64,000 nt of DNA from assembly GCF_000769655.1 (NCBI RefSeq), contig NZ_CP008887.1, forward strand, positions 1,240,001 through 1,304,000, read 5' to 3'. This document shows, one piece after another, positions 1 through 64,000 of the stretch. This stretch comes from Thermococcus eurythermalis. Its GTDB lineage: Archaea; Methanobacteriota_B; Thermococci; Thermococcales; Thermococcaceae. The number at the start of each line of letters is the position of its first letter. The first letter of the stretch is position 1. A model generated the notes under the pieces. The model saw only the letters and a program-made list of their open reading frames with translations, was not told where the DNA came from and ran no database searches. A program made the translations under genes and the position numbers.

Positions 1-228
1 GTGAAGGCGATAAAGCCGGAGCCAAAGATTTTTCTGTACGCCCTCAAGGAGCTCGGCGTTGAGCCTTCCGATGCGCTCTACGTCGGTGACTCCCTCACCC
101 AGGACGTTTACGGGGCAAAGCACGTGGGAATGAAGGCCGTGTGGATTAACCGCGACGGTTTAGACGGCTACCATATGGCCGACTACGAGATTAGAACCCT
201 CCACGAGCTCAGAAAAATACTGGGGTGA
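1..228 (+). CDS. HAD-superfamily hydrolase, C-terminal fragment (cut by window edge)
   Basis: Only the last 75 residues are inside the window. They hold the HAD motif III/IV region: a lysine-proline pair near the start (KPEP), then YVGDSLTQDVYGAKHVGM, where GD plus a downstream D bind Mg2+ in the family. The GTG at base 1 is probably an internal codon, because motif I (DxDxT) is missing and lies upstream of the window. The substrate cannot be read from this piece. The stop overlaps the GGTGAT ribosome binding site of the next small gene, which suggests one transcript. Confidence 0.8.
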   Translation: MKAIKPEPKIFLYALKELGVEPSDALYVGDSLTQDVYGAKHVGMKAVWINRDGLDGYHMADYEIRTLHELRKILG

Positions 229-233
229 TGAAA

Positions 234-413
234 ATGAAGGAGCTCTTTAGTGCGGAGGGAGTTTTTATCGAGTACTCCGAGAAGGAGGTAGAGATAAGGC
301 CCGGCGACAAGCTTGTCCACAGGAGCGAAACGCCAACGGAGCTCTGGTGGAAGCTCAAGGAAGCAGTCAAGGGCAAGAAAGTTCGGGTGGTAGTCTACGA
401 GGTGGAAGAATGA
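234..413 (+). CDS. Small conserved-type hypothetical protein (59 aa)
   Basis: A charged 59-residue protein with alternating beta-like segments (VFIEYSEKEVEIRPGD, KKVRVVVYEVEE) and no membrane segment or Cys motif. I do not recognise a family. GTG 225 and ATG 228 are in frame, but ATG 234 is preferred because GGGGTGAT lies just upstream as a ribosome binding site. Its TGA overlaps the ATG of the DUF4392 gene (ATGA at 410-413). This indicates translational coupling and a shared operon with the HAD gene. Confidence 0.65.
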   Translation: MKELFSAEGVFIEYSEKEVEIRPGDKLVHRSETPTELWWKLKEAVKGKKVRVVVYEVEE

Positions 414-1231
414 TCGCCCACCTGATAAACACGGACGCAGGCAACAGGGGGAGTGGTAAGTTATACTTAGACTTTAGGCGGAAAAACTTTAATTTTTTAC
501 ATAATTCTGCAAAGCTGTTTTTAGACAATTATGGAAAAGTGTTGGTAATCACTGGGTTTCCGATTCCCCCGGCAAACGTCCCCGAAACGGACGGCCCGCC
601 CGGTGCTCTAGCAATATCCAGGGCGGTTACAGAGCTCGGAGGGAGCGCTGAAATCCTCACGCAAAAAGAAGTTGTCAGGGCAATGGCTCCCCTCGGGAGA
701 ACCTTTTCTCTGAGTTTCACCGAAAGGCCCGATGTGTCCAACTACGAGCTGGTGGTCTTCGTTGAGACTCCCGGAAGGGCCAGAGATGGGAACCACTATT
801 CCATGTCCGGCCTGAAGATAGAGGGAGAGACCTTTGACTGGGTCGCCGAGAATGCTAAGGACTATGGAGTCCCCACGATTGGGATTGGCGACGGTGGCAA
901 CGAGATTGGAATGGGGAAGATTCTTGATCTTGTCGTCAGGCACATTCCGCACGGGGAGAAGATAGCCAGCACCGTTGAGACCGACGAGCTCGTTCTCTCC
1001 GCGGTCTCCAACTGGGGAGCCTACGGGCTCGTGGCCCAGGCCTCGGTTGAGTTTGGAAAAAACCTCCTTTCGGGCTGGGACGAGGCCCTTGTCGTTGGGC
1101 TTCTCGCAGAAAACGGCCTCATAGACGGTGTGAGCAAGAGGCGGGAAGCCAGCGTGGACGGCATTCCCGTTGATGTGCACGTTGCCCTGGTGGAGCTCCT
1201 GAAGAAAATCGTTGATAACCGGCTGGACTAA
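410..1231 (+). CDS. DUF4392 family protein (D-glutamate cyclase-like domain)
   Basis: A protein of about 273 residues. Its N-terminus resembles Thermococcales DUF4392 proteins as I remember them (MIAHLINTD, then ITGFPIPP and ETDGPPGALAI). The middle carries IGIGDGGNEIGMG, a glycine-rich, acid-containing loop typical of the family. DUF4392 is related to the C-terminal domain of mammalian D-glutamate cyclase; the archaeal substrate is unknown to me. The start is the ATG that overlaps the previous stop; an in-frame start at 347 would lie wholly inside the upstream gene. Confidence 0.75.
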   Translation: MIAHLINTDAGNRGSGKLYLDFRRKNFNFLHNSAKLFLDNYGKVLVITGFPIPPANVPETDGPPGALAISRAVTELGGSAEILTQKEVVRAMAPLGRTFSLSFTERPDVSNYELVVFVETPGRARDGNHYSMSGLKIEGETFDWVAENAKDYGVPTIGIGDGGNEIGMGKILDLVVRHIPHGEKIASTVETDELVLSAVSNWGAYGLVAQASVEFGKNLLSGWDEALVVGLLAENGLIDGVSKRREASVDGIPVDVHVALVELLKKIVDNRLD

Positions 1232-1270
1232 CCTTTTAAACCTCTTCCTGTTTCTCCAAGCGGTGAGGTC

Positions 1271-1891
1271 ATGAACCTTGAGGAGTTCATACCGGATCCT
1301 AAAACCCGGGCGCTCATAGAGAAGACGAGAGACTTTGCCATGCACTTCTTTGAGAGGGAAGGGACGCACGGCTTCAGCCACGTGGAGAGGGTCTTCAACC
1401 TCTGCCTGCACATAGGGAGGGAGGAGGGAGCTGACCTCGAAATTCTCGCTCTGGCCGCGCTCCTCCACGACATAGCGAGGCCCCTTGAAGACGCGGGCAA
1501 AGTTGAGGATCACGCCGCAGAGGGGGCAAGGATTGCCAAACGCTTCCTGCTGGGCCTTGGCTACCTGCCTGAGAAGGCCGAGGCCGTTGCCCATGCAATA
1601 GAGGCGCACCGCTTCTCCCGCGGTCCGGAGCCCCAAACACTGGAGGCAAAAATCCTGAGCGACGCCGACAAGCTGGACGCTATAGGAGCCATAGGGGTTG
1701 CGCGCGTCTTCATGTACTCTGGCGAGCACGGCAGGGACATAGAGGCCTCGCTTAAGCACTTCGAGGAGAAGATTCTCAAGCTCAAGGACTTGATGTACAC
1801 CGAGACCGCAAAGCGCATGGCGGAGGAGAGGCACCGCTTTACGGTCGAGTTCATCGAGAGGATACGCCGGGAAATCGAGGGGGAACTGTGA
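1271..1891 (+). CDS. HD-domain phosphohydrolase
   Basis: A cytoplasmic 206-residue protein with the HD metal-binding signature: H from HGFSHVERV, then the HD pair in LLHDIARP, followed by H in EDHAAEGA and D in LSDADKLDAIGAIGVAR. This pattern is that of the YedJ-like HD subfamily, a metal-dependent phosphohydrolase fold. The substrate cannot be predicted. The start ATG follows GGTGAGGT. A 39-nt gap separates it from the DUF4392 gene, so cotranscription is possible. Confidence 0.85.
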   Translation: MNLEEFIPDPKTRALIEKTRDFAMHFFEREGTHGFSHVERVFNLCLHIGREEGADLEILALAALLHDIARPLEDAGKVEDHAAEGARIAKRFLLGLGYLPEKAEAVAHAIEAHRFSRGPEPQTLEAKILSDADKLDAIGAIGVARVFMYSGEHGRDIEASLKHFEEKILKLKDLMYTETAKRMAEERHRFTVEFIERIRREIEGEL

Positions 1892-1983
1892 GTTCTTCCC
1901 TTTTCTGGCGCCCATAATAACCTTTTTAAAGGGCTTCCTGAATTAAGGGTTAGCCATCAAGGTCATTCTAAGGAGGTGAGAAC

Positions 1984-2496
1984 GTGAAGGCGCCAATCTG
2001 TGAGGTTTGTCTCAAGACCGACGACATTCTGTGCCCCGCTGACGAGAAAAAGCTTCAGGACGGTGTGATCTCCGAGCTGGACGTCAAGGTTGCGCGTCTA
2101 CTCTACAAGCTTCTCGGTGACGTTGATATCGAGTTCAAGAAGGCCGTCGAGGCGGGAGACCTCATTGTCATAGTTGTTGGTGAAGGTGACGTCCCGATTA
2201 CCATCGGCAAGGGCGGAAAGAACATAAAGACCCTCATAAGGGAGCTCGGAAAGCGCGTCAGGGTTATAGAGGGCATGAAGGCCGAGACTGCTGACGAGCT
2301 CAAGAAGCTTGCATCTGACCTCCTCTACCCGGCGGGGGTCTTCGGCGTCAACGTCGTCTACAGGCCTGGAGGGGACACCTACTACAAGGTTCTCGTCTTC
2401 GGCAGGGACAGGAAGAAGCTCCCAGAGAAGCCGGAGATACTTGAGAGCGTCCTGAGCCAGATAGTCGGAAAGGACGTTAAGATTTCGTTCGTCTGA
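1984..2496 (+). CDS. Archaeal NusA-like KH-domain RNA-binding protein
   Basis: A 170-residue protein with an N-terminal Cys cluster (CEVC, then a third Cys at residue 17) followed by two KH-like units. The first has the GxxG loop in TIGKGGKNIKTLIREL (about residues 76-92), the usual RNA-contact loop. This layout fits the archaeal NusA-like KH family, which is implicated in transcription or RNA binding. Translation starts at GTG, supported by a strong AGGAGGTGAG ribosome binding site. It is monocistronic, with aspS next under its own promoter. Confidence 0.75.
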   Translation: MKAPICEVCLKTDDILCPADEKKLQDGVISELDVKVARLLYKLLGDVDIEFKKAVEAGDLIVIVVGEGDVPITIGKGGKNIKTLIRELGKRVRVIEGMKAETADELKKLASDLLYPAGVFGVNVVYRPGGDTYYKVLVFGRDRKKLPEKPEILESVLSQIVGKDVKISFV

Positions 2497-2539
2497 CGTC
2501 TCTGGTTCTCTATTTCTACCTCCCGTGCGAATCGAATAC

Positions 2540-2549
2540 CTTTAAAAGC
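2540..2549 (+). promoter_or_regulatory. TATA box of aspS
   Basis: The sequence CTTTAAAAG lies about 30 bases before the start codon in an otherwise GC-rich gap. At the usual archaeal TATA-to-start spacing, transcription would begin at or just before 2571-2577, giving a leaderless or nearly leaderless aspS mRNA. No ribosome binding site is visible, which fits. Confidence 0.55.
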
Positions 2550-2576
2550 CCACCACTACTCCTTCTGGGGATGCCC

Positions 2577-3893
2577 ATGTACAGGACGCATTACTCAAGC
2601 GAGATAACTGAGGAGCTGAACGGCCAGCGTGTCAGGGTTGCCGGCTGGGTGTGGGAGGTCAAAGACCTCGGAGGAATAAAGTTTCTGTGGATTAGAGACA
2701 GAGAGGGGATAGTCCAGGTCACCGCCCCGAAGAAGAAGGTTGACCCCGAGCTGTTCAAGCTCATTCCGAAGCTCAACGCGGAGGACGTTGTGGCTGTTGA
2801 AGGAATAGTAAACTTCACCCCGAAGGCAAAACTCGGCTTCGAAATTCTTCCAGAGAAGCTTGAAATACTCAGCAGGGCAGAGAGCCCGCTCCCACTCGAC
2901 CCGACGGGGAAGGTAAAGGCAGAGCTCGACACTAGGCTGGACAACCGCTTCATGGACGTTAGAAGGCCCGAGGTAATGGCCATATTCAAGATACGCTCAA
3001 GCGTCTTCAAGGCAATACGCGACTTCTTCCACGAGAACGGCTTCATAGAGATACACACCCCGAAGATCATCGCCACCGCGACCGAAGGCGGAACAGAGCT
3101 CTTCCCGATGAAGTACTTCGAGAAAGATGCATTCCTCGCCCAGAGCCCCCAGCTCTACAAGCAGATAATGATGGCGAGCGGCCTCGACAGGGTCTATGAG
3201 ATTGCCCCGATATTCCGCGCCGAGGAGCACAACACGACCAGACACCTCAACGAGGCGTGGAGCGTTGATGCAGAGATGGCCTTCATCGAGAACGAGGAGG
3301 AAGTCATGGGGCTCCTTGAGAGGCTCGTCGCCTACGCAATAAACTACGTCCGCGAGCACAACGCAAAGGAGCTTGAGACCCTCAACTTCGAGCTGGAGGA
3401 GCCGAAGCTGCCGTTCCCGAGGCTCAGCTATGACAGGGCCCTTGAAATTCTCACCGACCTCGGAAAGGAAATCCCGTGGGGCGAGGACATAGACACCGAG
3501 GGTGAAAGGCTCCTTGGAAAGTACATGATGGAGAACGAAAACGCCCCGCTTTACTTCATATACAAGTATCCGAGCGAGGCGAAGCCCTTCTACATAATGA
3601 AATACGATGATAAGCCTGAAATCTGCAGGGCCTTCGACCTCGAGTACAGGGGCGTGGAGATGACCTCCGGCGGCCAGAGGGAGCACCGCTACGACGTCCT
3701 CGTTGAGCAGATAAAGGAGAAGGGCCTCAACCCGGAGAGCTTCGAGTTCTACCTCAAGGCCTTCCGCTACGGTATGCCGCCCCACGGAGGCTTTGGCCTT
3801 GGCGCAGAGAGGCTTATAAAGCAGATGCTCGACCTGCCGAACATCAGAGAGGTTATCTTGTTCCCGAGGGACAGGAAGAGGCTGATACCGTAA
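2577..3893 (+). CDS. aspS: Aspartyl-tRNA synthetase, class IIb
   Basis: Charges tRNA-Asp with aspartate. The N-terminal OB-fold anticodon-binding domain (about 1-100) is followed by the class II core: motif 2 around FRAEEHNTTRHLNEAW and motif 3 in GGFGLGAERLIKQML near the C-terminus. With the start at ATG 2577 the protein has 438 residues, the length I recall for the T. kodakarensis enzyme; ATG 2571 would add MP. In this numbering W26 and K85 are present, the residues linked in that enzyme to discrimination against tRNA-Asn. The leader appears absent. Confidence 0.95.
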   Translation: MYRTHYSSEITEELNGQRVRVAGWVWEVKDLGGIKFLWIRDREGIVQVTAPKKKVDPELFKLIPKLNAEDVVAVEGIVNFTPKAKLGFEILPEKLEILSRAESPLPLDPTGKVKAELDTRLDNRFMDVRRPEVMAIFKIRSSVFKAIRDFFHENGFIEIHTPKIIATATEGGTELFPMKYFEKDAFLAQSPQLYKQIMMASGLDRVYEIAPIFRAEEHNTTRHLNEAWSVDAEMAFIENEEEVMGLLERLVAYAINYVREHNAKELETLNFELEEPKLPFPRLSYDRALEILTDLGKEIPWGEDIDTEGERLLGKYMMENENAPLYFIYKYPSEAKPFYIMKYDDKPEICRAFDLEYRGVEMTSGGQREHRYDVLVEQIKEKGLNPESFEFYLKAFRYGMPPHGGFGLGAERLIKQMLDLPNIREVILFPRDRKRLIP

Positions 3894-3969
3894 GGCCTTT
3901 ATACCTTCCACCCTTTCATTGTGTTAGCGGTTGTATGTGCATTAGTGTTGTGGAGGGAGGTAGAGAATA

Positions 3970-6012
3970 ATGAAGAAACTAGCGGCTTTAATCTTGGTGG
4001 GGCTGTTCCTCTTTGTTGCCCCTAATGTCCCCGCTGTGAGTGCTGAAGAGGTCCTGTATGCAAAAATATCCTCCGTGAACCTTGGGCTTGGGGACAAGGC
4101 CGTTCTCGGGCCGTACACTTTCACGTTCGCCGATGTCAGTCCTGACTTTACCACCGCTAGAATCTCCGTTTCGGCGGGCAGGGAGTCTTCGCCTTTAATC
4201 CTTGAAGAGGGCAAAACCGTATATTACCCATCTGAGCAGAACCCCACGTTTGCCCTCAGCGTGGTTATATGGAATATCAAAAATAAACCAGTCGTATACC
4301 TCGACATAATGTCTCCGCTCAAACTAATCGACACGGTGACCCTTCAGGAGGGGAAGTACTACACGCTACCGTCAAACTTTCCAAGAATCAAGGTTAAGCT
4401 AACCCGCTCAACGAACGACTACGCAACGTTCGACGTATACTTCCCGTATTCATCCATCCCCACCACGGTCAGGGTGTCCAAGGGAAGCGGCAAGGGTGTT
4501 AACTACAAACTCAGCAGTGAGTATTACTACCAGAATTATCTGTATATCAAGGTCACCGACTCGGACTCAAGCAGTGCGACCTTCGAAGTGTGGCTTCCCA
4601 AAGTTGCTTCAACTGACTTCAAGATTATAAAGTCAAGTCAGAGCGGGGGAAGCAGTGGGGCCACGGCTCAGAACGAGACCCTCCTCGTGTACAACGGCCT
4701 CATGTACGCCGGGGAGAGGCTGCCCCTTAAGGTAGATGATACCACATACTACGTGAAGCTCATCTCAGTTGTTTCCACCAAAGCCAGCGTTGAAGTCTAT
4801 AAAGGTTCAGCGAAAGTCGGTACGTACTTCGTCAATGTGGGAGAGGTTAAGCCGATACCGGACACCCCGCTGAAGGTCTCAATCCAGAAGACCGAGCCCC
4901 AGTACAGCCGCGCCACAATGCTCGTGTACGCGCCGGACGGCACGCAGGTTACCCCAATACTCCGTCCGGCGGACATAGTGGCAGAAATTGACGCAATGCC
5001 CAAGGAGATAATGCTGGGAGACAGCCTTGTTGTCGTCGTCTCCGTTGAGAACCAGGGTAAGGGAGACGCCTACGACGTTGCCGTAGCGGCGCCCGTGCCC
5101 GATAACTTCGAACTGGTGAGCCTGACCAAGTCGTGGACTTTCAAGACTTTCCCGGCTTTCACCAAGATGCCCGCCTTAATCTACGTCCTTAAGCCCACTA
5201 AGGTCGGTGAATTTGACATCGGAAAGGTGACGGTAACGTTCTACGACGACAAGAGCCTGGAAACCGGCCAGAAGAAGACTGTATACTCCAAGTCGCTCAC
5301 CGGAATTAAAGTCTACAACATTCCCTCAATAAAGGTTGCGGCTCAGGCTTACAACGGCACCGTCTGGGGCGAGTATGTAACCGCCAAAGCCGGAGAAGCC
5401 GTTAGCGTTAAGTTCACCCTCCGCGCCTCCGAGGGCAACCCCGACTACGAGTTCGTCAGGAACGCTACCCTGATACTCGACATGCCCGATAGCATCAGCG
5501 GCGAAGCCGTGGTTCCGGTCGGGACAGTAAAGGCCGGCGAGACCAAGACCCTCCAGGTGAAACTCAACGTGCTTAAAGAGAGCCTGTCCAACGTAAGGGC
5601 AACCCTGGTGTACCTCGACCCGCTCGGAGGGAAGCACAGGATTGAGCTCGGCAACCTCGTCACTATAAACAGCATCCCGCCGAGGGTAATCACCAAGGAG
5701 GTTAAGGTGTGGCCGGCTCCGGAGGAGCTTCCGACTTACGTCAACAAGACCCTCTCTGAGCTGGACGACCCGACGCCGCTGGCAGAAGAGCTCGCCAACA
5801 TCACCGCTGGCTACCTCCCGCCGGAGAGCAACCCCTGGAAGCCCCTTGCAATAGTGTTCCTCCTGGCGGCGGCGGTGCTCGGAGGAGTTGCCTACAAGTA
5901 CTGGGACGAGGCGGAGAAGCTCAGGGAGAAGCTTGAAAAGAAGAAGCAGAGGCGCCCAGGAGGACTTCCGAAGAAGGACGAGGAGGAAGAAAAAGAGGAA
6001 GAGCAGCTTTAG
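3970..6012 (+). CDS. Secreted, C-terminally membrane-anchored COG1361/S-layer-like protein
   Basis: A 680-residue envelope protein. It has a signal peptide (about residues 1-25, ending AVSAEE), a long beta-rich ectodomain with repeats resembling the CARDB/COG1361 S-layer-associated family (for example [27 protein letters not shown]), one transmembrane helix (about 631-650, [17 protein letters not shown]), and a cytoplasmic tail of charged heptad-like sequence ending in poly-Glu. It probably faces the pseudoperiplasm. GGAGGGAGG precedes the ATG. No catalytic motif was found, and its partner is unknown. Confidence 0.75.
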
Positions 6013-6047
6013 TCAAGTTTTTAAATTCCTTCCCTCTCTTTTCTCCC

Positions 6048-6410
6048 ATGAGCGCCTTTAAGTACAAGCAGGTTATAGTCTCCAGGAAGGACTTAAAGCT
6101 CAGCAAGGGCAAGTTCGCAGTCCAGGTCGCACACGGGGCAGTGACGGCGGCAATAAAAGCCCAGAAGGAGAAGCCGGAGTGGTTCAAGGCCTGGTTCCAC
6201 GAGGGCCAGAAGAAGGTCGTTGTCAAGGCCGAGAACCTTGAGGAACTGTTCCAGCTCAAGGAGAAAGCCGAGAAGCTCGGACTGCCGACGGCCCTGATCC
6301 GGGACGCTGGACTGACTGAGATTCCTCCTGGAACTGTTACAGTCCTCGCCGTAGGGCCCGGGCCGGAGGAGCTCGTTGACAAGGTCACAGGGCACCTAAA
6401 GCTGGTGTGA
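6048..6410 (+). CDS. pth2: Peptidyl-tRNA hydrolase, Pth2 type
   Basis: Hydrolyses peptidyl-tRNA released from stalled ribosomes. The 120-residue protein has the full Pth2 pattern: [26 protein letters not shown] at the N-terminus with the conserved Lys and His, and [27 protein letters not shown] near the C-terminus. A TATA-like TTTTTAAAT lies about 25 bases upstream and there is no ribosome binding site, so the mRNA is probably leaderless. truD starts 3 bases after the stop, so the two RNA genes likely form an operon. Confidence 0.95.
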
Positions 6411-6413
6411 AGC

Positions 6414-7664
6414 ATGGACTACCGCGAGTTCTTTTCCCAGTTCCCCTACCTCAGCGAGAAGCCCGGGATAGGGGGCAGAATCAAGGTCTTTCCCGAGGAC
6501 TTCGTTGTCATCGAGGAGCCCCTCCCACAAATCTTCGAGGGGAGAAAGCACGCAATCTTCCTCCTCAAGAAGCGCAACTGGGACACGATGGCGGCCGTCA
6601 AGGAGATAGCCAAGCGGGCGGGGATAAGACACAGAGATATAGGCTTCGCAGGGACTAAGGACAGGCACGCAGTCACCTACCAGTACATAAGCGTCCCCGC
6701 CGATGCGAAGGAGAAAGTCGAAGCAGTCCAGATCCGCGACATCGAGCTCAAGTTCGTCTCATACGGGCGCTTCATCAAGCTCGGCCACCTGCTTGGCAAC
6801 CGGTTTAGGATAATCGTCAGGGACGTTGGGGAAGATGCGTTTGAAAAGACAAAGGCTATTGTGAGGGAGCTCCGAGAGAAGGGTGGCTTCCCCAACTACT
6901 TCGGCTACCAGCGCTTTGGGGAGAGGCGCGTCGTGAACCACCTGATAGGGAAGCTCCTCCTCCAGGGGAAGTTCGATGAAGCCGCGAGGCTCTTTTTGGG
7001 CTACGCGGACGGGAGCATGGAGGGCGACGAGGCGCGCAGGGCCTTCTGGGAGACGGGCGACGTCGAAAGGGCCCTTGAGGAGTTCCCAGGTTTTCTCCGC
7101 TATGAGAGGACGCTTCTCTACACCTACAAGAAGACAGGGAGCTGGAAGAGGGCCTTCCTTTCCCTGCCCCTTCCAATAATGCGCATCTTCATTCACGCCT
7201 ACCAGAGCTACCTCTTCAACCTCTACCTCTCGAGGAGGATTGAAGAGGGGCTCCCACTAAATGAACCCCTCGTCGGCGATATCGTCGTCCAGGTTAAGGG
7301 GGGCATCCCCTACCGCGACAGGACTTACCGCGTCACCGAGACGAACATCGAGTTTGTCCTTGAGAAGGTTGGGAAGGGCCAGGCTATGGTCTCGGGCCCG
7401 CTCTTCGGCTTCGCGATGAGGCAGGCAAAGGGGCTTCCTGGCCAACTTGAAAGTGGAATTCTCGAAGAGGAAGGCATAACACTTGAGACATTCAAGAAAC
7501 TGCCAAAGCTGATGGCAGAGCCTGGCGGGAGGAGGGAGCTTTTGATTCGCCCGATTGGCATGACTTATGGCTACATTCCTGGAACAGGTATGTGCTTCCG
7601 CTTCTTCCTGCCGAAGGGTGTCTATGCCACTAGCGTGCTCAGGGAGATAATAAAGGACCATTAA
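6414..7664 (+). CDS. truD: tRNA pseudouridine(13) synthase TruD
   Basis: Makes pseudouridine 13 in tRNA. The 416-residue protein is an archaeal TruD. It shows [18 protein letters not shown] (catalytic Asp in GTKDR, about residue 82), the NRFRIIVRD strand, and [12 protein letters not shown], the family's uridine-pocket segment. The C-terminus ends in [33 protein letters not shown]. It starts directly after pth2. A TATA-like TTATATTTG near 7678 separates it from the following phosphatase gene. Confidence 0.95.
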
Positions 7665-7715
7665 TGGGTAGAAAGCCTTATATTTGCACATTCTTTCTCA
7701 TTTTTGGGATGAAAA

Positions 7716-8438
7716 ATGGGCAGGATTAAGGCGATATCGCTTGATATAGATGGCACAATAACTTACAGGGACAGAACAATCAGCATTGATGCCCTGAAGG
7801 CGGTAAGGCTCGCCGAGAGGCTTGGCGTCCCTGTCATGCTCGTCACAGGGAACTCTGTTCCTTTTGCCGAAGTTGCTGCGGTCTTCATCGGCACGAGCGG
7901 GCCGGTCATCGCTGAGGACGGCGGGGCGCTCTCACTGAAGGGTGAGGGGACGATGAGGGAGCGCGTTTTTCTCACGGACATGGACGAGGAGTGGATACTC
8001 TGGAGCGAGCTGAAGAAACGCTACCCCGAGGCAAAGCTGAGCTACTCGATGATGGAGAGGAAAGCGGGCCTCGTCGTTCTCCGGACGGTTCCCGTGGAGG
8101 CTGTCAGGGAAATCATCGAGGAGCTTGGGCTCAACCTCATCGCGGTTGATTCTGGCTTTGCAATCCACGTGAAAAAGCCCTGGATTAACAAGGGCACCGG
8201 CATAGAGAAGGCCTGCGAGTACCTCGGAATAAGCCCCAAGGAAGTCGCTCACGTCGGCGACGGCGAGAACGATTTGGACGCCTTCCGCGTCGTCGGCTAC
8301 CGCGTTGCAGTTGCCCAAGCCCCGGAGAGCCTCAAGGAAAAAGCGGACTACGTGACCCAGAAGCCCTATGGTGACGGTGGGGCGGAGGCTATAACCCACA
8401 TCCTGAAAAAGTTCGGCTATCTGGGGGGAGGGCGATGA
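7716..8438 (+). CDS. Phosphoglycolate phosphatase, archaeal HAD type
   Basis: A 240-residue HAD-superfamily phosphatase of the Cof-type archaeal phosphoglycolate phosphatase group. Motif I is DIDGTIT (nucleophile Asp), motif II is VTGN, the catalytic Lys lies in [13 protein letters not shown], and motif IV is [12 protein letters not shown]. The family is reported to dephosphorylate 2-phosphoglycolate; the assignment here is by family. Its stop overlaps the ATG of the following GNAT gene (ATGA), so the two are translationally coupled. Confidence 0.88.
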
Positions 8439-9277
8439 GAATCCGCTGGGCGACCCTTGAGGACGTTCGCGGGATAGTTGAGGTTCACACTGCCGACGAG
8501 AAGTTCAGCGGCGGCATTTACGACCGCTATATCTGGGGCGGGCCGTGGACGGCAATCGAGACACTCGCAATTCACCTCAACAACTTCCTGCTCGACGACC
8601 AGCTCGTGGCCGTTGCGGAGCTTGACGGAAAACTCGTCGGCGAAGTCGAGGTTCTATTCTCGGAGGAGCCTATCGGGGGAAAAGTTAGAAGAATCGCCCA
8701 CATTGACGTCATCGAAGTCCACCCTGATTACAGGGGCAGGGGAGTTGGAAGAGCGCTTATGGAGTTTGTCGAGGACGTGGCCAGGGAACAAGGGGCTGAG
8801 ATGCTGACGACCCAGCCAGATGAAGATGCGAGGGGCTTCTACGAGAAGCTTGGCTTTGACCTTGAGCTCTTTAAGGGTAGGACGGTCTGGATTCCTGCGG
8901 GGGACAGGGTAGAGGATGCGAAGGTAAGACCTCTTGATTTCGGTTGGAATGAGGTTAAGGATCTCGAACTGGTCGCCGGCCGCTTCCAAAGCTCTTACAG
9001 CATGTACTTTTCGGCGTTTAAAGACAACATAGCTGGAATTCACTACACCGTTGAAAGCGGAAAAGTTGGCGACTCATTCTATGCCCTCAGGAACCTCCCA
9101 GGCAGAGATGGGGTCTCCCTTCTCCTCTGGGGAATGGTTGAGGACTTGAGGGCAGTTCTCGGTAGGGCAAAGCTCCTGGGCTTCGAGAGGGTACTGACGG
9201 TGCTCGCGGAGGATTTAGAAGTCGCAGGCACGAAAGAGGTTGGAAAAATAGAGATACTGGGGAAAAAGCTCACTTAA
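8435..9277 (+). CDS. GNAT family N-acetyltransferase
   Basis: A 280-residue protein. The N-terminal half is a GNAT domain with the acetyl-CoA motif [25 protein letters not shown] (about residues 100-124) and the C-terminal FYEKLGF. The second half (about 150-280) is a separate alpha/beta segment that I do not recognise, so this is a GNAT with an extension. The substrate is unknown. Its last 8 bases overlap the 3' end of the convergent M20 peptidase gene. Confidence 0.85.
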
Positions 9278-10421
9278 GGAACTCGAGGGCAAGGGCGACC
9301 TCCATCGCAGTCCCAAGGTAAAGGACATCCTCGTCGACGTCGAACTTTGGATGGTGGTGGGGGTAGATTATTCCCTTCTCCTCGTTCCTTATTCCCAGGG
9401 CCAGAAACGCGCCCGGAACCATCTGGAGGTAGAATGAGAAGTCCTCTGCTCCCATCGTGGGCGGAACCTCGCAGTATTTCAGGCCGTACTTCTCCGCGAC
9501 CTTCCTCGCAAACCCTGCCATTTTGGAGTCGTTGATTGTTGGTGGCGTCAGCTCGTCAATCTTAAGTTCGTACTCAAGGTTGTGGGCGATTGCTGTGCCC
9601 TTTGCAATCTCGTCCATTCTCTTCTTTATCAGCTCGCCTATTTCCGGCTTGAAGAACCTGAAGGTGCCCTTGAACTCGGCCGTCTCCGGGATAACGTTAA
9701 AAGCCGTCCCCGCGTGGACTGACGTAACACTCACAACGCCTGTCTCGAGGGGTTTGATGTTTCTGCTGACTATTGTCTGGTATGCCAGAATTAGCTCGGC
9801 GAGCGCCGGCACTGGGTCTTTTGTCTCGTGCGGTGATGCCCCGTGGCCTCCTTTTCCGATGAGCTTCCCGCTAAATATACCGGCACCCGCCAGGAATGGC
9901 CCGTCTCTTATGCCGATCACACCGCTTGGGAGATTCATCCAGACGTGGAAGCCGAAGATTGCATCGACACCCTCCAAGGCTCCTCCTTCGATCATCTTCA
10001 GTGCCCCGTTGCCTCCTTCCTCTGCCGGCTGGAAGACGAGCCTCACCCTGCCGTTGAACTCATCAATGTGCTCGGGGATTATCTTGCCCGCGCCGAGGAG
10101 CATGGCAGTGTGGGCGTCGTGACCGCAGGCGTGCATCTTCCCGGGAACGCGGGACTTGTATGGGACGTCGTTTTCCTCTTGGATGGGGAGGGCATCCATG
10201 TCAGCCCTTAGGGCTATTGTCTTTTCTCCTTCTCCGATGTCGGCGATTATTCCAGTCCCGACGCGCTTTATCCTGTACCCCCATTCGCGGAGGTGTTCCT
10301 CAACAATCTTCGAAGTCCTCTCCTCTTTGTACTTAAGCTCGGGGTACATATGGAAGTCCCTTCTCCAGGAGATTATTTCTTTCTCGATTTTCTTTGCTTC
10401 CAGAACCGGGTCAAACCCCAT
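9270..10421 (-). CDS. M20 family amidohydrolase/carboxypeptidase
   Basis: A zinc-dependent hydrolase of the M20D/IAA-amino-acid hydrolase group, which includes Thermococcales and Sulfolobus carboxypeptidases. Visible motifs are RADMDALPI, MHACGHDAHTAMLLG (metal His and Asp), FQPAEEGGNGA (catalytic Glu and metal Glu) and the C-terminal PHHHPKFDVDEDVLYLG. It probably removes N-acyl groups or C-terminal residues from peptides. ATG 10421 is preferred to GTG 10433 because GGTGACG lies four bases before it. The protein is then 383 aa. Confidence 0.88.
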   Translation of the reverse strand: MGFDPVLEAKKIEKEIISWRRDFHMYPELKYKEERTSKIVEEHLREWGYRIKRVGTGIIADIGEGEKTIALRADMDALPIQEENDVPYKSRVPGKMHACGHDAHTAMLLGAGKIIPEHIDEFNGRVRLVFQPAEEGGNGALKMIEGGALEGVDAIFGFHVWMNLPSGVIGIRDGPFLAGAGIFSGKLIGKGGHGASPHETKDPVPALAELILAYQTIVSRNIKPLETGVVSVTSVHAGTAFNVIPETAEFKGTFRFFKPEIGELIKKRMDEIAKGTAIAHNLEYELKIDELTPPTINDSKMAGFARKVAEKYGLKYCEVPPTMGAEDFSFYLQMVPGAFLALGIRNEEKGIIYPHHHPKFDVDEDVLYLGTAMEVALALEFLK

Positions 10422-10497
10422 GGGCGTCACCACATGATTGTATGCAGAGGAAGATATTAGCTTTTCGATGGGCGTCTAAAAGAGTGCACCAACCGTA

Positions 10498-10509
10498 AAA
10501 TTTATAAAC
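10498..10509 (+). promoter_or_regulatory. Promoter (TATA) of the tRNA-Ala/tRNA-Val unit
   Basis: AAATTTATAAACC lies about 37-45 bases before the first tRNA base. With the usual offset of about 25 bases, transcription would start near 10530, giving a short 5' leader. Both tRNA genes are only 11 bases apart and are probably transcribed together. Confidence 0.6.
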
Positions 10510-10543
10510 CCCTATCTAAAGGGAATATCGGCGTCACTCAGGT

Positions 10544-10621
<78 letters not shown>

Positions 10622-10632
10622 ACATTTGGGCT

Positions 10633-10710
10633 GGGCCCGTGGTCTAGACTGGTTATGACGCCACCCTGACAAGGTGGAGGTCCGGGGTTCGAATCCCCGC
10701 GGGCCCACCA
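10633..10710 (+). tRNA. tRNA-Val (GAC anticodon)
   Basis: The acceptor stem GGGCCCG pairs with CGGGCCC. The anticodon stem CCACC/GGTGG encloses CTGACAA, giving anticodon GAC, which reads GTC and GTT. The T-arm CGGGG-TTCGAAT-CCCCG is complete, and CCA is encoded. It lies 11 bases downstream of tRNA-Ala in the same orientation. Confidence 0.97.
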
Positions 10711-10712
10711 TT

Positions 10713-10736
10713 CAAACTTCGCCTGCGCGAAGTTTG
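10713..10736. repeat. Perfect 10-bp-stem hairpin, copy 1
   Basis: CAAACTTCGC, loop CTGC, GCGAAGTTTG: a perfect 24-nt hairpin starting two bases after the tRNA-Val CCA. It could end tRNA transcription or mark the end of a mobile repeat. Its outer flank reads ACCA, so on the minus strand it is TGGT-CAAACTTCGC. This matches the layout of the second hairpin at 10948-10971. Confidence 0.75.
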
Positions 10737-10947
10737 ACCAGGGTTCATAGCTCCTTCTGGAAAGCTAAATTTCGAGTGATTTTCTCATTGAATTGCTGTC
10801 TCAGGAAAGCGTCCAAAGGATGCCGAAGATACAGGTGGGAACTAAAGGTGAAGTGGGCGCGCATAATAGGAACCCCACAGAAAGCTTTAAATTCTCAGAG
10901 TGCACGCACCCGGTTCGGAGTTTAACTGGCGTATAAATCCCTTTGGT
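10737..10947. other. Non-coding spacer between two inverted hairpins
   Basis: About 210 bases with no supportable gene. Short reading frames here overlap the tRNA or have no ribosome binding site. I looked for C/D-box and H/ACA guide-RNA features and found no convincing set of boxes. An AT-rich GCTTTAAATTC near 10883 could be a promoter. The block sits exactly between two related, oppositely oriented hairpins. Confidence 0.5.
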
Positions 10948-10971
10948 CAAGCTTTGCACAAGCAAAGCTTG
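10948..10971. repeat. Perfect 10-bp-stem hairpin, copy 2 (inverted relative to copy 1)
   Basis: CAAGCTTTGC, loop ACAA, GCAAAGCTTG. Compared with the hairpin at 10713-10736, two base pairs in the stem differ and both are compensated (A-T to G-C and C-G to T-A). The flank TGGT is on the left here, so the two copies face each other. It ends 11 bases before the TATA box of the L37Ae operon and may influence it. Confidence 0.75.
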
Positions 10972-10981
10972 TTATGCAAAG

Positions 10982-10991
10982 GTTTATAAAA
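10982..10991 (+). promoter_or_regulatory. TATA box of the L37Ae-RpoP-Brix operon
   Basis: GTTTATAAAAC lies about 60 bases before the L37Ae start codon, so the transcript should carry a leader of about 35-40 nt. Within it AGGGGTGAT acts as ribosome binding site. Confidence 0.55.
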
Positions 10992-11048
10992 CGTCTCCGG
11001 AAACACTTTCCAGTCGTGAAAAGCCGTTGGTAATTAGGGGTGATGCTC

Positions 11049-11309
11049 ATGGGAAGGACTACCAAGGTTGGTTCCGCTGGAAGGTTCGGTCCAAGGTACG
11101 GTCTCAAGATAAGGAGAAGGGTTGCGGCCGTTGAGGCCAGGATGAAGCAGAAGCACGTCTGCCCGGTCTGCGGAAGGAAGGCCGTCAGGAGGATTAGCAC
11201 CGGTATCTGGCAGTGTCAGAAGTGCGGCGCAACCTTTGCCGGCGGTGCTTACCTCCCGACCACTCCGGCCGGAAAGGTCGTGAAGCGCGTCGTCGCTTCC
11301 AAGGCCTGA
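11049..11309 (+). CDS. rpl37ae: Large-subunit ribosomal protein L37Ae
   Basis: An 86-residue ribosomal protein. The basic N-terminus [19 protein letters not shown] is followed by a zinc ribbon with CPVC and CQKC separated by 15 residues, and [12 protein letters not shown] at the end. GTG 11040 and ATG 11043 are in frame, but ATG 11049 is the best start because GGGGTGAT sits four bases upstream. The RNA polymerase subunit P gene follows after 27 bases and the Brix gene after that, a translation/transcription/ribosome-assembly operon. Confidence 0.95.
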
Positions 11310-11336
11310 TTTTTTATATCCTTTGAGGTGGTTCCT

Positions 11337-11486
11337 ATGGTCGTTGCTGTTTACCGCTGTGCAAAGTGCGGTAAAGAGGTCGAGCTCGACCTCGCCACCA
11401 CAAGAGAGGTTCGCTGCCCCTACTGCGGCAGCAAGATACTCTACAAGCCCCGCCCCAGGATTGCGAGAAGGGTTAAGGCCATCTGA
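11337..11486 (+). CDS. rpoP: DNA-directed RNA polymerase subunit P (Rpb12-like)
   Basis: A 49-residue zinc-ribbon subunit of archaeal RNA polymerase. The translation begins MVVAVYRCAKCGKEVEL and contains CPYC 16 residues after CAKC, then a basic tail ending ARRVKAI. GAGGTGG lies 6 bases upstream of the ATG. It is easily missed for its size. It is sandwiched between L37Ae and Brix genes, a common archaeal arrangement. Confidence 0.93.
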   Translation: MVVAVYRCAKCGKEVELDLATTREVRCPYCGSKILYKPRPRIARRVKAI

Positions 11487-11537
11487 GCCTTTTCTTTCGA
11501 AAGGCTTTTATCAACTAACTCCGAATGAGTGGTTGCC

Positions 11538-12188
11538 ATGATGCTGATAACGACTTCCCACAGGCCGACAAGGAGAACGAGGAGCTTCGGTCACGACCTT
11601 GAGAGGGTGTTCCCCAACTCCCTCTACCTGACCAGAGGAAAGAAGACTATCCAGGACCTTCTCATGGAGGCCTACGACAGGGACTACGAGCGGCTTCTCA
11701 TCATCAACGTCTGGAAGGGCAACCCGCTCAAGATGACCTTCATCAAGGTTGACCCAGATGATTGGGGCTACCTCGGCTACCTCTACCTCCACGGCATAAA
11801 ACTCCAGCGCGAGATAGGCTTCAGGAACCTCAGGCCAATCCGAGAGGAGATGCCCTTTGTCGTCACTACTGCCAAGCGCGTCGGCATAGACCACACGGCC
11901 TTTGCCCAGGTCTTTGCGGAGCTGACAGGCGGAAAGTTCGTGCCGAGGGGCAACAAGAGCCTCCAGACGATAGCCGACAAGAACAACACCGACGTTATCG
12001 GAGTAATCGAGAACTACCCAAGGGGGATGGCTGTAAACTTCTACCGCTTCGACGTCACGAAGGAGAGGCCAGTCGGCCCGCTGATCCTCGTGAAAATCTG
12101 GATTATGGAAGACGGGCGGAGATGGGACTACAAGGAAGCCCTCTTAAAGAAACCGGCCAAGCAGCAAAAAGACGAGAAAGACGAGTGA
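11538..12188 (+). CDS. Brix-domain ribosome biogenesis protein (Imp4-like)
   Basis: A 216-residue archaeal Brix protein, related to eukaryotic Imp4/Rpf factors that act in rRNA processing. The N-terminus MMLITTSHRPTRRTRSFGHDLERVFPN is the family's opening, and the central GKFVPRGNKSLQTIADK is the Brix sigma70-like signature region. ATG 11538 is chosen over GTG 11529 because GGTTGCC precedes it. It is third in the L37Ae-RpoP operon and ends in a lysine-rich tail. Confidence 0.92.
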   Translation: MMLITTSHRPTRRTRSFGHDLERVFPNSLYLTRGKKTIQDLLMEAYDRDYERLLIINVWKGNPLKMTFIKVDPDDWGYLGYLYLHGIKLQREIGFRNLRPIREEMPFVVTTAKRVGIDHTAFAQVFAELTGGKFVPRGNKSLQTIADKNNTDVIGVIENYPRGMAVNFYRFDVTKERPVGPLILVKIWIMEDGRRWDYKEALLKKPAKQQKDEKDE

Positions 12189-12297
12189 GCGGGTTTTCTT
12201 CTAACACTCCTCATGTTGTGCCTGCAGTTTTCTGGCCCTTCACCGGTCTGAGAATCCTTTCAAAAGGCTTTTTAGGTTGAAGGCATAAATAAGCAAT

Positions 12298-12903
12298 ATG
12301 AGCCGCATCCACTTCTATCTTCGAAGCCGCCTTGAGGAAGTTCGAAAGAGGGTTCTCTATGAGAGCTACGAGGCAAAGAAGCTCCCCGCCTGGGAGAGGG
12401 TGGGCATCACCTGGCTGGCGCTCTTCGCCTTCTGGGTGGTTGTGAGCGGAAAGTTCTCGCCTCCCCATCTCGCTACTGGAGCGGTGGTTACTTTCATCGT
12501 GGCCCTCATTACGAGGGACTTCCTGACCGACGACATAAGGCAGACAGGCCATCTGCTGTCCAAGGCGCTTTACATATTCCTTTTCCTGATTTCCCAGTAC
12601 CTCTTCATCATGGCGTTCCGCCTCCTCGAGAGCAACCTCCGCGTTGTGAGAAACGTCATCCTGATGGACATAAACCCTGGGATAGTGAAGGTAAAGACTG
12701 ACCTCCACTCGAACACAGGGCTCACCGTCCTGGCGAACTCAATAACCCTCACCCCTGGGACGCTCACCCTCGACGTTGACAAGAAGCTCGGAGAAGCATA
12801 TCTCTACGTGCACTGGATTAATGTTGAAACTCTTGACCAAGAGAAGATTGGAATGAAGATTAAGGGGGAGCTGGAGGAATGGCTGAAGAAAATCTTCTGG
12901 TGA
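12298..12903 (+). CDS. mrpE: Mrp Na+/H+ antiporter subunit E (MbhA-like)
   Basis: A membrane protein of 201 residues with hydrophobic segments near residues 35-55, 60-78 and 88-110, then a soluble domain with the MrpE signature SITLTPGTLTLDVD. First gene of an eight-gene cluster whose order E-F-G-(MbhD)-(MbhE)-B-C-D copies the Na+/H+ module of Thermococcales membrane hydrogenases. Its 3' end overlaps the next gene by 25 bases. No ribosome binding site is seen, so the transcript may be leaderless. Confidence 0.92.
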   Translation: MSRIHFYLRSRLEEVRKRVLYESYEAKKLPAWERVGITWLALFAFWVVVSGKFSPPHLATGAVVTFIVALITRDFLTDDIRQTGHLLSKALYIFLFLISQYLFIMAFRLLESNLRVVRNVILMDINPGIVKVKTDLHSNTGLTVLANSITLTPGTLTLDVDKKLGEAYLYVHWINVETLDQEKIGMKIKGELEEWLKKIFW

Positions 12904-13151
12904 TTCTGCCCTATGCAATCGCCTTCCTGATATTCACGGCAACGCTGGTCAGCTATCGCGTCCTGTTCGGTCCAACCCTTGCAGACAGGGCTGTGGCGCT
13001 GAACACCGCCACGACGAAGGCCGCCGTCATAATAGCGATGCTCGCGCTCCTCTACGACGCCCCTTACCTCCTCGACATAAGCATCGTGCTCCTCATGGTC
13101 AACGCGGTGGGAGGCCTCATCATAGCCAAGTACATGGAGGTGAGGTCGTGA
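12879..13151 (+). CDS. mrpF: Mrp Na+/H+ antiporter subunit F (MbhB-like)
   Basis: A 90-residue protein with three transmembrane helices. It contains YRVLFGPTLADRAVALNT, the conserved GPt-aDRvvAldt motif of MrpF. GGAGG lies just before the ATG within the end of mrpE. Its stop overlaps the GTG of mrpG, so translation is coupled. It is part of the membrane arm of the antiporter. Confidence 0.92.
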   Translation: MAEENLLVILPYAIAFLIFTATLVSYRVLFGPTLADRAVALNTATTKAAVIIAMLALLYDAPYLLDISIVLLMVNAVGGLIIAKYMEVRS

Positions 13152-13462
13152 TAGAAGCCCTCTTCCTCCTCTTTGGGCTCTTCATAATGTTCTTCGGGAC
13201 GCTCGGCCTCCTCAGGTTTCCCGACGTCTACACGAGGCTCCACGCCACGGCCAAATGCGACACCGGGGGTGCGATAAGCATACTCACAGCGCTCGCCATG
13301 GCCTCAGATTTCCCCCTCGTCGTGAAGCTCAAGTTCTTTGTGATGGCCCTCACGATAGCGATGATAAACCCCATGGTCAGCCACGCGATAGCGAGGGCGG
13401 CCTACAAGAGCGGGATAAAACCCAAAGCGACGGTGGATATGTATGCCTGGGATAATCCATGA
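13148..13462 (+). CDS. mrpG: Mrp Na+/H+ antiporter subunit G (MbhC-like)
   Basis: A 104-residue protein with three transmembrane helices and the MrpG signature GTLGLLRFPDVYTRLHATAKCDTGG. It starts at GTG after GGAGGTGAGGTC. The C-terminus overlaps the next gene by 20 bases. Role: small membrane subunit of the Mrp complex. Confidence 0.92.
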   Translation: MIEALFLLFGLFIMFFGTLGLLRFPDVYTRLHATAKCDTGGAISILTALAMASDFPLVVKLKFFVMALTIAMINPMVSHAIARAAYKSGIKPKATVDMYAWDNP

Positions 13463-13673
13463 AGTGCTCCTCCTGGCGATAATACTCCTCGCCATTTCAG
13501 TGGTGGAAGCTGAGAGGCTCATCTCGGCCGTCCTCCGCTACGGCCTGCTCGGGTTAGTCTTCACGGTGGTGCTCATCCAGCTCAGGGCCCCCGATGTTGC
13601 GCTCTCGGCGGTCGTCGTCGGGGCGATAGTGACGGGCCTTTTCCTCTACACTATAAGGGAGGTGGGGGAGTGA
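13443..13673 (+). CDS. MbhD-like subunit (DUF4040, equals a C-terminal part of MrpA)
   Basis: A 76-residue membrane protein with three hydrophobic segments and the motif LIQLRAPDVALSAVVVGAIVTGLFLYTI, typical of MbhD/DUF4040 and of the C-terminal region of bacterial MrpA. Here, as in Mbh, it is a separate gene. ATG 13443 lies inside mrpG and is preceded by GGTGGAT. The stop overlaps the following GTG. Confidence 0.85.
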   Translation: MPGIIHEVLLLAIILLAISVVEAERLISAVLRYGLLGLVFTVVLIQLRAPDVALSAVVVGAIVTGLFLYTIREVGE

Positions 13674-13912
13674 AGCGCCTCTTTGCCCTGCTCCTCAGCG
13701 GGGGTCTCCTGGTCGAGCTCCTGAGCCTCGACTACACCAAGGCCGTGGGGAGCTACGCCTACTACGTGGCCCACTGGAAGGAAGTGGGGATTCCCAACCT
13801 GGTTACGGCAATCCTCGCCGACTGGAGGGCCTACGACAGCCTCGGCGAGGCGACGCTCCTCTTCGCGGCAGTGACCGGGTTCTACCTGCTCCTAGGGAGG
13901 CGGAAGATATGA
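13670..13912 (+). CDS. MbhE-like small membrane subunit
   Basis: An 80-residue protein with an N-terminal hydrophobic helix and a second one at the C-terminus (ATLLFAAVTGFYLLLG). It has the position and NLVTAILADWRAYDSLGEATLLF motif of MbhE, the counterpart of the last segment of bacterial MrpA. It starts at GTG after GGTGGGGGA and overlaps both neighbours by 4 bases. Confidence 0.82.
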   Translation: MKRLFALLLSGGLLVELLSLDYTKAVGSYAYYVAHWKEVGIPNLVTAILADWRAYDSLGEATLLFAAVTGFYLLLGRRKI

Positions 13913-14316
13913 AGATGAGCCTCGTGGTCAGAACCACTACAAAGCTCATCGCCCCGTTCCTCGTCACTTATGGGGCCTGCCTGACGATATACGGCTACGA
14001 GAGCCCTGGCGGCGGCTTTCAGGCGGGTGTCCTCTTCGCCGTCAGCGTCATACTTCTCATGACCGCCTATGGATACCGGAGAACGAAGAAGCACTTCCCG
14101 CTCAGAACTGTCCAGCTCGTGGAGTCCGCTTCCGCCCTCTGGTTGGTGGGGGTTGCCCTGGCAGGGCTGGCCTTTGGGGCGTTCTTCCTGAACTTCCTCC
14201 GCCCATATATCCCAGGGGGCACTGTAATGACGTTCAACATAGGCGTCGCCCTGAAGGTGAGCACGTCCTTTATCCTCGTGTTCTACGTCCTGTCGAGGTG
14301 GGTTGACCGTGATTAA
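13909..14316 (+). CDS. mrpB: Mrp Na+/H+ antiporter subunit B (MbhF-like)
   Basis: A 135-residue protein with four transmembrane helices. The family motif GYESPGGGFQAGVLFAVSVILL is clear (about residues 25-46). ATG 13909 or 13915 could start translation; GGAGGCGG upstream favours the first. It overlaps mrpC at its 3' end. Confidence 0.92.
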   Translation: MKMSLVVRTTTKLIAPFLVTYGACLTIYGYESPGGGFQAGVLFAVSVILLMTAYGYRRTKKHFPLRTVQLVESASALWLVGVALAGLAFGAFFLNFLRPYIPGGTVMTFNIGVALKVSTSFILVFYVLSRWVDRD

Positions 14317-14599
14317 CGCCGAAACCGCTGGAATAATCGTGATGCTCATAGGCCTCTACGGGCTGATTTCAAAGGAAAAGCCTCTCAAGCAGGTGCTCTC
14401 AATCAACGTGCTCTCTATCGGGTTAGTGCTCTTCTTCGTCGGGGCCGGCTACGTCGAGGGTGGAGATTTCCCAATAATGCCCTCGGATCCCGTTGACCCC
14501 CTCCCGGCCACGCTGATGCTGACGACGCTCGTCGTCGACGTCGCGATAACCGCCTTAGCTCTGGCGATGATACTGCGCAACGGGGGTGAATGGGCTTGA
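14309..14599 (+). CDS. mrpC: Mrp Na+/H+ antiporter subunit C (MbhG/NuoK-like)
   Basis: A NuoK-like protein of about 96 residues with three transmembrane helices. It has GLYGLISKEKPLKQVLSINVLSIGLVLFFV and the MrpC/MbhG-specific DPVDPLPATLMLTTLVVDVAITALAL. GTG 14309 is preferred over TTG 14303 because GGTGGG lies six bases before it. It overlaps the B and D genes. Confidence 0.9.
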   Translation: MINAETAGIIVMLIGLYGLISKEKPLKQVLSINVLSIGLVLFFVGAGYVEGGDFPIMPSDPVDPLPATLMLTTLVVDVAITALALAMILRNGGEWA

Positions 14600-16077
14600 T
14601 AGTCCTCCTCGCCGCGTTACCCCTCTTCTTCGCGTTCCTCACTGCCCTCACTGTCCCGCTGAGGCTTGAAAAACTGGCGAAGTATCCATTTCTCGCAGGG
14701 GCTGTAGCTCCATGGGCGGTTTTCCTCTTTGAGAGGGCAGGAAATGAAGTGGTCGGGGGCTGGCCCCGGATCGGGGGCATAGAGGTCTCGCTCAATCCCC
14801 ACAACACCCCCATAGTCCTCGCCGAGCTCGTCCTTTTCACCGCGGTTGCCATTTACTCGTTGGACTATTTTAAGGAAGTGAAGGCCTTCGTCCTGCTCCT
14901 ACTCCTCCACGCCGGCCTCCTCGGGGCCTTCATAAGCAGAGACCTCTTTAACTTCTACATCTTCATGGAAATCGCCTCTGTTTCCTCATTTGCCCTCGTC
15001 GGCTCGTCCGGCGAGAAGAAAGCAGTCAGGGCGGCTTACAAGTACCTGATGCTCTCCCTGCTTGCCTCCTACTTCTTTGTCTTCTCGATTGGGGTAATCT
15101 ACCTCAAGACGGGCTATCTAAACCTTGAGCTCATCTCGGAGAGCGTGATGTCCTCGAAAGAGATAAACGTCGCCATCGCGATAGCCTTCGCCTCCCTCCT
15201 CCTGAAAGCGGGTATCTTTCCCCTCCACGTCTGGCTGCCGGACGCCCACTCCCTCGCGCCAACCCCTGTGAGTGCCCTCTTGAGCGGTGCCGTCGTCAAA
15301 GCGCCGGTCTACGGGATGATACTCATATTCTCGGCCCTTCCCGTCAGCGAGGGCCTTAGTGAAACGGCCATGGTTCTGGCAGTTGCCTCCGTATTTTTCG
15401 GCGTCGCCATGGCGCTCCTCCAGAAGGACGCTAAGAGGCTGCTCGCATACCACACGGTCTCCCAGATGGGTTACGTCCTCCTCGGGATAGCGAGCATGAA
15501 CTTTGTGGGGGCGGCCTACTATGCCATGGCCCACTCCCTCTTTAAGGGCGGTCTCTTCCTGAGCGTCGGGAGCCTTGGAAAGAAGTCGAGGAAGCTGGGC
15601 GAATTTGGGTATAAAAACGCCCCTCTCATGGCGCTCTCCGTGCTGATGCTCAGCCTGGCAATAGGAGGGGTTTCGCCCTTCATAGGCTCATACGCCAAGG
15701 GGCTTATCTCCTCCGGCCTCGCAGGGGCATGGAAGTGGGCAGTCCTGGCCGGAAGCGTTGGGACTCTGGTCTCGTTTACGAAGCTCAACTACTACCTGGC
15801 GAAAGGGGAGGCCCCCGCCCTTCCGCTCTCGTGGAAGTTTGCCTCGTTTGCCCTGGCACTGGTCACTCTAGTTAGTGGCCTCGTCTTGGGTGTTGTTCCC
15901 AAGGTGAAGGACATCTATCCGCTCCCGGTGGCTCTTACAATCTTCCTGCTCCTCAAAGCGGCGGGCGTCTTTAACTTGGTGCTGGAAAAAGAGGACGTGA
16001 AGCCCAGCGAGGTCAACACAGGGGCAATGCTATTCGCGCTCTTTTTGCTCCTGCTACTCTATCTCGCGGAGCTTTAG
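14590..16077 (+). CDS. mrpD: Mrp Na+/H+ antiporter subunit D (MbhH, NuoL/M/N family)
   Basis: A proton-translocating antiporter-like subunit of 495 residues with about 14 transmembrane helices. It has the family hallmark HVWLPDAHSLAPTPVSALLSGAVVKAPVYG with the transport Lys, and DAKRLLAYHTVSQMGYVLLGI. It is the only large antiporter subunit here: no NuoL-like MrpA gene and no hydrogenase genes follow. TTG 14596 is an alternative start with better spacing from GGGGGTGA. The last 24 bases overlap the convergent ACT-domain gene. Confidence 0.92.
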   Translation: MGLIVLLAALPLFFAFLTALTVPLRLEKLAKYPFLAGAVAPWAVFLFERAGNEVVGGWPRIGGIEVSLNPHNTPIVLAELVLFTAVAIYSLDYFKEVKAFVLLLLLHAGLLGAFISRDLFNFYIFMEIASVSSFALVGSSGEKKAVRAAYKYLMLSLLASYFFVFSIGVIYLKTGYLNLELISESVMSSKEINVAIAIAFASLLLKAGIFPLHVWLPDAHSLAPTPVSALLSGAVVKAPVYGMILIFSALPVSEGLSETAMVLAVASVFFGVAMALLQKDAKRLLAYHTVSQMGYVLLGIASMNFVGAAYYAMAHSLFKGGLFLSVGSLGKKSRKLGEFGYKNAPLMALSVLMLSLAIGGVSPFIGSYAKGLISSGLAGAWKWAVLAGSVGTLVSFTKLNYYLAKGEAPALPLSWKFASFALALVTLVSGLVLGVVPKVKDIYPLPVALTIFLLLKAAGVFNLVLEKEDVKPSEVNTGAMLFALFLLLLLYLAEL

Positions 16078-16461
16078 CTCTTTGACTTCTTCAACCTTCA
16101 TAAGCCCCTTTTCAAGCTCTTCGAGCGATATCCTGCTCCCGCTGACGTCAACTATGGTGACTATGGCGGAGAGCCCGAGCTCGACTAACTCTTCGCCCTC
16201 GCTGAATAGTATGTTTATCCCGTGTTTTCCCAAGAGCCCGCTGACCTTGGAGAGAACTCCTGGCCTGTCCTCAACTACGAGTTCAACCTCTACGAGCTTC
16301 TTCCCGGGGAGAGCAACGCGCTCAAGGTGGGCCTCCTTAAGGTCGGTGTCCACTTCTACGAGAAAATACGCCCCCTTAACGAGCCCGAGTTCATACGCAA
16401 GTTCAAGGGGAAGCTCCAGCTTTCCGTCTTCTTTAATTTTGATTAACTCGTAGTGTCTCAT
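16054..16461 (-). CDS. ACT-domain regulatory protein
   Basis: A 135-residue protein. The first 50 residues look like a SpoVT/AbrB-like beta domain (KIKEDGKLELPLELAYELGLVKGAYFLVEVD). An ACT domain follows (VEVELVVEDRPGVLSKVSGLLGKHGINILFSEGEE), which usually binds amino acids. It may be a ligand-responsive regulator. It is convergent with mrpD, sharing 24 bases at the 3' ends. Confidence 0.8.
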   Translation of the reverse strand: MRHYELIKIKEDGKLELPLELAYELGLVKGAYFLVEVDTDLKEAHLERVALPGKKLVEVELVVEDRPGVLSKVSGLLGKHGINILFSEGEELVELGLSAIVTIVDVSGSRISLEELEKGLMKVEEVKELKLREIE

Positions 16462-16557
16462 GTTATCCGGTTTTTTTCATTCCTAAAAAGCCTTTAGTTT
16501 ATATGCTCCCAAAATATTTAAACTTGCTAGTGCCATAACACATGGGGGGAGCTTTCA

Positions 16558-17703
16558 GTGGCCTTCGACGTTATAGGTTACGTCTTCATCATAATCGCCG
16601 TTGCTAGAGTGTTAGCCGAGATTGCAGAGCGCTTGGGCTATCCTGGCTTTTTAGGTGAGATTTCCGCAGGTCTTCTTCTCGGTGTCGTTCTCCACGACCT
16701 CCCTAGGGAGGAACTCAGTCTCCTCGCTGAGCTTGGAGTGTTTTTTCTCATGATGTACGCGGGCCTTGAGCTCACTCCAGAGGAGGTTCGCCTTGGTGGC
16801 AGGAAGAGCTTCCCGATATACGTGGTTACTCTCGCGACGATGTTCTTCCTAACTCTTCCTTTCACAGATTACCAAATTAGAACAGACAACTTCATAGTGG
16901 CCGCAATCCTCGCGGTGGCTTCGGCACCAATAGTGCTCAGGCTCACGCGCTTCTTTGGGCAGGAGTTCCTCCACGTTGCACTCTCCTACGCGGTGATAAG
17001 TGAGGTCGGCGCCCTTGTTATTCTATACCTTCTCATAAACTTCGAGCTCCACCACCTGAGCTACCTTGAGATAGCCTTTGAGCTCGTGAAGGACGCCCTC
17101 TTCTTGGGTGCTGTTCTGGGAATAAACTACGTCCTCGGCATAAAGCACCGGGTTTGGATTATCACTCACCTTCGCAGGCTGAGGAGCGACGAGGCGGTCT
17201 TCGGCCTGGTGATGATACTCGCGACCTCCCTGGCCCTGATAAGCGAGGAGCTTGGCCTCCACTTCAGCATCGGGGCTTTTCTCGTCGGGCTGATGCTCCA
17301 CAGCGACCTTATGGGGACGAGGCAGTTTGAGAGAGTACACACGATAATCTCCGGTGTTACCTACGGCATCTTCGCCCCGATATTCTTCGCATGGAGGGGC
17401 ATAAACTTCGAGACTGAGTTCTCCCTTGAGGTGGTCTACTTCTTCGTCGTGATATACCTCGTGAGAATCCTCCTTACCACCGTGCTCGTCTGGGAGAAAG
17501 ACTTAAAGGTCTCACTCACTAGAGCAGCGGGGATAGCGAGCTTTGGAGTGCTGGGCCTGCTCGTTGGTGAGGTCGGCTATTCCTACGGCGTCCTGAGCGA
17601 GCACATGTACGCACTGGCTTCCCTTGCAAGCATACTCGGTATATTCGTCTCTGCCAGTATCGGGCTCATAATAAGCAAAATCGGGGGTAGCGAAAGTGGA
17701 TAA
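16558..17703 (+). CDS. CPA2-type Na+/H+ (or K+/H+) antiporter
   Basis: A 381-residue membrane protein with about 12 transmembrane helices, of the KefB/NapA type: GYPGFLGEISAGLLLGVVLHDL near the N-terminus, LGVFFLMMYAGLELTPEEVR, and FSIGAFLVGLML later. There is no cytoplasmic RCK or CBS domain. It starts at GTG after GGGGGGAG, with a TATA box AATATTTAAAC near 16513. Its last 8 bases overlap the Pcc1 gene, so the two are coupled. Confidence 0.87.
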   Translation: MAFDVIGYVFIIIAVARVLAEIAERLGYPGFLGEISAGLLLGVVLHDLPREELSLLAELGVFFLMMYAGLELTPEEVRLGGRKSFPIYVVTLATMFFLTLPFTDYQIRTDNFIVAAILAVASAPIVLRLTRFFGQEFLHVALSYAVISEVGALVILYLLINFELHHLSYLEIAFELVKDALFLGAVLGINYVLGIKHRVWIITHLRRLRSDEAVFGLVMILATSLALISEELGLHFSIGAFLVGLMLHSDLMGTRQFERVHTIISGVTYGIFAPIFFAWRGINFETEFSLEVVYFFVVIYLVRILLTTVLVWEKDLKVSLTRAAGIASFGVLGLLVGEVGYSYGVLSEHMYALASLASILGIFVSASIGLIISKIGGSESG

Positions 17704-17953
17704 TGTGGAAAAGCCTCCAGTTGAGGGCTACATCAGGATTGAGTTCCCGAGCGAGGAAGTTGCGAGGGTCGTCTATGAGAGCGTGAGGCTGGAGCATGAA
17801 ACCGTGCCGTACCGGAGGAGCGAGATAGACTTCCGAAGGGAAGGAAAGGCAATCATCTTGGAGTTCAAGGCCACCGACAACTCAGCCCTCAGGGGGACGC
17901 TCAACTCATACCTCAGGTGGATTAAGGTCGCGATGGACTCTTTTGAGGTCTGA
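17696..17953 (+). CDS. pcc1: KEOPS complex subunit Pcc1
   Basis: An 85-residue protein of the CTAG/Pcc1 family, the dimerisation subunit of KEOPS, which makes t6A37 in ANN-decoding tRNAs. Signature: IRIEFPSEEVARVVYESVRLEHE, then ATDNSALRGTLNSYLRWIKVAMDSFE. It starts at GTG within the end of the antiporter gene. The spacer after it holds an IS-derived hairpin. Confidence 0.9.
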   Translation: MDNVEKPPVEGYIRIEFPSEEVARVVYESVRLEHETVPYRRSEIDFRREGKAIILEFKATDNSALRGTLNSYLRWIKVAMDSFEV

Positions 17954-17989
17954 TTCCGGTCTCTTCTCGCTGCCTGCCAGTTTTTAGAT

Positions 17990-18039
17990 TTACATTTTTC
18001 TTTCTCAAGCCTCGCCCTTCAGAGCAGGGAGGAGGTCAG
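17990..18039 (+). mobile_element. Solo ~50-bp IS200/IS605-type end hairpin (copy A)
   Basis: Begins TTACATTTTTCTTT, then AAGCCTCGCCCTT, a short loop and AGGGAGGAGG, ending TCAG. The imperfect hairpin with a bulge is like those at IS200/IS605 ends. The same parts recur on the minus strand at 48699-48747, and the ends resemble those of the 403-bp element at 38230-38632. It looks like a minimal non-autonomous derivative with the left-end and right-end stems fused. No gene lies inside. Confidence 0.6.
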
Positions 18040-18085
18040 GTCTCTACAACCCGGCTTATTGGCTTCTCATGGCCAAAAACGACAG

Positions 18086-18165
18086 TAAAACTCAACTCTG
18101 AAAAAATTTATCCGTTCAAAAAAAAAGGAAGGCCACTTAATCGTGGCAGGTAGTAAAACTTATAA
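18086..18165 (+). repeat. Duplicated leader module, copy 1 (A-tract, hairpin, TATA)
   Basis: Order of parts: AACTCAACTC, AAATTTAT, nine A residues, GGAAG, a hairpin GCCAC/GTGGC (18132-18147), AGTAAAA, then CTTATAAGG, a TATA-like box. The same order with clear sequence identity occurs at 25277-25358, where the hairpin arms are completely different yet still complementary. It lies 65 bases before the membrane-protein gene at 18231 and may carry its promoter. Confidence 0.6.
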
Positions 18166-18230
18166 GGATGAGTAGTGTATAATGTATTGCAGAAGCTCAA
18201 GGGGCGGCCGTAATCCGGAAGGGGTGATCC

Positions 18231-18632
18231 ATGATGAACCGAAGCATGGCATCTCTCCTCCTTACTCTCCTCATTTACCTCTCCATAATTGCTGCCATAA
18301 GGCTCCTTCCGCCCTCTGACGAAGGGCCCAGCACTGTCGAGGAGTTCCTTCAGGTCAGCATCATCATTGCGGTACCCGCCCTCGCGTCGTTCCTATTCCT
18401 TCGAAAAGTGAAGGTTGATCCAGGGGCTTTCTGGGTGGCCTCAACAATTACTGTAGTGCTCGCATCCATCGTTACCTACGCTATCCTCACAAGAAACTGC
18501 ACTCCAACGACCTGTGATGACGGTGTGGTCTGGTTTTTCCTAACTGCCCTCGTTATCCTAGGCTTCCTGATCGGGGCTCTCCTGCACAAGCTAACCGAGA
18601 AGCTCGGTTCCAGAAGCTCCCCTCCTACTTAA
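18231..18632 (+). CDS. Small four-helix membrane protein of unknown function
   Basis: A 133-residue protein with predicted transmembrane helices near residues 8-25, 40-57, 66-86 and 102-121. A CTPTTCDD loop holds two Cys residues. I do not recognise a family. AAGGGGTGATCC is a strong ribosome binding site before ATG 18231. It is preceded by an IS-derived hairpin and the duplicated leader module, and followed by prefoldin beta under its own TATA box. Confidence 0.7.
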   Translation: MMNRSMASLLLTLLIYLSIIAAIRLLPPSDEGPSTVEEFLQVSIIIAVPALASFLFLRKVKVDPGAFWVASTITVVLASIVTYAILTRNCTPTTCDDGVVWFFLTALVILGFLIGALLHKLTEKLGSRSSPPT

Positions 18633-18728
18633 GTTTGGGTTTTTGAGGGGTCGGTGTTATCCCTTACCTAAACTATTTAAAGCCCGCCCCTTATTCTAAC
18701 CTGGCATCACGGTTACGGAGGTGTTGTC

Positions 18729-19082
18729 ATGCAGAACATTCCGCCCCAGGTTCAGTCTATGCTTGCCCAACTTGAGAGCTACCAGCAACAGCTCCAGCTT
18801 CTCGTTCAGCAGAAGCAGAAGGTTCAGCTTGAGCTCAACGAGGCCAGGAAGGCCCTTGAGGAGATCGAGAAGCTCCCCGACGATGCCGTCATCTACAAGA
18901 CCGTCGGGACGCTCATCGTCAAGACCGAGAAGGCCAAGGCCGTCGAGGAGCTCAAGGAGAAGGTCGAGACGCTCGAAGTCCGCCTCAATGCCCTTGAGAG
19001 GCAGGAGAAGAAGCTCAACGGGAAGCTGAAGGAGCTCACCGCGAAGATTCAGTCCTCACTCAAGCCGCCCGTCGCGGGCTGA
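18729..19082 (+). CDS. pfdB: Prefoldin subunit beta
   Basis: A 117-residue chaperone subunit. The N- and C-terminal coiled coils (about residues 5-50 and 72-108, rich in Gln, Glu and Lys heptads) flank the hairpin segment DDAVIYKTVGTLIVK that builds the prefoldin beta-barrel. It delivers unfolded proteins to the thermosome. GGAGGTGTTGTC lies before the ATG. The following DUF3194 gene is its usual neighbour. Confidence 0.93.
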   Translation: MQNIPPQVQSMLAQLESYQQQLQLLVQQKQKVQLELNEARKALEEIEKLPDDAVIYKTVGTLIVKTEKAKAVEELKEKVETLEVRLNALERQEKKLNGKLKELTAKIQSSLKPPVAG

Positions 19083-19109
19083 CTCTCCTTTTCTCCTTTG
19101 GTGGTGGCC

Positions 19110-19418
19110 ATGGAGCAGAGGGGCGTTATACACATAGGTCTCCCTGAGCTCAGCGAGGAGGAAATAATAGCCATCGGCGAGCTCGCCCAGAACGTCATAA
19201 TAAAGCACGTCTTCAGCGAGCTGAACAGGAGCGAAGTCAAGGACATAGAGGTCACGACGAGGATAAACAGAGACGACACGCTGAACCTTGAAATCGAGGT
19301 GTACCTTGAAGTCCCGGTCTTCGTCAAGGTGGACGTGGAGAGGCTGATTGAGGAGGCCCTTGAGAAGGCCTACGATGCAGTGGAGAAAAGGCTGAGGGAG
19401 ATTGCGGGTAAGGGTTAA
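19110..19418 (+). CDS. DUF3194 family protein
   Basis: A 102-residue alpha/beta protein that commonly follows pfdB in Thermococcales. Visible features are GLPELSEEEIIAIGELAQNVIIKHVFSELNRSEVKDIEVT and a strand-rich middle (LNLEIEVYLEVPVFVKVDVERLI). The function is not known. ATG 19110 is preceded by GGTGGTGGCC. The gap to pfdB is 27 bases, so they are probably cotranscribed. Confidence 0.8.
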   Translation: MEQRGVIHIGLPELSEEEIIAIGELAQNVIIKHVFSELNRSEVKDIEVTTRINRDDTLNLEIEVYLEVPVFVKVDVERLIEEALEKAYDAVEKRLREIAGKG

Positions 19419-19451
19419 ATTCAGTTTTGACAACATCTTCTCGGTGGGAGA

Positions 19452-19775
19452 ATGAGGCACAGGGAAGTAGCCGAGGCCTTCGCAAGGGACGTCAGGAGGC
19501 TGCTGGGAGACAACGTCGTCGAAGTCATACTCTTCGGCTCCGTCGCAAGGGGAGAGGCCAGTGAGGAAAGCGACGTTGACATTCTCGTGATTGTTAAGAA
19601 AAACTCCTGGGAGAGCCAGAAGAAGCTTGCCGACCTTGTAGTTGATTACCTTCTCAAGTACGGCATCTACGTGTCCCCCAAAGTCCTGAGCGTCAAGGAG
19701 TTCGAGTTCATGAAGGGCATAAACTCGGCGTTTTACATCAACGTGAGCAGGGAGGGGGTTAGGGTTGGTCACTGA
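19452..19775 (+). CDS. Minimal nucleotidyltransferase (MNT) of a MNT/HEPN pair
   Basis: A 107-residue pol-beta-type nucleotidyltransferase with LFGSVARGEASEESDVDILVIV, the GSxARG...SDxD catalytic pattern. In MNT/HEPN modules the MNT protein neutralises the HEPN toxin, in studied cases by adenylylating it. GGTGGGAG precedes the ATG. The 3' end overlaps the HEPN gene by 11 bases. Confidence 0.87.
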   Translation: MRHREVAEAFARDVRRLLGDNVVEVILFGSVARGEASEESDVDILVIVKKNSWESQKKLADLVVDYLLKYGIYVSPKVLSVKEFEFMKGINSAFYINVSREGVRVGH

Positions 19776-20148
19776 GGTCGAAATACTCCTTAATGATGCC
19801 CACGAATCTCTCGAAGCGGCCAGAGTTCTTCTTGAGAATGGATTTTACAGGGACGCGATTAGCAGGGCATACTATGCGATGTTCTATGCGGCAAGTGCCC
19901 TCCTGCGTGCTAAAGGAGTTGTTACAAAAAGCCATAGGGGAGTTATTGCAAAATTCGGGCTTGAATTTGTGAATACCGGTATCGTTGAGAAATACTACGC
20001 AAAGGCGCTTTCACTTGCCGAGACAAGCAGGGAGCGGGCTGACTACGATCCCACTTATCGCCCAAATGAAGAAGAGGCCGAGAGCATAGTAGAAGATGCA
20101 GAACGCTTTATTGAGAGGATTGAAAAGGCCTTGGAGGAACTGAAATGA
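19765..20148 (+). CDS. HEPN-domain protein partner of MNT
   Basis: A 127-residue all-helical HEPN protein (PF05168-like), with EAARVLLENGFYRDAISRAYYAMFYAASALLRAKG as its core. The RNase motif Rx4-6H of toxic HEPN proteins is not seen at the usual place (RAYYAMFY), so nuclease activity is doubtful. The start is TTG within the MNT gene, with GGAGGGGG upstream. The stop overlaps the next start (ATGA), coupling it to the DHH nuclease gene. Confidence 0.82.
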   Translation: MVTEVEILLNDAHESLEAARVLLENGFYRDAISRAYYAMFYAASALLRAKGVVTKSHRGVIAKFGLEFVNTGIVEKYYAKALSLAETSRERADYDPTYRPNEEEAESIVEDAERFIERIEKALEELK

Positions 20149-21128
20149 AGGGAAAGATTAAGCTCAAGCGCTTCCTCCAGCGTTCGCTTGACAGGTCCTA
20201 CCTGCTCCTGTGCCACCACAACGCAGACCCGGACTCACTGGGCTCTGCCATAGCCTTCGCCCGCTATTTAAAGTCCCTTGGCGTGGAGAAGGTTAGGATA
20301 GGCGTTGCCCAAAGTGTCTCCTCCTATGCGAAGAGACTTCTAACCCTCTCGCCCGTCCCCGTTGAGAGGGACCCAACCGTTGACGAAGATGTAATTGTGA
20401 TTTTCGATACCTCTTCCCTTGAACAGCTCGAACCAATTGAGATTCCCAAAGGAAAGACCATCATACTGGTTGACCACCACGTCGAGAAGGAAAGGCCGAT
20501 TAAGGCCGACATAGCTGTCGTTGACTCCTCCAGAACTTCGACTGCCGAAATCGTGTGGGAACTGTTCAAATACTTCGGATTTCTTGATGAGGAAAGCGCG
20601 AGAGCCCTCCTGGCCGGAATCGTCACCGACACGGCTAACTTCCGCTTTGCCAACACGAAGACCTTCAAAGCCGTGGGTGAGATTCTGGAGAGGTTTCCAC
20701 TCCAGATGGGTGAAATCTTCAGCCTCGTTGCCCCGGTAGTTGATGAGAACACCGATAACGCTAAGAGGATGGCCGTCCTGAAGGCCTGCCAGAGGCTCGA
20801 AATCAGAAAGTTCAGGAAGTACATCATAGCGGTTTCGAAGGTCTCGGCCTACGAGTCCTACGCCTGCAAGGTCTTCCTCCAGCTCGGAGCAGACATCGCG
20901 ATAGTCGGGAGCGAGAAGAAGGGCGTGAGAATTTCGGCGAGGGCCAAGGAGAGCCTCGTGAAGAAGGGTCTCCACCTCGGAAAAATCATGGAGAAGGTCG
21001 GGCCCGTCATTGAAGGCTCTGGTGGAGGACATGCGGGAGCCGCCGGGGCAAACGGAAAGGCCAACCTTGATAAGGCCATAAAACTAATCCTAAAGGAGAT
21101 TGAGAACTTCCTCAGGGAGAACGGGTGA
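20145..21128 (+). CDS. DHH/DHHA1 phosphoesterase (RecJ/NrnA-like nuclease)
   Basis: A 327-residue protein. The DHH domain shows HHNADPDSLGSAIA (motif I), VIFDTSS and VDHHVEK (DHH motif), and GIVTDTANFRF. The C-terminal DHHA1 domain has GSGGGHAGAAGA. The family includes the Thermococcales RecJ-like nuclease and nanoRNases, acting on single-stranded DNA, RNA or short oligonucleotides with Mn2+. It overlaps the HEPN gene by 4 bases and the zinc protein by a few. Confidence 0.85.
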   Translation: MKGKIKLKRFLQRSLDRSYLLLCHHNADPDSLGSAIAFARYLKSLGVEKVRIGVAQSVSSYAKRLLTLSPVPVERDPTVDEDVIVIFDTSSLEQLEPIEIPKGKTIILVDHHVEKERPIKADIAVVDSSRTSTAEIVWELFKYFGFLDEESARALLAGIVTDTANFRFANTKTFKAVGEILERFPLQMGEIFSLVAPVVDENTDNAKRMAVLKACQRLEIRKFRKYIIAVSKVSAYESYACKVFLQLGADIAIVGSEKKGVRISARAKESLVKKGLHLGKIMEKVGPVIEGSGGGHAGAAGANGKANLDKAIKLILKEIENFLRENG

Positions 21129-21133
21129 TTGAG

Positions 21134-21469
21134 ATGGCGAAGTGCCCGCTGTGCGGAAAGCCCCTCGACTGGGGCGAGCTCATTGAGCAGATGCTGAACA
21201 TTGATAACGCCGAGGAGATAACCAGAGACCGCGAGAAGTTTATGGAGGCCATTGAGGGTTTTGCCTTTAAGTGCCCCCACTGCGGGGAGGAGTTCTATGG
21301 TAAGTACCTGCCGAGGGAAGAAGCAGAGAAGGTCTTTGAGCTCCTCAACGAGTTCAAGGGCTCGATAGACTGGGAGAACAGGAAAGTCCGCCTGAGGCTG
21401 AACAGCCTTCTGGCCCTGGACAAGATGCTTGAGAACTGGGATAAGAAAGTGAAACGAGAAGTGCCGTGA
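21134..21469 (+). CDS. Two-zinc-motif hypothetical protein
   Basis: A 111-residue soluble protein with two CxxC pairs: CPLCGKPLDWGELI near the start and CPHCGEEFYGKYL about 45 residues later. Together they could hold one zinc. The rest is helical and charged. I do not recognise the family. ATG 21134 is preferred to GTG 21125 because GGGTGAT precedes it. It probably belongs to the same operon as the DHH nuclease. Confidence 0.7.
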   Translation: MAKCPLCGKPLDWGELIEQMLNIDNAEEITRDREKFMEAIEGFAFKCPHCGEEFYGKYLPREEAEKVFELLNEFKGSIDWENRKVRLRLNSLLALDKMLENWDKKVKREVP

Positions 21470-21598
21470 GGCGCTTAATTTTTCTTCTCGAAGCTCCTGA
21501 ACGCCTTGCCATTTAGACATAAGCCAAGTTTGGCCACTGCCGATTACAAACCAAAAACTTAATGTGGGCTTGGCATTAAAGTTTTGTCCGGTGGGGTT

Positions 21599-22762
21599 AT
21601 GAAAAAAGTAGCCGTTGTAACGCTTGTTGTGGTGGGGGCTCTGCTCATCATTGCTGTGAATGACTGGCGCGTGCCTTATATCATGAACCTTGCACTCATC
21701 AACGTTCAGGACTCGGGAGAAGCACACGTCTTTATTTCAGCCCTTTATCCGGAAGGGTTCAGACAGATAGCCGAATACGACGTCAAAAACAACCGCAGGA
21801 TTGTTCTGGATCTGGGTGAGCTCAGGAAGGCCTGGATGGACGAGTACAAAAAGAACAAACGGCTGTCCCAGCCGCTGGTTCTCCTGACAATAGTCACAGA
21901 GGACGGAAAGGTCTCCGTTGAGGCCGTCGGATTTGACTGGGACGAACTGCCCCAGTCCAAAACGGTAACTCCAAAGTTCCGGCCGCTGAAAAACGCTTCA
22001 AATGCCTCCACCGGGAAAACAGACAGCACTCAATCCCAACGCCACCGCCGCACGCTTGTGGACTCCTACGAGTGGACGGCACCAGTGATAGTGGCCCAGG
22101 TGACTCCTGACAGTTCAACCTCCGGGTACATCTCATACACGTACTTCCCAGAACTTAAAGTCGGGTTCAGCGTCAACGCCTTTGTGGATTCAGAGTGGGT
22201 CAGGCTGGGTTCCTACAACATAATCCAGAAGGGGGAGGGCGGCAAGCACGCCGGCAGTTTTGGTACGGGTACCCCCTACTACATCTGGATGAACGTCACA
22301 TACCGCTACGAAAAATGGCGGGTGTCCAGCGGGGGCCGGGTGTGGCACGAGGAGTATGTCTACATCAAGGACGCTTATCCCGATACCCTAAGGGGAGGAA
22401 CGTCGAAACCGCCAGAGGCCCAGACTCCACCCATTGACAGGTGGGTAGATGAAGGGGTCTATGAGTCTACCAATGTCATTGGATACTACGCGTTCAATAT
22501 ATGGGGCATGGGCGCGGACAATATTGCCGTAGATGCTTTGAAGTTCATCGAAGCCCTTGAGGATACGGGGAAAATAAGCAGAGCCGCCGCCGAAAAAGCG
22601 AACATTATCGGCATCTTTATTGATGTTAGGTTCGAGTATGGCATGAAGGCCTTTGACTTTGACCTCGCTTTGTATTCAAACAGGCAGGAGACTCACCATG
22701 TCTGGATGGGGGAGAGCACCGACACAACGACCGCTCCTGTTTTGTGTTTCAGGGTTGAGTGA
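21599..22762 (+). CDS. Membrane-anchored extracellular protein of unknown function
   Basis: A 387-residue protein with one N-terminal transmembrane helix (about residues 4-22, VAVVTLVVVGALLIIAV). The long extracellular part is rich in aromatic residues and NxS/T sites (for example WMNVTYRYEKWRV), followed by a helical region with ALKFIEALEDTGKISRAAAEKANIIG. I know no family for it. GGTGGGG precedes ATG 21599. It stands alone between the zinc protein and the TPR protein. Confidence 0.7.
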   Translation: MKKVAVVTLVVVGALLIIAVNDWRVPYIMNLALINVQDSGEAHVFISALYPEGFRQIAEYDVKNNRRIVLDLGELRKAWMDEYKKNKRLSQPLVLLTIVTEDGKVSVEAVGFDWDELPQSKTVTPKFRPLKNASNASTGKTDSTQSQRHRRTLVDSYEWTAPVIVAQVTPDSSTSGYISYTYFPELKVGFSVNAFVDSEWVRLGSYNIIQKGEGGKHAGSFGTGTPYYIWMNVTYRYEKWRVSSGGRVWHEEYVYIKDAYPDTLRGGTSKPPEAQTPPIDRWVDEGVYESTNVIGYYAFNIWGMGADNIAVDALKFIEALEDTGKISRAAAEKANIIGIFIDVRFEYGMKAFDFDLALYSNRQETHHVWMGESTDTTTAPVLCFRVE

Positions 22763-22868
22763 GGCCTCCCTTTAATTTCCCTGCTTAGACAGTGCTAACG
22801 CCGAGGTTGTCACCTTAGCGATAGCCTTTTTTACCCTGCCTTCCTATTCTCATCGACTGGTGGTTCTC

Positions 22869-23981
22869 GTGGAGGCCGTGGAGCGTCACCTCTCAAAAGG
22901 AGACTACAAGAACGCCCTGAAAAGTGCGCTGGCAATAGCGGACGAGATACGAAGGCTACTTGCTCTGAGCGAAGTCCTGACGGCCTTTCCACGGGACGAA
23001 GTCTTGAGCCACATGCTCGATACGCTTGAATCAGTGAAGGGCACGCCCGAGAAGGCCCTTGCGTACTCAATTCTTGGACGGGCCCTCTATACCCTCGACA
23101 GGGATCACGACGCGGAGGCCTACTTTGAAAACGCCGTGCAAATAGCCGGGACAATAGACTCTCCACGAGTGAGGGGGGAGGTTCTGGCCGGGATAGCGCG
23201 GAACCTCATGCTCTCCGAGCGTTATAGGGACGGACTGGAGCTGTTTAAGGAAGCCGTAGACCTCCTTCAGACGTCGCGCGGGCTTTCCTCGGCGACAACG
23301 TCGTCGCTGATAAAGGTCGCCAGGCTGATAGAGAGGAGTGCCGATGAGACGCCAAATGAGACTGCCCTTGAGTTCTACGAGCTGGCCAGAAATGTCTATT
23401 CCTCGATATTCTTCAAGCTCCAGGCAAAGCACCTCGACGATAAAATCAACCTTATCCGGGACGTCCTTAAGAGGGGCAGGTCCGCCGTGGACGAGCTCCT
23501 TGAGAAAGGCCTGGTTGAGTCCGCGGTCTCCGTGATGCGATTCCTCCCCCTGAAGGACAGGGCCGTTGAAATGCTCCGCCTGAGCTACTGGCTCTTTCTC
23601 CACGAGAGGCCCCGCCTTGCCAGGCAGGTATTCAACGATGCCCTTGATTTAATCCTCGTTGGCAAGTTCCGGCCGAGGGACGGGGAGATTTTCTCGATAG
23701 CCAGAAAGATGCTTCGGATTGGCCGGCTTGAAGAACCTCTTATTCTGGCTGGAGTTATCATTGACACTGCCCTCTCCTCTGAGCTCCTTGGGGAGGTTGC
23801 CCTAGCGTACTCCAGGATAGACCCGGCCAGGGCGCGTTCAATCGCTGAGGGAATCCGGGACGAAAGCGTTAAGAGACGGGTTTTGAATGTCCTCGAAGGT
23901 GGTGAAGATGTGGGACACGAGCAAGGACTACCGCTTACTGGTGGCGGAGAAGGCGATAGAGCTCTTCCTGAAGACGATTGA
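22869..23981 (+). CDS. TPR-like helical repeat protein
   Basis: A helical protein of about 370 residues. Recognisable TPR-like units are [29 protein letters not shown] and [28 protein letters not shown]. The fold suggests a scaffold; no catalytic motif is present. GTG 22869 follows GGTGGTT; GTG 22860 is possible. The last 74 bases overlap the next gene in another frame, and the corresponding C-terminal residues ([22 protein letters not shown]) look unlike the rest, so the ancestral end was probably earlier. Confidence 0.75.
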
Positions 23982-24633
23982 GGGGGCGAAGTTTAAGGGT
24001 CATTGGGACAAGAAGAAAGCGATAAAGCTCGGCAAGGAGATGCTCCCCGAGATACAGGCGATGCGCTACAGCTACATAGAGCCGAATGAGCTAATCGAGA
24101 CCCCCCAGATGAAGGCCCTGAAGGAGAAGGCCCTTGGAATTATCGAGGCCCTTGGAGGGGAGGACTGGCACCACAAGTTCATAAGCAACGCCTCAAAGGA
24201 CGAGCGCGAGAAGGTTGAGGAGCAGGTTGCAAAGATTCGCTTCTTCCTCAACACTATACTCGGCCTCGACAAGCGCCTCGCCCTCGGCAAGATAAACGAC
24301 CCTGTCATAGCCGTTGACATTAAGGTCGGCGAGGTTATGAGCGTCGCCAAGCACCCTAACGCCGACAGGCTTCTCGTCACCAACGTCAACATCGGCGACA
24401 GGGCGATAACTGTCGTCACCAACGACCTGACAGTGAAGGAAGGAAACCGCGTGGCGGTCGCGTTGCTCCCGCCGGCCAATTTCAGGGGAATAGTCAGCGA
24501 GGGCATGTTCCTTGGCGCTGGAGAGGGCGTTCTCAAGGACGTTAAGGGCGAAATCGGTGGTCTGCCCAAGGGCATTCCGCTGGAGGCCTTAAACGAGACG
24601 AGGAATTTAGTCGAGGCGTTTTTGAAGGGGTGA
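23908..24633 (+). CDS. tRNA-binding-domain protein (EMAPII/Trbp111-like)
   Basis: A 241-residue protein. The N-terminal half is helical (about 1-130). The C-terminal half is an OB-fold tRNA-binding domain: [69 protein letters not shown]. It matches the MetRS-beta/Trbp111 type and probably binds tRNA, perhaps as a synthetase cofactor. ATG 23908, preceded by GGTGGTG, is preferred to an in-frame ATG at 23887. Confidence 0.87.
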
Positions 24634-24724
24634 GGTGTTCTGCAATCATTTTTGCTCGCTTTCCAACTTTCTTCTGCCAAAAGTTATAAACGTTTATCCC
24701 CAAACATGATAACGGTGGCTAAGT

Positions 24725-24892
24725 GTGGGGTGGAGCAGACTCTTCCAGATGAAGGACCCGAGCTGTCTCTGCTACGTTATACCCGGTTGGGGTAGGATTG
24801 ACGAAAACGGCTGTGCTGTATTCGGCCTCTACGACGGCGAGGGGAGGTACTGCAACGGGGAGTTCACCTACGTAGCCAACACAACGGGGTGA
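24725..24892 (+). CDS. Small Cys-rich protein (55 aa), easily missed
   Basis: GTG 24725 opens an uninterrupted frame of 55 codons ending TGA at 24890-24892. The product begins MGWSRLFQMKDPSCLCYVIP and ends YVANTTG. Its four cysteines (CLC, NGC, RYC) could bind zinc or form disulfides. GGTGGCT precedes the start, and a TATA-like AGTTATAAACG lies near 24681. The next gene starts 10 bases after its stop. I do not recognise a family. Confidence 0.55.
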   Translation: MGWSRLFQMKDPSCLCYVIPGWGRIDENGCAVFGLYDGEGRYCNGEFTYVANTTG

Positions 24893-24902
24893 GGTGAATC
24901 GA

Positions 24903-25207
24903 ATGAAAATTGAAGACGCTATCACGGCCATTCTCTACGGTGTCTTCCTCCTCTTCGCCGTTCCCTTCTTCCTCTACTGGAGCTCGGCCATCGTTGACAC
25001 GCTCGGAGTTGACCGGCACCTTCCTTTGGAGGCCACACCCATTCTCGTGGTTGCCATGGCGTCGTTGGCTTTCACCGGCGTCGCTCTGATACCCGGATTG
25101 CGTTTAGAAGCAGGAAGAACCTTAAAAAGCCCGCCGTTGCGTTTTTCTCGGTGAGCTTTGCCTTTGCCCTCTTCCTCCTCTGGCTCGGCTTTTTGAGCAC
25201 AAAATAA
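24903..25207 (+). pseudogene. Small membrane protein gene with a frameshift
   Basis: From ATG 24903 (GAGGTGAAT upstream) a frame of 83 codons encodes two hydrophobic helices (about 7-28 and 45-65), then runs out at 25152-25154 with a non-membrane tail. Shifting by one base at the CCC run (25092-25094) gives a natural continuation: RSRKNLKKPAVAFFSVSFAFALF, a third helix and a stop at 25205-25207. This fits a one-base deletion in a roughly 101-residue membrane protein. A base-calling error or true frameshifting could also explain it. Confidence 0.6.
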
Positions 25208-25276
25208 CCTTTTGTTTTCCGGATGTATTCATCAGCGTACTTAATTACTCTTCTTTCTTTTAACCACTCGCCCTCA

Positions 25277-25358
25277 TAAAACCCAACTCCAAATAAATTT
25301 ATACTCGAAAAAAAAAGGAAGAAGTTTTACTTATAGTAAAAGAAAAAGCTTATATATG
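25277..25358 (+). repeat. Duplicated leader module, copy 2 (A-tract, hairpin, TATA)
   Basis: Parts in order: AACCCAACTC, AAATTTAT, nine A residues, GGAAG, a hairpin TTTTAC/GTAAAA (25325-25341), then AAAGCTTATATATGC as the TATA box. It aligns with 18086-18165. It lies about 45 bases before the secreted-protein gene at 25403 and probably provides its promoter. Confidence 0.6.
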
Positions 25359-25402
25359 CTAACGTTCGTAAGTGTTATGAAAACTCTCAGAAGGTGAACC
25401 AC

Positions 25403-26731
25403 TTGAGATGGAAACCTATGTTGGCAGTCCTCCTGGGTCTGCTGATGGTTGGAGTGACGGCAGAGACTGGAAGTGCAAGCACCATCCCCAGTCCAGCAGA
25501 GGATGATAACCCTCTGGGATATGTAAGGCTTGATCAAGGATTCAAACTCCTATTAGATGATGGGACAATGTTAAATCTAGCCCAAAAGCCTGCAAGCACT
25601 AATATCGTGAGGGATAGCAGCTTTACAAAAATTGTCAAAAAATACCACTTAAGGAAACTATTTGTTTCGGAGATAACCTTTGTTGAAAGAAACAAACTAA
25701 AAACCATTCTCGTTATCAGTTCTAATGAGACTACGAATCTAACAATATTGTGGGATGTGCATTCTCCCGCTTTCAGAGATCTTAATGGTGTGAGCACTAA
25801 GGAAACTCGCCCCTATGGGACGGTCCCATCAGCAATCATAGGCCAATATGGTAATACTAAATTTGCTTTGCTGTATAGTGATGTTTATTCAAAATTTAAG
25901 TCCTCAACCATAACGGGGCATGGAATCTCTCTGACCTTTGGAACATTTAGTCTGGCTCAAAATGAAACACTGAATATAGGAGAGTTTGAAGTCTCTATTC
26001 AAAGAGTTCCTTCCACTAGTATGGTTCCCATGAGGAGAACCGAGTATTATTACCCATCGCCTGACACTTACCCGATAAAAAGGTATTTCGACATCTATGA
26101 CCACGATGGCAATGTAATCGGGAGAACTGTTGTGACAATCTATGGAAGTAGGAAAAGAGGGAGCAACTATGCATATCTTGAAGATGGAGTTGAAGGAGTT
26201 ACATCGGTTGGCTATGCAGTAGCACCAAAATACGGGAAGTTCCACTCACTATACACCAAATTCGAATTCTGTGGGGGTTATTTCGGTTCAGGATATCCAA
26301 ATGTTCCAATAAAACTCAATTATGATGCTATCGGAGGGGATCGTACTAGTATACAATTTACTGAAGTGCACAAAACGCTCATTGACCTTGTTTCTAATTA
26401 CATTGAAGGTGGGGGATTTGTAGGTATTTTGCTAAATGGTCTGTCTGCAGAAAGCAAGAACGACCGGGGTACAAACGTTTTGACTAAGTATTATAGAGGA
26501 CCAATCTCCATATCATCGCGGGGAGTAATATTGTACTATCTAGGGGCGGATGAAATAGGTCAGTATTATACATACACAGTTCATTTGCCATATGAGCTAG
26601 ACGAAGACATGGTAAAATTCTGCCTTACGGTAAAACCTGGGATTGCAGTACCTCACCCCTCATTTCCGACAGACAGACTTTATACAAGGGAATACTCAAT
26701 ACCAATATGGATCTCATTACAAAGGCCTTAA
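25403..26731 (+). CDS. Secreted AT-rich protein of unknown function
   Basis: About 442 residues with an N-terminal signal peptide (MLAVLLGLLMVGVTAETGSAS) and no other membrane helix. The mature part is rich in Tyr, Ser and Thr and beta-like. I know no family. TTG 25403 follows GGTGAACC; GTG 25394 and ATG 25418 are alternatives. Codon third positions are visibly AT-richer than in neighbouring genes (AAT, ATA, GAA, TTT common), suggesting transfer. A second secreted-protein gene follows after 17 bases. Confidence 0.7.
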   Translation: MRWKPMLAVLLGLLMVGVTAETGSASTIPSPAEDDNPLGYVRLDQGFKLLLDDGTMLNLAQKPASTNIVRDSSFTKIVKKYHLRKLFVSEITFVERNKLKTILVISSNETTNLTILWDVHSPAFRDLNGVSTKETRPYGTVPSAIIGQYGNTKFALLYSDVYSKFKSSTITGHGISLTFGTFSLAQNETLNIGEFEVSIQRVPSTSMVPMRRTEYYYPSPDTYPIKRYFDIYDHDGNVIGRTVVTIYGSRKRGSNYAYLEDGVEGVTSVGYAVAPKYGKFHSLYTKFEFCGGYFGSGYPNVPIKLNYDAIGGDRTSIQFTEVHKTLIDLVSNYIEGGGFVGILLNGLSAESKNDRGTNVLTKYYRGPISISSRGVILYYLGADEIGQYYTYTVHLPYELDEDMVKFCLTVKPGIAVPHPSFPTDRLYTREYSIPIWISLQRP

Positions 26732-26748
26732 TCTGGAGGTAATTGTAT

Positions 26749-27699
26749 ATGCAGTTGAGAGGCAGTACATTGAGTAACCTTAGAAGGTTCTTGACCTTCT
26801 ATTTCATTTATGCCCTTCTTTTTAATTTAGTAGTCTCCCAATCGTCATTATTGACAGAACAAAACCATGAGCTTACTCACGGGAGGGAGATTAGTATAAC
26901 TGGAATAACCTATAGCAGCGGTCTAACCTGCTGGAACTCGACCAAGGAAGCCACTAACTACCGCTATTTGATCTGTCGCTTCAGCGTATCCAGAAAAGTT
27001 CCCATAAGCAGGGGGCTTAAAGTTGATTTCTCAGCTGAGTCGCTGGACTTATTTGAACTTGAGCAGGTCAGAGAGGATGTAATAATCAAACTTCCCTTTG
27101 GGTTCAAAGGACGCAAAACACTAAAACTCAAGGTACAGCTCTATGACGTCTGGTGGATTGGGGTTATTGTGCCACATCATGTGGAAGTCGTTCTAACTTT
27201 TGAGTGTACGGATGAGGAGTGTCACTTGCGGAAAATTGAAAAAGGGGCGAGTTCACAGTCCCATTCTCTTCTTCACAACTTCCAAAGCCCTCTCAGCATC
27301 GCTCTTGAACTCCGGATACCCAAGCTCCTCCATAGTCTCTGGCAACGGAACGCCGAGCTCCTCGTGCCAGCCTCTGAGCCTGTAGAACTCCCTCCTCGCC
27401 TCAAGGAAGTCATTGTAGTCGATGAAGGCCGCGTTGCCCTTGGCCGGCCCGTCCGGCTCGGGTTCCCACCAGCGAGGCGGAATCGTATCGTCGAGTGGAG
27501 GCGTCACCCAGTCGAGGGTATCGTGTATCCTTGCTATGCTCTCGACGGCCCAGGCGACCTTCCTGAGCCCCTCAACCGTCCACTCCTCGCCGGTTGCCAG
27601 CGAGTAGAACCTTGCAAGGTCTTCCATCTTGTAGGGGACGAACTTGCAGACACCGAGCATGTCGGTGATGTAGCTCTCGTCCCTGCCCTCGATGAGTGA
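26749..27699 (+). CDS. Secreted hypothetical protein; 3' part is antisense to WOR4
   Basis: ATG 26749 follows GGAGGT at good spacing. The first 165 or so residues have a signal-like helix (RRFLTFYFIYALLFNLVVS) and a plausible ectodomain with paired Cys. From about 27250 the frame runs opposite the WOR4 coding sequence for some 150 codons, and the composition becomes that of an antisense frame. The likely true gene is 26749 to about 27250 with its own stop lost. AT-rich codon use matches the gene before it. Confidence 0.55.
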   Translation: MQLRGSTLSNLRRFLTFYFIYALLFNLVVSQSSLLTEQNHELTHGREISITGITYSSGLTCWNSTKEATNYRYLICRFSVSRKVPISRGLKVDFSAESLDLFELEQVREDVIIKLPFGFKGRKTLKLKVQLYDVWWIGVIVPHHVEVVLTFECTDEECHLRKIEKGASSQSHSLLHNFQSPLSIALELRIPKLLHSLWQRNAELLVPASEPVELPPRLKEVIVVDEGRVALGRPVRLGFPPARRNRIVEWRRHPVEGIVYPCYALDGPGDLPEPLNRPLLAGCQRVEPCKVFHLVGDELADTEHVGDVALVPALDE

Positions 27700-29109
27700 C
27701 GGGACGAGCTCCTTGGCCGACCCCTGGTTCGGCAACTGGTGAGGCCTCGGCCAGCCCCTCAGGTGGCTCGCTCCCACATCTGCTGTGGCGTAGCTGAGAG
27801 CGTAAGTCCTCCTTCCGCGCGGGTCCCAGGCGGGGCTCTCCATGCCCTTGACGTGAACCGCGAACTCACAGCCCCTGCCGAGCCTCTCACAGGCCCGCTT
27901 TACGCCGTCTGCTAAAATCGCCCCAATGCCCTTCCTCTCGGCCATCAGCCTGATGAGCCTCTCCTCGGCCTCCTCGTCGCCGAAGCCCGTGACAGGGAAG
28001 CCTATCTCCTCCTCGCTTATGAGACCCCTCTCGACCAGCTCGAAGAACCAGGCTATTGTGTTGCCCGTCGCTATGCTGTCGAGGCCGAGGTTGTTGACGA
28101 GCCAGTTGAAGTAGGCAACGGCAGGGAAGTTGAAGACGCCCGTTGCCGCTCCGAGCATCGCGATGCTCTCGTACTCGGGCTTGACGCGGATTTTCCTGCC
28201 CTTATACTCGACCTCTACGTAGCGGGCGCACTTAATCGGACAGCTCTTGCCGTGGACGAACCACTCGGGCTCTACCTCGTACTTCTTAATCTCATCACCC
28301 CCGAGTTTGCTGGCAAGCTCATCGGGGATGTAGGGCCTTGAGAAGTTGTAGGCCGGGCTCATGCCGAGCGAAGCCGAGCTCCTCAGCCCATCACTCGTGC
28401 CGTAGTTTCTTGTATGCTCGTACTTCGGGTCGGTCGCGAAGTGCTCGTAGAACTCCTGCCAGAGCCTCTGGAACTCCTCCGGGCTGGCAACCCCTGGTTT
28501 CTCCCCGGGCTCAACTACAATTGCTTTAACCTTCTTGCTTCCGAGGACGGCCCCAAGGCCACCCCTTCCGCTCGCACGCTCGGTGTCGTAAATCACGTTG
28601 GCAATCCTGCTGAGCCTCTCTCCAGCGGGACCGATTAAAGCCAAGCTCGCCTTCGGGTGTTCCTTCCAGAGTTCCTTGGCCACCTCATAGTTTCCTTTAC
28701 CCCAGAGGTGCCCTGCGTCCCTAATCTCCACCTCACCATCATGAACGTAGAGGTAGACGGGCTCCTCGGCCTTACCCTCGATGATGAGCGCATCGAAGTG
28801 TCCCTTGAGCTTTGGACCGAAGGCGTCTCCACCGCTGGAGTCGCTGATTAATCTGGTTTCGGGGCTCTTGCTGACCGCTATGACCTTGCTCGAACCCGGA
28901 ATTAACCCGGTCAAACCGCCAGTTGCAAATACGAACTTGTTGGCCGGGCTTAGCGGGTCAGTCCCAGGGGGAACCTCCCGATAAATCAGGTAGTATCCGA
29001 GTCCCTTTCCGCCGATGAACTTCCTTATCACCTCGTCGGGCAGTTCCTCGTAGGTGACCTTTCCCTCGGTCAGGTTCACGCGGGCTATTCTGTTATGGTA
29101 TCCGTGCAT
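27253..29109 (-). CDS. wor4: Tungsten-containing aldehyde ferredoxin oxidoreductase family, WOR4 type
   Basis: A 618-residue AOR-family enzyme: a tungstopterin enzyme passing electrons to ferredoxin. The N-terminal AOR domain (NRIARVNLTEGKVTYEELPDEVIRKFIGGKGLGYYL) and GAVLGSKKVKAIVV are typical. The cluster-binding Cys are C290 and C294 (SCPIKC) and C488 (MLGVC). The position of the first ligand in AOR is Gly287, so only three Cys remain. That agrees with P. furiosus WOR4, which I recall as having a [3Fe-4S] cluster. Its substrate is unknown. GAGGTGG precedes the ATG. Confidence 0.88.
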   Translation of the reverse strand: MHGYHNRIARVNLTEGKVTYEELPDEVIRKFIGGKGLGYYLIYREVPPGTDPLSPANKFVFATGGLTGLIPGSSKVIAVSKSPETRLISDSSGGDAFGPKLKGHFDALIIEGKAEEPVYLYVHDGEVEIRDAGHLWGKGNYEVAKELWKEHPKASLALIGPAGERLSRIANVIYDTERASGRGGLGAVLGSKKVKAIVVEPGEKPGVASPEEFQRLWQEFYEHFATDPKYEHTRNYGTSDGLRSSASLGMSPAYNFSRPYIPDELASKLGGDEIKKYEVEPEWFVHGKSCPIKCARYVEVEYKGRKIRVKPEYESIAMLGAATGVFNFPAVAYFNWLVNNLGLDSIATGNTIAWFFELVERGLISEEEIGFPVTGFGDEEAEERLIRLMAERKGIGAILADGVKRACERLGRGCEFAVHVKGMESPAWDPRGRRTYALSYATADVGASHLRGWPRPHQLPNQGSAKELVPSLIEGRDESYITDMLGVCKFVPYKMEDLARFYSLATGEEWTVEGLRKVAWAVESIARIHDTLDWVTPPLDDTIPPRWWEPEPDGPAKGNAAFIDYNDFLEARREFYRLRGWHEELGVPLPETMEELGYPEFKSDAERALEVVKKRMGL

Positions 29110-29163
29110 GTTAATCCACCTCGAACCATTAAGAGCCTTGTATTAATGGAGTTTAACAGAAGT

Positions 29164-29174
29164 GCTTATATAAG
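29164..29174 (-). promoter_or_regulatory. TATA box of the WOR4 gene
   Basis: CTTATATAAG, a symmetric TATA element about 60 bases before the WOR4 ATG on the minus strand. The mRNA would start near 29140 with a leader of about 30 nt that includes GAGGTGG. Confidence 0.55.
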
Positions 29175-29200
29175 TTGCGCAGATTTCGCAAGGTTTACAG

Positions 29201-30856
29201 CTAAGATACTTGAATCAGTTTTCTATTTTCAACATCCACTGTGAAAACCTTGACCCGGTCTCTATATTTTGTCGAAGTCCACTTTATAAACGCATGCACT
29301 TCGTTCTTGAAGAGCAGGTAGGAAGAGGGAGGCAGTACTATCCACAACTCGGATTTGGTTGCCAGCCTGCTCTCAACGTCCTTTCTTAGTTTCAGGAGGG
29401 GAAGGGCTTCTCCGTAGAAGGTCTCGATTTCAATTGCAATGTCTTGAGGTTTGTTTTGGTTTCGGATTTTGACGTACACGTCTATCCTTATATCTCCCTC
29501 GGGATACTCGGTTTCTATGTCGTCAGGACTAACGCCGTAATCCTCCACCAACCGTTCGAACACAAAGGCCTTCAGGGCGTAATGAGTCAGGCTTTCCCCC
29601 GGGTTGCCTTCGATGTACAGGGCCGATGGAATGGCCTTGCCCTTTATGCGGATTGTTCTCGTGTAGCTCTCCACGAACTCACGGTATTTGCTTTCAAGAT
29701 ATGGGGCGAGATAATCAAACTCGATGTTTGCAACCTTATGCTCCTCATGGAACCCCCAGAAATTGTGTATGAGCCTGCATAAACTTTTGGGGGAGTTTAA
29801 CTTGATTCCTACCCACTCTTGAACTAGAGACACCCGAATGCTATTTGAGTTTGAAACGTGCGTCACTAACCCGAACACCTTCTCTTTCACCCAGCTGAGG
29901 AACTCCTTATCACCGTAAAACACCAAGAATCCAAAACTCTGGGAGAAAAGCTCCCTAACCTTTTCGGTCATTGCTTGTAGATGTTGTTTTCCCAGTTCTT
30001 CTTCCGGTTTCTTTCCTACTTCCCAATCAATGACAAAGATGGAGTTTCCTGCCCTGAGAGACTGCAACCTCTCCGGGTCTCCGGGCAACATAACGTGGTA
30101 CGCAGTTGGCAACCCACCGACCCTTACACGATACAGCTCTCTGAGGAGGCGCTTCAGGAATTCTATGTATCCAAACTCCTTTTCTTTGGGCTTTTTAGCG
30201 AGGATTATAACGGGCCCCTCTGGGAGGAACGACACCCCTAAGCCAAAGGCCTTTGAAAACACGTCCTCGGCAGGGAGCTCTATCTCCGGAACTTTTCCCC
30301 CGGACTTGGTGGCGGTGAGCAACTCAACTTCTGTGGTTATTGAGTAACCAACGTTGCCGGACGATTTCAGGAAGACCGGCGTTATTACCGGAATGGAAAA
30401 CGAACTCAGGTCTCTCCCCTGTGGGGTTCTAACATCTTCAGTGACGTTTAAGGTCACTGGGTTGGGCTCCTCAAAGTGGACCTCTGGAAGTTTTTTGGTG
30501 ATTGCGTCAAGTAGATGCACGGAGTGAGGGGTGAAAACTTCCGTTCTAACGTCTATGGCTCCAACTTTCTCAGCTTTAAGAAACACCAGCTTCTCAATTG
30601 GCCTGATTTTGGTGAGGTCAAACGGCTCTGGGGGTGATACGGTCTCCGTGATTCGGATGGTAACGTCAGCAGGCTTCTGAAACACCGGTATGAGCAGGGG
30701 GACTTTAATGGTTCGCTTTTTGATGGGGGTAGTTTTGGTGCCCTCTTCCTTTGATACCATTGCACTTGGAGTGGCCTCAGTAACGATGATTTCTTCCTCA
30801 GTCCACCATTTTTTCTTTGTTTCGACTTTAACTTTAGTCTTCGTTAGCTCTCCCAT
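29201..30856 (-). CDS. Repeat protein with C-terminal PD-(D/E)xK-like nuclease domain
   Basis: A 551-residue protein, last of the four-gene operon. After a basic start, residues about 50-185 hold four degenerate beta repeats of 30-40 residues (PVFQK...ITETVSPP; LVFLK...VRTEVFTP; VTLNVTEDVRTP; PVFLK...ITTEVELL). The middle (190-400) is unassigned. The C-terminus (about 420-510) has the restriction-endonuclease-like pattern: helix with E421, D459 in GDIRIDVYV, and E476/E478 in IAIEIETFYG. The usual Lys is Glu here. Its start overlaps the upstream gene by 13 bases. Confidence 0.7.
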   Translation of the reverse strand: MGELTKTKVKVETKKKWWTEEEIIVTEATPSAMVSKEEGTKTTPIKKRTIKVPLLIPVFQKPADVTIRITETVSPPEPFDLTKIRPIEKLVFLKAEKVGAIDVRTEVFTPHSVHLLDAITKKLPEVHFEEPNPVTLNVTEDVRTPQGRDLSSFSIPVITPVFLKSSGNVGYSITTEVELLTATKSGGKVPEIELPAEDVFSKAFGLGVSFLPEGPVIILAKKPKEKEFGYIEFLKRLLRELYRVRVGGLPTAYHVMLPGDPERLQSLRAGNSIFVIDWEVGKKPEEELGKQHLQAMTEKVRELFSQSFGFLVFYGDKEFLSWVKEKVFGLVTHVSNSNSIRVSLVQEWVGIKLNSPKSLCRLIHNFWGFHEEHKVANIEFDYLAPYLESKYREFVESYTRTIRIKGKAIPSALYIEGNPGESLTHYALKAFVFERLVEDYGVSPDDIETEYPEGDIRIDVYVKIRNQNKPQDIAIEIETFYGEALPLLKLRKDVESRLATKSELWIVLPPSSYLLFKNEVHAFIKWTSTKYRDRVKVFTVDVENRKLIQVS

Positions 30857-31986
30857 CCCATAATCACCTGGCAGTTGATTTTATTGTCCTGTCCCTCCAG
30901 GACTGCAAACCCGCAGAACGCAAGAGGGGCTATGAATGCTATGAACTCGGTATAGTTTACTCCATTTTGCGGTCCGGATTCGAACTTTAATTTGCCCCCA
31001 TTTATCGTGGCGTTTCTCTTATACACTCTGAACGGGTCAGGAACTCTGAGGGAGTTGAAGTCATCATTGTAGGAATAGCTGGAGGTTATTGCCCGGTACA
31101 CATTCTTCAGTTCGTCCAAGGGTATCGTATCCTTCAGCCTTTCCGAGTACACCTTCAGATACTTCTCAAACTCGTCCTCGACTCCGAAGAAGTCTCCAAG
31201 CTCCCAAATCTGGAAGAGCCTGTAGCAGTCGAGGATTACCTTGTAAATTCTGTGCCCGACGGTGCCCGGTTTTAGCCCGACGACCGCCCGCCTTTTCCTC
31301 TCCCGTTCCAATGGCAGGTCGGGTAAAATAACGTCCTCCAAAACGATGCCGTATTGACGTAGGAGCTCCTGAACGTCTTCAGTGAACAATTTGGAATAAC
31401 TCTTTTCCAGATAAAAGCGGGGTGTTGAGCAGATGGAGACTATAAAGCATGACATTGGGTTAAAGAGTGGCAGGAGCTCCTTTGCCGCCGAGAGGAGTTC
31501 GCCAACGACCTGCGGCCCGGTCATCGGGGACGACAATGAAATCTCACCCACCGTTGGTGGTTTCCTCCCAAGTTCATCAAAGATTTCCACGAGGTTCTCT
31601 CTCATCGAGCGAAGTAAATCCGTGAAATTCGTCCTAACAAGCTTTGGCTTGACCCCGGAGGACGCGCTCTCAAGGTCTATGCCCTCCTTGAGGTAGGAGA
31701 CTATCCTCTCCATATCCTCTCGGGTTATCCCGAATCCGAGAATCTCGGAGTAGAACCTGGCGAGGCCGTTTTTCGCTATGCCATCTTCGTTCAGACCCCC
31801 AAACAGAACCTTTTCCCAGATTTTGTTTTCTTTGAGGAGAGCATCAACGGTTCTGTCGCCTGCTTCCTCAAGCAGCCAGTCCCTCAGCCTGAGAACCCCC
31901 TCGATTTTCACGTAAAGGTGGGAGAGCTGGGCTATGTACTCTTCCCACGCCTTTTCATCATGGTAGGGTATCCTCTCTTCAATCAT
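30844..31986 (-). CDS. Unknown protein, third gene of the Ntn-hydrolase/nuclease operon
   Basis: A soluble 380-residue protein with no family I recognise. It is mainly helical up to about residue 320 (YIAQLSHLYVKIEGVLRLRDWLLEEAG; LYRLF-like stretches; KYLKVYSERLKDTIPLDELKNVYRAI). A short C-terminal beta-rich part follows with AFIAPLAFCGFAVLEGQ. No signal peptide is seen. GGAGGGG lies before the ATG. It overlaps the upstream gene by 8 bases and the downstream one by 13, so translation is coupled and a joint complex is plausible. Confidence 0.7.
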   Translation of the reverse strand: MIEERIPYHDEKAWEEYIAQLSHLYVKIEGVLRLRDWLLEEAGDRTVDALLKENKIWEKVLFGGLNEDGIAKNGLARFYSEILGFGITREDMERIVSYLKEGIDLESASSGVKPKLVRTNFTDLLRSMRENLVEIFDELGRKPPTVGEISLSSPMTGPQVVGELLSAAKELLPLFNPMSCFIVSICSTPRFYLEKSYSKLFTEDVQELLRQYGIVLEDVILPDLPLERERKRRAVVGLKPGTVGHRIYKVILDCYRLFQIWELGDFFGVEDEFEKYLKVYSERLKDTIPLDELKNVYRAITSSYSYNDDFNSLRVPDPFRVYKRNATINGGKLKFESGPQNGVNYTEFIAFIAPLAFCGFAVLEGQDNKINCQVIMGWES

Positions 31987-32884
31987 CGTATCCCCTCCAT
32001 GACAGTATCGTCCTAACCCTCTCTACGACTTCAGGCGGTACGTCCGAGATTATCCCCCTTATATTGACGGCGTTCTTCCAGATGTCGAGTGCGAAGGGAG
32101 GGACGATGTTTTTATCTGCAGATGCGATGAGACCAGCTTTGTATAGCTCTTCCCGTAGCCGCCATTTGTCTGTTTCTGGTATGTGTATTGTTCCCTGAGA
32201 AACGATATCACGTAGCGTATCAAGGACTCCCAAGTCAAATGAATAACCTTGGAATATTCTTGGGTATGCTGACAAAATAACGACAGTAAGTTTTGCGTCA
32301 GATGAAAGAACTCTGATATTCTCCATAATCTCCTTTTCAAAATATTCAACGACCTCTGGGGTATTCCCAAGGATGAACCCTGCCGCCTTTGAGAGTATCT
32401 TTGCTGGTTCAATGTAAACAGATTTATAACCAACTTCAAATTCAAGCGTGTCTCCTTGGTTTTCAACGTATTTCCGAATACCATCTCCAAGACTGTTAAC
32501 TGTGCTGTTGTAAATCTGCCTTGCAGTTATCTTCTCATCTATTGAACTTGGATTCTTAATAATGGTGTCAAGGGCACTCCGAGCACTTGCTATGATGTCA
32601 GATTCGTGAGATTTCACAGTCTGCTTGGTGATTGCTATGAGGGTTTTGTATTCAAGTATCCTGATGTTCCCGACCCCACAGTATTCCCGACGGTGGCATT
32701 CAACCTCAAGTATTTTTGGATAACTGTACAACTCTGGATGTGCAATCAACCAAACCGCCAATAGCTCCCGGTACCTTTTCTGCTCAACGAATTCCTTTGT
32801 GAGGAACTCACGAAAGATGTCCTCCAGCTTTTTCTCCACGGCATCCTTAACTCTGTCCCTTATTATCTCCCTCACGTCGCTCAT
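31979..32884 (-). CDS. Unknown protein, second gene of the Ntn-hydrolase/nuclease operon
   Basis: A soluble protein of about 301 residues with no recognised family. The N-terminal 70 residues are helical and charged (REIIRDRVKDAVEKKLEDIFREFLTKEF). A region with two Cys (ECHRREYCGVGNIRILEYKTL) follows, then an alpha/beta part (KLTVVILSAYPRIFQGYSFDLGVLDTLRDIV). ATG 32884 has GGAGG nine bases upstream; TTG 32893 is less likely. The reading frame overlaps the Ntn-hydrolase gene by 38 bases. Codon use is AT-richer than in the flanking housekeeping genes. Confidence 0.7.
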   Translation of the reverse strand: MSDVREIIRDRVKDAVEKKLEDIFREFLTKEFVEQKRYRELLAVWLIAHPELYSYPKILEVECHRREYCGVGNIRILEYKTLIAITKQTVKSHESDIIASARSALDTIIKNPSSIDEKITARQIYNSTVNSLGDGIRKYVENQGDTLEFEVGYKSVYIEPAKILSKAAGFILGNTPEVVEYFEKEIMENIRVLSSDAKLTVVILSAYPRIFQGYSFDLGVLDTLRDIVSQGTIHIPETDKWRLREELYKAGLIASADKNIVPPFALDIWKNAVNIRGIISDVPPEVVERVRTILSWRGYDD

Positions 32885-33683
32885 CTTCTCCAACCTCCGC
32901 CAGCGAGGTTAAGATGAGTTCCTCAACTTTATCCTCGCCAAGGACATCGCAGAGGAGCATGAGCTCCTGAATCAGCTCCTTCCGTTTTCTGACCTGCTCC
33001 TTGAACTCTCTCAGGGCCTCTTCGTTTATGGCGCCGAGGGCTACTTTTCCGTCTTCAACTCTCATGAGCCAGCTCTCGCCGACGAAGGGGCCGACTGAGG
33101 GGTCAATTTCGCTGACCATGTCCACTATGAACGTGGAAAGCAGGCCCCAGTTAAGTTCTACTCTCGGCGAGTAGCCAAGGAGTCTAAGGAGCAGAAGGCC
33201 GCCGGTTATAGAGCCCGAACCAATTATTGCGAACCCGGGAGTGTCGTGAACAGGCTCCGCGAGTCCCCTGCTGTCGAAGTGATATATCGAAGCCCTCCCA
33301 TTCGGGTCTACACTTGACAGAATCATGTTGAAGCTCACGTCAATTCCCATCTCCCTAAGCTCTCTGAACCTCTTAATCAGGGCTTTTTCCACCTCACCGA
33401 CAATCCACCGAAACTCCTCCTGAGTTGGCGTTGTGTTCTCGCCTTCAGTCTCTATGTATTTTTGGGTGACCGTATCAACAACGTGATACCCGTATTTGAC
33501 AATCGCGGCGTCTCCGGAACCGCCGGCTATCGCCACGGGGATGCCATTGACGAATACCGGGTGAATCTTCTTGGCCTCGTACGTTACAGGGCCGTACGTG
33601 ACTCTGGAGTCCGAGACCATCAAAACGGCATCGTGGTTTTTCTCCCTGTCCCAAATCCATTTCAGAGCCAAAACTAATGTCAT
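32847..33683 (-). CDS. Proteasome-beta-like Ntn hydrolase, first gene of the operon
   Basis: A 278-residue protein beginning MTLVLALKW. Removal of Met would expose a catalytic Thr as in proteasome beta subunits. Counting Thr as 1, the next landmarks follow in order: VSDSRVT (Asp24, matching Asp17), AKKI (Lys37/38, matching Lys33), then AIAGGSGDAAIV (the AG oxyanion loop). IIGSGSITGG resembles the S-G-D/S late motif. A helical extension of about 60 residues ends the protein. GTG 33692 would add three residues and bury the Thr. The Ntn fold is likely; the substrate is unknown. Confidence 0.72.
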   Translation of the reverse strand: MTLVLALKWIWDREKNHDAVLMVSDSRVTYGPVTYEAKKIHPVFVNGIPVAIAGGSGDAAIVKYGYHVVDTVTQKYIETEGENTTPTQEEFRWIVGEVEKALIKRFRELREMGIDVSFNMILSSVDPNGRASIYHFDSRGLAEPVHDTPGFAIIGSGSITGGLLLLRLLGYSPRVELNWGLLSTFIVDMVSEIDPSVGPFVGESWLMRVEDGKVALGAINEEALREFKEQVRKRKELIQELMLLCDVLGEDKVEELILTSLAEVGEDERREGDNKGQS

Positions 33684-33778
33684 CCAAAACACTAATATTA
33701 GGGAGAAGTGTTTCCCAATTTAAGGTTTACCCTTTGTGGACAGAACAAGCTAAAAATCTGTTCAAGAAAAAGTAAACA

Positions 33779-34609
33779 TTATACCACGCATAACTTTGCC
33801 CTCTCCCTATCTTCCCTGCTCAGCCTCCACCCCATCGCTCCCGCGTTCTCCTCTATGTGCTCCTTTCTGCCGGCCTTGGAAATAGCGATAACGTTCTCCT
33901 CCCATATCAGGTAGTTGAGCGCGACCTGGGCCGATGTTTTTCCATATTTTCTTCCAATCTCGGCCAGGCAGGGGTTCCTCGCGAGCGAGCCCTTCTCCAG
34001 AGGGGTGTAGGCTATGAGGGCAATCTTCTCGCGCTTCATGTAGTCTAGCAGGCCGCTCGTCTCGGGCCAGCGGTCGCGGAGGGAGTACTTCACCTCGTTG
34101 GCGACTATCTCATACTTTCTCATCGCCTCCTGAGACCGTTTCAGAAGCTCCAAATCGAAGTTGCTGACGCCAATGTAGTGAATGAGTCCCTCATCAACCA
34201 GCTCCTCAAGGGCGTGGAGGGTCTCTTCTATTCTTTTCCACTCCGTCCCGGGCCAGTGGAGGAGGTGAAGGTCAATGTAGGTGCCGAGCCTCTTGGCGCT
34301 CTCCCTTACCGCTCTCTTCGCCCTTTCGTAGCCAAAGTTCGTGGGCCAGACCTTGCTTATGATGAATAGCTCGTCCCTATCAAAACCCTCAATGGCCCTT
34401 CCGACGAGCTCCTCGGAATGACCAGCGCCGTAGAACTCGGCGGTGTCTATGAGGTTAATTCCCAGCTCAAGGCCGTAGCGGAGAACCTCGACGCTCTCCT
34501 CGTCCCTGGAGTAGTCGGGGCTCTCATAGCCACCTATTCCCCAGGTGCCGAGGCCTATCGCGGTTACCTTATCATCCCCAATACCTTTCAGGTCTCTAAA
34601 AGTGCTCAC
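33779..34609 (-). CDS. Aldo/keto reductase
   Basis: A 276-residue (alpha/beta)8 oxidoreductase. The tetrad is visible: Asp in NLIDTAEFY (with Tyr four residues on), Lys in FIISKVWPTNF, and His in LHLLHWPG. GTWGIGG lies near the N-terminus and YTPLEKGSLA later, with the C-terminal NADPH segment AISKAGRKEHIEENAGA. The substrate is unknown. Start GTG with GGTGAT upstream. It is minus-strand, 95 bases beyond the Ntn-hydrolase operon. Confidence 0.9.
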   Translation of the reverse strand: MSTFRDLKGIGDDKVTAIGLGTWGIGGYESPDYSRDEESVEVLRYGLELGINLIDTAEFYGAGHSEELVGRAIEGFDRDELFIISKVWPTNFGYERAKRAVRESAKRLGTYIDLHLLHWPGTEWKRIEETLHALEELVDEGLIHYIGVSNFDLELLKRSQEAMRKYEIVANEVKYSLRDRWPETSGLLDYMKREKIALIAYTPLEKGSLARNPCLAEIGRKYGKTSAQVALNYLIWEENVIAISKAGRKEHIEENAGAMGWRLSREDRERAKLCVV

Positions 34610-34687
34610 GCTATCACCTGATAGAATATGAGTGCTGGCTCTTTTAAAGTTTCAGTCTGAACGCTAAGATGGACAAAAATGAGAAAA

Positions 34688-35923
34688 TCAGGCCCCAAAC
34701 TTCTCGGAGCGGTTCATGAGGTCCATCATTATGGGCACTATGTCGTGACCCCTTATCCTACCGAGCCCGCCACGCATGCACTCGCGCTCGCCGAAGCTCT
34801 CGGTGTGGTCCGGCCTGACACCACCGCCGGCTATGAGGAGCGGAACCGGGTCTCCGCTGTGGTTCATGACCTCACACGGTGTGCTGTGGTCGCCCGTTAT
34901 CGCTATGACCACGTCCTCTAGGTTGATATGCTCGATGATGTAGCCTATCATTCTGTCGGCCTTTTCAATCATCTCCGCCTTGAGCTTCGGGTTGTTGTCG
35001 TGGCCGGCGGCGTCGGTCGGCTTGAAGTGGAGGAACACGAAGTCGTACTCCTTGAGCAGTTCAACGGTCTTCTTGGCCTTGGCCATCTCGTCGGTATTGT
35101 ACTCGCCGGTTGCTCCCTCGGGGGTGTAGACGTCGAAGCCTATCGCCCTTGCGACGCCCTTGACGAGCGAGACCGCTATGACAGCTCCAGCCCTGACCTT
35201 CCACTGCTCGGTGAACTTCATCGGGATATCCGGGTAGGTTCCGGCTCCCCTTATCAGGAGGTAATTGGCTACTGGCTTGCCCTCCTTCCTGCGCTTCTCG
35301 TTGACTGGGTGCTTCTCAAGAACCTCGTGCGCCTGTCTGACGAACTCCTCGAGAATCTCGGCGACCTTCCTGCTCTCCTCGTCCTGGTAGTCAAAGCGAT
35401 GGGGCGGCTTGCCGGCCTCGTGCGGGTCATTCTCGCCGACGCGGTAGCCCTTGGCCATGCCCTTGAGGACCAGAACGGCCCTGTGCCCGGTGGCTCCAAC
35501 GAAGATGAAGTCGACGGGCAGTTTGACGTTCTCCTGTATCGCCTTTGCAAGCTCGTGGGCTTCCTCAGTGCTTATCCTTCCCGCCCTCCTATCAACGATT
35601 ATCCCATTCTCGATGGTTGCGAAGTTCACACGGAAGGCCAGGTCGTCCTCGTCGAGGTCGAGGCCGACACCGAGGGCCTCAAGGAAGCCCCTTCCGCGGT
35701 AGACCTTGTAGGGGTCGTAGCCGAAGATGCTGAGGTGGGCGGTGTCGCTTCCGGCTGGCTGGCCCGGCTTTATGGGGTCCTGCTGGCCGAGGATTCCGAG
35801 TTTCGCAAGCCTGTCCATGTTCGGGGTATTGGCGTACTCCAGTGGGGTCTTTCCTCCAAACTCTTTAATCGGCCTGTCTCCGAGTCCGTCGAGGATTATG
35901 AGGAGTCCCTTCCTCTGCTTCAT
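34688..35923 (-). CDS. apgM: 2,3-bisphosphoglycerate-independent phosphoglycerate mutase, archaeal type
   Basis: Interconverts 3- and 2-phosphoglycerate in glycolysis and gluconeogenesis. A 411-residue alkaline-phosphatase superfamily protein: IILDGLGDRPIKEFGGKTPLEYANTPNMD, then AGSDTAHLSIFGYDPYKVYRGRG with the metal-binding Ser, FKPTDAAGHDNNP, and TGDHSTPCEVMNHSGDPVPLLI. ATG 35923 is preferred because GGTGAT lies before it; GTG 35932 is in frame. Divergent from the CaCA exchanger gene. Confidence 0.95.
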   Translation of the reverse strand: MKQRKGLLIILDGLGDRPIKEFGGKTPLEYANTPNMDRLAKLGILGQQDPIKPGQPAGSDTAHLSIFGYDPYKVYRGRGFLEALGVGLDLDEDDLAFRVNFATIENGIIVDRRAGRISTEEAHELAKAIQENVKLPVDFIFVGATGHRAVLVLKGMAKGYRVGENDPHEAGKPPHRFDYQDEESRKVAEILEEFVRQAHEVLEKHPVNEKRRKEGKPVANYLLIRGAGTYPDIPMKFTEQWKVRAGAVIAVSLVKGVARAIGFDVYTPEGATGEYNTDEMAKAKKTVELLKEYDFVFLHFKPTDAAGHDNNPKLKAEMIEKADRMIGYIIEHINLEDVVIAITGDHSTPCEVMNHSGDPVPLLIAGGGVRPDHTESFGERECMRGGLGRIRGHDIVPIMMDLMNRSEKFGA

Positions 35924-36015
35924 ATCTATCACCAGGGGTGATTAGTCCGGTCGGTTAAAAAGCTTTGTTGGGCAACCTTTTAAAGGGCCCGGAGAAGGCA
36001 ACAGGGGGGAGAAAG

Positions 36016-36948
36016 ATGCTTGAGTTCGCAGTATGGACGCTCTCAATAATCATCGGAATAGCGATTCTCGTGCTTGCAGGGGACAAGCTGTCGGACAAGA
36101 TAATCGAGGTCGCGAGGAAGGCCGGAATCTCGCCCCTCGTCATAAGCATCGTCCTCGTAAGCCTTTCAACGACCCTTCCCGAGATAACGACGAGCGCCCT
36201 CGCGAGCTACCAGGGCGTCAATGGAATAGCCCTCGGAAACGCTCTTGGCAGTATTTTCGCGAACATAGCCCTGATCCTCGGCTTGGCCTCGATGATTAAA
36301 CCCCTGACTGCTGGTAAATCCGCGTATGAAAACTCTCTCGTTATGCTGGCCTCTCTGGTGCTCCTCATACTGCTCTCCCTCGACGGCACCCTCAGCCGGC
36401 TCGACGGACTTCTGCTCCTCCTTGCCTACGCGGTCTACCTCCGCTGGCTTCTCAAGAAGCACGCGAGAAGCGAGGTCGATTGGGAGCCGAGCGGGAACGT
36501 TACGCCCCTCGACTACGTTCTCCTAATCGTCCTCGGCCTCTTCCTCGTCGGCGGTGCTGAGGCAGTCGTTTTCGGTGGCAAGAACATTGCCCAGGCCTTT
36601 GGAATCTCGGACTTCGTGATAGGGGCGACCATCGTCGCAATTGGAACGTCCCTCCCCGAGATGACCAACGCCCTCTACGGGGCGATAAGGGAGCGCGGGA
36701 GCATAAGCGTCGGCAACATAATCGGTGCCAACATAATGAACGCCCTCGTCGTTTTGGGGGTTGCGTCGGTCATAAGGCCCCTCCCAACTGGAGCATCGGT
36801 GCTGACAATCCTGCTGGTTCTCCTTGCAATGCTTCCGATGATAGTTTCGCTGAAGAGAACAAGCGGGATAGACAGGCGCGTCGGGGCTTACTTTCTGGCC
36901 CTCTACGCTCTCTACCTCGTGCTGATGTTCTCCGGCGTGGAACTGTAA
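36016..36948 (+). CDS. Sodium/calcium exchanger family (CaCA) antiporter
   Basis: A 310-residue membrane protein with about 10 helices in two inverted halves. Each half has the alpha-repeat with the conserved acidic motif: VSLSTTLPEITTSAL in the first and AIGTSLPEMTNALYGAIRERGSISVGNIIGANIMN in the second. The Glu residues bind the cation. It exchanges Na+ or H+ for Ca2+ (YrbG/MjNCX-like). ATG 36016 follows GGGGGGAG. Confidence 0.92.
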   Translation: MLEFAVWTLSIIIGIAILVLAGDKLSDKIIEVARKAGISPLVISIVLVSLSTTLPEITTSALASYQGVNGIALGNALGSIFANIALILGLASMIKPLTAGKSAYENSLVMLASLVLLILLSLDGTLSRLDGLLLLLAYAVYLRWLLKKHARSEVDWEPSGNVTPLDYVLLIVLGLFLVGGAEAVVFGGKNIAQAFGISDFVIGATIVAIGTSLPEMTNALYGAIRERGSISVGNIIGANIMNALVVLGVASVIRPLPTGASVLTILLVLLAMLPMIVSLKRTSGIDRRVGAYFLALYALYLVLMFSGVEL

Positions 36949-36989
36949 GGTTTTTAAGCCCCCTTTCTCTCTTCTTCCGGTGGTGAGAA

Positions 36990-37484
36990 ATGAAAGTCCT
37001 GTGGGCACCGTGGAGAATCGAGTACATACGCTCACCCAAGCACGACGGCTGTATCTTCTGCGACTTCCCGAAGGAGAACAGGGACAAAGAGAGACTAATC
37101 CTCTACCGAGGAAAGCACGCCTTCGTCATAATGAACAACTACCCCTACAACCCAGGCCACGTCATGGTTGCGCCTTACAGGCACGTCGCCAACTGGGAGG
37201 AGCTGACCGACGAGGAGTTGCTCGAGATAATGAAGCTTACCCAGCTCATGATTAGGGCGATAAAGAAGGCCATGAACCCGGACGGCTTCAACCTCGGCGT
37301 GAACCTCGGCAGGGTAGCGGGGGCAGGAATAGACAGCCACGTTCACCTCCACATAGTCCCGCGCTGGAACGGCGACACGAACTTCATGCCGGTAATAGCG
37401 GACACCAAGGTTATCCCCGAATCGCTTGAGGAGGCCTACGACGAGCTCAAGAGGGCCATAGAGGAAGTCGAGAGGGAAAGTTGA
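36990..37484 (+). CDS. HIT-family nucleotide hydrolase/transferase
   Basis: A 164-residue protein. It has a CIFC zinc-type pair near residue 23 and the histidine triad HVHLHIVP preceded by GIDSH (residues about 118-126). MAPWRIEYI near the start is typical of Ap4A phosphorylase-like HIT proteins. It probably acts on dinucleoside polyphosphates. GGTGAG precedes the ATG, and a TATA-like TTTTTAAGC lies near 36952. Confidence 0.9.
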   Translation: MKVLWAPWRIEYIRSPKHDGCIFCDFPKENRDKERLILYRGKHAFVIMNNYPYNPGHVMVAPYRHVANWEELTDEELLEIMKLTQLMIRAIKKAMNPDGFNLGVNLGRVAGAGIDSHVHLHIVPRWNGDTNFMPVIADTKVIPESLEEAYDELKRAIEEVERES

Positions 37485-37571
37485 GCTCCCATATTGGCTC
37501 TCCTTCTTCTGACAAGCTTTTTATAGTCCCTCGCCACTTCTTCTCCCGAAAACCCTCTGGTGGTGTCTGGA

Positions 37572-37781
37572 TTGGAGGGAAAAGCATTACCTCCAGGAAG
37601 CCCCGTAAAGAGGGGCGAGCGCTACAAGGTTCGGATTGAAACCCTTGGAAAAGATGGAGACGGCATCGCCAGGATTAAGGGCTTTGTGGTTTTTGTGCCA
37701 AACACCGAGGTTGGGGAAGAAGTCCAGATCGAGATAAAAAACGTGAAAGAGCGCTTTGCCTTTGGGGAGGTCGTCGGCTGA
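37572..37781 (+). CDS. TRAM-domain RNA-binding protein
   Basis: A small protein of about 69 residues consisting of one TRAM domain: RYKVRIETLGKDGDGIARIKGFVVFVPNTEVGEEVQIEIKNVKERFAFGEVVG. Archaeal TRAM proteins bind RNA and are described as cold-shock-like chaperones. GGTGGTG at 37559-37565 suits TTG 37572 as start; GTG 37560 or 37563 are alternatives. TTTTTATAG near 37518 is the TATA box. Convergent with the split gene. Confidence 0.85.
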   Translation: MEGKALPPGSPVKRGERYKVRIETLGKDGDGIARIKGFVVFVPNTEVGEEVQIEIKNVKERFAFGEVVG

Positions 37782-37787
37782 CCTTCC

Positions 37788-38222
37788 TTATATCTTCCTT
37801 GCCCTGATTCTGAACTTCTTCTCAAGGGGCAGTCCTTCGAAGAGTTCACTGCCAAGCTCCACAACGGGTATATCAGCTTCGATTATGGACTCCTTAATCC
37901 CCTGTTTAACCCTCAGCTTTCTAAGACTGCCGTTCTGAACTTCGGCCGAAAGGTAGGTTCCGTCTTCACCCTCGCCTTCAATGACGAAGTCCCTGCCGAG
38001 TTCCATTGCGATCCTTTTGACGATAGCTGGAGCCGTTTCGGGCGTCACGTGCTCTACTTCCCCTCTGCTTTCGCTGAGCCTCACCGTTGGACAGGCCATT
38101 GAGGAGCAGAACTCCCTTATGGCCTCTGATATGCCCTCCACGAAGTTCTCCAGCGGTTTTCCCATTAGGGATTCACCAAAGCCTGCCCAGCTTGCGGTGA
38201 CTTTCAGCTTCCGTCTGGCCAT
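37788..38222 (-). CDS. 3' fragment of the split SRPBCC-like gene (144 aa open frame)
   Basis: Open from ATG 38222, which lies 8 bases inside the gene from the insertion junction. GGAGGAGGT from the element end sits 11-12 bases before this ATG, so the fragment could be translated as a separate protein beginning MARRKLKVTASWAGFGESL. It lacks the N-terminal half of the fold and is probably non-functional on its own, unless it keeps the C-terminal domain's role. Confidence 0.6.
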   Translation of the reverse strand: MARRKLKVTASWAGFGESLMGKPLENFVEGISEAIREFCSSMACPTVRLSESRGEVEHVTPETAPAIVKRIAMELGRDFVIEGEGEDGTYLSAEVQNGSLRKLRVKQGIKESIIEADIPVVELGSELFEGLPLEKKFRIRARKI

Positions 38223-38229
38223 CTTGAAT

Positions 38230-38500
38230 CTGACCTCCTCCCCGCCTTAGCTGAGGGTTCCAACGGATTAACTCCTCGCCAGTGGCGGGGAGGTTTGCGG
38301 GTTCATTACCTACTCGTGTTGCCACTTTCGGTTCAGCCCGCGGGCCGGGTCTTCGGCCCGTTACCCCTACCGCGCAGAGCGGTTTGGGGTTATGGTTTAG
38401 AGGCCACCGTTCAGAGTTTTCAACCGCTCGAAGGCGGTTTTTGAAGAGACGCCTAACGGCGTCTTCCTCCCACCGTAGGGAGGACACAGTGAAAACCCCT
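38230..38500 (-). ncRNA. Guide-RNA-like (omega RNA/TnpB-type) scaffold remnant
   Basis: The right half of the element is GC-rich and packed with short perfect stems: 38341-38347/38354-38360 (7 bp), 38422-38427/38434-38439 (6 bp), 38447-38453/38458-38464 (7 bp) and 38465-38471/38478-38484 (7 bp). On the minus strand it ends in GTTGGAACCCTC...GGGGAGGAGGTCAG. This resembles the 3' end of TnpB omega RNAs, in which the guide follows directly. The adjoining 'guide' here is the host gene. Expression is unknown. Confidence 0.5.
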
Positions 38501-38632
38501 CATCTCATCGGGTTGTTCTTTGATGGCCTTTTCAGGGTCTTATTACATTGCAAGAGTTCAAAAAGGTTTCTATTCGAATGCCGAATTTTAGAATCTCTGC
38601 ATCCCCACCCTAAAGGGCGAGGCTTTCACGAG
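38230..38632 (-). mobile_element. 403-bp IS200/IS605-derived element without transposase or TnpB
   Basis: On the minus strand the element starts after TTAC and ends TCAG. The left end has GAAAGCCTCGCCCTTTAGGG, an imperfect hairpin; the right end has GGAACCCTCAGCTAAGG followed by GGGGAGGAGGTCAG, the layout I know from archaeal IS605 right ends and TnpB guide-RNA scaffolds. There is no target duplication, as expected for this family. The only open frames inside are short and protein-like evidence is lacking. It interrupts a gene in the same orientation. Confidence 0.72.
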
Positions 38633-38877
38633 GTAATCGTCAGGATTCCCCGCTCCCCTCTGAACGTGTATATGGCCTCGTTCCGGCCCATGCCAACGTC
38701 GAGTTCAAACTCGTAGTCGAAGTTAAAGATAAACCTCGGGACTTTGAACCTGACCTTGCCGTCCTGAAAGCTCTCGAAGTACGGGAAGAAAGGCAACGTC
38801 TTCTGGGGTTCACTTAGCACCGCCTGGAGGGTTTCCCATCCGTAGGGCAACTCAACCTCATAGCTCTTCGCTCTCAT
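38626..38877 (-). CDS. 5' fragment of the split SRPBCC-like gene (83 aa open frame)
   Basis: Begins MRAKSYEVELPYGWETLQAVLSEP and runs to a TGA that lies in the element's left end (TGAAAGCC). The last genuine codons are ATT-ACC at 38633-38638. It is too short for the family's fold. Confidence 0.6.
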   Translation of the reverse strand: MRAKSYEVELPYGWETLQAVLSEPQKTLPFFPYFESFQDGKVRFKVPRFIFNFDYEFELDVGMGRNEAIYTFRGERGILTITS

Positions 38878-39031
38878 GATATGCCCCCTAAGGGCGTTAA
38901 AAAAGCCTAAAAAAGAGTTTCTTGAACTTATGGTTTAGAACCCCCTAATCATCGTACCGGCCCCTCAGGTGCTTTTTTGGAAATATGGGGATGTAAACGG
39001 AAAGGGAGAAACAGAAAAGAGAGAATACAGC

Positions 39032-40660
39032 TCAGTCTTCCACGACGTATATCGGAACCTTACCGTGGGGAATGCCTGCCTTTCCTCCATACCATTCACT
39101 GAGGAAGTAGTGCGCAGCTATTAGGAGGGGCACTGCTATCACCAGCAGAATCCACCCGTTTGTTATGCCTACCGCGAACAGTATGAGCATTAAAGCGCCC
39201 ACTGCGGCCGCTGTGACCGAGTAGGGAATCTGGGTGGCCACGTGGTCAATGTGGTCGCAGCCTGAGAACATGGAGCTCATGATTGTCGTGTCGCTTATCG
39301 GGGAGCAGTGGTCGCCGAAGACACCGCCGGCGAAGACAGACGCTATGCTAGCGTAGACCACCGGGCCGAAGCTTCCGCTCAGCTCGTAGGCCAGCGGGAC
39401 TGCGATGGGCATCATTATGGCGAAGGTTCCCCACGATGTTCCTGTAGTGAACGATATAAACGCCGCCACGAGGAACACGACGAGCGGAACAAGCCCCGGT
39501 GAGAGGACGTTCGATGCGACGCTCACAACGTAGTCCGCAGTTCCAACGGCGTCGCAGGCCCTCTTAATGCTCCACGCGAGGATGAGAATCATCATTGCAA
39601 AGTGCATCTGCTTCATACCTGCAACTACGGTCTCCTCAACCTCCTTAAGGCTCATAACCTTCATACCGATGACGAGCGCCATTGCGACGACGACCATGCC
39701 GAATGAGCCCCAAACGAGCGCCCATGTCGAGTCGGCGTTGGAGAGGACGGCCTGGAAGCCTCCTTCCGCGTAGGTTGCGCTTCCACCGCCGGTGACCCAC
39801 AGCCCGAGGAAGGTCAGCGCCACCAGCGTTATCACAGGGAGCGCGAATACCCAGACACTTTCCTTTCCTTCGATCGGCATTCCGACGTCGACTTCGGTCG
39901 TCATCATTGGCTGTGCGCCGTCGCGGAGAATCTTGCCCGTTGTCCTGGCGCGGTATTCAGCCTTGAGCATCGGGCCGTAGTGCCTGTGGGTAACGGCCAC
40001 GAGGTAGACAAGGATAATCGCAAGTATTGGGTAAAACCTGTACGGCCAGCTTGCAAACCACGCCGAGTATGCGCTCACGTTGGCCCCGACTTCAGCTATT
40101 GCGTCTTTTAGAAGCCCAAGCTCGTACCCTATCCACGTCGAAACTACCGCCAGAACTGCCACCGGCGCGGCTGTGGAGTCGTCAGCATAAGCTAAAAACT
40201 CCCTGGAGACCCTCGCCCTGTCGGTTATGGGCCTCATGGTGTTTCCAACGATGATTGTGTTTGTGTAGTCGTCAAAGAAGATTAAGGTTCCAAAAATCGC
40301 CGCCATGAGAGAGGCCGCCCTGCTGGTTCTAATTTTCTTGGTGACTGCCTTTGCTATTGCGTTCATTCCGCCCGCTTTGTAAATCAGCGCGACACCTGCT
40401 CCAATAAGTGCATCGAAGAGGAGAATCCTCGTGTTCCAGAGGTCGGTGACTATCTGCCCATTCTCTTCCTTTGCAGACGCTATACTGAAAACAATCCACT
40501 CCAGCGTCTTTGTAGTTGCGCCTATCGGGTCTCCTCCCGCTACCAGCAGTCCGCCGACCCATACTCCAAAAAACAAAGCGAACAAGACCCTTTTTGTAAG
40601 TATTGCCATCCCGATGGCCACGAGGGGTGGCAAAAGAGACAAGATTCCATAGTCGGTCAT
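39032..40660 (-). CDS. NhaC-family Na+/H+ antiporter
   Basis: A 542-residue membrane protein with about 12-13 helices. It has the NhaC hallmarks FITFTTGTSWGTFAIMMPIAVPLAYEL and SIASVFAGGVFGDHCSPISDTTIMSS, with Asp residues for cation binding, and an earlier FFDDYTNTIIVGNTMRPITDRARVSREFLAY. It exports Na+ in exchange for H+. Upstream (40661-40740, minus strand promoter side) is AT-rich with TATA-like TTATAGGATATG. Confidence 0.92.
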   Translation of the reverse strand: MTDYGILSLLPPLVAIGMAILTKRVLFALFFGVWVGGLLVAGGDPIGATTKTLEWIVFSIASAKEENGQIVTDLWNTRILLFDALIGAGVALIYKAGGMNAIAKAVTKKIRTSRAASLMAAIFGTLIFFDDYTNTIIVGNTMRPITDRARVSREFLAYADDSTAAPVAVLAVVSTWIGYELGLLKDAIAEVGANVSAYSAWFASWPYRFYPILAIILVYLVAVTHRHYGPMLKAEYRARTTGKILRDGAQPMMTTEVDVGMPIEGKESVWVFALPVITLVALTFLGLWVTGGGSATYAEGGFQAVLSNADSTWALVWGSFGMVVVAMALVIGMKVMSLKEVEETVVAGMKQMHFAMMILILAWSIKRACDAVGTADYVVSVASNVLSPGLVPLVVFLVAAFISFTTGTSWGTFAIMMPIAVPLAYELSGSFGPVVYASIASVFAGGVFGDHCSPISDTTIMSSMFSGCDHIDHVATQIPYSVTAAAVGALMLILFAVGITNGWILLVIAVPLLIAAHYFLSEWYGGKAGIPHGKVPIYVVED

Positions 40661-40894
40661 ATTGTTGCCCCCCTATTGCACTAAATGCAACATTCTTTCA
40701 ATAATATTGCATTCATATCCTATAAAAGGCTTTCTTGACTTTTTTTGGTTAATTGTGGTCATGACAAGCCTTTATAGGTCGAGATAGATTATAAGAGACT
40801 ATAATTTTAGCACTAATGCAGTTTTTTAGGGCTCATTCCACAAGTATTTTTCCCAATAGATTTGGGGATGTTCTAAAAAATATGAAATAATTGC

Positions 40895-41629
40895 TCATAC
40901 TTTCATGACATTTTCCCATTTTTCCTTTGTCTTTTTTAAACAGCCAGGGGGCATCAGCTCCCGCTCCGGGCAGTAGCCGAGCTGTATGCACCTCGGCCCG
41001 AGCTTTGCCCACCTTATAATCGGTCTGAGTTCGTCGTTCTTTGCGATTTCTTCGAGCATCTTCCAGGCGACTTCCCTTATCTCCCATTGAGCTCTCTCGC
41101 AGAGCCTCAGGCCGAAGAAGTGCTTAAGCTCGCGCAGGTTCATGGTCACGACTATCTTCGTTCTGACTGCCTGCGGAAGAACGAAGCGCGCGTCCTCCTG
41201 GTGGACTCCGGCTTCGTAGCTCTCCTCGTAGAGCTCGATGGCTTCGCGCATAAGCTTCCTCCACTTTTCGTAGAGTTCAGGCTTTTCTTTAACGCTCTCT
41301 GGGATTACGAAGGTCTCCTCAACGTCATTTGGGTTCAATTTTATATAGCGCATTGATTGCTGGGTGTAGCTCGCTATCCTATGACGGACAAGCTGATGAC
41401 TACACACACGAGAACAGCCCTCAATCGAGAACGTCAGAACCGCGTGTTCGAGTATTGACTCGTGGCCGTAGCCAAGAACCCTCGGCAGATGCATCTCGAC
41501 GTCCTTCTCGGTCATTCGCTCGAAGGCCTCACTCTCCCATTCGTCCCAGTAGCTTATAAGGGCCGACCATGTGACGGTTTCAAGGGGCTTTTTCGTATAA
41601 TTGACGAGCTTGACCTTGATTCCGCCCAT
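40895..41629 (-). CDS. thyX: Flavin-dependent thymidylate synthase ThyX
   Basis: Makes dTMP from dUMP with FAD and methylene-tetrahydrofolate or its archaeal counterpart. A 244-residue protein with the ThyX motif RHRIASYTQQSMR (RHRxxSxxxxSxR), preceded by GHESILEHAVLTFSIEG and followed by LRELKHFFGLRLCERAQWEIRE. ATG 41629 is chosen because GGTGAT lies seven bases upstream; GTG 41641 is in frame. The spacer 40661-40894 after it holds no gene. Confidence 0.95.
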   Translation of the reverse strand: MGGIKVKLVNYTKKPLETVTWSALISYWDEWESEAFERMTEKDVEMHLPRVLGYGHESILEHAVLTFSIEGCSRVCSHQLVRHRIASYTQQSMRYIKLNPNDVEETFVIPESVKEKPELYEKWRKLMREAIELYEESYEAGVHQEDARFVLPQAVRTKIVVTMNLRELKHFFGLRLCERAQWEIREVAWKMLEEIAKNDELRPIIRWAKLGPRCIQLGYCPERELMPPGCLKKTKEKWENVMKV

Positions 41630-41842
41630 ATCCAGAATCACCGATGACCTGAAGAAGTCCGCTTTATTAGATTTGCTGTGGGGAAAAAGCTTAGTGGGGT
41701 TTCATTAATGTACTCTTTTGGAGGATAAAATATACGTTTGCAAAGGTGCCGACGAGATGGCTTCAAATAATTTCAGGAAAATCGAGAGTCTTCCGACGAA
41801 AGGGTTATTAAATTCAGGGGTCAGGTTTAAACGGTGATGCAC

Positions 41843-42790
41843 ATGGTGGTTAGCCTTGCCGGAAGAGACCTTCTCTGCCTCCAGGACTTCACGAGGGAGG
41901 AGATTGAGACTATTCTCAAGACGGCCGAGATGATGAAGATTTGGAACAAGATTGGAAAGCCGCACCGCGTTCTTGAGGGCAAGACCCTCGCCATGATATT
42001 CCAGAAGCCCTCCACGAGGACGAGGATTTCCTTCGAGGTGGGAATCTACCAGCTCGGTGGCTACGGCCTCTACCTCAACGCCAACGATTTACAGCTCAGG
42101 CGCGGTGAGACCATAGCCGACACCGCGCGCGTCCTCAGCAGGTACGTTGACGGAATAATGGCCCGCGTCTTCGACCACAAGGACGTTGAGGACCTCGCCA
42201 AGTACGCGAGCGTCCCGGTCATCAACGGTCTGTCCGACTTCTCCCACCCGTGCCAGGCTCTGGCCGACTACCAGACCATACTCGAGAAGAAGGGCAGGAT
42301 TCAGGGCCTCAAGATAGTCTACGTCGGTGACGGAAACAACGTGGCTCATTCCCTCATGATAGCCGGAACCAAGCTTGGAGCGAACGTCGTCGTTGCAACT
42401 CCAGAGGGCTTCGAGCCTGACGAGAAGGTCATCAAGTGGGCCGAGCAAAACGCGGCCGAGAGCGGTGGCTCGTTCGAGCTCCTCCACGACCCGGTTCAGG
42501 CTGTTAAAGATGCTGACGTCATCTACACCGACGTCTGGGCGAGCATGGGTCAGGAAGCCGAGGCAGAGGAGAGGAGAAAGATATTCCAGCCCTTCCAGGT
42601 GAACAAAGAGCTCGTCAAGCACGCCAAGCCCGACTACATCTTCATGCACTGCCTCCCCGCCCACAGGGGTGAGGAAGTTACTGACGACGTCATAGACAGC
42701 CCGAACAGCGTCGTCTTCGACCAGGCCGAGAACAGGCTCCACGCCCAGAAGGCTGTTATGGCCCTCGTCATGGGCGGGATAAAAGTTTGA
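41843..42790 (+). CDS. argF: Ornithine carbamoyltransferase
   Basis: Makes citrulline from ornithine and carbamoyl phosphate; in Thermococcales it also feeds carbamate metabolism. 315 residues from ATG 41843, the length I recall for the P. furiosus enzyme. Motifs: FQKPSTRTRISFE (carbamoyl phosphate), LNANDLQLRRGETIADTARVLSRY, GLSDFSHPCQALADYQT, and FMHCLPAHRGEEV (ornithine side). GGTGAT precedes the start, and a TATA-like TTATTAAATT lies near 41805. Confidence 0.95.
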   Translation: MVVSLAGRDLLCLQDFTREEIETILKTAEMMKIWNKIGKPHRVLEGKTLAMIFQKPSTRTRISFEVGIYQLGGYGLYLNANDLQLRRGETIADTARVLSRYVDGIMARVFDHKDVEDLAKYASVPVINGLSDFSHPCQALADYQTILEKKGRIQGLKIVYVGDGNNVAHSLMIAGTKLGANVVVATPEGFEPDEKVIKWAEQNAAESGGSFELLHDPVQAVKDADVIYTDVWASMGQEAEAEERRKIFQPFQVNKELVKHAKPDYIFMHCLPAHRGEEVTDDVIDSPNSVVFDQAENRLHAQKAVMALVMGGIKV

Positions 42791-42838
42791 AGCTCTTCTT
42801 CTCTTTTTGACTATCAATTGAAAGTTTTTCGCCCGCTG

Positions 42839-42920
42839 TGAAAGCGGTCTTTCATAAACCGTGCAATTTATGAAAGTGGTCTTTCACAAAAGGTGCAGTT
42901 TGTGAAAGTCTGGTTTCACA
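42839..42920. repeat. Tandem 32-bp hairpin repeats upstream of the m5C methyltransferase gene
   Basis: Two full 32-bp units and a partial third. Each unit starts TGAAAG-YGGT-CTTTCA. Read across units, perfect 10-bp stems appear: CTTTCATAAA/TTTATGAAAG (42849-42858/42867-42876) and CTTTCACAAA/TTTGTGAAAG (42881-42890/42899-42908). Their loops share GTGCA. One base pair differs between the stems and is compensated. The block ends about 40 bases before the ATG and overlaps the expected promoter, so regulatory use is possible. Confidence 0.7.
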
Positions 42921-42960
42921 AACGAAGAACCTTTTAAACCTCTGCTCCAACCTTCCCCCC

Positions 42961-43893
42961 ATGCTCGAAAAGCTGTTCAGTCTCGGCTATTCCAAGGCCT
43001 TTGCGGAGCGCTATTACGAACTGTGGGGTGAGCGGGCACTGGCGATTGCTGAGGCTATGGAGAAACCCCTGCCGAGATGCTTCCGCGTGAACACGCTCAG
43101 GATAGAGGTTCCCAGGCTAACCAAGCTCCTCAACAAGAAAGGCTTCCAGTTTAAGAGGGTTCCCTGGGCGAGGGAAGGATTCTGCCTCACGCGCGAGCCG
43201 TTCTCGATTACATCAACGCCCGAGTATCTGAGCGGTCTCCTCTACATTCAAGAGGCCAGCTCGATGTATCCTCCCGTGGCGCTCGAACCGAAGCCCGGTG
43301 AAGTCATTGCGGACATGGCGGCGGCACCTGGGGGTAAAACTTCCTATCTCGCCCAGCTCATGGAGAACGAGGGAATAATCTACGCCTTTGATGTTGGAGA
43401 AGACAGACTGAAGGAGACCCGCCTGAACCTCTCGCGTCTTGGCGTCACCAACACCGTCCTCTTCCACAAGTCGTCGCTTCACATAGATGAGCTCGGCGTT
43501 GAGTTCGACAAAATCCTCCTCGACGCCCCGTGTACGGGCTCCGGCACAATCCACAAAAACCCGGAGAGAAAGGCGAACCGGACGATGGACGACATAAAGT
43601 TCTGCCAAGGCCTCCAGATGCAGCTCCTTGAAAAGGGCTTAAGTGCCCTCAAGAAGGGCGGAGTCCTCGTCTACTCGACCTGTTCCCTTGAGCCCGAGGA
43701 GAATGAGTTCGTAATCCAGTGGGTTCTGGACAACTTTGACGTTGAGCTCCTCCCACTCCGCTACGGCGAGCCCGCGCTGACGAGGCCATTTGGAATCGAG
43801 CTGAGCGAGGAGATAAAGAAGGCGAGGCGCTTTTATCCCGACAGGCACGGGACGAGCGGGTTCTTCGTGGCAAAGATTAAGAAACTTGAGTAG
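42961..43893 (+). CDS. tRNA/rRNA cytosine-C5 methyltransferase (NSUN/Trm4 family)
   Basis: A 310-residue SAM-dependent RNA m5C methyltransferase. An N-terminal domain with RCFRVNTLRI leads into ADMAAAPGGKTSYLAQLM (SAM loop), DAPCTGSGTIHKNPE (motif IV Cys) and YSTCSLEPEENE (motif VI catalytic Cys). HGTSGFFVAKIKK ends it. It resembles the Pyrococcus Trm4 type, which modifies tRNA. No ribosome binding site is seen; TTTTAAACC at 42932 gives a leaderless start. Confidence 0.93.
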   Translation: MLEKLFSLGYSKAFAERYYELWGERALAIAEAMEKPLPRCFRVNTLRIEVPRLTKLLNKKGFQFKRVPWAREGFCLTREPFSITSTPEYLSGLLYIQEASSMYPPVALEPKPGEVIADMAAAPGGKTSYLAQLMENEGIIYAFDVGEDRLKETRLNLSRLGVTNTVLFHKSSLHIDELGVEFDKILLDAPCTGSGTIHKNPERKANRTMDDIKFCQGLQMQLLEKGLSALKKGGVLVYSTCSLEPEENEFVIQWVLDNFDVELLPLRYGEPALTRPFGIELSEEIKKARRFYPDRHGTSGFFVAKIKKLE

Positions 43894-43897
43894 CTGT

Positions 43898-44872
43898 CTA
43901 ATCCTTCGACTCTAAGGCAAGTTTTTCATCAAGCTCCCGTAACCTTTCAATGACGTCCTCGCTCAGGTTCTTCTCCAGCTCTTCCCTCGCGGCCTTGGCA
44001 AGCTCGAACTTTGAGTCGTACTTCCCGAGGGCCGTCCAGTGGATTTTCTTCCCCTCTACAAAGACGTCTATGTCGCAGAGGCGCTTGTAGCCGTGGTATT
44101 CGAGGCCTTTGAGCAGGAACTTGACCCGCTCCGGCTTCTCCCAGGTTAAGAGCTTAAGCTTGTAAACGGGGATGCGCATGAGGGGTCTCGGGTAGTCCCA
44201 GTCCCAGCCTTCCCCGACGATAAAGCCCAGGTCTAGGTCTTCAATCACCATCATGAGGCGCTCTACGTTCTCCTCGTAGCGTTTTGAGGTGTCGTAGATT
44301 TTAATCGTAATCTCTTTCCACTCCGGCATCAGTTTCAGCAGCAGGATAGGTGCATCAAGGCTCAGCTCCCGGTAGACTTCTAGGAAGTCCCTGCGGATGA
44401 GGACTGCGCCCTCAATGTCCTCCGGCCCTATTGGAGAGTTCAGCTTCTTCCTTGTCAGGCCTATTATGGTGTCTCCAGCTTCGCCCTCGTCGAAGGCCGT
44501 TCTTATATCCATTATCTCCCCGCCGTACTTTTCAGCGATGAGCCTCAGTCCTTCCTCAATCTTGTCCGGGACGCGCATCAGTATCAGTGTGCTCTCCACG
44601 TGGACTTTCTCAACGGGAAGTTTGCTGTTGATTATCCTGCTCAGGACAACGGGGGCGTGGTGTCTTACCAGAAATGCCTGTTTAGGGGGAATCGTTTCCT
44701 TTTTCCACTCCTCGGTCACAAAGACCACGGTTTCGAACTCGTTGCTTTTCCTTATTGCCTCATCAGTAGGGATTTCCTCAACACCAAAAATATCCCTGAG
44801 AGCAGACCTTACGGCGTCCTCATGGGACGTCCTGAGGAAGATTATCGAGGGCCCAAACCTCAAAACGCGCAT
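43898..44872 (-). CDS. Conserved hypothetical protein of unknown function (324 aa)
   Basis: A soluble alpha/beta protein with no family I recognise. It begins MRVLRFGPSIIFLRTSHEDAVRSALRDIFGVEEIPTDEAIRKSN and includes VKFLLKGLEYHGYKRLCDIDVFVEGKKIHWTALGKYDSKFELA in its C-terminal third. Its ATG overlaps the stop of the phosphoesterase gene upstream (TGATG), so the two are coupled. GGAGGGG lies before the start. In-frame start 44887 would lie inside the upstream gene. Confidence 0.72.
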   Translation of the reverse strand: MRVLRFGPSIIFLRTSHEDAVRSALRDIFGVEEIPTDEAIRKSNEFETVVFVTEEWKKETIPPKQAFLVRHHAPVVLSRIINSKLPVEKVHVESTLILMRVPDKIEEGLRLIAEKYGGEIMDIRTAFDEGEAGDTIIGLTRKKLNSPIGPEDIEGAVLIRRDFLEVYRELSLDAPILLLKLMPEWKEITIKIYDTSKRYEENVERLMMVIEDLDLGFIVGEGWDWDYPRPLMRIPVYKLKLLTWEKPERVKFLLKGLEYHGYKRLCDIDVFVEGKKIHWTALGKYDSKFELAKAAREELEKNLSEDVIERLRELDEKLALESKD

Positions 44873-45450
44873 CACAGTCCCCTCCACATCTTGTATCCCC
44901 TATCAAAGTCCGTCCCGCTCGGATACTTCACACGGTACGTCTCTCCGCTCGGAAGAAGAATGAAGTTAACACCGAGAACCCCGTTCAGTCCCCTCTCTAT
45001 CAGCTTGAAACTGTGGCCGTAGAGCTTGAAATCTGCCTCTAAGCCCACCACATCTTTCCATGTGTGGCCGAGGGCGAACCTTTTACCCTCTATCTCAACA
45101 ACAGTTCCTGGCTCAACAACGGAATCCTCAAAGAACTCCCCAACTACCTCCGGGTCGTCCTCGTTGCCTGGGACTATATACAGCACCGCCCCGGAGTTCT
45201 TGAGGACTCTCGCCAGCCTTCTCACGGCCCCCACGTAGAGCGGCTTCAGCTCGGGCCTGCGCTCCAGCTTTATGTTGTCGGCAAGGTCGCCCGTGTGGAT
45301 TATGTAGTCGGGCTCTGTCTTTTCAATCAGGCCGTTGAGGAAGCGGTAAACGCTTTCGGGGGTATCGCTTACGTGCATTATCTTGGTTTCCTCCGTGGAG
45401 GACAGTTTTTCCATGACCTTTTTCCGGAAGATTGGGAGTCTTATCGGCAT
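44872..45450 (-). CDS. Calcineurin-like metallophosphoesterase (YfcE/MJ0936-like)
   Basis: A 192-residue metallophosphoesterase. Motifs in order: MHVSDTPES (motif I Asp; the usual His after it is missing), IIHTGDLADN (GD), VPGNEDDPE (GNxD/E), FALGHTWK and LYGHSFKLIERG (metal His). The altered motif I may change metal use. The family hydrolyses phosphodiesters such as cyclic nucleotides. It is the first gene of a two-gene minus-strand operon. Confidence 0.8.
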   Translation of the reverse strand: MPIRLPIFRKKVMEKLSSTEETKIMHVSDTPESVYRFLNGLIEKTEPDYIIHTGDLADNIKLERRPELKPLYVGAVRRLARVLKNSGAVLYIVPGNEDDPEVVGEFFEDSVVEPGTVVEIEGKRFALGHTWKDVVGLEADFKLYGHSFKLIERGLNGVLGVNFILLPSGETYRVKYPSGTDFDRGYKMWRGL

Positions 45451-45510
45451 TAAAAGGAAATGGGGGGAGGTCTTATATATACCTTCTCCAAAGTTGATAT
45501 GGGTGTTACA

Positions 45511-47221
<1,711 letters not shown>

Positions 47222-47322
47222 AGAGCGGCAAGGGACTACACAATGTTTTTATATTTTGAGGTTGTTCGCTCCGTGTATCACCACTGAATAATGCCACAAT
47301 CAACAATAGGGAGGGTAAACCC

Positions 47323-48702
47323 ATGCGGAAAATAAGCTTCCTTATGGCGTTTTTAATCGCGGGCTACATTCTGGGAATATGGAACTTCCTGGTTCTGCCA
47401 AAGTACTACATAAACTTCGGACTCAAGGGCTTCATTGTTTCGCTCGTTCCAACCCTGGTTGCGATGTTCCTGATATACAGCGAGGCTGAGAGCACCAAAA
47501 AGACCCGTTACCTCATATATGAGTTGTTCTTTAAGATATCCAGAACTCCTGCGCTGATATTCAGCCTTCTGATGTTCCTGCTGGTAATCCTCGGCGTCAC
47601 CACTTACTATTCCTCCTATGGCCTGGCCCTCATTCTTGGAGTGGGGTCAAAATACATTCCCATTCTCGCAGCTGGAACTGTGGCACTCTCAATCCTGATG
47701 CTCCTGCTTGCAAAGGGAAGAACCCTTGAGTTCATCTCAATTTTCTCAATACTCTTTATCCTCTTCGCACTTGTTGCGGCACTCCTAATAAGAAACGGGG
47801 CGCTCGCCACGGTTGTCTCCCCGCAGGCGGTTCAGTACATGGAAAACGCTGTTTCCTCAATAACTTCATTCAACATGCCGCTAACGGCAAAGGGAGTAAT
47901 CTACATGCTCGTTTCGGTGCTCATATCCTTTGGGCTTGGCACCGGGGTCTACTATGTTATAGGTAGCTTCGCTCCAGAGGAGCTTGACCTGAGAAAGGTT
48001 CTTGCGGGCGTCTTTGTTCTCCAGATAATCCTGAGCTTCGCCGCCGCTTTCACAGTGGCCTACTCCCTCGGTGCCGCCTACCAGGCGGTTGAAGAGGCCT
48101 TCCAGAACCCTGACATTTCGGCAGAGGAGTCCCTGGAGCTCTTCACGAGGTTCGACGACCTCAAGCAGTACACCACAAACAGCGATGCCAGTCCTGTGGA
48201 CTCCATAGAGGTCTTTTACTCGATACCCACGGTTTTGAAGGGCAACCTATCCAACGATACGACGCTCATAACGCTGCTGATGCTGTCCCTATATCTCGCC
48301 GGCCTCACGAGCATAATTGTCCTGATTGAAATGGGTAGTCATATACTTTCTGAGGTCATGCAGCTCAGCAGAAACGGGAGCCTGGGCTTGGTAGGCTTCA
48401 TCGGAATGATGCTGGCCGCGGCAATGGTTGTCGGCGATATCAGAACTATGTTCGTCGTCGTGCCCTTCTCAGTTGCTACCATTATGGCCGCGATAGAGAG
48501 CTATCCGCTTATACCCTCAGAACTGGCACCAAATAAAGGGGCGGTCTTGGCCATTGTTCTTGTACTGCTCCTTAGCGGGCTAGTAACCATTTACTACGCC
48601 CTCACGGCCTCTGCAGTGCAGGTCAAGATGGGTGCAGTGCTTGGCCTCGTTCTATTGGTGCCCCTCCTCATGAACAAGGTACTGTTGAAGAGCAGGCGCT
48701 GA
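47323..48702 (+). CDS. Multi-helix membrane transporter, probably NSS/SNF-like
   Basis: A 459-residue protein with about 11-12 transmembrane helices. The opening AGYILGIWNFLVLPKYYINFGLKGFIVSLVP resembles TM1 of Na+-dependent neurotransmitter-type transporters (GxxNxxRFP...GGxF), with changes at the substrate site. The remainder fits poorly, so the family is tentative. GGGAGGGT precedes the ATG. Its stop TGA lies inside the hairpin repeat at 48699-48747, so the present C-terminus was set by that insertion. Confidence 0.65.
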   Translation: MRKISFLMAFLIAGYILGIWNFLVLPKYYINFGLKGFIVSLVPTLVAMFLIYSEAESTKKTRYLIYELFFKISRTPALIFSLLMFLLVILGVTTYYSSYGLALILGVGSKYIPILAAGTVALSILMLLLAKGRTLEFISIFSILFILFALVAALLIRNGALATVVSPQAVQYMENAVSSITSFNMPLTAKGVIYMLVSVLISFGLGTGVYYVIGSFAPEELDLRKVLAGVFVLQIILSFAAAFTVAYSLGAAYQAVEEAFQNPDISAEESLELFTRFDDLKQYTTNSDASPVDSIEVFYSIPTVLKGNLSNDTTLITLLMLSLYLAGLTSIIVLIEMGSHILSEVMQLSRNGSLGLVGFIGMMLAAAMVVGDIRTMFVVVPFSVATIMAAIESYPLIPSELAPNKGAVLAIVLVLLLSGLVTIYYALTASAVQVKMGAVLGLVLLVPLLMNKVLLKSRR

Positions 48703-48747
48703 CTCCTCCCTGCCATGAAGGGTGAGGCTTTCAAAAGAAAAATGTAA
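48699..48747 (-). mobile_element. Solo ~50-bp IS200/IS605-type end hairpin (copy D)
   Basis: On the minus strand: TTACATTTTTCTTTTGA, then AAGCCTCACCCTTCATGG and GCAGGGAGGAG, ending TCAG. It shares its first 14 bases exactly with 17990-18039 and its hairpin at all but a few positions. The terminal TCAG provides the stop codon of the transporter gene on the opposite strand. It lies 78 bases before the aIF5A gene. Confidence 0.6.
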
Positions 48748-48824
48748 AGTCTTTTTCGCCCTTTCAAAAATTTTTTAAACGGCTTTCCCAACACAACCCA
48801 GAACGCTTATAGGAGGTCTGAAAG

Positions 48825-49235
48825 ATGGGAGACAAGACCAAGGTTCAGGTCAGCAAGCTCAAGCCCGGAAGGTACATAATTATCGACGACGAGCCCTGCA
48901 GGATTGTGAACATAACCGTTTCTTCCCCGGGAAAGCACGGTTCCGCCAAGGCAAGGATTGAGGCCGTTGGAATCTTCGACGGCAAGGTCAGGAGCATCGT
49001 CAAGCCGACCAGCGCCGAAGTTGACGTCCCGATTATCGACAAGCGCGTCGGCCAGGTCATCGCGATAACCCCAGACACCGTCCAGATTATGGACATGGAG
49101 ACCTACGAGCTCTATGACGTCCCGATCGAGGGCGGCGTCGAGGAAGAAGTCAAGGACCAGCTCAAGGAAGGCATCACCGTCGAGTACTGGGAGACTCTCG
49201 GAAGGATCCAGATCAAGAAGGTTAGGGGCGAGTGA
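48825..49235 (+). CDS. eif5a: Translation initiation factor aIF5A
   Basis: A 136-residue homologue of eIF5A/EF-P that helps ribosomes form difficult peptide bonds. The hypusine loop [10 protein letters not shown] has the modified Lys at residue 37. The N-terminal SH3-like barrel and the C-terminal OB fold ([27 protein letters not shown]) are complete. AGGAGGTCTGAAAG is a strong ribosome binding site, and TTTTTTAAACGG at 48771 is the TATA box. Confidence 0.96.
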
Positions 49236-49325
49236 ACGGGGGTTTTATTTTCGCCCAATTTTGGTTTTTTCATTAAACAAAACTCATATAAATGGGCTTT
49301 TCTTCTGTGGCCACTGGGGGTTGCA

Positions 49326-49871
49326 ATGCCAGATTTCAAAAAGCTGATACTTAGAAAGTTCAACTACATCGCGGGCTCACGGTACGAGGAGATAATGAAG
49401 GCATACCGGGAGTTCCTTTTAACTGAAGAAGAAATGGAAATCCCCGTGATTTCGTCGGTTCTCTTGGTCGTTGACAGGTTCTCCGAAAAACCTCCCGATG
49501 AAATTTATGATGTTCTGACATCGTATCCAGGAGCCTTCATCAAGGTCACTTACCTGATAGACGGTCGGCTCTGCGCCCTTATCCGGGAAACGCTGGGAGA
49601 AGAGGCGGCAAAGAAATTCCGCATAAACGAGAAGAGCATGGGGGAGGAGTTCATTAGGGACATTTCAGGAAGATTGTCCCAGCTTGGGGTCAACTTCAGC
49701 TCGGAGATACTCTTTGAGGACAAGGCGTCCTTTGTGGAGGACGCCATTGAAAACTACGATTTGCTCGTGATTTCGAAGCATTTCGGTTCCGAGGGTCTCA
49801 AAACTTACAACATAACCCCCCTGGCCTTTAGGATAGTCCAGAGAATCGAAAAGCCGGTAATACTCTATTAG
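49326..49871 (+). CDS. Universal-stress-like protein, permease neighbour
   Basis: A 181-residue soluble protein with an alpha/beta fold like UspA: VISSVLLVVDRFSEKP (strand 1), IENYDLLVISKHFGSEGLKTYNITPLAFRIVQRIEKPVILY (the last strands of the Usp fold). The G-x2-G-x9-G ATP loop is not intact. It precedes the ion permease by 11 bases, and a second Usp-type gene follows that permease. It could regulate the transporter. Confidence 0.65.
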   Translation: MPDFKKLILRKFNYIAGSRYEEIMKAYREFLLTEEEMEIPVISSVLLVVDRFSEKPPDEIYDVLTSYPGAFIKVTYLIDGRLCALIRETLGEEAAKKFRINEKSMGEEFIRDISGRLSQLGVNFSSEILFEDKASFVEDAIENYDLLVISKHFGSEGLKTYNITPLAFRIVQRIEKPVILY

Positions 49872-49882
49872 AGGTGGTACAC

Positions 49883-51163
49883 ATGAACACCCCAGAGATT
49901 ATAGCGCTGTCGGTGTTCCTGGGCACCTATGCCTTCATAATAACCGAGAAAATCCACAGAACGGTTGCCGCAATGGCAGGTGCGTCGGTCGTTCTCTTAA
50001 CGAACGTAGTCCCCTGGGAGAAGGTTCCAGAGTACCTCGACCTCGACACGATACTGCTCCTAGCCGGTATGATGGTGGTCGTCAACGTTGCGCGGGAAAG
50101 CGGACTTTTTGAATACATCGCCATAAAAACCGCCAAGTTCTCGAAGGGAAAGCCGATGCGCGTCCTCCTGCTCTTTTCGGTGGTCACAGCGGTCGTTAGT
50201 GCGTTCTTAGATAACGTTACAACCGTTTTGCTCCTCACACCCATGCTGATATACATAACGAGGAGAATGAACGTCAATCCAATTCCCTTCCTCCTGTCTG
50301 AGGTCTTTGCCTCCAACATAGGCGGTGCGGCAACCCTTATTGGAGACCCTCCCAACATAATGATAGGCTCGGCCGCAGACCTCAGCTTCAACGAGTTCAT
50401 AGCAAACATGGCTCCTATTTCCCTCCTCGACCTCGCTGTCACCGTTGGGATAATCTACCTCGCGTACAGAGGAGCCATAAAGGTCAGTCCCGCAAAAGAG
50501 AAAGAGATACAGACACTTATAATGGGGCTGAAAGAAGAAGATGCAATCAAGGACATGAAGCTCTTCAAGAAGTCCCTGGCTGTTATAGGTCTTGTAATGC
50601 TCGGATTTTTCTTCCACGACAGGTTGGGGGTTGAGCCCGCGGTTATAGCCCTTACAGGGGCCTCGTTGCTCCTGCTGTGGAGCGGGGCATCGCCAGAACA
50701 CGCGCTGGAAAAGGTTGAGTGGGCGACCCTCTTCTTCTTCGGGGGCCTGTTCATACTCGTCGGCGCCCTGGTGGAGACGGGAGCCATAGCCCAGGTTGCG
50801 GACTGGATGACGGGCCACATCAACTCCGAAAGCGAAGCCATATTCATGATATCCTGGTTCTCCGCCCTTGCGAGTGCCGTGGTTGACAACATACCCTTTA
50901 CGGCCACGATGATTCCCCTGATAAAGGCCATGGGCTCGACGCTCAACACCTACCCGCTGTGGTGGGCCCTTTCCCTGGGGGCATGTCTCGGTGGAAACGG
51001 GACTGCAATAGGGGCGAGCGCCAACGTCGTCGTCATAGGAATTGCGCACAGGGAGGGGATTGAGATAACCTTTGGGGACTTCCTCAAGGTGGGAATGGTT
51101 GTTATGATTGCCACAGTTGCCCTTGGGAGTATAGTCCTGTGGTTGAGGTACGTGGTGCTGTGA
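49883..51163 (+). CDS. ArsB/NhaD-type ion permease
   Basis: A 426-residue membrane protein with about 11-12 helices. Duplicated motifs of the ion-transporter superfamily are clear: VSAFLDNVTTVLLLTPMLIYITRR and IGGAATLIGDPPNIMIGSAA in half one; VVDNIPFTATMIPLIKAMG and LGACLGGNGTAIGASANVVVIGIA in half two. It belongs to the NhaD/P-protein group, a Na+/H+ antiporter or anion exporter. ATG 49883 has GAGGTGG upstream. It is flanked by two Usp-type genes in one operon. Confidence 0.88.
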   Translation: MNTPEIIALSVFLGTYAFIITEKIHRTVAAMAGASVVLLTNVVPWEKVPEYLDLDTILLLAGMMVVVNVARESGLFEYIAIKTAKFSKGKPMRVLLLFSVVTAVVSAFLDNVTTVLLLTPMLIYITRRMNVNPIPFLLSEVFASNIGGAATLIGDPPNIMIGSAADLSFNEFIANMAPISLLDLAVTVGIIYLAYRGAIKVSPAKEKEIQTLIMGLKEEDAIKDMKLFKKSLAVIGLVMLGFFFHDRLGVEPAVIALTGASLLLLWSGASPEHALEKVEWATLFFFGGLFILVGALVETGAIAQVADWMTGHINSESEAIFMISWFSALASAVVDNIPFTATMIPLIKAMGSTLNTYPLWWALSLGACLGGNGTAIGASANVVVIGIAHREGIEITFGDFLKVGMVVMIATVALGSIVLWLRYVVL

Positions 51164-51173
51164 GGTGGTACGT

Positions 51174-51623
51174 ATGAAGATACTCGTCCTCGTTGACGGC
51201 TCGAAGTGGAGCCAGAAGGCGGCCCTGCACGCATTCGCAATAGCCCGGACAAAGAAGGCAAAGGTCGTCCTGTTCTCCGTCCTTGACAGGAGAGAAGTCC
51301 GTGCCATCGCCTTCCACACCAGCTTCAGGAGCGGAAACCTTGAGGAAATTCAGAACTTCGAAGAGACTCTCTGGAAGGAGAACAAGAAGGGCATAAAGGA
51401 CGTTCTCACAACGCTCCTCGAACTCGGTCAGAGTGAGGGAATAAACTGCTCCTTCAAAATCGTAGAGGGGCCGGCAAAGGATAGAATCCTCGAAGAGGCG
51501 AATTCAGGCAACTACTCCCTCGTGGTCATGGGGGCCTACGGAAAGAGCGGAAAGACGAGGATAGGCTCCCTCCTTGAGGACGTCGTCGGCCACATCAAGC
51601 CACCGGTCATGATTGTGAGATAG
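51174..51623 (+). CDS. Universal stress protein (UspA family)
   Basis: A 149-residue UspA-fold protein beginning MKILVLVDGSKWSQKAALHAFAIA, with VVMGAYGKSGKTRIGSLLEDVVGHIKPPVMIV at the end. The last part holds the Gx2Gx9GS-type ATP-binding loop, so it probably binds ATP. GAGGTGGT precedes ATG 51174. It lies 10 bases after the permease gene and may tune it. Confidence 0.88.
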   Translation: MKILVLVDGSKWSQKAALHAFAIARTKKAKVVLFSVLDRREVRAIAFHTSFRSGNLEEIQNFEETLWKENKKGIKDVLTTLLELGQSEGINCSFKIVEGPAKDRILEEANSGNYSLVVMGAYGKSGKTRIGSLLEDVVGHIKPPVMIVR

Positions 51624-51662
51624 CTTTAAAACCCCGCTTCCTCTCTCGGGCTGGGTGGTGGT

Positions 51663-52520
51663 ATGGAGTTCCTGTATACGCATGAGACCTTGAAGCTTGA
51701 GTTCCCGCTCGTCAGGCCGGAGGAAGCGAAATACGTTATCCTGGGCGTCCCCTTTGATGGGACAACCAGCTACAAGCCGGGCACGAGGTTCGGACCGACC
51801 CTGATAAGGCAGGCCACCCTGAACCTTGAGAGCTACATCCTCGACTACGACATCGACATAGCGGAACTGCCCATAGCGGACATAGGGGATATAGCAATCG
51901 TCGCCGGCGACCCAAGGAAAACGGCCGACAGGGTTCGGGAGACGATTGAAGAGCTCAGGCGCGTTAACCCCGATGCGATACCGATACTCCTCGGCGGCGA
52001 GCACTCCCAGACACTTGGGGCCGTCGAGGCCCTCAAACCGGCGAGCTACGTGGTCTTCGACGCCCACCTCGACCTGAGGGACAGCTACGAGGACAACCCC
52101 TACAACCACGCCTGCGTCGCGAGGAGGATAGCGGAACTCGGAATCAGAGAGGCCCTGTTCGGGATAAGGAGCGGCACGAAGGAGGAAGTTGAGTTCGCGA
52201 AGGAAAACGGCATTTCCTGGGTTCACGCGAGGGACTACGACTTCGACTCCTTCATAGAGCTCGTGAAGCCTCTCCCCGAGCCCGTCTACCTGTCCATTGA
52301 CATTGACGCCTTCGACCTGTCGCTGGTTCCCTCTACCGGGACGCCCGAAGCGGGGGGCCTGCGCTTCTGGGACGTCATCGAGGCTGTGGAGTGGCTCGTG
52401 GAGAACAAGAAGGTGGTGGGCGTTGACATAATGGAGGTCGGCGGGACGGAGCTGGGGAACGTAACCGCCCTCACTGCGGCAAAGCTGTTGTTCTACATAA
52501 TCGGAGCCCTCGCCCGTTAA
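51663..52520 (+). CDS. speB: Agmatinase/ureohydrolase (agmatine or aminopropylagmatine)
   Basis: A 285-residue arginase-superfamily Mn2+ enzyme. Metal motifs: GGEHS, DAHLDLRD, and DIDAFDLSLVPSTGTPEAGG. Thermococcales make polyamines through N1-aminopropylagmatine, so that compound is the likely substrate, though agmatine is possible. GGTGGTGGT lies before the ATG. Confidence 0.92.
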   Translation: MEFLYTHETLKLEFPLVRPEEAKYVILGVPFDGTTSYKPGTRFGPTLIRQATLNLESYILDYDIDIAELPIADIGDIAIVAGDPRKTADRVRETIEELRRVNPDAIPILLGGEHSQTLGAVEALKPASYVVFDAHLDLRDSYEDNPYNHACVARRIAELGIREALFGIRSGTKEEVEFAKENGISWVHARDYDFDSFIELVKPLPEPVYLSIDIDAFDLSLVPSTGTPEAGGLRFWDVIEAVEWLVENKKVVGVDIMEVGGTELGNVTALTAAKLLFYIIGALAR

Positions 52521-52695
52521 TCTCTACATTTTGTTCCCCTTTTGTTCTCTCGTTATAAAACGGAGTCTGCTTTCTCCAACGATTGTTTAGGGGTCAAATT
52601 AGCTAACCTGATGCTCTAAAAGCTCTCTCGGTGCACATTTTCCCCCACAAAGCCTTAAATATCCCCTCCTAAAATTTTTAAGGGGGTGATGGGGA

Positions 52696-53190
52696 ATGGA
52701 GCTTGAGAACGCGCTTGAAGTGTTCCACTCTATGAAGATTGAGTCAATCATGCCGAAGCCTGAGACGCTGCCCGTAGTTGAGAAGGACGCTGAAATCATA
52801 AACGTGCTGAAGCTTCTCAGGACAAGACACCACGTGTGGGTTGTGGAGAGCAGGGAAACCATGAAGCTTGTAGGTGTAATCAGGCTCCTCGACGTTATAG
52901 ATGTCCTCCTCCCGCCGGACGCGTACAAGTTCAAGCTCGGCATGACGAGAGGGACGCTGAAATCGCTCCTTGGTGGTGCAACGAAGGCCGAGGACGTTGC
53001 GGAAAGAAACCCCCTCACCATCGAATGCGATGCAACGGTTCTTGATGCGCTCATGAAGATGAAGAAATACCGCGTGCAGGTGCTTGCGGTCGTTGATGGG
53101 GACAGGCTCGTGGGCGAGGTCAGCCTGAGGATACTCATAGACGAGCTGTTGAGACTGCTGAAGGTGGGTGGTGTAACATGGAGACAGTGA
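52696..53190 (+). CDS. CBS-domain-pair protein
   Basis: A 164-residue protein made of two CBS domains (about residues 12-70 and 92-155): SIMPKPETLPVVEKDAEIINVLKLLRTRHHVWVVES and ERNPLTIECDATVLDALMKMKKYRVQVLAVVDGDRLVGEVSLRIL. CBS pairs bind adenosine nucleotides and regulate partners. It overlaps the next gene, a CPA2 antiporter, by 13 bases, so it is probably that antiporter's sensor subunit. GGGGTGATGGGG precedes the ATG. Confidence 0.9.
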   Translation: MELENALEVFHSMKIESIMPKPETLPVVEKDAEIINVLKLLRTRHHVWVVESRETMKLVGVIRLLDVIDVLLPPDAYKFKLGMTRGTLKSLLGGATKAEDVAERNPLTIECDATVLDALMKMKKYRVQVLAVVDGDRLVGEVSLRILIDELLRLLKVGGVTWRQ

Positions 53191-54497
53191 CGTGGCTGTT
53201 GTTTACCCTTGGAATCTCCCTGATACTAGCCAAGATTGGAGACAGCCTCATAGAGCGCTTTGAGCTTCCAGGAGTCCTTGGAGAGCTCATAATGGGAATA
53301 CTCCTGGGCAACCTTGTCTACTTCGGGATTGTGGCGCCGCAGTACCTTCCAATAGTGAGCGGGGAGGGCTTTACAACGGACGCGACCCAGGTTCCTGAGT
53401 TCCTTGCCAAGCTGGGCATAATATTCCTCCTGTTTCTGGGCGCTTTGGACACCGACGTTGAACAGCTCAAGAAAACGGGACTGACGGCAACGGTCTCAAC
53501 GCTTCTCGGCGTTTTTGTCCCCCTGATAATGGGCTGGTTCGTCCTGATGGAGATGGGCTACCCGAGCAAGGAGGCCTTTGCGGGGGGTGTTCTTCTCACC
53601 GCCACGAGCATAGGCCTAACCGTCAGGGTCATGATGGACCTCGGCGTCCTCAAGAGCGAGGTTGGGGTCGCCTCCCTGAGCGCGAGCGTTATGGACGACT
53701 TCCTCGGAATAGCTCTAATCATATTCGCCGTCGGCACTGGGAGTCTGATAGACCTGTCCATCAAGATAGTTCTGTTCTTCATAATAACCGGCGTTATATG
53801 GTGGTACCTCGTTGACCACTACGTCAGGTTCGCCGAGAGGCTCCACGTCGAAAAGGGAGTCCTTGGAATGGTCATCGGCATGATGTTCCTATTCGCTGCC
53901 CTCGCCGAAGGGTGGTTTGCCGCCGCGATTGAAGGTGCCTTTATGATGGGTCTCGTGCTCTCGAAGCTCCCAGAGGGCAGGCGTCTCATGGACGACCTCC
54001 GTGCAATCGGCTACGGCCTGCTGGTACCGTTCTTCTTCGTCCACACCGGGGCGATGCTGAACCTCACCGTCTTCGAGAACGCTGACGCGCTGGTTCTTGC
54101 GGCGGTTCTCACAACGGTTGCCGTCGTTGGAAAAGTCCTTGGAAGGGGATTCGGTGCTTGGATAACGGCGTGGGGCCGCGGAAGGGAGTTCCTGTTCACC
54201 AAGGAGAACCTCTGGATGTCCCTCCAGATGGGCATAGGCTCAATTCCGAGGACTGAAGTTGCCCTCGTCAACCTGATGGTCGCCATACACGGCGGAGCGA
54301 TTCCTCCCGAAGACGCTCCCAAGTTCATCGCCGCGACGCTGATATTCATAACGGTATCAGTGCTCATAACCCCGCCGCTCCTCAAGTGGGCGTTCAAGCA
54401 CGAGATAGAGAAGGCGAGGTCTTCGAAGGCCTCAAGAAAGGTCGAGCGCATAATGGAGACCAAAGAGAAGATAAAGGAGCTCAAGGGCTCCCAGTGA
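53178..54497 (+). CDS. CPA2-type cation/H+ antiporter
   Basis: A 439-residue membrane protein with about 12 helices: FELPGVLGELIMGILLGNLVYFG, LAKLGIIFLLFLGALDTDVEQLK, LSASVMDDFLGIALIIF (Asp pair typical of CPA2) and FVHTGAMLNLTVF. A cytoplasmic tail of about 30 charged residues follows. It is translationally coupled to the CBS-pair gene. Transported ion: Na+ or K+ against H+. Confidence 0.88.
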   Translation: METVTWLLFTLGISLILAKIGDSLIERFELPGVLGELIMGILLGNLVYFGIVAPQYLPIVSGEGFTTDATQVPEFLAKLGIIFLLFLGALDTDVEQLKKTGLTATVSTLLGVFVPLIMGWFVLMEMGYPSKEAFAGGVLLTATSIGLTVRVMMDLGVLKSEVGVASLSASVMDDFLGIALIIFAVGTGSLIDLSIKIVLFFIITGVIWWYLVDHYVRFAERLHVEKGVLGMVIGMMFLFAALAEGWFAAAIEGAFMMGLVLSKLPEGRRLMDDLRAIGYGLLVPFFFVHTGAMLNLTVFENADALVLAAVLTTVAVVGKVLGRGFGAWITAWGRGREFLFTKENLWMSLQMGIGSIPRTEVALVNLMVAIHGGAIPPEDAPKFIAATLIFITVSVLITPPLLKWAFKHEIEKARSSKASRKVERIMETKEKIKELKGSQ

Positions 54498-54513
54498 ATG
54501 CCCGGCGACGCCT

Positions 54514-54984
54514 TCAGCCGAAAAACGCTCCCATCATGTCCATCTGCTCTTCGCTCATTGACTTTATTTTGAACTCGGGCATCTTGTCTTTCAGCTCCTC
54601 GTACTCTTCCCCTGTTATCTCCTTGGCTTCGCCGTTCTCTACGAGGTAGAATATCCCGTAGTCCGGGTCGCGGTAAGCGACGAGGAACTTCTCCACCTCG
54701 ATGTCGTCGAAGTTAACGAAGATGACGTTTCCACCTGTGTACGGCCTCTTGCACTTGAACGGGAAGCTTGAGGAGTTCAGCATGGCATCGCCAAGGGCCT
54801 GGTTGGCCTTCTCACCGTTTATCTCGGTCCAGAACCTCCTCCCCTCAAAGTCGCCCTCAACGACGATGAGAAACCTCTGGCCGTCGAGTTCGACGAGGGG
54901 GGCACCTTTCTCCTGGAGTATCTTGAAGAGCTCGCCAATAGTCTCCGCGTTTTTCAGGGAAGCAACGAATCCTTCAACTTTCAT
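54514..54984 (-). CDS. Hypothetical protein, SUKH/SMI-like size, unknown function
   Basis: A soluble 156-residue protein with helices at the N-terminus (SLKNAETIGELFKILQEKGAPLVEL) and alternating strands later (NVIFVNFDDIEVEKFLVAYRDPDYGIFYLVENGEAKEIT), ending MDMMGAFFG. I do not recognise a family with confidence. ATG 54984 is preferred to GTG 54993 because GGTGGAA precedes it. Convergent with the antiporter gene, divergent from the ClC gene. Confidence 0.68.
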   Translation of the reverse strand: MKVEGFVASLKNAETIGELFKILQEKGAPLVELDGQRFLIVVEGDFEGRRFWTEINGEKANQALGDAMLNSSSFPFKCKRPYTGGNVIFVNFDDIEVEKFLVAYRDPDYGIFYLVENGEAKEITGEEYEELKDKMPEFKIKSMSEEQMDMMGAFFG

Positions 54985-55058
54985 AGTTTCCACCGGTGAT
55001 GGTTTGGGCGGGGGGTATAAAAGCTTAAGCTTTTTATTACCCGGACAAACTCAGTGTG

Positions 55059-56780
55059 ATGACCCCGAAAGACGTCCAGTACCTCAGGAAGTGGGGCATC
55101 GTAATTGCGTTTTCAATCCTGGCCGGTCTAGTTGGGGGCTTGGGCGCCATAGCCCTAAGGGTTCTTGTGAACGCCGTCCACAGCGTCTTTTTTGGGTGGT
55201 TTCTTCCGAGGGCCTCCTACGAAGCTGGAGGCCTCAACCTTGGGTATCTGCTTCTCCCGATGCTCGGTGCGTTCATTGTGGCCTTCTTTGTAATCAGGTG
55301 TCCCGAAATCAAGGGGAACGGTATTCCTGAGGTCATAGAGGCGGTCATATTTAAGGGGGGCAACATCCCCGGGAAGTTCGCAGTCATGAAAACAATGGCC
55401 ACCGCCATAACCATTGGTTCCGGCGGGAGCGTTGGGCGCGAGGGGCCGATAGGGTTCATAGGTGCAGCTTTAACCTCAATTCTCGCGCGCTGGTTCAAGA
55501 TGTCAAAGGAAATGAAAAAGCTCCTCGTAACGTGCGGCCTCGCCGCGGGCATAGCCGGCACATTCAACACACCACTCGCGGGGGCAATGTTCGCCCTTGA
55601 GGTCGTCTACATGGGGGCGTTTTCGATAAACCTCGTGCCCATTTTCATCGCGGCCGTTACCGGAAACGCCGTCACGCTGGCAATCCTGAACAGGGCGGTT
55701 GAGATAGACATTCCTGAGAATATAGGGCACACTCTCCCAGAGCTCCCCCTCTTCTTCCTCCTCGGCCTGGGTCTCGGCCTCCTCGCGGCGTTCTACGCGC
55801 GGTTCCTCTACCGTGTAAGCGACGGGTTCTCGAAGGCAAAGGTGCCCGAAATCGTAAAACCTGTAGTAGGGGGCTTTGGTGTCGGCGTTCTGGGGATGCT
55901 GTTTCCGGAGTATGGTATATTCGGCGTTGGCTACGAGGGCATGAAGATGGCGTTCTATGACGAGCTGGCCCTGGGCATGCTGATAGCACTCGGCCTTGTC
56001 AAAATGCTGGCAACTGCACTAACAGTGGGTTCCGGCCAGAGCGGCGGCGTCTTTGCACCCAGCCTTTACATAGGCACTATGTTCGGGGCGGCCTTCGGGA
56101 AGGCCGTGAGGCTTGTTCTTCCAGGCATTGGGCCGGATCCCGCGGTCTATGCTCTCGCCGGAATGGCGGCCTTCTTCAGCGGCATGACTCAGGCCCCCAT
56201 CTCTCAGATATTAATGGTAACCGAACTGACGAGGAGCTATGCAGTCCTGCCCGCGGTGATGACCTCGGCAACGATAGGGTTCCTCACGGCCAGGTTTTTC
56301 CTCAAAGGGGAGTCCATCTACACCCTCAAGCTCCTCAGGAAGGGCTACCGTGTAAGGACAGGAAAGCCCGTCGTGCTGGAGACAATCTCCGTTGGAGAGA
56401 TAATGACCCGCGAACCAGTTTACGTCACCGAAGACAATACGCTCTTTGACGTGGAGCACCTCATAGGTGAGACCGGTCACGACTGCTTCCCGGTTGTTAA
56501 TGAAAACATGGAGGTCGTGGGCATAATCGGCGTGAAGGACCTCCTGAAAAAGCCTTCGAGCGTTAAGAGGTTGCCCGTAAGGAGGTTCATCCGCAGGCCA
56601 TACGCTGTGACGTGCCCTACAGAGACAGCCGAAGAGGCCTTTGAGAAGCTAATGGCCTATGACCAGAACCTGCTACCCGTCACGGAAAGCAAAGAGAGCA
56701 GGAAGCTCGTCGGCGTCGTGACCAAAAGGGACATATACCGCGCCTACTACCGCGGTCTGGAGGGAATGTACATAGACTGA
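55059..56780 (+). CDS. ClC-family chloride channel/exchanger with CBS pair
   Basis: A 573-residue protein. The ClC pore has GNGIPEVIEAVIFKG, GSGGSVGREGPIGFIGAAL (with the gating Glu) and GSGQSGGVFAPSLYIGTMFG. The Glu in GREGP suggests that coupled Cl-/H+ exchange is possible. Two CBS domains follow (about 442-500 and 510-565: VGEIMTREPVYVTEDNTLFDVEHLI; RPYAVTCPTETAEEAFEKLM). TATA-like TTTTTATTA at 55031 and no ribosome binding site suggest a leaderless start at ATG 55059 (GTG 55056 also possible). Confidence 0.92.
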   Translation: MTPKDVQYLRKWGIVIAFSILAGLVGGLGAIALRVLVNAVHSVFFGWFLPRASYEAGGLNLGYLLLPMLGAFIVAFFVIRCPEIKGNGIPEVIEAVIFKGGNIPGKFAVMKTMATAITIGSGGSVGREGPIGFIGAALTSILARWFKMSKEMKKLLVTCGLAAGIAGTFNTPLAGAMFALEVVYMGAFSINLVPIFIAAVTGNAVTLAILNRAVEIDIPENIGHTLPELPLFFLLGLGLGLLAAFYARFLYRVSDGFSKAKVPEIVKPVVGGFGVGVLGMLFPEYGIFGVGYEGMKMAFYDELALGMLIALGLVKMLATALTVGSGQSGGVFAPSLYIGTMFGAAFGKAVRLVLPGIGPDPAVYALAGMAAFFSGMTQAPISQILMVTELTRSYAVLPAVMTSATIGFLTARFFLKGESIYTLKLLRKGYRVRTGKPVVLETISVGEIMTREPVYVTEDNTLFDVEHLIGETGHDCFPVVNENMEVVGIIGVKDLLKKPSSVKRLPVRRFIRRPYAVTCPTETAEEAFEKLMAYDQNLLPVTESKESRKLVGVVTKRDIYRAYYRGLEGMYID

Positions 56781-56797
56781 GAGACCGAGGTGATAAA

Positions 56798-58060
56798 ATG
56801 CAGGTCGATGCCGACCTTCACATACACTCGCGCTACTCAAAAGCTGTTTCAAAGTCCATGACGATACCGAATCTGGCTGAAAATGCACGCTTCAAGGGGC
56901 TCGGAATAGTTGGGACGGGCGACATACTCAACCCGAAGTGGGAAGAGGAGCTTTTGAAATATACCAAAAAAGTTGATGACGGGACTTACGAAAGAAGCGG
57001 CGTCCGCTTCATTCTCACCGCCGAAGTTGAAGACAGCAGGCGCGTCCACCACCTCTTAATCTTCCCGAGCGTTGATGCCGTCCGCGAGATGAGGGAGATA
57101 CTGAGGAAGCATTCGTCTGACATCGAGACGGAAGGGAGGCCCCATCTGGGTCTATCTGCTGCCGAGATAGCAGAGATAGCCAACGACCTTGGTGTCCTTA
57201 TTGGCCCCGCGCACGCTTTTACGCCGTGGACTTCCCTATACAAAGAGTACGACAGCCTGAAAGATGCCTACGACGGGGCGGAAATCCAGTTCCTTGAGCT
57301 CGGCCTTTCTGCCGACAGCGAGATGGCGGACAGGATAAAGGCCCACCATCGGCTCACATACCTCAGCAACAGCGACGCCCACTCCCCAATGCCCCACCGC
57401 CTCGGGAGGGAGTTCAACCGTTTTGAGGTCAAAGAGCCCACCTTTGAGGAAATCAGAAAGGCGATTCTAAAGCGGGGCGGAAGGAAAATAGTTCTCAACG
57501 CCGGCCTTAATCCCAGGCTCGGAAAATACCACCGGACGGCCTGCTCCCGCTGTTACACGCAGTACTCCCTCGGCGAGGCTAAAGCCTTCAAATGGAAGTG
57601 CCCCAGGTGCGGCGGCAGGATAAAGAAAGGCGTCCGCGACAGGATCCTTGAGCTGGCCGACACCGGGGAGAGGCCGAAGGACAGGCCGCCGTACCTGCAC
57701 CTCGCCCCCCTCGCGGAGATAATCTCGATGGTAATTGACAAGGGAGTCGAGACAAAGGCCGTCAGGCTAATCTGGGAGCGGTTCCTGAGGGAGTTCGGGA
57801 GCGAGATTAAGGTTCTTGTGGACGTCCCGGTGCAGGAGCTGGCTAAAATTCATGAAGACGTTGCCAGGGCCATCTGGGCCCACCGCAACGGCAAGCTAAT
57901 CGTAATCCCCGGCGGTGGCGGAAAGTACGGGGAGATAAGGCTTCCAGAGGAGATAAGAAGCGCGAGAATTGACGAGCTTGAGAGCGTTGAGGTGTCCCTG
58001 CCCCCGGAAGAAAAGCCAAAGCAGAGGAGCATAACGGAGTTCGTGAGGGGTGCCCGATGA
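56798..58060 (+). CDS. Endonuclease Q (EndoQ), PHP-domain DNA repair enzyme
   Basis: A 420-residue protein. The PHP catalytic domain starts DADLHIHSRYS and continues with VGTGD, HHLLIFPS, GPAHAFTPW and SNSDAHSPMPHRLGREFNRF (metal ligands). A four-Cys zinc module (CSRCYTQYS; CPRCGGRIKKG) and a helical module follow. EndoQ nicks 5' of deaminated bases and abasic sites. The C-terminal QRSITEFV fits a PCNA-interacting PIP box. GAGGTGAT precedes the ATG. ThiL is 31 bases downstream. Confidence 0.88.
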   Translation: MQVDADLHIHSRYSKAVSKSMTIPNLAENARFKGLGIVGTGDILNPKWEEELLKYTKKVDDGTYERSGVRFILTAEVEDSRRVHHLLIFPSVDAVREMREILRKHSSDIETEGRPHLGLSAAEIAEIANDLGVLIGPAHAFTPWTSLYKEYDSLKDAYDGAEIQFLELGLSADSEMADRIKAHHRLTYLSNSDAHSPMPHRLGREFNRFEVKEPTFEEIRKAILKRGGRKIVLNAGLNPRLGKYHRTACSRCYTQYSLGEAKAFKWKCPRCGGRIKKGVRDRILELADTGERPKDRPPYLHLAPLAEIISMVIDKGVETKAVRLIWERFLREFGSEIKVLVDVPVQELAKIHEDVARAIWAHRNGKLIVIPGGGGKYGEIRLPEEIRSARIDELESVEVSLPPEEKPKQRSITEFVRGAR

Positions 58061-58091
58061 GGCCCGAAACGTTTGAAGGTGGTGAGCTCAA

Positions 58092-59045
58092 ATGAGGGAG
58101 TCCGAGATAATAGACCTCTTCCTCAGGCATCTCAAAAGACAGGGCGACCTGCCCCTTGGTGATGACGCCGGGGCGCTCAGGTTTGGGGATAAGTGGCTCG
58201 TCGCCACCAACGACATGCTGGTGAGGAAGACCGATGTCCCCGACGTAATGACGCCTGAGCAGGCCGGTTTTAAGGCGGTCACGATGAACGTCAGCGACGT
58301 GGCGGCAATGGGGGCAGAACCGGTGGGATTTCTCTTCTCTCTCGGTGTCCCCCCCGGGCTTGATGCCGATTACATGGAGGGGATAGCGAGGGGCATAGGC
58401 GAGGCCCTCAACTTCTACGGCATTCCCGTCCTGAGCGCCGACACGAACGAGGCGGACGACCTGATAATTGACGGGATAGCCCTTGGAGTCACAGAGCGCC
58501 TTCTTACCCGCTCGGGGGCGAGGCCGGGTGACCTGGTGTGCGTCACCGGCGATTTGGGAAGGGCACTCGCGGGCCTTCTTGTGTGGAAGCACGACATTGA
58601 AGTTTCCGAAAAAACGAAGAAAGCCCTCTACGATAAGTTCCTGGAGCCGAGGGCGAGGGTGAGTGAGGGAGTTTCTCTCTCCAAAGTCGCCAGCTCCGCA
58701 ATAGATATCAGCGACGGCCTTGCGAAGGAGCTCCACCTTATCGCGAAAATGAGCGGGGTGGGAATAGAAATCAGGCCAGAGAGCATTCCTATCCGTGATG
58801 AGGTCGCGGAAGTCGCTGAAATCCTCGGCTTGAGCCCCCTGGAAATCGCCCTCGCCAGTGGTGAGGAGTTCGAGCTCGTGTTCACGGTTTCGCCAGAACT
58901 TGTTGATGCCATGGATTTCAAGTTCTCTGTCATGGGGCAGGTCATGGAGGGTAACGGCGTTTATCTAGCTTCAGACGAGGAGAGAAGACCCCTTCCTCGG
59001 CTCGGCTGGGAGCACCTGGGTGACCAGAAGATTTATAACAGATAG
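58092..59045 (+). CDS. thiL: Thiamine-monophosphate kinase
   Basis: Phosphorylates thiamine monophosphate to thiamine pyrophosphate. A 317-residue AIR-synthase-fold enzyme: PLGDDAGALRFGDKWLVATNDMLVRKTDVP, MNVSDVAAMGAEPVGFLFSLGVP, SADTNEADDLIIDGIALG, CVTGDLGRALAG and AIDISDGLAKELHLIA. GAAGGTGGTGAG lies before the ATG. Confidence 0.93.
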   Translation: MRESEIIDLFLRHLKRQGDLPLGDDAGALRFGDKWLVATNDMLVRKTDVPDVMTPEQAGFKAVTMNVSDVAAMGAEPVGFLFSLGVPPGLDADYMEGIARGIGEALNFYGIPVLSADTNEADDLIIDGIALGVTERLLTRSGARPGDLVCVTGDLGRALAGLLVWKHDIEVSEKTKKALYDKFLEPRARVSEGVSLSKVASSAIDISDGLAKELHLIAKMSGVGIEIRPESIPIRDEVAEVAEILGLSPLEIALASGEEFELVFTVSPELVDAMDFKFSVMGQVMEGNGVYLASDEERRPLPRLGWEHLGDQKIYNR

Positions 59046-59062
59046 CAGATAGCAGTTTCCGT

Positions 59063-59941
59063 ATGCTGGGTAGTATTAAAATCGAATTGCTTGCAGGAAT
59101 ACAGCAGGTAAGATGCGCAAGCCTGCGCTACTTTATCCTAGCCGTTGCCACGTACTACCTAAGCGTCCTGCTGTTTGCCCTGCGCTGGAAATACGTCCTC
59201 CGGGGAACGGGGGTTGACCTCCCCATTAACGACCTTTTTAAGGCGAACCTGGCGGGCCTCTTCGTGAACAACATAACCCCAATGAGCCGCGGAGGGGGCG
59301 AGTTCCTCAGAATGCTCTGGATTTCCAGGCTCAGGGGAGTGCCTCTCGGCATCTCTGCAATCACGATAATATATGAGAGAATCCTGGAGTCAATACCCGT
59401 TATGGTCATGGTCGCTGTGGGCTTCCTGTACTTCGCGACGTCGGAGTCCCTCGTTCTGGTGCCCCTCCTGGCCGGACTGCTGATTATCTGGCTCAAATGG
59501 GAGCGGTTCATTGAGCTGACGCTGAGGCTCTTTCGCGTTAATCTTTCAGATGAAGAGAAGGCCAGGTTAATCTCCCTGCGGAGTTGTGGCACCGCCAACC
59601 TGGTTGGAATCACTGCCAGCTCCCTCGTCTGGGTTCTCGACGTTGCCCGGCTGAAGCTACTTACCCTGGCGGTGGGCCTTGAGGTTTCAATCCCGGTCCT
59701 TGTCTTTGTGTCCGTTGTCAACCTCGTTCTCGGAATAGCCGCGTTCACCCCAGGTGGCGTCGGAATAGTCGAGGGCGGTTTAGTGGGAACCCTCACCTAC
59801 GTCGGACTTTCGCCTGCCCTGGCGGTTTCGGTTGTGGTACTCGAAAGGTTTATCTCTTATGTTCTGAGCAGTCTGTCCGGACTGGCAGTACTTTTAACGT
59901 CCGGGGGAAGGGAAGTATGGAGAGCCTTAAAATCACGTTAG
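59063..59941 (+). CDS. Flippase-like membrane protein (UPF0104/LPG synthase TM family)
   Basis: A 292-residue membrane protein with about 7-8 helices. Family motifs: LRWKYVLRGTG, ANLAGLFVNNITPMSRGGGEFLRMLWISRLRGVPLGISAITIIYERILE, and FTPGGVGIVEGGLVGTL. Related proteins (AglD-region type) sit with glycosyltransferases and are thought to act on lipid-linked sugars. The GT4 gene starts inside its 3' end (25-base overlap). Confidence 0.82.
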   Translation: MLGSIKIELLAGIQQVRCASLRYFILAVATYYLSVLLFALRWKYVLRGTGVDLPINDLFKANLAGLFVNNITPMSRGGGEFLRMLWISRLRGVPLGISAITIIYERILESIPVMVMVAVGFLYFATSESLVLVPLLAGLLIIWLKWERFIELTLRLFRVNLSDEEKARLISLRSCGTANLVGITASSLVWVLDVARLKLLTLAVGLEVSIPVLVFVSVVNLVLGIAAFTPGGVGIVEGGLVGTLTYVGLSPALAVSVVVLERFISYVLSSLSGLAVLLTSGGREVWRALKSR

Positions 59942-61062
59942 TGAGCGACTGGTACTTTCCAAAGCTGGGCGGTGTTGCCGTCCACATGCACGACCTCGCG
60001 TTTCACCTGAGGGCTTTGGGACACGAAGTTGCTATAATCACGAACGACCGTGAGACGAGCAAAGAGGCGGAGCTGAAGGAAGCGGGCATAGATTTAATCA
60101 GGGTCCCCGGCCGTGTCCTGGGGGGCGTAGGAATAAACGTGGGTGCCTTTGCCCGGGGTGCCCGTGAGCTGATTCCATATATAAGGGAATACGACGTTGT
60201 CCACGGTCACCACGCTTTTACGCCCCTCTCACTCAAGGCAGTCTCGGCTGGGAGACAGATAGGGAAGGCGACTCTGATCACGACCCACAGCATCAACTAC
60301 GAGAACTCAAAGGCAATACGGGCCGTTGCTAGGCTCACGTTTCCCTATTTCAAGTACCACCTTCACAACCCGCACAGGATAATAGCCGTCAGCAGGGCCG
60401 CGAAGGAGTTTATAAAGCGCTTCACCAGCGTTCCCGCTGAGGTCATCCCGAACGGCATAAACGTGGACTTCTTTGACGTGCCGCTCTCAAGGGAAGAGGC
60501 CAAGGAACGGCTGGGCCTCGGCGAGAACGTTGTCCTATACGTCGGCAGGATTGAGCCCCGAAAGGGAGTCGGCACGCTCATAAGCGCGATGAAACACGTT
60601 GACGGGACGCTGTTGATAGTTGGCAAGGGGAGCAGGCTTTCCTTCCTGAGGGAGAGGGCCAGGCTCCTCGGCGTCGCGGAGAAAGTCCGATTCCTCGGCA
60701 CTGTGGAGTACTCAAAGCTCCCCCTCTTTTACCGCGCCAGCGACGTCTTTGTCCTTCCGAGCCTGAGCGAGGCCTTCGGTATAGTCCTGCTTGAGGCAAT
60801 GGCCAGCGGGACGCCCGTTATCGGGACGACGGTTGGGGGAATCCCGGAGATAGTAGACGGCTGCGGCCTGCTCGTCCCGCCGGGGGACGCAAGGAAGCTG
60901 GCCGAGGCCGTAAACCTCGTCCTGAACAACCAGAACGTTGAGAAGCGCCTGGCCCGTCTCGGAAAGCGGAGAGCTGAGGCGGTCTACGACTGGAGGGTCG
61001 TCGTGAGGAAGATAACTGCCCTCTACTACCAAGTCCTTGATGAGGTGGCGGAGAATGGCTAA
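59917..61062 (+). CDS. GT4-family glycosyltransferase
   Basis: A 381-residue GT-B fold enzyme. The N-terminal domain has SDWYFPKLGGVAVHMHDLAFHLRALGHEVAIIT and VHGHHAFTPLSLKA. The C-terminal domain has LYVGRIEPRKGVGTLI and the E-x7-E motif SEAFGIVLLEAMASGTPVIGTTVGGIPEIV. It transfers a nucleotide sugar, probably to an envelope lipid or polymer. It overlaps the flippase-like gene upstream and the deacetylase downstream. Confidence 0.9.
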   Translation: MESLKITLVSDWYFPKLGGVAVHMHDLAFHLRALGHEVAIITNDRETSKEAELKEAGIDLIRVPGRVLGGVGINVGAFARGARELIPYIREYDVVHGHHAFTPLSLKAVSAGRQIGKATLITTHSINYENSKAIRAVARLTFPYFKYHLHNPHRIIAVSRAAKEFIKRFTSVPAEVIPNGINVDFFDVPLSREEAKERLGLGENVVLYVGRIEPRKGVGTLISAMKHVDGTLLIVGKGSRLSFLRERARLLGVAEKVRFLGTVEYSKLPLFYRASDVFVLPSLSEAFGIVLLEAMASGTPVIGTTVGGIPEIVDGCGLLVPPGDARKLAEAVNLVLNNQNVEKRLARLGKRRAEAVYDWRVVVRKITALYYQVLDEVAENG

Positions 61063-61777
61063 GGTGGTGATGCTCACCTTTGATGTTGAGGAGGACTGCC
61101 CGCCATTTGCAGAGACAAGGAGGGGCATGGAAGAGGGGCTGCCAAAGGTCATGGACGTCCTTGAGGAGTTCAAAATCAGGGGAACGTTCCTCTTCACTGG
61201 CAGGATTGCCGAGGAGTTCCCGGAGCTGGCGGAGCGCGCAGGGAAAAAACATGAGCTCGGCTGTCACGGCCTTGAGCACGAGCGCTTTGACAGGCTGTCC
61301 CACGAAGAGGCGAGGCGCAGGCTGGCCGAGGCAAGGGAGATACTCTCCCGCTTCGGCGACGTCACCTCTTTCCGCGCCCCAAACTTCCAGTTCCCTGATA
61401 AGTACTACAGGATTCTCGCCGACCTAGGCTTCAAGGTCGATTCCAGCAAGGCCAGGCACAAGGGCTGGCGTGGGGGCGTCGCTGAAATAGACGGCGTCCT
61501 TGAAGTCCCCGCGACCACAACATCTATCGTAACGAGGCTCCCATGGAGGCTCCAAGAAAGGTTCCACCGCGGTTTCGAAAGCCCCATCGTTTACATATTC
61601 CACCCATGGGAGTTTGTGAGAATGCCAAGACGCTTAAGGCCAGACTGCTGGTTTGGCACGGGCGAGGGGGCACTTGAGAAGTTGAGGGCTCTCATCGAGT
61701 TCCACCTCGAGGGCGGCGCGAGGTTCATGACACTCCGCGAGTTCTATGGGAAATACCAAAAGCTTAAACGGGGATAG
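61055..61777 (+). CDS. Polysaccharide deacetylase (CE4/NodB-like)
   Basis: A 240-residue protein. NodB landmarks: LTFDVEEDCPP (catalytic Asp pair), GRIAEEFPELAERAGKKHELGCHGLEHERFDRLS (metal His), FRAPNFQFPDKYYRIL and FHPWEFVRM. It probably deacetylates N-acetyl sugars on an envelope glycan. ATG 61055 overlaps the GT4 stop by 8 bases and follows GGTGGCGGAG. Confidence 0.87.
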   Translation: MAKVVMLTFDVEEDCPPFAETRRGMEEGLPKVMDVLEEFKIRGTFLFTGRIAEEFPELAERAGKKHELGCHGLEHERFDRLSHEEARRRLAEAREILSRFGDVTSFRAPNFQFPDKYYRILADLGFKVDSSKARHKGWRGGVAEIDGVLEVPATTTSIVTRLPWRLQERFHRGFESPIVYIFHPWEFVRMPRRLRPDCWFGTGEGALEKLRALIEFHLEGGARFMTLREFYGKYQKLKRG

Positions 61778-61803
61778 CCGGACTTTCTTCTATGGTGGTG
61801 GCT

Positions 61804-62853
61804 ATGAGGGAGGCTCTTTACTGGGAGCCCCTGGAAGGGGGCAAAGTCCGCTGTAAGCTCTGCCCGCTCAACTGCATTATCAGTGAGGGAAAGAGGGGCT
61901 CCTGCAGGGTGAGGAAGAACATAGGTGGAAGGCTCTACACGCTCAACTACGGGAAGGTCTCGGCCATAGGCGCTGACCCGGTCGAAAAGAAGCCCCTCTT
62001 CCACTTCTGGCCTGGCTCCTGCGCGCTCTCGATAAGCTCAGTTGGGTGCAACATGCACTGCAGGCACTGCCAGAACTGGGAGATAAGCCAGGCAGACGAG
62101 AGCTTTCCGTACCTGCACGACATGACGCCGGAAATGGTTGTGGCGATTGCCAAGCGCTACGGCTGTGAGAGCATAGCATACACCTACAATGAGCCAGTAA
62201 TCTGGTACGAGTTCGTCCTCGACACCGCAAAGCTCGCCCGGAGAGAGGGCATCTACAACCTCCTCATAACGAACGGCTACATCAACGAGGAGCCCTTCAG
62301 GGAGCTCGCGCCATACATAGACGCAATGAACATAGACATCAAGGCCTTCAGCGACGAGTTCTACATGAAGATAGCACGCGTTCCGGGTGGTGAGCCTAGC
62401 AGGAGGACAGCGGTAATAGCCAAGAAGGACTTTGGAATCCACGTCGAGCTTACCTACCTAATAATTCCAACGCTTAACGACAGCGAAGAGGAAATCCGGG
62501 CCTTTGCAAGGTGGGTGGTGGAGGAGCTCGGAGACGACACGCCCGTCCACTTCTCGCGCTTCTTCCCGCACTACCAGCTCACGCACCTGCCGCCGACGTC
62601 TCTTGAGACAATTGAGATGGCCTACCGCGTGGCCAGAGAAGAGGGCCTGAAGTTCGTCTACATCGGCAACGTGCCCGGACACCCAGGAGAGAACACCTAC
62701 TGCCCGAGGTGTGGAAAGCCTTTAATAGTACGGTATGGCTTTGAGATTACCGAGTACAAGGTCACCGACGATGGAAGGTGTAAGTACTGCGGTGAGAAGA
62801 TACCGGTAGTTGGCACGTATACAAAAAAGGATTATCCTGGAATGTGGTGGTGA
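61804..62853 (+). CDS. amrS: AmmeMemoRadiSam-type radical SAM enzyme (AmrS)
   Basis: A 349-residue protein with the radical SAM Cys triad CNMHCRHC (residues about 82-89), preceded by CKLCPLNCIISEGKRGSCRVR and followed by ITNGYINEEPFRELAPYIDAMNIDIKAFSDEFY. A C-terminal four-Cys module follows (YCPRCGKPLI; CKYCGEKIP). It is predicted to act with AMMECR1 and Memo-like proteins. ATG 61804 after GGTGGTGGCT is chosen. The next gene starts 2 bases after its stop. Confidence 0.88.
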   Translation: MREALYWEPLEGGKVRCKLCPLNCIISEGKRGSCRVRKNIGGRLYTLNYGKVSAIGADPVEKKPLFHFWPGSCALSISSVGCNMHCRHCQNWEISQADESFPYLHDMTPEMVVAIAKRYGCESIAYTYNEPVIWYEFVLDTAKLARREGIYNLLITNGYINEEPFRELAPYIDAMNIDIKAFSDEFYMKIARVPGGEPSRRTAVIAKKDFGIHVELTYLIIPTLNDSEEEIRAFARWVVEELGDDTPVHFSRFFPHYQLTHLPPTSLETIEMAYRVAREEGLKFVYIGNVPGHPGENTYCPRCGKPLIVRYGFEITEYKVTDDGRCKYCGEKIPVVGTYTKKDYPGMWW

Positions 62854-62855
62854 AA

Positions 62856-63689
62856 ATGGAAACGATTGAGGCTATTTTTTACATTGAAGGTCTCTCCAAC
62901 GACAGGAAAGCTTTAGAAAGCGCTATGGCCCAGACTGTGGAGAGGCTTAAGTCCGAAAAGGAGGCGAAGGTTAAGGATATTCGCGTGGAGGACATCCTCG
63001 AAGACCCTGAAAACGAGCTGATGCGGTACTCCGGCATGATAGAGGCAAGAATAGAGGCGCCTTTTGACGTTATGGCTGACCTAGCAATCAGATACGCCCC
63101 TGCGGCAATAGAGGTCCTCACGACGTCAAAAGTCGAGCTTGAGGCAGAGAAGCTCACCAAAATTCTTGGTGGGGTCTCGTACCTTATGAGCCAGCTGATT
63201 GACCGCTTTGGGGCCCTGGCTGCGTATCCCCAGCTCGACGAGCTTGAAGAGCCAAAGATTGGGTACTCCAGGGAGGAAATTGAGTCAATGATTCTGGAGG
63301 ACAGAATGGTGCTCTACCGCTTTGTCGTTGAGACGTTCAGTAAGGACGAGGAGACCCTCAAGAGGGACTTCTCAAAGGCCCTCGCCTATGAAGGGTGCAG
63401 GATTAACAAGTTCATCTATAAGGAGCAAGGTACCAGCGAGAAGACCGGTCTGAAGTATTTCCTTGTCGCGACAGAGCTAATATCCGATGTTGAAACGCTT
63501 TTCCAGCTGACTGCCAAGTACTCTCCGGTAGCAATTGAAGTCGTGGAGCCCGAGATTGTTGACATAACGCCTGCGGAGATCCAGGGCGTTCTCTCAGACT
63601 TGGCGGGGTTTTCATACGAGCTTGTGTCGAGGCCACTCAAGGCAAAGGTCCTCGAGAAAGAGAACACTTCATTCCGGCTGATGAGATAA
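62856..63689 (+). CDS. Conserved-type hypothetical protein with two similar halves
   Basis: A 277-residue soluble protein. Each half contains a ferredoxin-like alpha/beta segment. Compare IEARIEAPFDVMADLAIRYAPAAIEVLTTSKVELEAEKLTKILGGVSYLMSQLI (first half) with ATELISDVETLFQLTAKYSPVAIEVVEPEIVDITPAEIQGVLSDLAGFSYELV (second), an internal duplication. The function is unknown. GGTGGTG precedes ATG 62856. It is joined to amrS. Confidence 0.75.
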   Translation: METIEAIFYIEGLSNDRKALESAMAQTVERLKSEKEAKVKDIRVEDILEDPENELMRYSGMIEARIEAPFDVMADLAIRYAPAAIEVLTTSKVELEAEKLTKILGGVSYLMSQLIDRFGALAAYPQLDELEEPKIGYSREEIESMILEDRMVLYRFVVETFSKDEETLKRDFSKALAYEGCRINKFIYKEQGTSEKTGLKYFLVATELISDVETLFQLTAKYSPVAIEVVEPEIVDITPAEIQGVLSDLAGFSYELVSRPLKAKVLEKENTSFRLMR

Positions 63690-63796
63690 TATCGGCAAAA
63701 GGCGAATTTGTCATAGGCATTTAGTTAAGCTTTCTTTTAATCTTTACGGCAATCGGCGAGCTTCTTTTAAGCTGTGAAAGGGTCTGAAAGCGAAAA

Positions 63797-63806
63797 GTAT
63801 ATATAC
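63797..63806 (+). promoter_or_regulatory. Strong TATA box of the S-layer gene
   Basis: AGTATATATACCCC lies about 75 bases before the start codon. With an offset of about 25 bases, transcription starts near 63828-63832, giving a leader of about 50 nt that ends in AAGGAGGTGTTG. The perfect TATA plus full ribosome binding site fits a very highly expressed gene. Confidence 0.65.
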
Positions 63807-63878
63807 CCCTGGGGGCCAGAATGGTATGACAACACTTTAGAGGGGTTAATCCCCACAAGTTTAAGGAGGTGTTGTGGC

Positions 63879-64000
63879 ATGAAGGTGAAGAAGATCGCGG
63901 CACTTGCAGTTGGTGCCGCAATGGTTGGTGCCACCGTTGGCTTCGCCAGCGCTCAGCCGACCGTCCCGGAGATCCCGAAGGATTTCTTCGTTAAGAACGG
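63879..64000 (+). CDS. S-layer protein, N-terminal fragment (cut by window edge)
   Basis: The first 40 residues are MKVKKIAALAVGAAMVGATVGFASAQ followed by PTVPEIPKDFFVKNG. This is a signal peptide with an A-S-A-Q cleavage region and a mature start matching Thermococcus S-layer glycoproteins as I recall them. AAGGAGGTG lies 8-9 bases before the ATG. The rest lies beyond the window. Confidence 0.85.
   Translation, partial: MKVKKIAALAVGAAMVGATVGFASAQPTVPEIPKDFFVKN

Follow-up and report, generated by a model that had tools for sequence, protein, structure and literature searches.

A predicted nuclease pair and its recurrent proteasome-type neighbour in Thermococcus eurythermalis and other archaea

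What connects a relative of the proteasome with a putative nuclease in one short run of overlapping archaeal genes? To our knowledge, more than 20 proteasome-like families exist in prokaryotes, almost without functional context. The question arises from a 64,000-nucleotide stretch of the Thermococcus eurythermalis genome (hereafter, the window), where a first-pass annotation had described four overlapping genes, had proposed that proteolysis gates a nuclease in defence or stress response, and had recognized no named system with this gene set.

A four-gene insertion between oxidoreductase genes

The open reading frame coordinates bear out the four minus-strand frames of the cassette (29201-33683) and their overlaps of 38 (genes 1/2), 8 (genes 2/3) and 13 bases (genes 3/4). 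Gene 1 (32847..33683, minus strand) encodes 278 aa counted from its ATG, with a possible alternative GTG start at 33692. Gene 2 (31979..32884, minus strand) encodes a helical protein of 301 aa, gene 3 (30844..31986, minus strand) a mostly helical partner protein of 380 aa, and gene 4 (29201..30856, minus strand) the predicted effector of 551 aa. The partial AT-richness noted earlier is also real, the GC content of genes 1 to 4 being 0.53, 0.44, 0.50 and 0.48 against 0.56-0.59 in both flanking genes. In pairwise comparisons with homologous cassettes, dN/dS ranged from 0.08 to 0.20 where it could be computed. The cassette genes are under purifying selection and, thus, are translated rather than chance reading frames.

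The cassette of the window is a clean insertion between two oxidoreductase-type genes. The inserted segment (29110..33778) runs from the stop of an aldo/keto reductase gene to the start of an AOR-type oxidoreductase gene, and in all eight relatives without the cassette (8/8) these two genes overlap by a single base (TGATG). This absence from the site in eight relatives, together with a patchy presence elsewhere, supports the earlier expectation of a variable locus. Past gene 4, the segment at 29110..29200 (minus strand) carries a TATA-like sequence, TTATATAAG, with a similar sequence at two other loci (L022 and L023); it probably now serves the downstream oxidoreductase gene as its promoter. 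We found no terminal repeats at the cassette and no recombinase or transposase among its reading frames, and insertion sites differ between genomes. Decay was seen in two genomes (G008 and G086).

Genes 3 and 4 as the conserved core

Across archaea, the core of the cassette is the pair of genes 3 and 4 and not a set of four equal genes. The two form a tight pair in 21 of 115 Thermococcota genomes, 26 of 394 sampled Halobacteriota genomes and 37 of 398 Thermoproteota genomes, adjoining through overlaps or short gaps in all three phyla, and most carriers lack genes 1 and 2. Outside the Thermococcota, gene 3 or a short paralogue in its place lies directly upstream of 38 of 43 gene 4 homologues. 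The first-pass annotation had looked to the joint occurrence of all four genes in unrelated genomes. This holds for genes 3 and 4 across three phyla, with gene 1 as a recurrent companion, but there is no single four-gene unit: homologues of gene 2, an accessory gene, were found only in four Thermococcales genomes (G008, G010, G025 and G088).

Genes 2 to 4 matched no Pfam, NCBIfam or PADLOC family; weak Pfam and NCBIfam matches of genes 2 and 3 to HlyE and lipo_BTA121 fell below cutoff and were rejected. The possibility that genes 2 and 3 are paralogues found no significant support in a profile comparison (prob 7.6). Gene 3 homologues span 300-480 aa and occur as tandem paralogues at some loci (L202, L149 and L165). 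The AlphaFold model of gene 3 (pLDDT 59) returned no match with E below 1 in a fold search of the PDB, and kinship with ZacA was ruled out by profile comparison.

The gene 4 product can be divided into three parts. Its N-terminal arm (about residues 1-195; 30272..30856, minus strand) is predicted to be disordered and is longer in some homologues (e.g., at L030 and L183). The region had been read as beta repeats; recurrence stands, as segments of the form hydrophobic-Pro-x-hydrophobic, but the beta structure does not, the arm being modeled as a stretch of some 200 residues with little order and pLDDT below 50. The middle domain (about residues 200-335; 29852..30259, minus strand) is conserved in the family alignment and alternates strands and helices in a Rossmann-like manner in the model; no nucleotide-binding motif was seen in it. 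The C-terminus (29204..29605, minus strand) is a predicted PD-(D/E)xK-type domain with invariant H425, K429, E450, D459, E476-x-E478 and K489, and the protein may accordingly act as a nuclease. Among the 81 homologues with both sites aligned, 75 combine the Asp with ExE and six with the canonical DxK, the exchange falling at one aligned site. The catalytic motif of BamHI is ExE. Replacement of ExK by ExE could nonetheless have altered or abolished catalysis in most family members.

Structure prediction points in the same direction as the motif, at low confidence. The AlphaFold model of gene 4 (pLDDT 45) matched PaqCI (prob 0.95) and BamHI (prob 0.66-0.80) in Foldseek, with E of about 0.01-0.09, and the order of elements in residues 423-508, also of low pLDDT, fits an alpha-beta-beta-beta-alpha-beta core. 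The likeness to these enzymes lies in the catalytic D plus (D/E)x(E/K) and in the matches of this low-confidence model; what sets gene 4 apart is a middle domain of its own and the long arm predicted to be disordered, and sequence comparison with solved chains detected no similarity. Conservation of the motif in 81 homologues, together with the weak matches to restriction endonucleases, upholds the nuclease-type ending assigned to this protein at the outset. The same Foldseek list contained Can2, Cdn1 and VC1899 at low probability, and we regard the analogy to CARF nucleases as a lead only. PDB searches with the single sequences of gene 1 or gene 4 gave nothing useful, and gene 4 profiles found no relative in viral contigs and no match in phages.

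Repeated attachment of a proteasome-type hydrolase

Judged from its sequence, gene 1 encodes an Ntn hydrolase of the proteasome type, with its predicted catalytic residues intact. The product begins Met-Thr and scores above the gathering threshold of the Pfam Proteasome family PF00227 (23.2 versus 22.4 bits), a family matched by all seven gene 1 family members (best E 4.5e-17). A gene 1 profile also matched the Thermoplasma proteasome beta subunit (E 0.001). Thr2, Asp25, Lys39 and Gly54, which align with mature Thr1, D17, K33 and the oxyanion residue G47, are invariant across these seven members from three phyla, in agreement with the proteasome-like assignment first made for this gene. Gene 1 is not the proteasome subunit itself, in that it scored 12.7 bits against a cutoff of 224 for the archaeal 20S proteasome beta equivalog TIGR03634. 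Some 560-aa proteins were rejected as homologues; they are peptidase-like proteins with only the C-terminal tail in common. The Ntn profile found no relative in the genome contigs and viral contigs searched.

A survey of proteasome-like proteins has described WPH, ACC, connectase and Anbu, some of them archaeal, and reported no informative genomic context for such families (Fuchs, Alva and Lupas, 2021; PMC8665760). By description, gene 1 is like them a divergent Ntn hydrolase in which the catalytic Thr immediately follows Met and helices extend the C-terminus; it differs in having a recurrent nuclease context. In 10 of the 13 cases that could be evaluated, spread over three phyla (all six Thermococcota cases plus G706, G642, G614 and G267), the Ntn gene has a gene 4 homologue as its neighbour, within about 1.3 kb of the core and mostly less than 400 bp away. 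It lies either upstream or downstream of the core, and gene orders differ. In the gene 4 tree its carriers are scattered over five branches, requiring five changes, and a single clade of carriers was rejected (p-AU 4e-39). The Ntn gene is, thus, an add-on to genes 3 and 4 that was coupled to them several times. Such repeated coupling suggests an unrecognized and probably protease-controlled antiviral switch. Proteolysis by the Ntn hydrolase is not essential to the core, because most carriers have no Ntn gene at all.

A candidate conflict module and its alternatives

Bacterial immune systems offer a functional analogy, not a homology, for such a pairing. In the published bacterial nuclease-protease pairs, which include the trypsin-nuclease of Hachiman/AVAST and the caspase-nuclease canu, the nuclease is made as a proenzyme and switched on by its protease, and immune systems acquired it repeatedly (PMC12799240). 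Both arrangements join a nuclease gene and a protease gene recurrently in unrelated contexts. The bacterial pairs use a metallo-beta-lactamase nuclease with a trypsin- or caspase-like protease, whereas the archaeal cassette has a PD-(D/E)xK-type protein, a proteasome-type Ntn hydrolase and, unlike the bacterial pairs, a near-constant additional partner (gene 3); activation by the protease would be a further parallel.

Defence genes accompany several gene 4 homologues, as the first-pass annotation had anticipated: one homologue lies within a BREX operon (L155), and others adjoin Hma genes (L074) or SIR2 (L165), sit beside Azaca-like ZacA/ZacB genes on a plasmid (L038), or are near AbiE (L027). 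Overall, PADLOC matches in the nearest neighbours were not clearly above those in genes five or six positions away, and many loci are surrounded by housekeeping genes. Genes 1 to 4 themselves matched no component model of PADLOC 2.0 up to E = 1, including those of the neighbouring Azaca (ZacABC), BREX and Hma systems, in line with the original view that no named system has this composition. The Azaca set of ZacA, ZacB and ZacC is not present, as matches to ZacA and ZacB came only from neighbours in Halorussus.

We consider that the cassette may be an uncharacterized archaeal conflict module, probably antiviral, with a nuclease core of genes 3 and 4 that is gated by the Ntn hydrolase in some lineages; defence and gating are what we infer, and we give the whole reading a probability of about one half. 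Gene 3 would probably keep gene 4 inactive or connect it with a sensor. Where an Ntn hydrolase has been added, as in several lineages and, together with gene 2, in the window, it would cut either gene 3 or the arm of gene 4 and thereby gate the nuclease, the direction of control being presumed. Upon infection, gene 4 would be released to cleave DNA or RNA. A bolder version, which we rate as less likely than not, is a widespread, undescribed immune system of archaea whose nuclease complex, formed by genes 3 and 4, has more than once taken on a threonine protease of the proteasome type to switch it on. For the first time, a relative of the proteasome would then take the part of a signalling protease in the immunity of prokaryotes, a parallel to the bacterial trypsin- and caspase-gated nucleases.

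Three other explanations draw on the same observations. The pair could resemble a toxin-antitoxin system, gene 3 inhibiting a nuclease toxin encoded by gene 4 and the Ntn hydrolase (elsewhere, housekeeping proteases) degrading the inhibitor rather than gene 4. Such an arrangement, which we find rather doubtful, agrees with the fixed order of overlapping genes with the partner upstream, with the patchy and mobile distribution of the pair, and with its occurrence alone and near toxin-antitoxin genes (a VapC-like gene at L026 and AbiE at L027); the size and tandem paralogy of gene 3, large for an antitoxin, and the large, multi-domain gene 4 argue against it. It is unlikely that the cassette instead serves DNA maintenance or a mobile element, in transposition or repair, gene 4 being a nuclease akin to TnsA or CoiA. 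The clean insertion, the lack of overall defence enrichment and a single weak match to Pfam CoiA_nuc (E 0.085) are consistent with this role, yet the cassette has neither recombinase or transposase nor detected terminal repeats, its insertion sites vary by genome, and one homologue belongs to a BREX operon. Finally, the Ntn hydrolase, with gene 2, might be a passenger, that is, an independent module such as a connectase-like protein ligase or processing enzyme that has insertion sites in common with the nuclease pair. Its solitary relatives (loci L204, L205 and L206; genomes G711, G551 and G306) and the many pairs without it would fit, but adjacency in 10 of 13 cases, with the core flanked on one side or the other and on five branches, and the overlapping frames in the window make this quite improbable.

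Under the reading of a conflict module, the pair of genes 3 and 4, present in about 7-18% of the sampled genomes of three archaeal phyla, is a candidate addition to the poorly mapped archaeal immune repertoire, and one proteasome-like family gains a recurrent partner, a predicted nuclease, that is amenable to testing. Gating by the protease, if it does occur, would mean that protease-triggered nuclease immunity arose independently in archaea and in bacteria, out of unrelated enzymes.

Distribution and mobility of the gene 3 and gene 4 core

The four minus-strand genes at 29201-33683 overlap successively by 38, 8 and 13 bases, as the first-pass annotation had described, and their AT-richness was borne out by GC contents (0.44-0.53) below those of both flanking genes (0.56-0.59). 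We take the flanking genes to encode an aldo/keto reductase (AKR; 33779-34609) and an aldehyde-ferredoxin-oxidoreductase-type protein (AOR; 27253-29109). The dN/dS ratios of genes 1 to 4, where computable against the homologous cassettes of genomes G010 and G025, were 0.08-0.20, indicating purifying selection on all four. Further along, the strongly AT-rich stretch at 25001-27000 (GC 0.41-0.42) encodes a 445-aa protein with a signal-peptide-like start (25394-26731), followed by another ORF; similar proteins were found 3' of the AOR gene in loci L022 and L023.

The proposal of a four-gene unit stood for genes 3 and 4, a pair found in three phyla, but not for the full set, because gene 2 was seen in Thermococcales only (the window, G008, G010, G025 and G088) and the Ntn hydrolase gene is a recurrent attachment. 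The C-terminal module of gene 4 is present in 21 of 115 Thermococcota genomes. A degenerate-pattern scan picked up the gene pair in one Alkanophaga and one Sulfolobales assembly, and profile searches found the module in their respective phyla, in 26/394 Halobacteriota and 37/398 Thermoproteota genomes. Outside Thermococcota, gene 3 or a short paralogue lies directly upstream of 38 of the 43 gene 4 homologues examined; thus, the core is a two-gene unit. In Thermococcota, cassettes carry genes 1-4 (type A; genes 1, 3 and 4 in G092), genes 3 and 4 alone (type B) or larger, more divergent versions of genes 3 and 4 (type C). The window's own genome (G000, 2.1 Mb; placed in Thermococcales by its genes and its relatives) has a second, divergent core copy of type B at ~1.67 Mb (L030, C1 ~1671700-1675070). 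This copy, in the vicinity of cobalamin-type genes, consists of gene 3 (376 aa) and gene 4 (733 aa) alone.

The AKR and AOR genes are adjacent, with a 1-base overlap (TGATG), in all eight cassette-free Thermococcus-group genomes checked, and the cassette sits precisely between them in the window, G010 and G025. Type A cassettes occupy other sites in G088 and G092. Gene 4 is broken and AOR reduced to a stump in G008, and G086 retains a gene 4 remnant at the same site as in G088. This gain and decay is the usual pattern for accessory conflict genes. The G008 locus (L024:4824-6486) holds a near-identical cassette with genes 1-3 intact and gene 4 in pieces. Neither a recombinase nor terminal repeats were found in the cassette.

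The Ntn hydrolase and the nuclease-type protein

The proteasome-beta landmarks first noticed in gene 1 proved sound: it exceeds the gathering threshold of PF00227, which all seven members of its family match, and the best PDB matches of the seven-member profile are archaeal proteasome beta subunits (E 0.001). In the alignment of the seven, Thr2, Asp25, Lys39 and Gly54 are invariant and equivalent to Thr1, Asp17, Lys33 and Gly47 of the proteasome (PMC8665760); removal of Met exposes the nucleophile, Thr2. Judged by sequence, gene 1 belongs among the proteasome-type Ntn hydrolases. It is distinct from ordinary 20S beta subunits (TIGR03634, 12.7 bits vs a cutoff of 224). The C-terminal tail (residues ~199-268), a small domain outside the catalytic fold, is shared with the C-terminal ~75 aa of ~560-aa M28-type peptidase-like Thermococcales proteins (L035:4633-6321, L036 and L037).

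Gene 4 encodes a nuclease-type protein whose activity we infer. Its last 130 residues contain invariant H425, K429, D459, E476-x-E478 and K489, and E450 is likewise invariant in the Thermococcales set. The restriction-endonuclease-like motif was confirmed: among all homologues with both sites aligned, 75 carry D + ExE and 6 carry D + DxK, an exchange at a single aligned position that connects the unusual ExE variant with the canonical PD-(D/E)xK motif. ExE is also used by BamHI. AlphaFold gave a low-confidence model (pLDDT 45), with helices and strands in the expected order; its Foldseek matches include PaqCI (probability 0.95) and BamHI (0.66-0.80), and one homologue weakly matched CoiA_nuc (E 0.085). 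The predicted secondary structure of the middle domain is Rossmann-like. The beta-repeat region described earlier is more aptly seen as a disordered stretch, the N-terminal 200 residues, in which hydrophobic-Pro-x-hydrophobic segments recur.

Defence context

None of the four proteins had a PADLOC match, the open-access literature held no description of this four-gene set, and a survey of proteasome homologues says explicitly that genomic context was uninformative for the families it covers (PMC8665760). The expected association with defence genes or variable loci held for the variable locus and for selected neighbours but not as a general excess. One haloarchaeal BREX operon (L155) houses a gene 4 homologue with a short paralogue of gene 3, flanked by the gene for a BrxC-like ATPase on one side and pglX/pglZ on the other (BrxB/BrxC labels by eye). 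Other copies of the core adjoin HmaB/HmaC-type genes in L074, a SIR2 protein in L165 and, in L027, AbiE and VapC-like genes. In a Halorussus plasmid (L038), the gene 4 module is fused into a 1403-aa protein adjoining ZacA/ZacB-like genes and DUF3883; the locus is possibly an Azaca variant, and no ZacC match was found in the 1403-aa protein. Among 143 near neighbours, PADLOC hits showed no clear excess over 141 genes 5-6 positions away, and many gene 4 loci have housekeeping surroundings; therefore we infer, rather than observe, a defence role, from patchiness, mobility, the nuclease-type effector and the selected contexts.

The L155 operon (1-17423) includes pglX, pglZ and a second pglX-like gene, a split gene 3 paralogue and, also embedded between the BrxC-like gene and pglX, a nucleotidyltransferase-like and winged-helix pair. 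At L038:4299-13125 (Halorussus pelagicus), ZacA-like and ZacB-like genes precede the 1403-aa protein, which ends in the gene 4 module.

Recurrent attachment of the Ntn hydrolase

In Thermococcota, each of the six full Ntn family members precedes gene 3 in a type A cassette. Elsewhere the order varies: gene 3, gene 4, Ntn in L183 (G706); two gene 3 copies, gene 4, Ntn in L202 (G642; gaps of 1-20 bp); gene 3, short paralogue, gene 4, Ntn in L149 (G267; 1-bp gap); and Ntn, 100-aa protein, 308-aa protein (gene 3-like by eye only), DxK-type gene 4 in L203 (G614). Three intact Ntn relatives lie away from gene 4 (G711, G551 and G306), and six further matches are fragments or at contig ends. L202:2944-9506, the fullest locus outside Thermococcales, is a single operon of an ATPase-like gene, tandem gene 3 paralogues, gene 4 and Ntn. 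At L207:36-3156, an Ntn relative at the contig start precedes an uncharacterised 413-aa protein, with RAMP-like genes, CRISPR type III-like by eye, on the opposite strand.

A tree of 70 gene 4 modules takes 5 changes to account for its nine Ntn-linked members, leaving G039 (cut-off contig) uncounted, and their grouping as one clade was rejected (p-AU 4e-39). Independent acquisition would explain this scatter, and so would repeated losses from an ancient association; under both, the link between Ntn hydrolase and gene 4 matters. Bacterial immune systems were recently shown to acquire, time and again, a nuclease and the protease partner by which it is activated (PMC12799240); the logic would be alike in the archaeal case, with unrelated enzymes. 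The arm of gene 4, with its disorder and its repeats, is the part that would most evidently serve the protease as a substrate or docking site. As the main alternative, gene 3 could be an inhibitor of gene 4 that the protease removes. Because most units lack the Ntn gene, the core would need another trigger there, and the Ntn protease may provide a lineage-specific second control over the core.

Follow-up and report, generated by a model that had tools for sequence, protein, structure and literature searches.

On the minus strand of the 64,000-nucleotide stretch of Thermococcus eurythermalis DNA analysed here (the window), the gene g1 opens a four-gene cassette of patchy distribution, which ends in g4 and is located in the window between aldo-keto reductase and aldehyde ferredoxin oxidoreductase genes. 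Residues of g1 are numbered with the threonine that follows the initiator methionine as 1, and the features referred to below are as follows.

g1: 32847..33683, minus strand; proteasome-beta-like Ntn hydrolase of 278 amino acids with a Met-Thr start
Thr1 codon of g1 (residue 2): 33678..33680, minus strand; putative nucleophile
Asp24 codon of g1 (residue 25): 33609..33611, minus strand; equivalent of proteasome beta Asp17 by hhalign pairing
Lys38 codon of g1 (residue 39): 33567..33569, minus strand; equivalent of proteasome beta Lys33 by hhalign pairing, kept where Lys37 is replaced by Arg
C-terminal module of g1 (about residues 198-269): 32874..33089, minus strand; common to the C-terminus of a Thermococcales M28 peptidase
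g2: 31979..32893, minus strand; 304 amino acids, overlapping the end of g1
g3: 30844..31986, minus strand; 380 amino acids, directly upstream of g4
g4: 29201..30856, minus strand; 551 amino acids, with a C-terminal PD-(D/E)xK-type nuclease domain (about 412-551)
Predicted PD-(D/E)xK nuclease domain of g4: 29204..29623, minus strand; residues E421, H425, K429, E450, D459, E476xE478 and K489

An earlier note on this DNA had read an ATG-ACA start, giving Met-Thr, at the head of g1, and this start is indeed present on the minus strand, with the ATG at 33683, the stop at 32847 and a product that begins MTLVLALKW. The start call is supported by a GGTG-type ribosome-binding sequence found just ahead of the codon preceding Thr in G035, G057, G083 and G080. 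The residues listed in that note (D24, K37, K38, the loop now read as AGGSGD, and GSGS) were all recovered in proteasome order, as was a D-to-K spacing below that of proteasome beta, namely 14 residues from D24 to K38 instead of 16. Two of its readings had to be narrowed: the conserved lysine of the K37/38 pair is K38, since L195 and the frameshifted L197 copy have Arg in place of Lys37 and keep Lys38, which identifies Lys38 as the catalytic lysine; and the GSGS stretch, although present in the window protein, varies in its serine (GCGS in G080, GTG in L197, GKG in L198). The note had also made its case depend on homologues keeping the threonine after Met. Thr follows the start in nine of nine distinct N-termini, and in all start-bearing homologues, in keeping with a nucleophile that would be ready once Met is removed, with no propeptide. 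Wherever a g1 sequence extends over them, Thr1, Asp24 and Lys38 are invariant, across Thermococcales, Bathyarchaeota, Methanodesulfokora and Desulfurococcales.

By sequence comparison, g1 is assigned as encoding a proteasome-family Ntn hydrolase. The PF00227 profile matches the window protein with an E-value of 6e-5 (23.2 bits, a thin margin over the curated cut-off of 22.4) and all five distinct homologues scanned, the best at 1.3e-6; in a search of 21 genomes, the copy from G080 does not reach this cut-off. Alignment of the g1 profile with that of archaeal beta subunits gave an hhalign E-value of 4.5e-6 and a score of 45.6, set against a maximum of 26.0 among 200 column shuffles and 16.2 for the reversed profile. 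In this alignment, Asp24 and Lys38 of g1 fall opposite Asp17 and Lys33 of beta, and its AGG and GSG loops opposite those that carry Gly47 and Ser129. An AlphaFold prediction based on five close sequences is of poor quality, with a pLDDT of 42; the order of strands and helices in this low-confidence model appears to fit proteasome subunits, and its Foldseek matches, to be read as those of a weak model, are to proteasome subunits alone (E 2e-5 to 1e-3, TM-scores 0.3-0.5). Centrins, which a comparison with PDB sequence profiles returned via the acidic helical tail, with the proteasome matching weakly, were rejected as relatives and attributed to composition.

The C-terminal extension that the earlier note had found unusual proved to be homologous to the tail of an M28 peptidase (hhalign E 7.5e-9, score 52.4, with a maximum of 19.6 among 200 shuffles and 13.0 for the reversed profile); the peptidase carrying this tail also has a PA domain. 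A combined profile of the g1 and M28 tails is found in 86 of the 115 genomes of the phylum, and beyond the g1 copies nearly all matches, judged by frame size, are located in frames of about 560-650 amino acids, the size of the M28 protein. The weak model would place helices at 221-248 and 250-267 in this part of g1. Because the tail is common to two unrelated peptidases, it suggests a shared docking partner or a role in assembly. One Thermococcales M28 peptidase with a PA domain and the C-terminal module of g1 is seen at L011:91-1776.

Close homologues of g1 are found in five other Thermococcales, and distant ones in a Thermoproteota MAG (G299 = L194), two Bathyarchaeota MAGs (L195 and L196), Methanodesulfokora washburnensis (L197) and a Desulfurococcales MAG (L198). 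The distant group was reached by a contig profile search that included the G299 sequence, the five close sequences alone returning none of it; in the phylum of G150, the search covered 10 genomes. The L197 copy is frameshifted and the L198 copy contains one in-frame stop, so these two may be decaying or mis-sequenced. Within its phylum g1 is patchy, being present in 6 of 115 genomes, and among the cassette genes it is the best conserved, with 56% identity to its G299 counterpart from another phylum and a dN/dS of about 0.1 between the window and G035. Partial matches to residues 17-64 in other archaea, checked in L141 and L142, are canonical beta subunits. No homologue was found in the phage and plasmid collections or in the viral contigs searched, and hence no viral origin is seen.

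The view in the earlier note that the operon partners are unlike those of known groups is borne out, as g1 stands in a cassette with g2, g3 and the predicted nuclease g4. Judging from the gene arrangement, g1 to g4 should form a single transcript, since all of them overlap end to start. Neither g2, which is seen only in Thermococcales cassettes and is missing from that of G080, nor g3 gave a significant family match. No Pfam match was obtained for g4; its C-terminal domain, modelled at a pLDDT of about 85, is predicted to be a PD-(D/E)xK nuclease, with a motif that is near-invariant in 12 sequences (alignment A3), and the viral Foldseek matches of the modelled domain are to endonuclease-like proteins and mismatch endonucleases (best E 9e-4). 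The modelled middle alpha/beta domain (193-400) is similar to AF2093 (E 9e-4) and less so to RecA-type folds, and residues 1-192, which are of very low model confidence, are probably unstructured. The general plan of g4, a Rossmann-like domain followed by a PD-(D/E)xK-type nuclease domain, is that of the Can2/Card1-type CRISPR ancillary nucleases, entries of which appear low in the Foldseek list of the g4 model (E about 0.06), but there is nothing in g4 to indicate a CARF domain or cyclic-nucleotide binding. Short proline-containing, strand-like segments, which are repeat-like in appearance and differ in number between genomes, make up the N-terminal part of g4 (window 30281-30856; alignment A3).

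The association of g1 with the nuclease is regular: the g4 gene or a fragment of it adjoins g1 in eight of eight loci from Thermococcales, Thermoproteota and Desulfurococcales. In six Thermococcales genomes g1, g3 and g4 are contiguous, at different chromosomal sites, while in G299 g1 is convergent with g3-g4 and in L198 a g4 fragment lies behind it. When 21 genomes, mostly g3-g4 carriers, were searched with PF00227, the only non-canonical matches at E<0.01 were g1 genes adjoining g3-g4 (G083, G080, G299). The nuclease gene itself occurs in 32 of 396 related archaeal genomes, from 12 genera, and g3-g4 pairs are commoner without g1 than with it, which indicates that g1 is dispensable for the g3-g4 core. 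The site that holds the full cassette in G083 has a g4 remnant in G061 and G080, g4 is broken in G024, and g1 is present as broken pieces in G332, which indicates that the cassette comes and goes. In G024 (L022:4824-6486), where g4 is in pieces, g1 hardly differs from that of the window; the break in g4 may be recent, or g1 may persist after the nuclease is lost.

Taken as it stands, this looks like a mobile defence cassette. For instance, g1 adjoins Argonaute (6e-87) and the type I restriction subunit HsdR (1e-108) in L195, Csm3/RAMP genes of type III CRISPR in L196, and HEPN and nucleotidyltransferase genes in G299; the G080 cassette is located beside AbiEi, AbiEii and a resolvase, and in G270 an AAA+ ATPase and type I restriction genes lie next to a g3-g4 pair, all of these being observations on single loci. 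In four Thermococcus-type genomes, including that of the window, the cassette lies between ordinary metabolic genes and not in a defence island, and neither g1 to g4 nor their relatives gave a significant PADLOC model match. The Bathyarchaeota copies of g1 have as partner a protein of 413-415 amino acids with a D...ECTG...K motif (L195:7609-8856, L196:657-1898), for which no Pfam or PADLOC match was obtained; homology of the 415-residue form to the g4 nuclease was not supported (E 0.036, motif resemblance only). The same applies to a 153-residue protein with a D...ExK motif just upstream of the frameshifted g1 of Methanodesulfokora (L197:7453-7914; E 0.32, motif resemblance only).

It is from the family assignment, the catalytic residues, the gene association and the tail that we infer protease activity, a defence role and a substrate for g1. 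With a likelihood that we place only slightly short of even, g1 would supply the protease of a nuclease-based conflict system in archaea, processing a specific protein, and g4 would be the DNA-cutting effector of this system. Once Met is removed, Thr1 would be exposed and would form, together with Asp24 and Lys38, a proteasome-type active site that needs no propeptide and that would carry out Thr1-dependent amide-bond chemistry. Made together with g2, g3 and g4 from the overlapping genes, g1 could then process or remove a specific protein, in the simplest case a cassette partner such as the long N-terminal part of g4, and the cleavage could switch the g4 nuclease on or off, with the C-terminal module as a docking or assembly piece. 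The choice of substrate is a guess, because g3-g4 pairs without g1 have this low-confidence and probably unstructured region of g4 as well. A more specific form of the proposal, which we hold only tentatively, is that a proteasome-family threonine protease serves as the processing or regulatory arm of a nuclease-based antiviral or anti-plasmid system in archaea and docks via a tail that it has in common with an unrelated metallopeptidase. We know of no defence system described with a proteasome-type protease, and none was found in the literature searched, a set outside which most subscription papers and preprints fall. Archaeal conflict systems would, if the proposal is true, gain an Ntn protease among their components.

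Among the other roles that g1 might have, that of a self-compartmentalising, general degradative protease, forming a ring like HslV or Anbu with g2 or g3 as adaptors, is unlikely. The proteasome-family core, with strands and helix pairs that appear in the right order in the model, would suit such a role. HslV has a Thr after Met and an AGGTAD-like glycine loop, and g1 is HslV-like in its Thr after Met and its AGG glycine loop; the match to E. coli HslV is weak (E 9e-4 over 45 columns), and g1, unlike HslV, is archaeal, ends in the C-terminal module and has no HslU-like gene beside it. Anbu is bacterial, with ATP-grasp, alpha-E and transglutaminase proteins as operon partners, whereas g1 is archaeal and g2 to g4 match none of these partner families. 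The C-terminal helices of g1 do recall those that stabilise Anbu double rings (PMC8665760). However, no AAA+ unfoldase gene was recognised beside g1 in the loci examined, its distribution is patchy, and a full 20S proteasome is already present in the genomes checked. A dedicated processing protease is preferred over a general degradative machine, as no unfoldase gene lies alongside and the occurrence of g1 tracks that of the nuclease.

Distinctly unlikely is a site-specific transpeptidase or protein ligase of the connectase kind, which would join or trim a cassette partner. Connectase (PF09894, MJ0548_N) is, like g1, a stand-alone archaeal proteasome homologue with its nucleophile right after Met (L199-L212; PMC8665760), but no sequence relation between the two is detectable: PF09894 is absent from the hmmscan matches of g1 at E-values up to 1, and hhalign gave 0.02 over 24 columns. 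Moreover, the nucleophile of g1 is Thr and not Ser, and the two-helix S3/S4 insertion that marks connectase is not seen in g1, whose weak model appears to have H1 and H2 and to leave no room for it.

That g1 acts as an alternative beta subunit in the 20S proteasome, changing its specificity, is very improbable. It has the Thr nucleophile, Asp and Lys positions, Gly loop and order of secondary structure of archaeal beta (PF00227), is nearer to beta (E 4.5e-6) than to alpha (0.0033) in profile comparison, and shares its 2.1-Mb Thermococcales genome with two ordinary beta genes and one ordinary alpha gene. Set against this, g1 differs from archaeal beta in its lack of a propeptide, its shorter D-K spacing and its extra C-terminal module of 70 residues; in the tree, the g1 sequences fall outside the 20S beta clade and form a single group (100/100 support) separate from both alpha and beta, on a very long branch of 2.7 changes per column; and g1 is located with a nuclease cassette and not next to proteasome genes, whereas beta has a housekeeping context and separate canonical alpha and beta genes are present in the genomes checked. 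A catalytically idle scaffold or sensor that has kept only the fold, to which the varying Ser129-equivalent might point, is just as improbable given that Thr1, Asp24 and Lys38 are kept wherever readable and that conservation within the cassette is highest in g1, with the identity and dN/dS given above.

The earlier note had proposed a new branch of the family, and the separation from alpha and beta in the tree and from connectase in profile alignment (E 0.02, 24 columns) upholds the branch, but not its being wholly new: Fuchs, Alva and Lupas described 22 new families of proteasome homologues in 2021, with no genomic context suggesting function (PMC8665760), one of which fits the distribution of g1. 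This is the ACC family, given there as 17 archaeal sequences from Euryarchaeota, Crenarchaeota and other archaea with a predicted coiled-coil C-terminus (PMC8665760). By description only, it resembles g1 in being restricted to archaea, scattered, poor in sequences and equipped with a helical C-terminal extension (PMC8665760), and g1 may be ACC, to judge by distribution and C-terminus. The fold family of g1 is known; what is new lies in the cassette, in its defence-type neighbourhoods and in the tail common to g1 and the M28 peptidase. One stand-alone proteasome homologue now has a conserved partner set, a predicted nuclease and defence-type neighbourhoods in several phyla, which makes its function directly testable and provides the first testable context for one of many proteasome cousins without assigned function; a small, conserved operon from hyperthermophiles is, in addition, convenient for biochemistry.

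Some further observations concern g3-g4 pairs away from g1. The host genome contains a second, distant pair without g1 (G000:C1:1671752-1675018, L058:3720-7064), and similar pairs are found at different sites in other Thermococcales and also in other archaeal families. In G270 (L108:4388-8587), the AAA+ ATPase, which has a relation to IetA models, and the type I restriction genes come after the g3-g4-like pair. DUF257 proteins are encoded near two such pairs (L059:2891-4090, L060:12937-13512), and AF2093 is the protein that the middle domain of g4 resembles.
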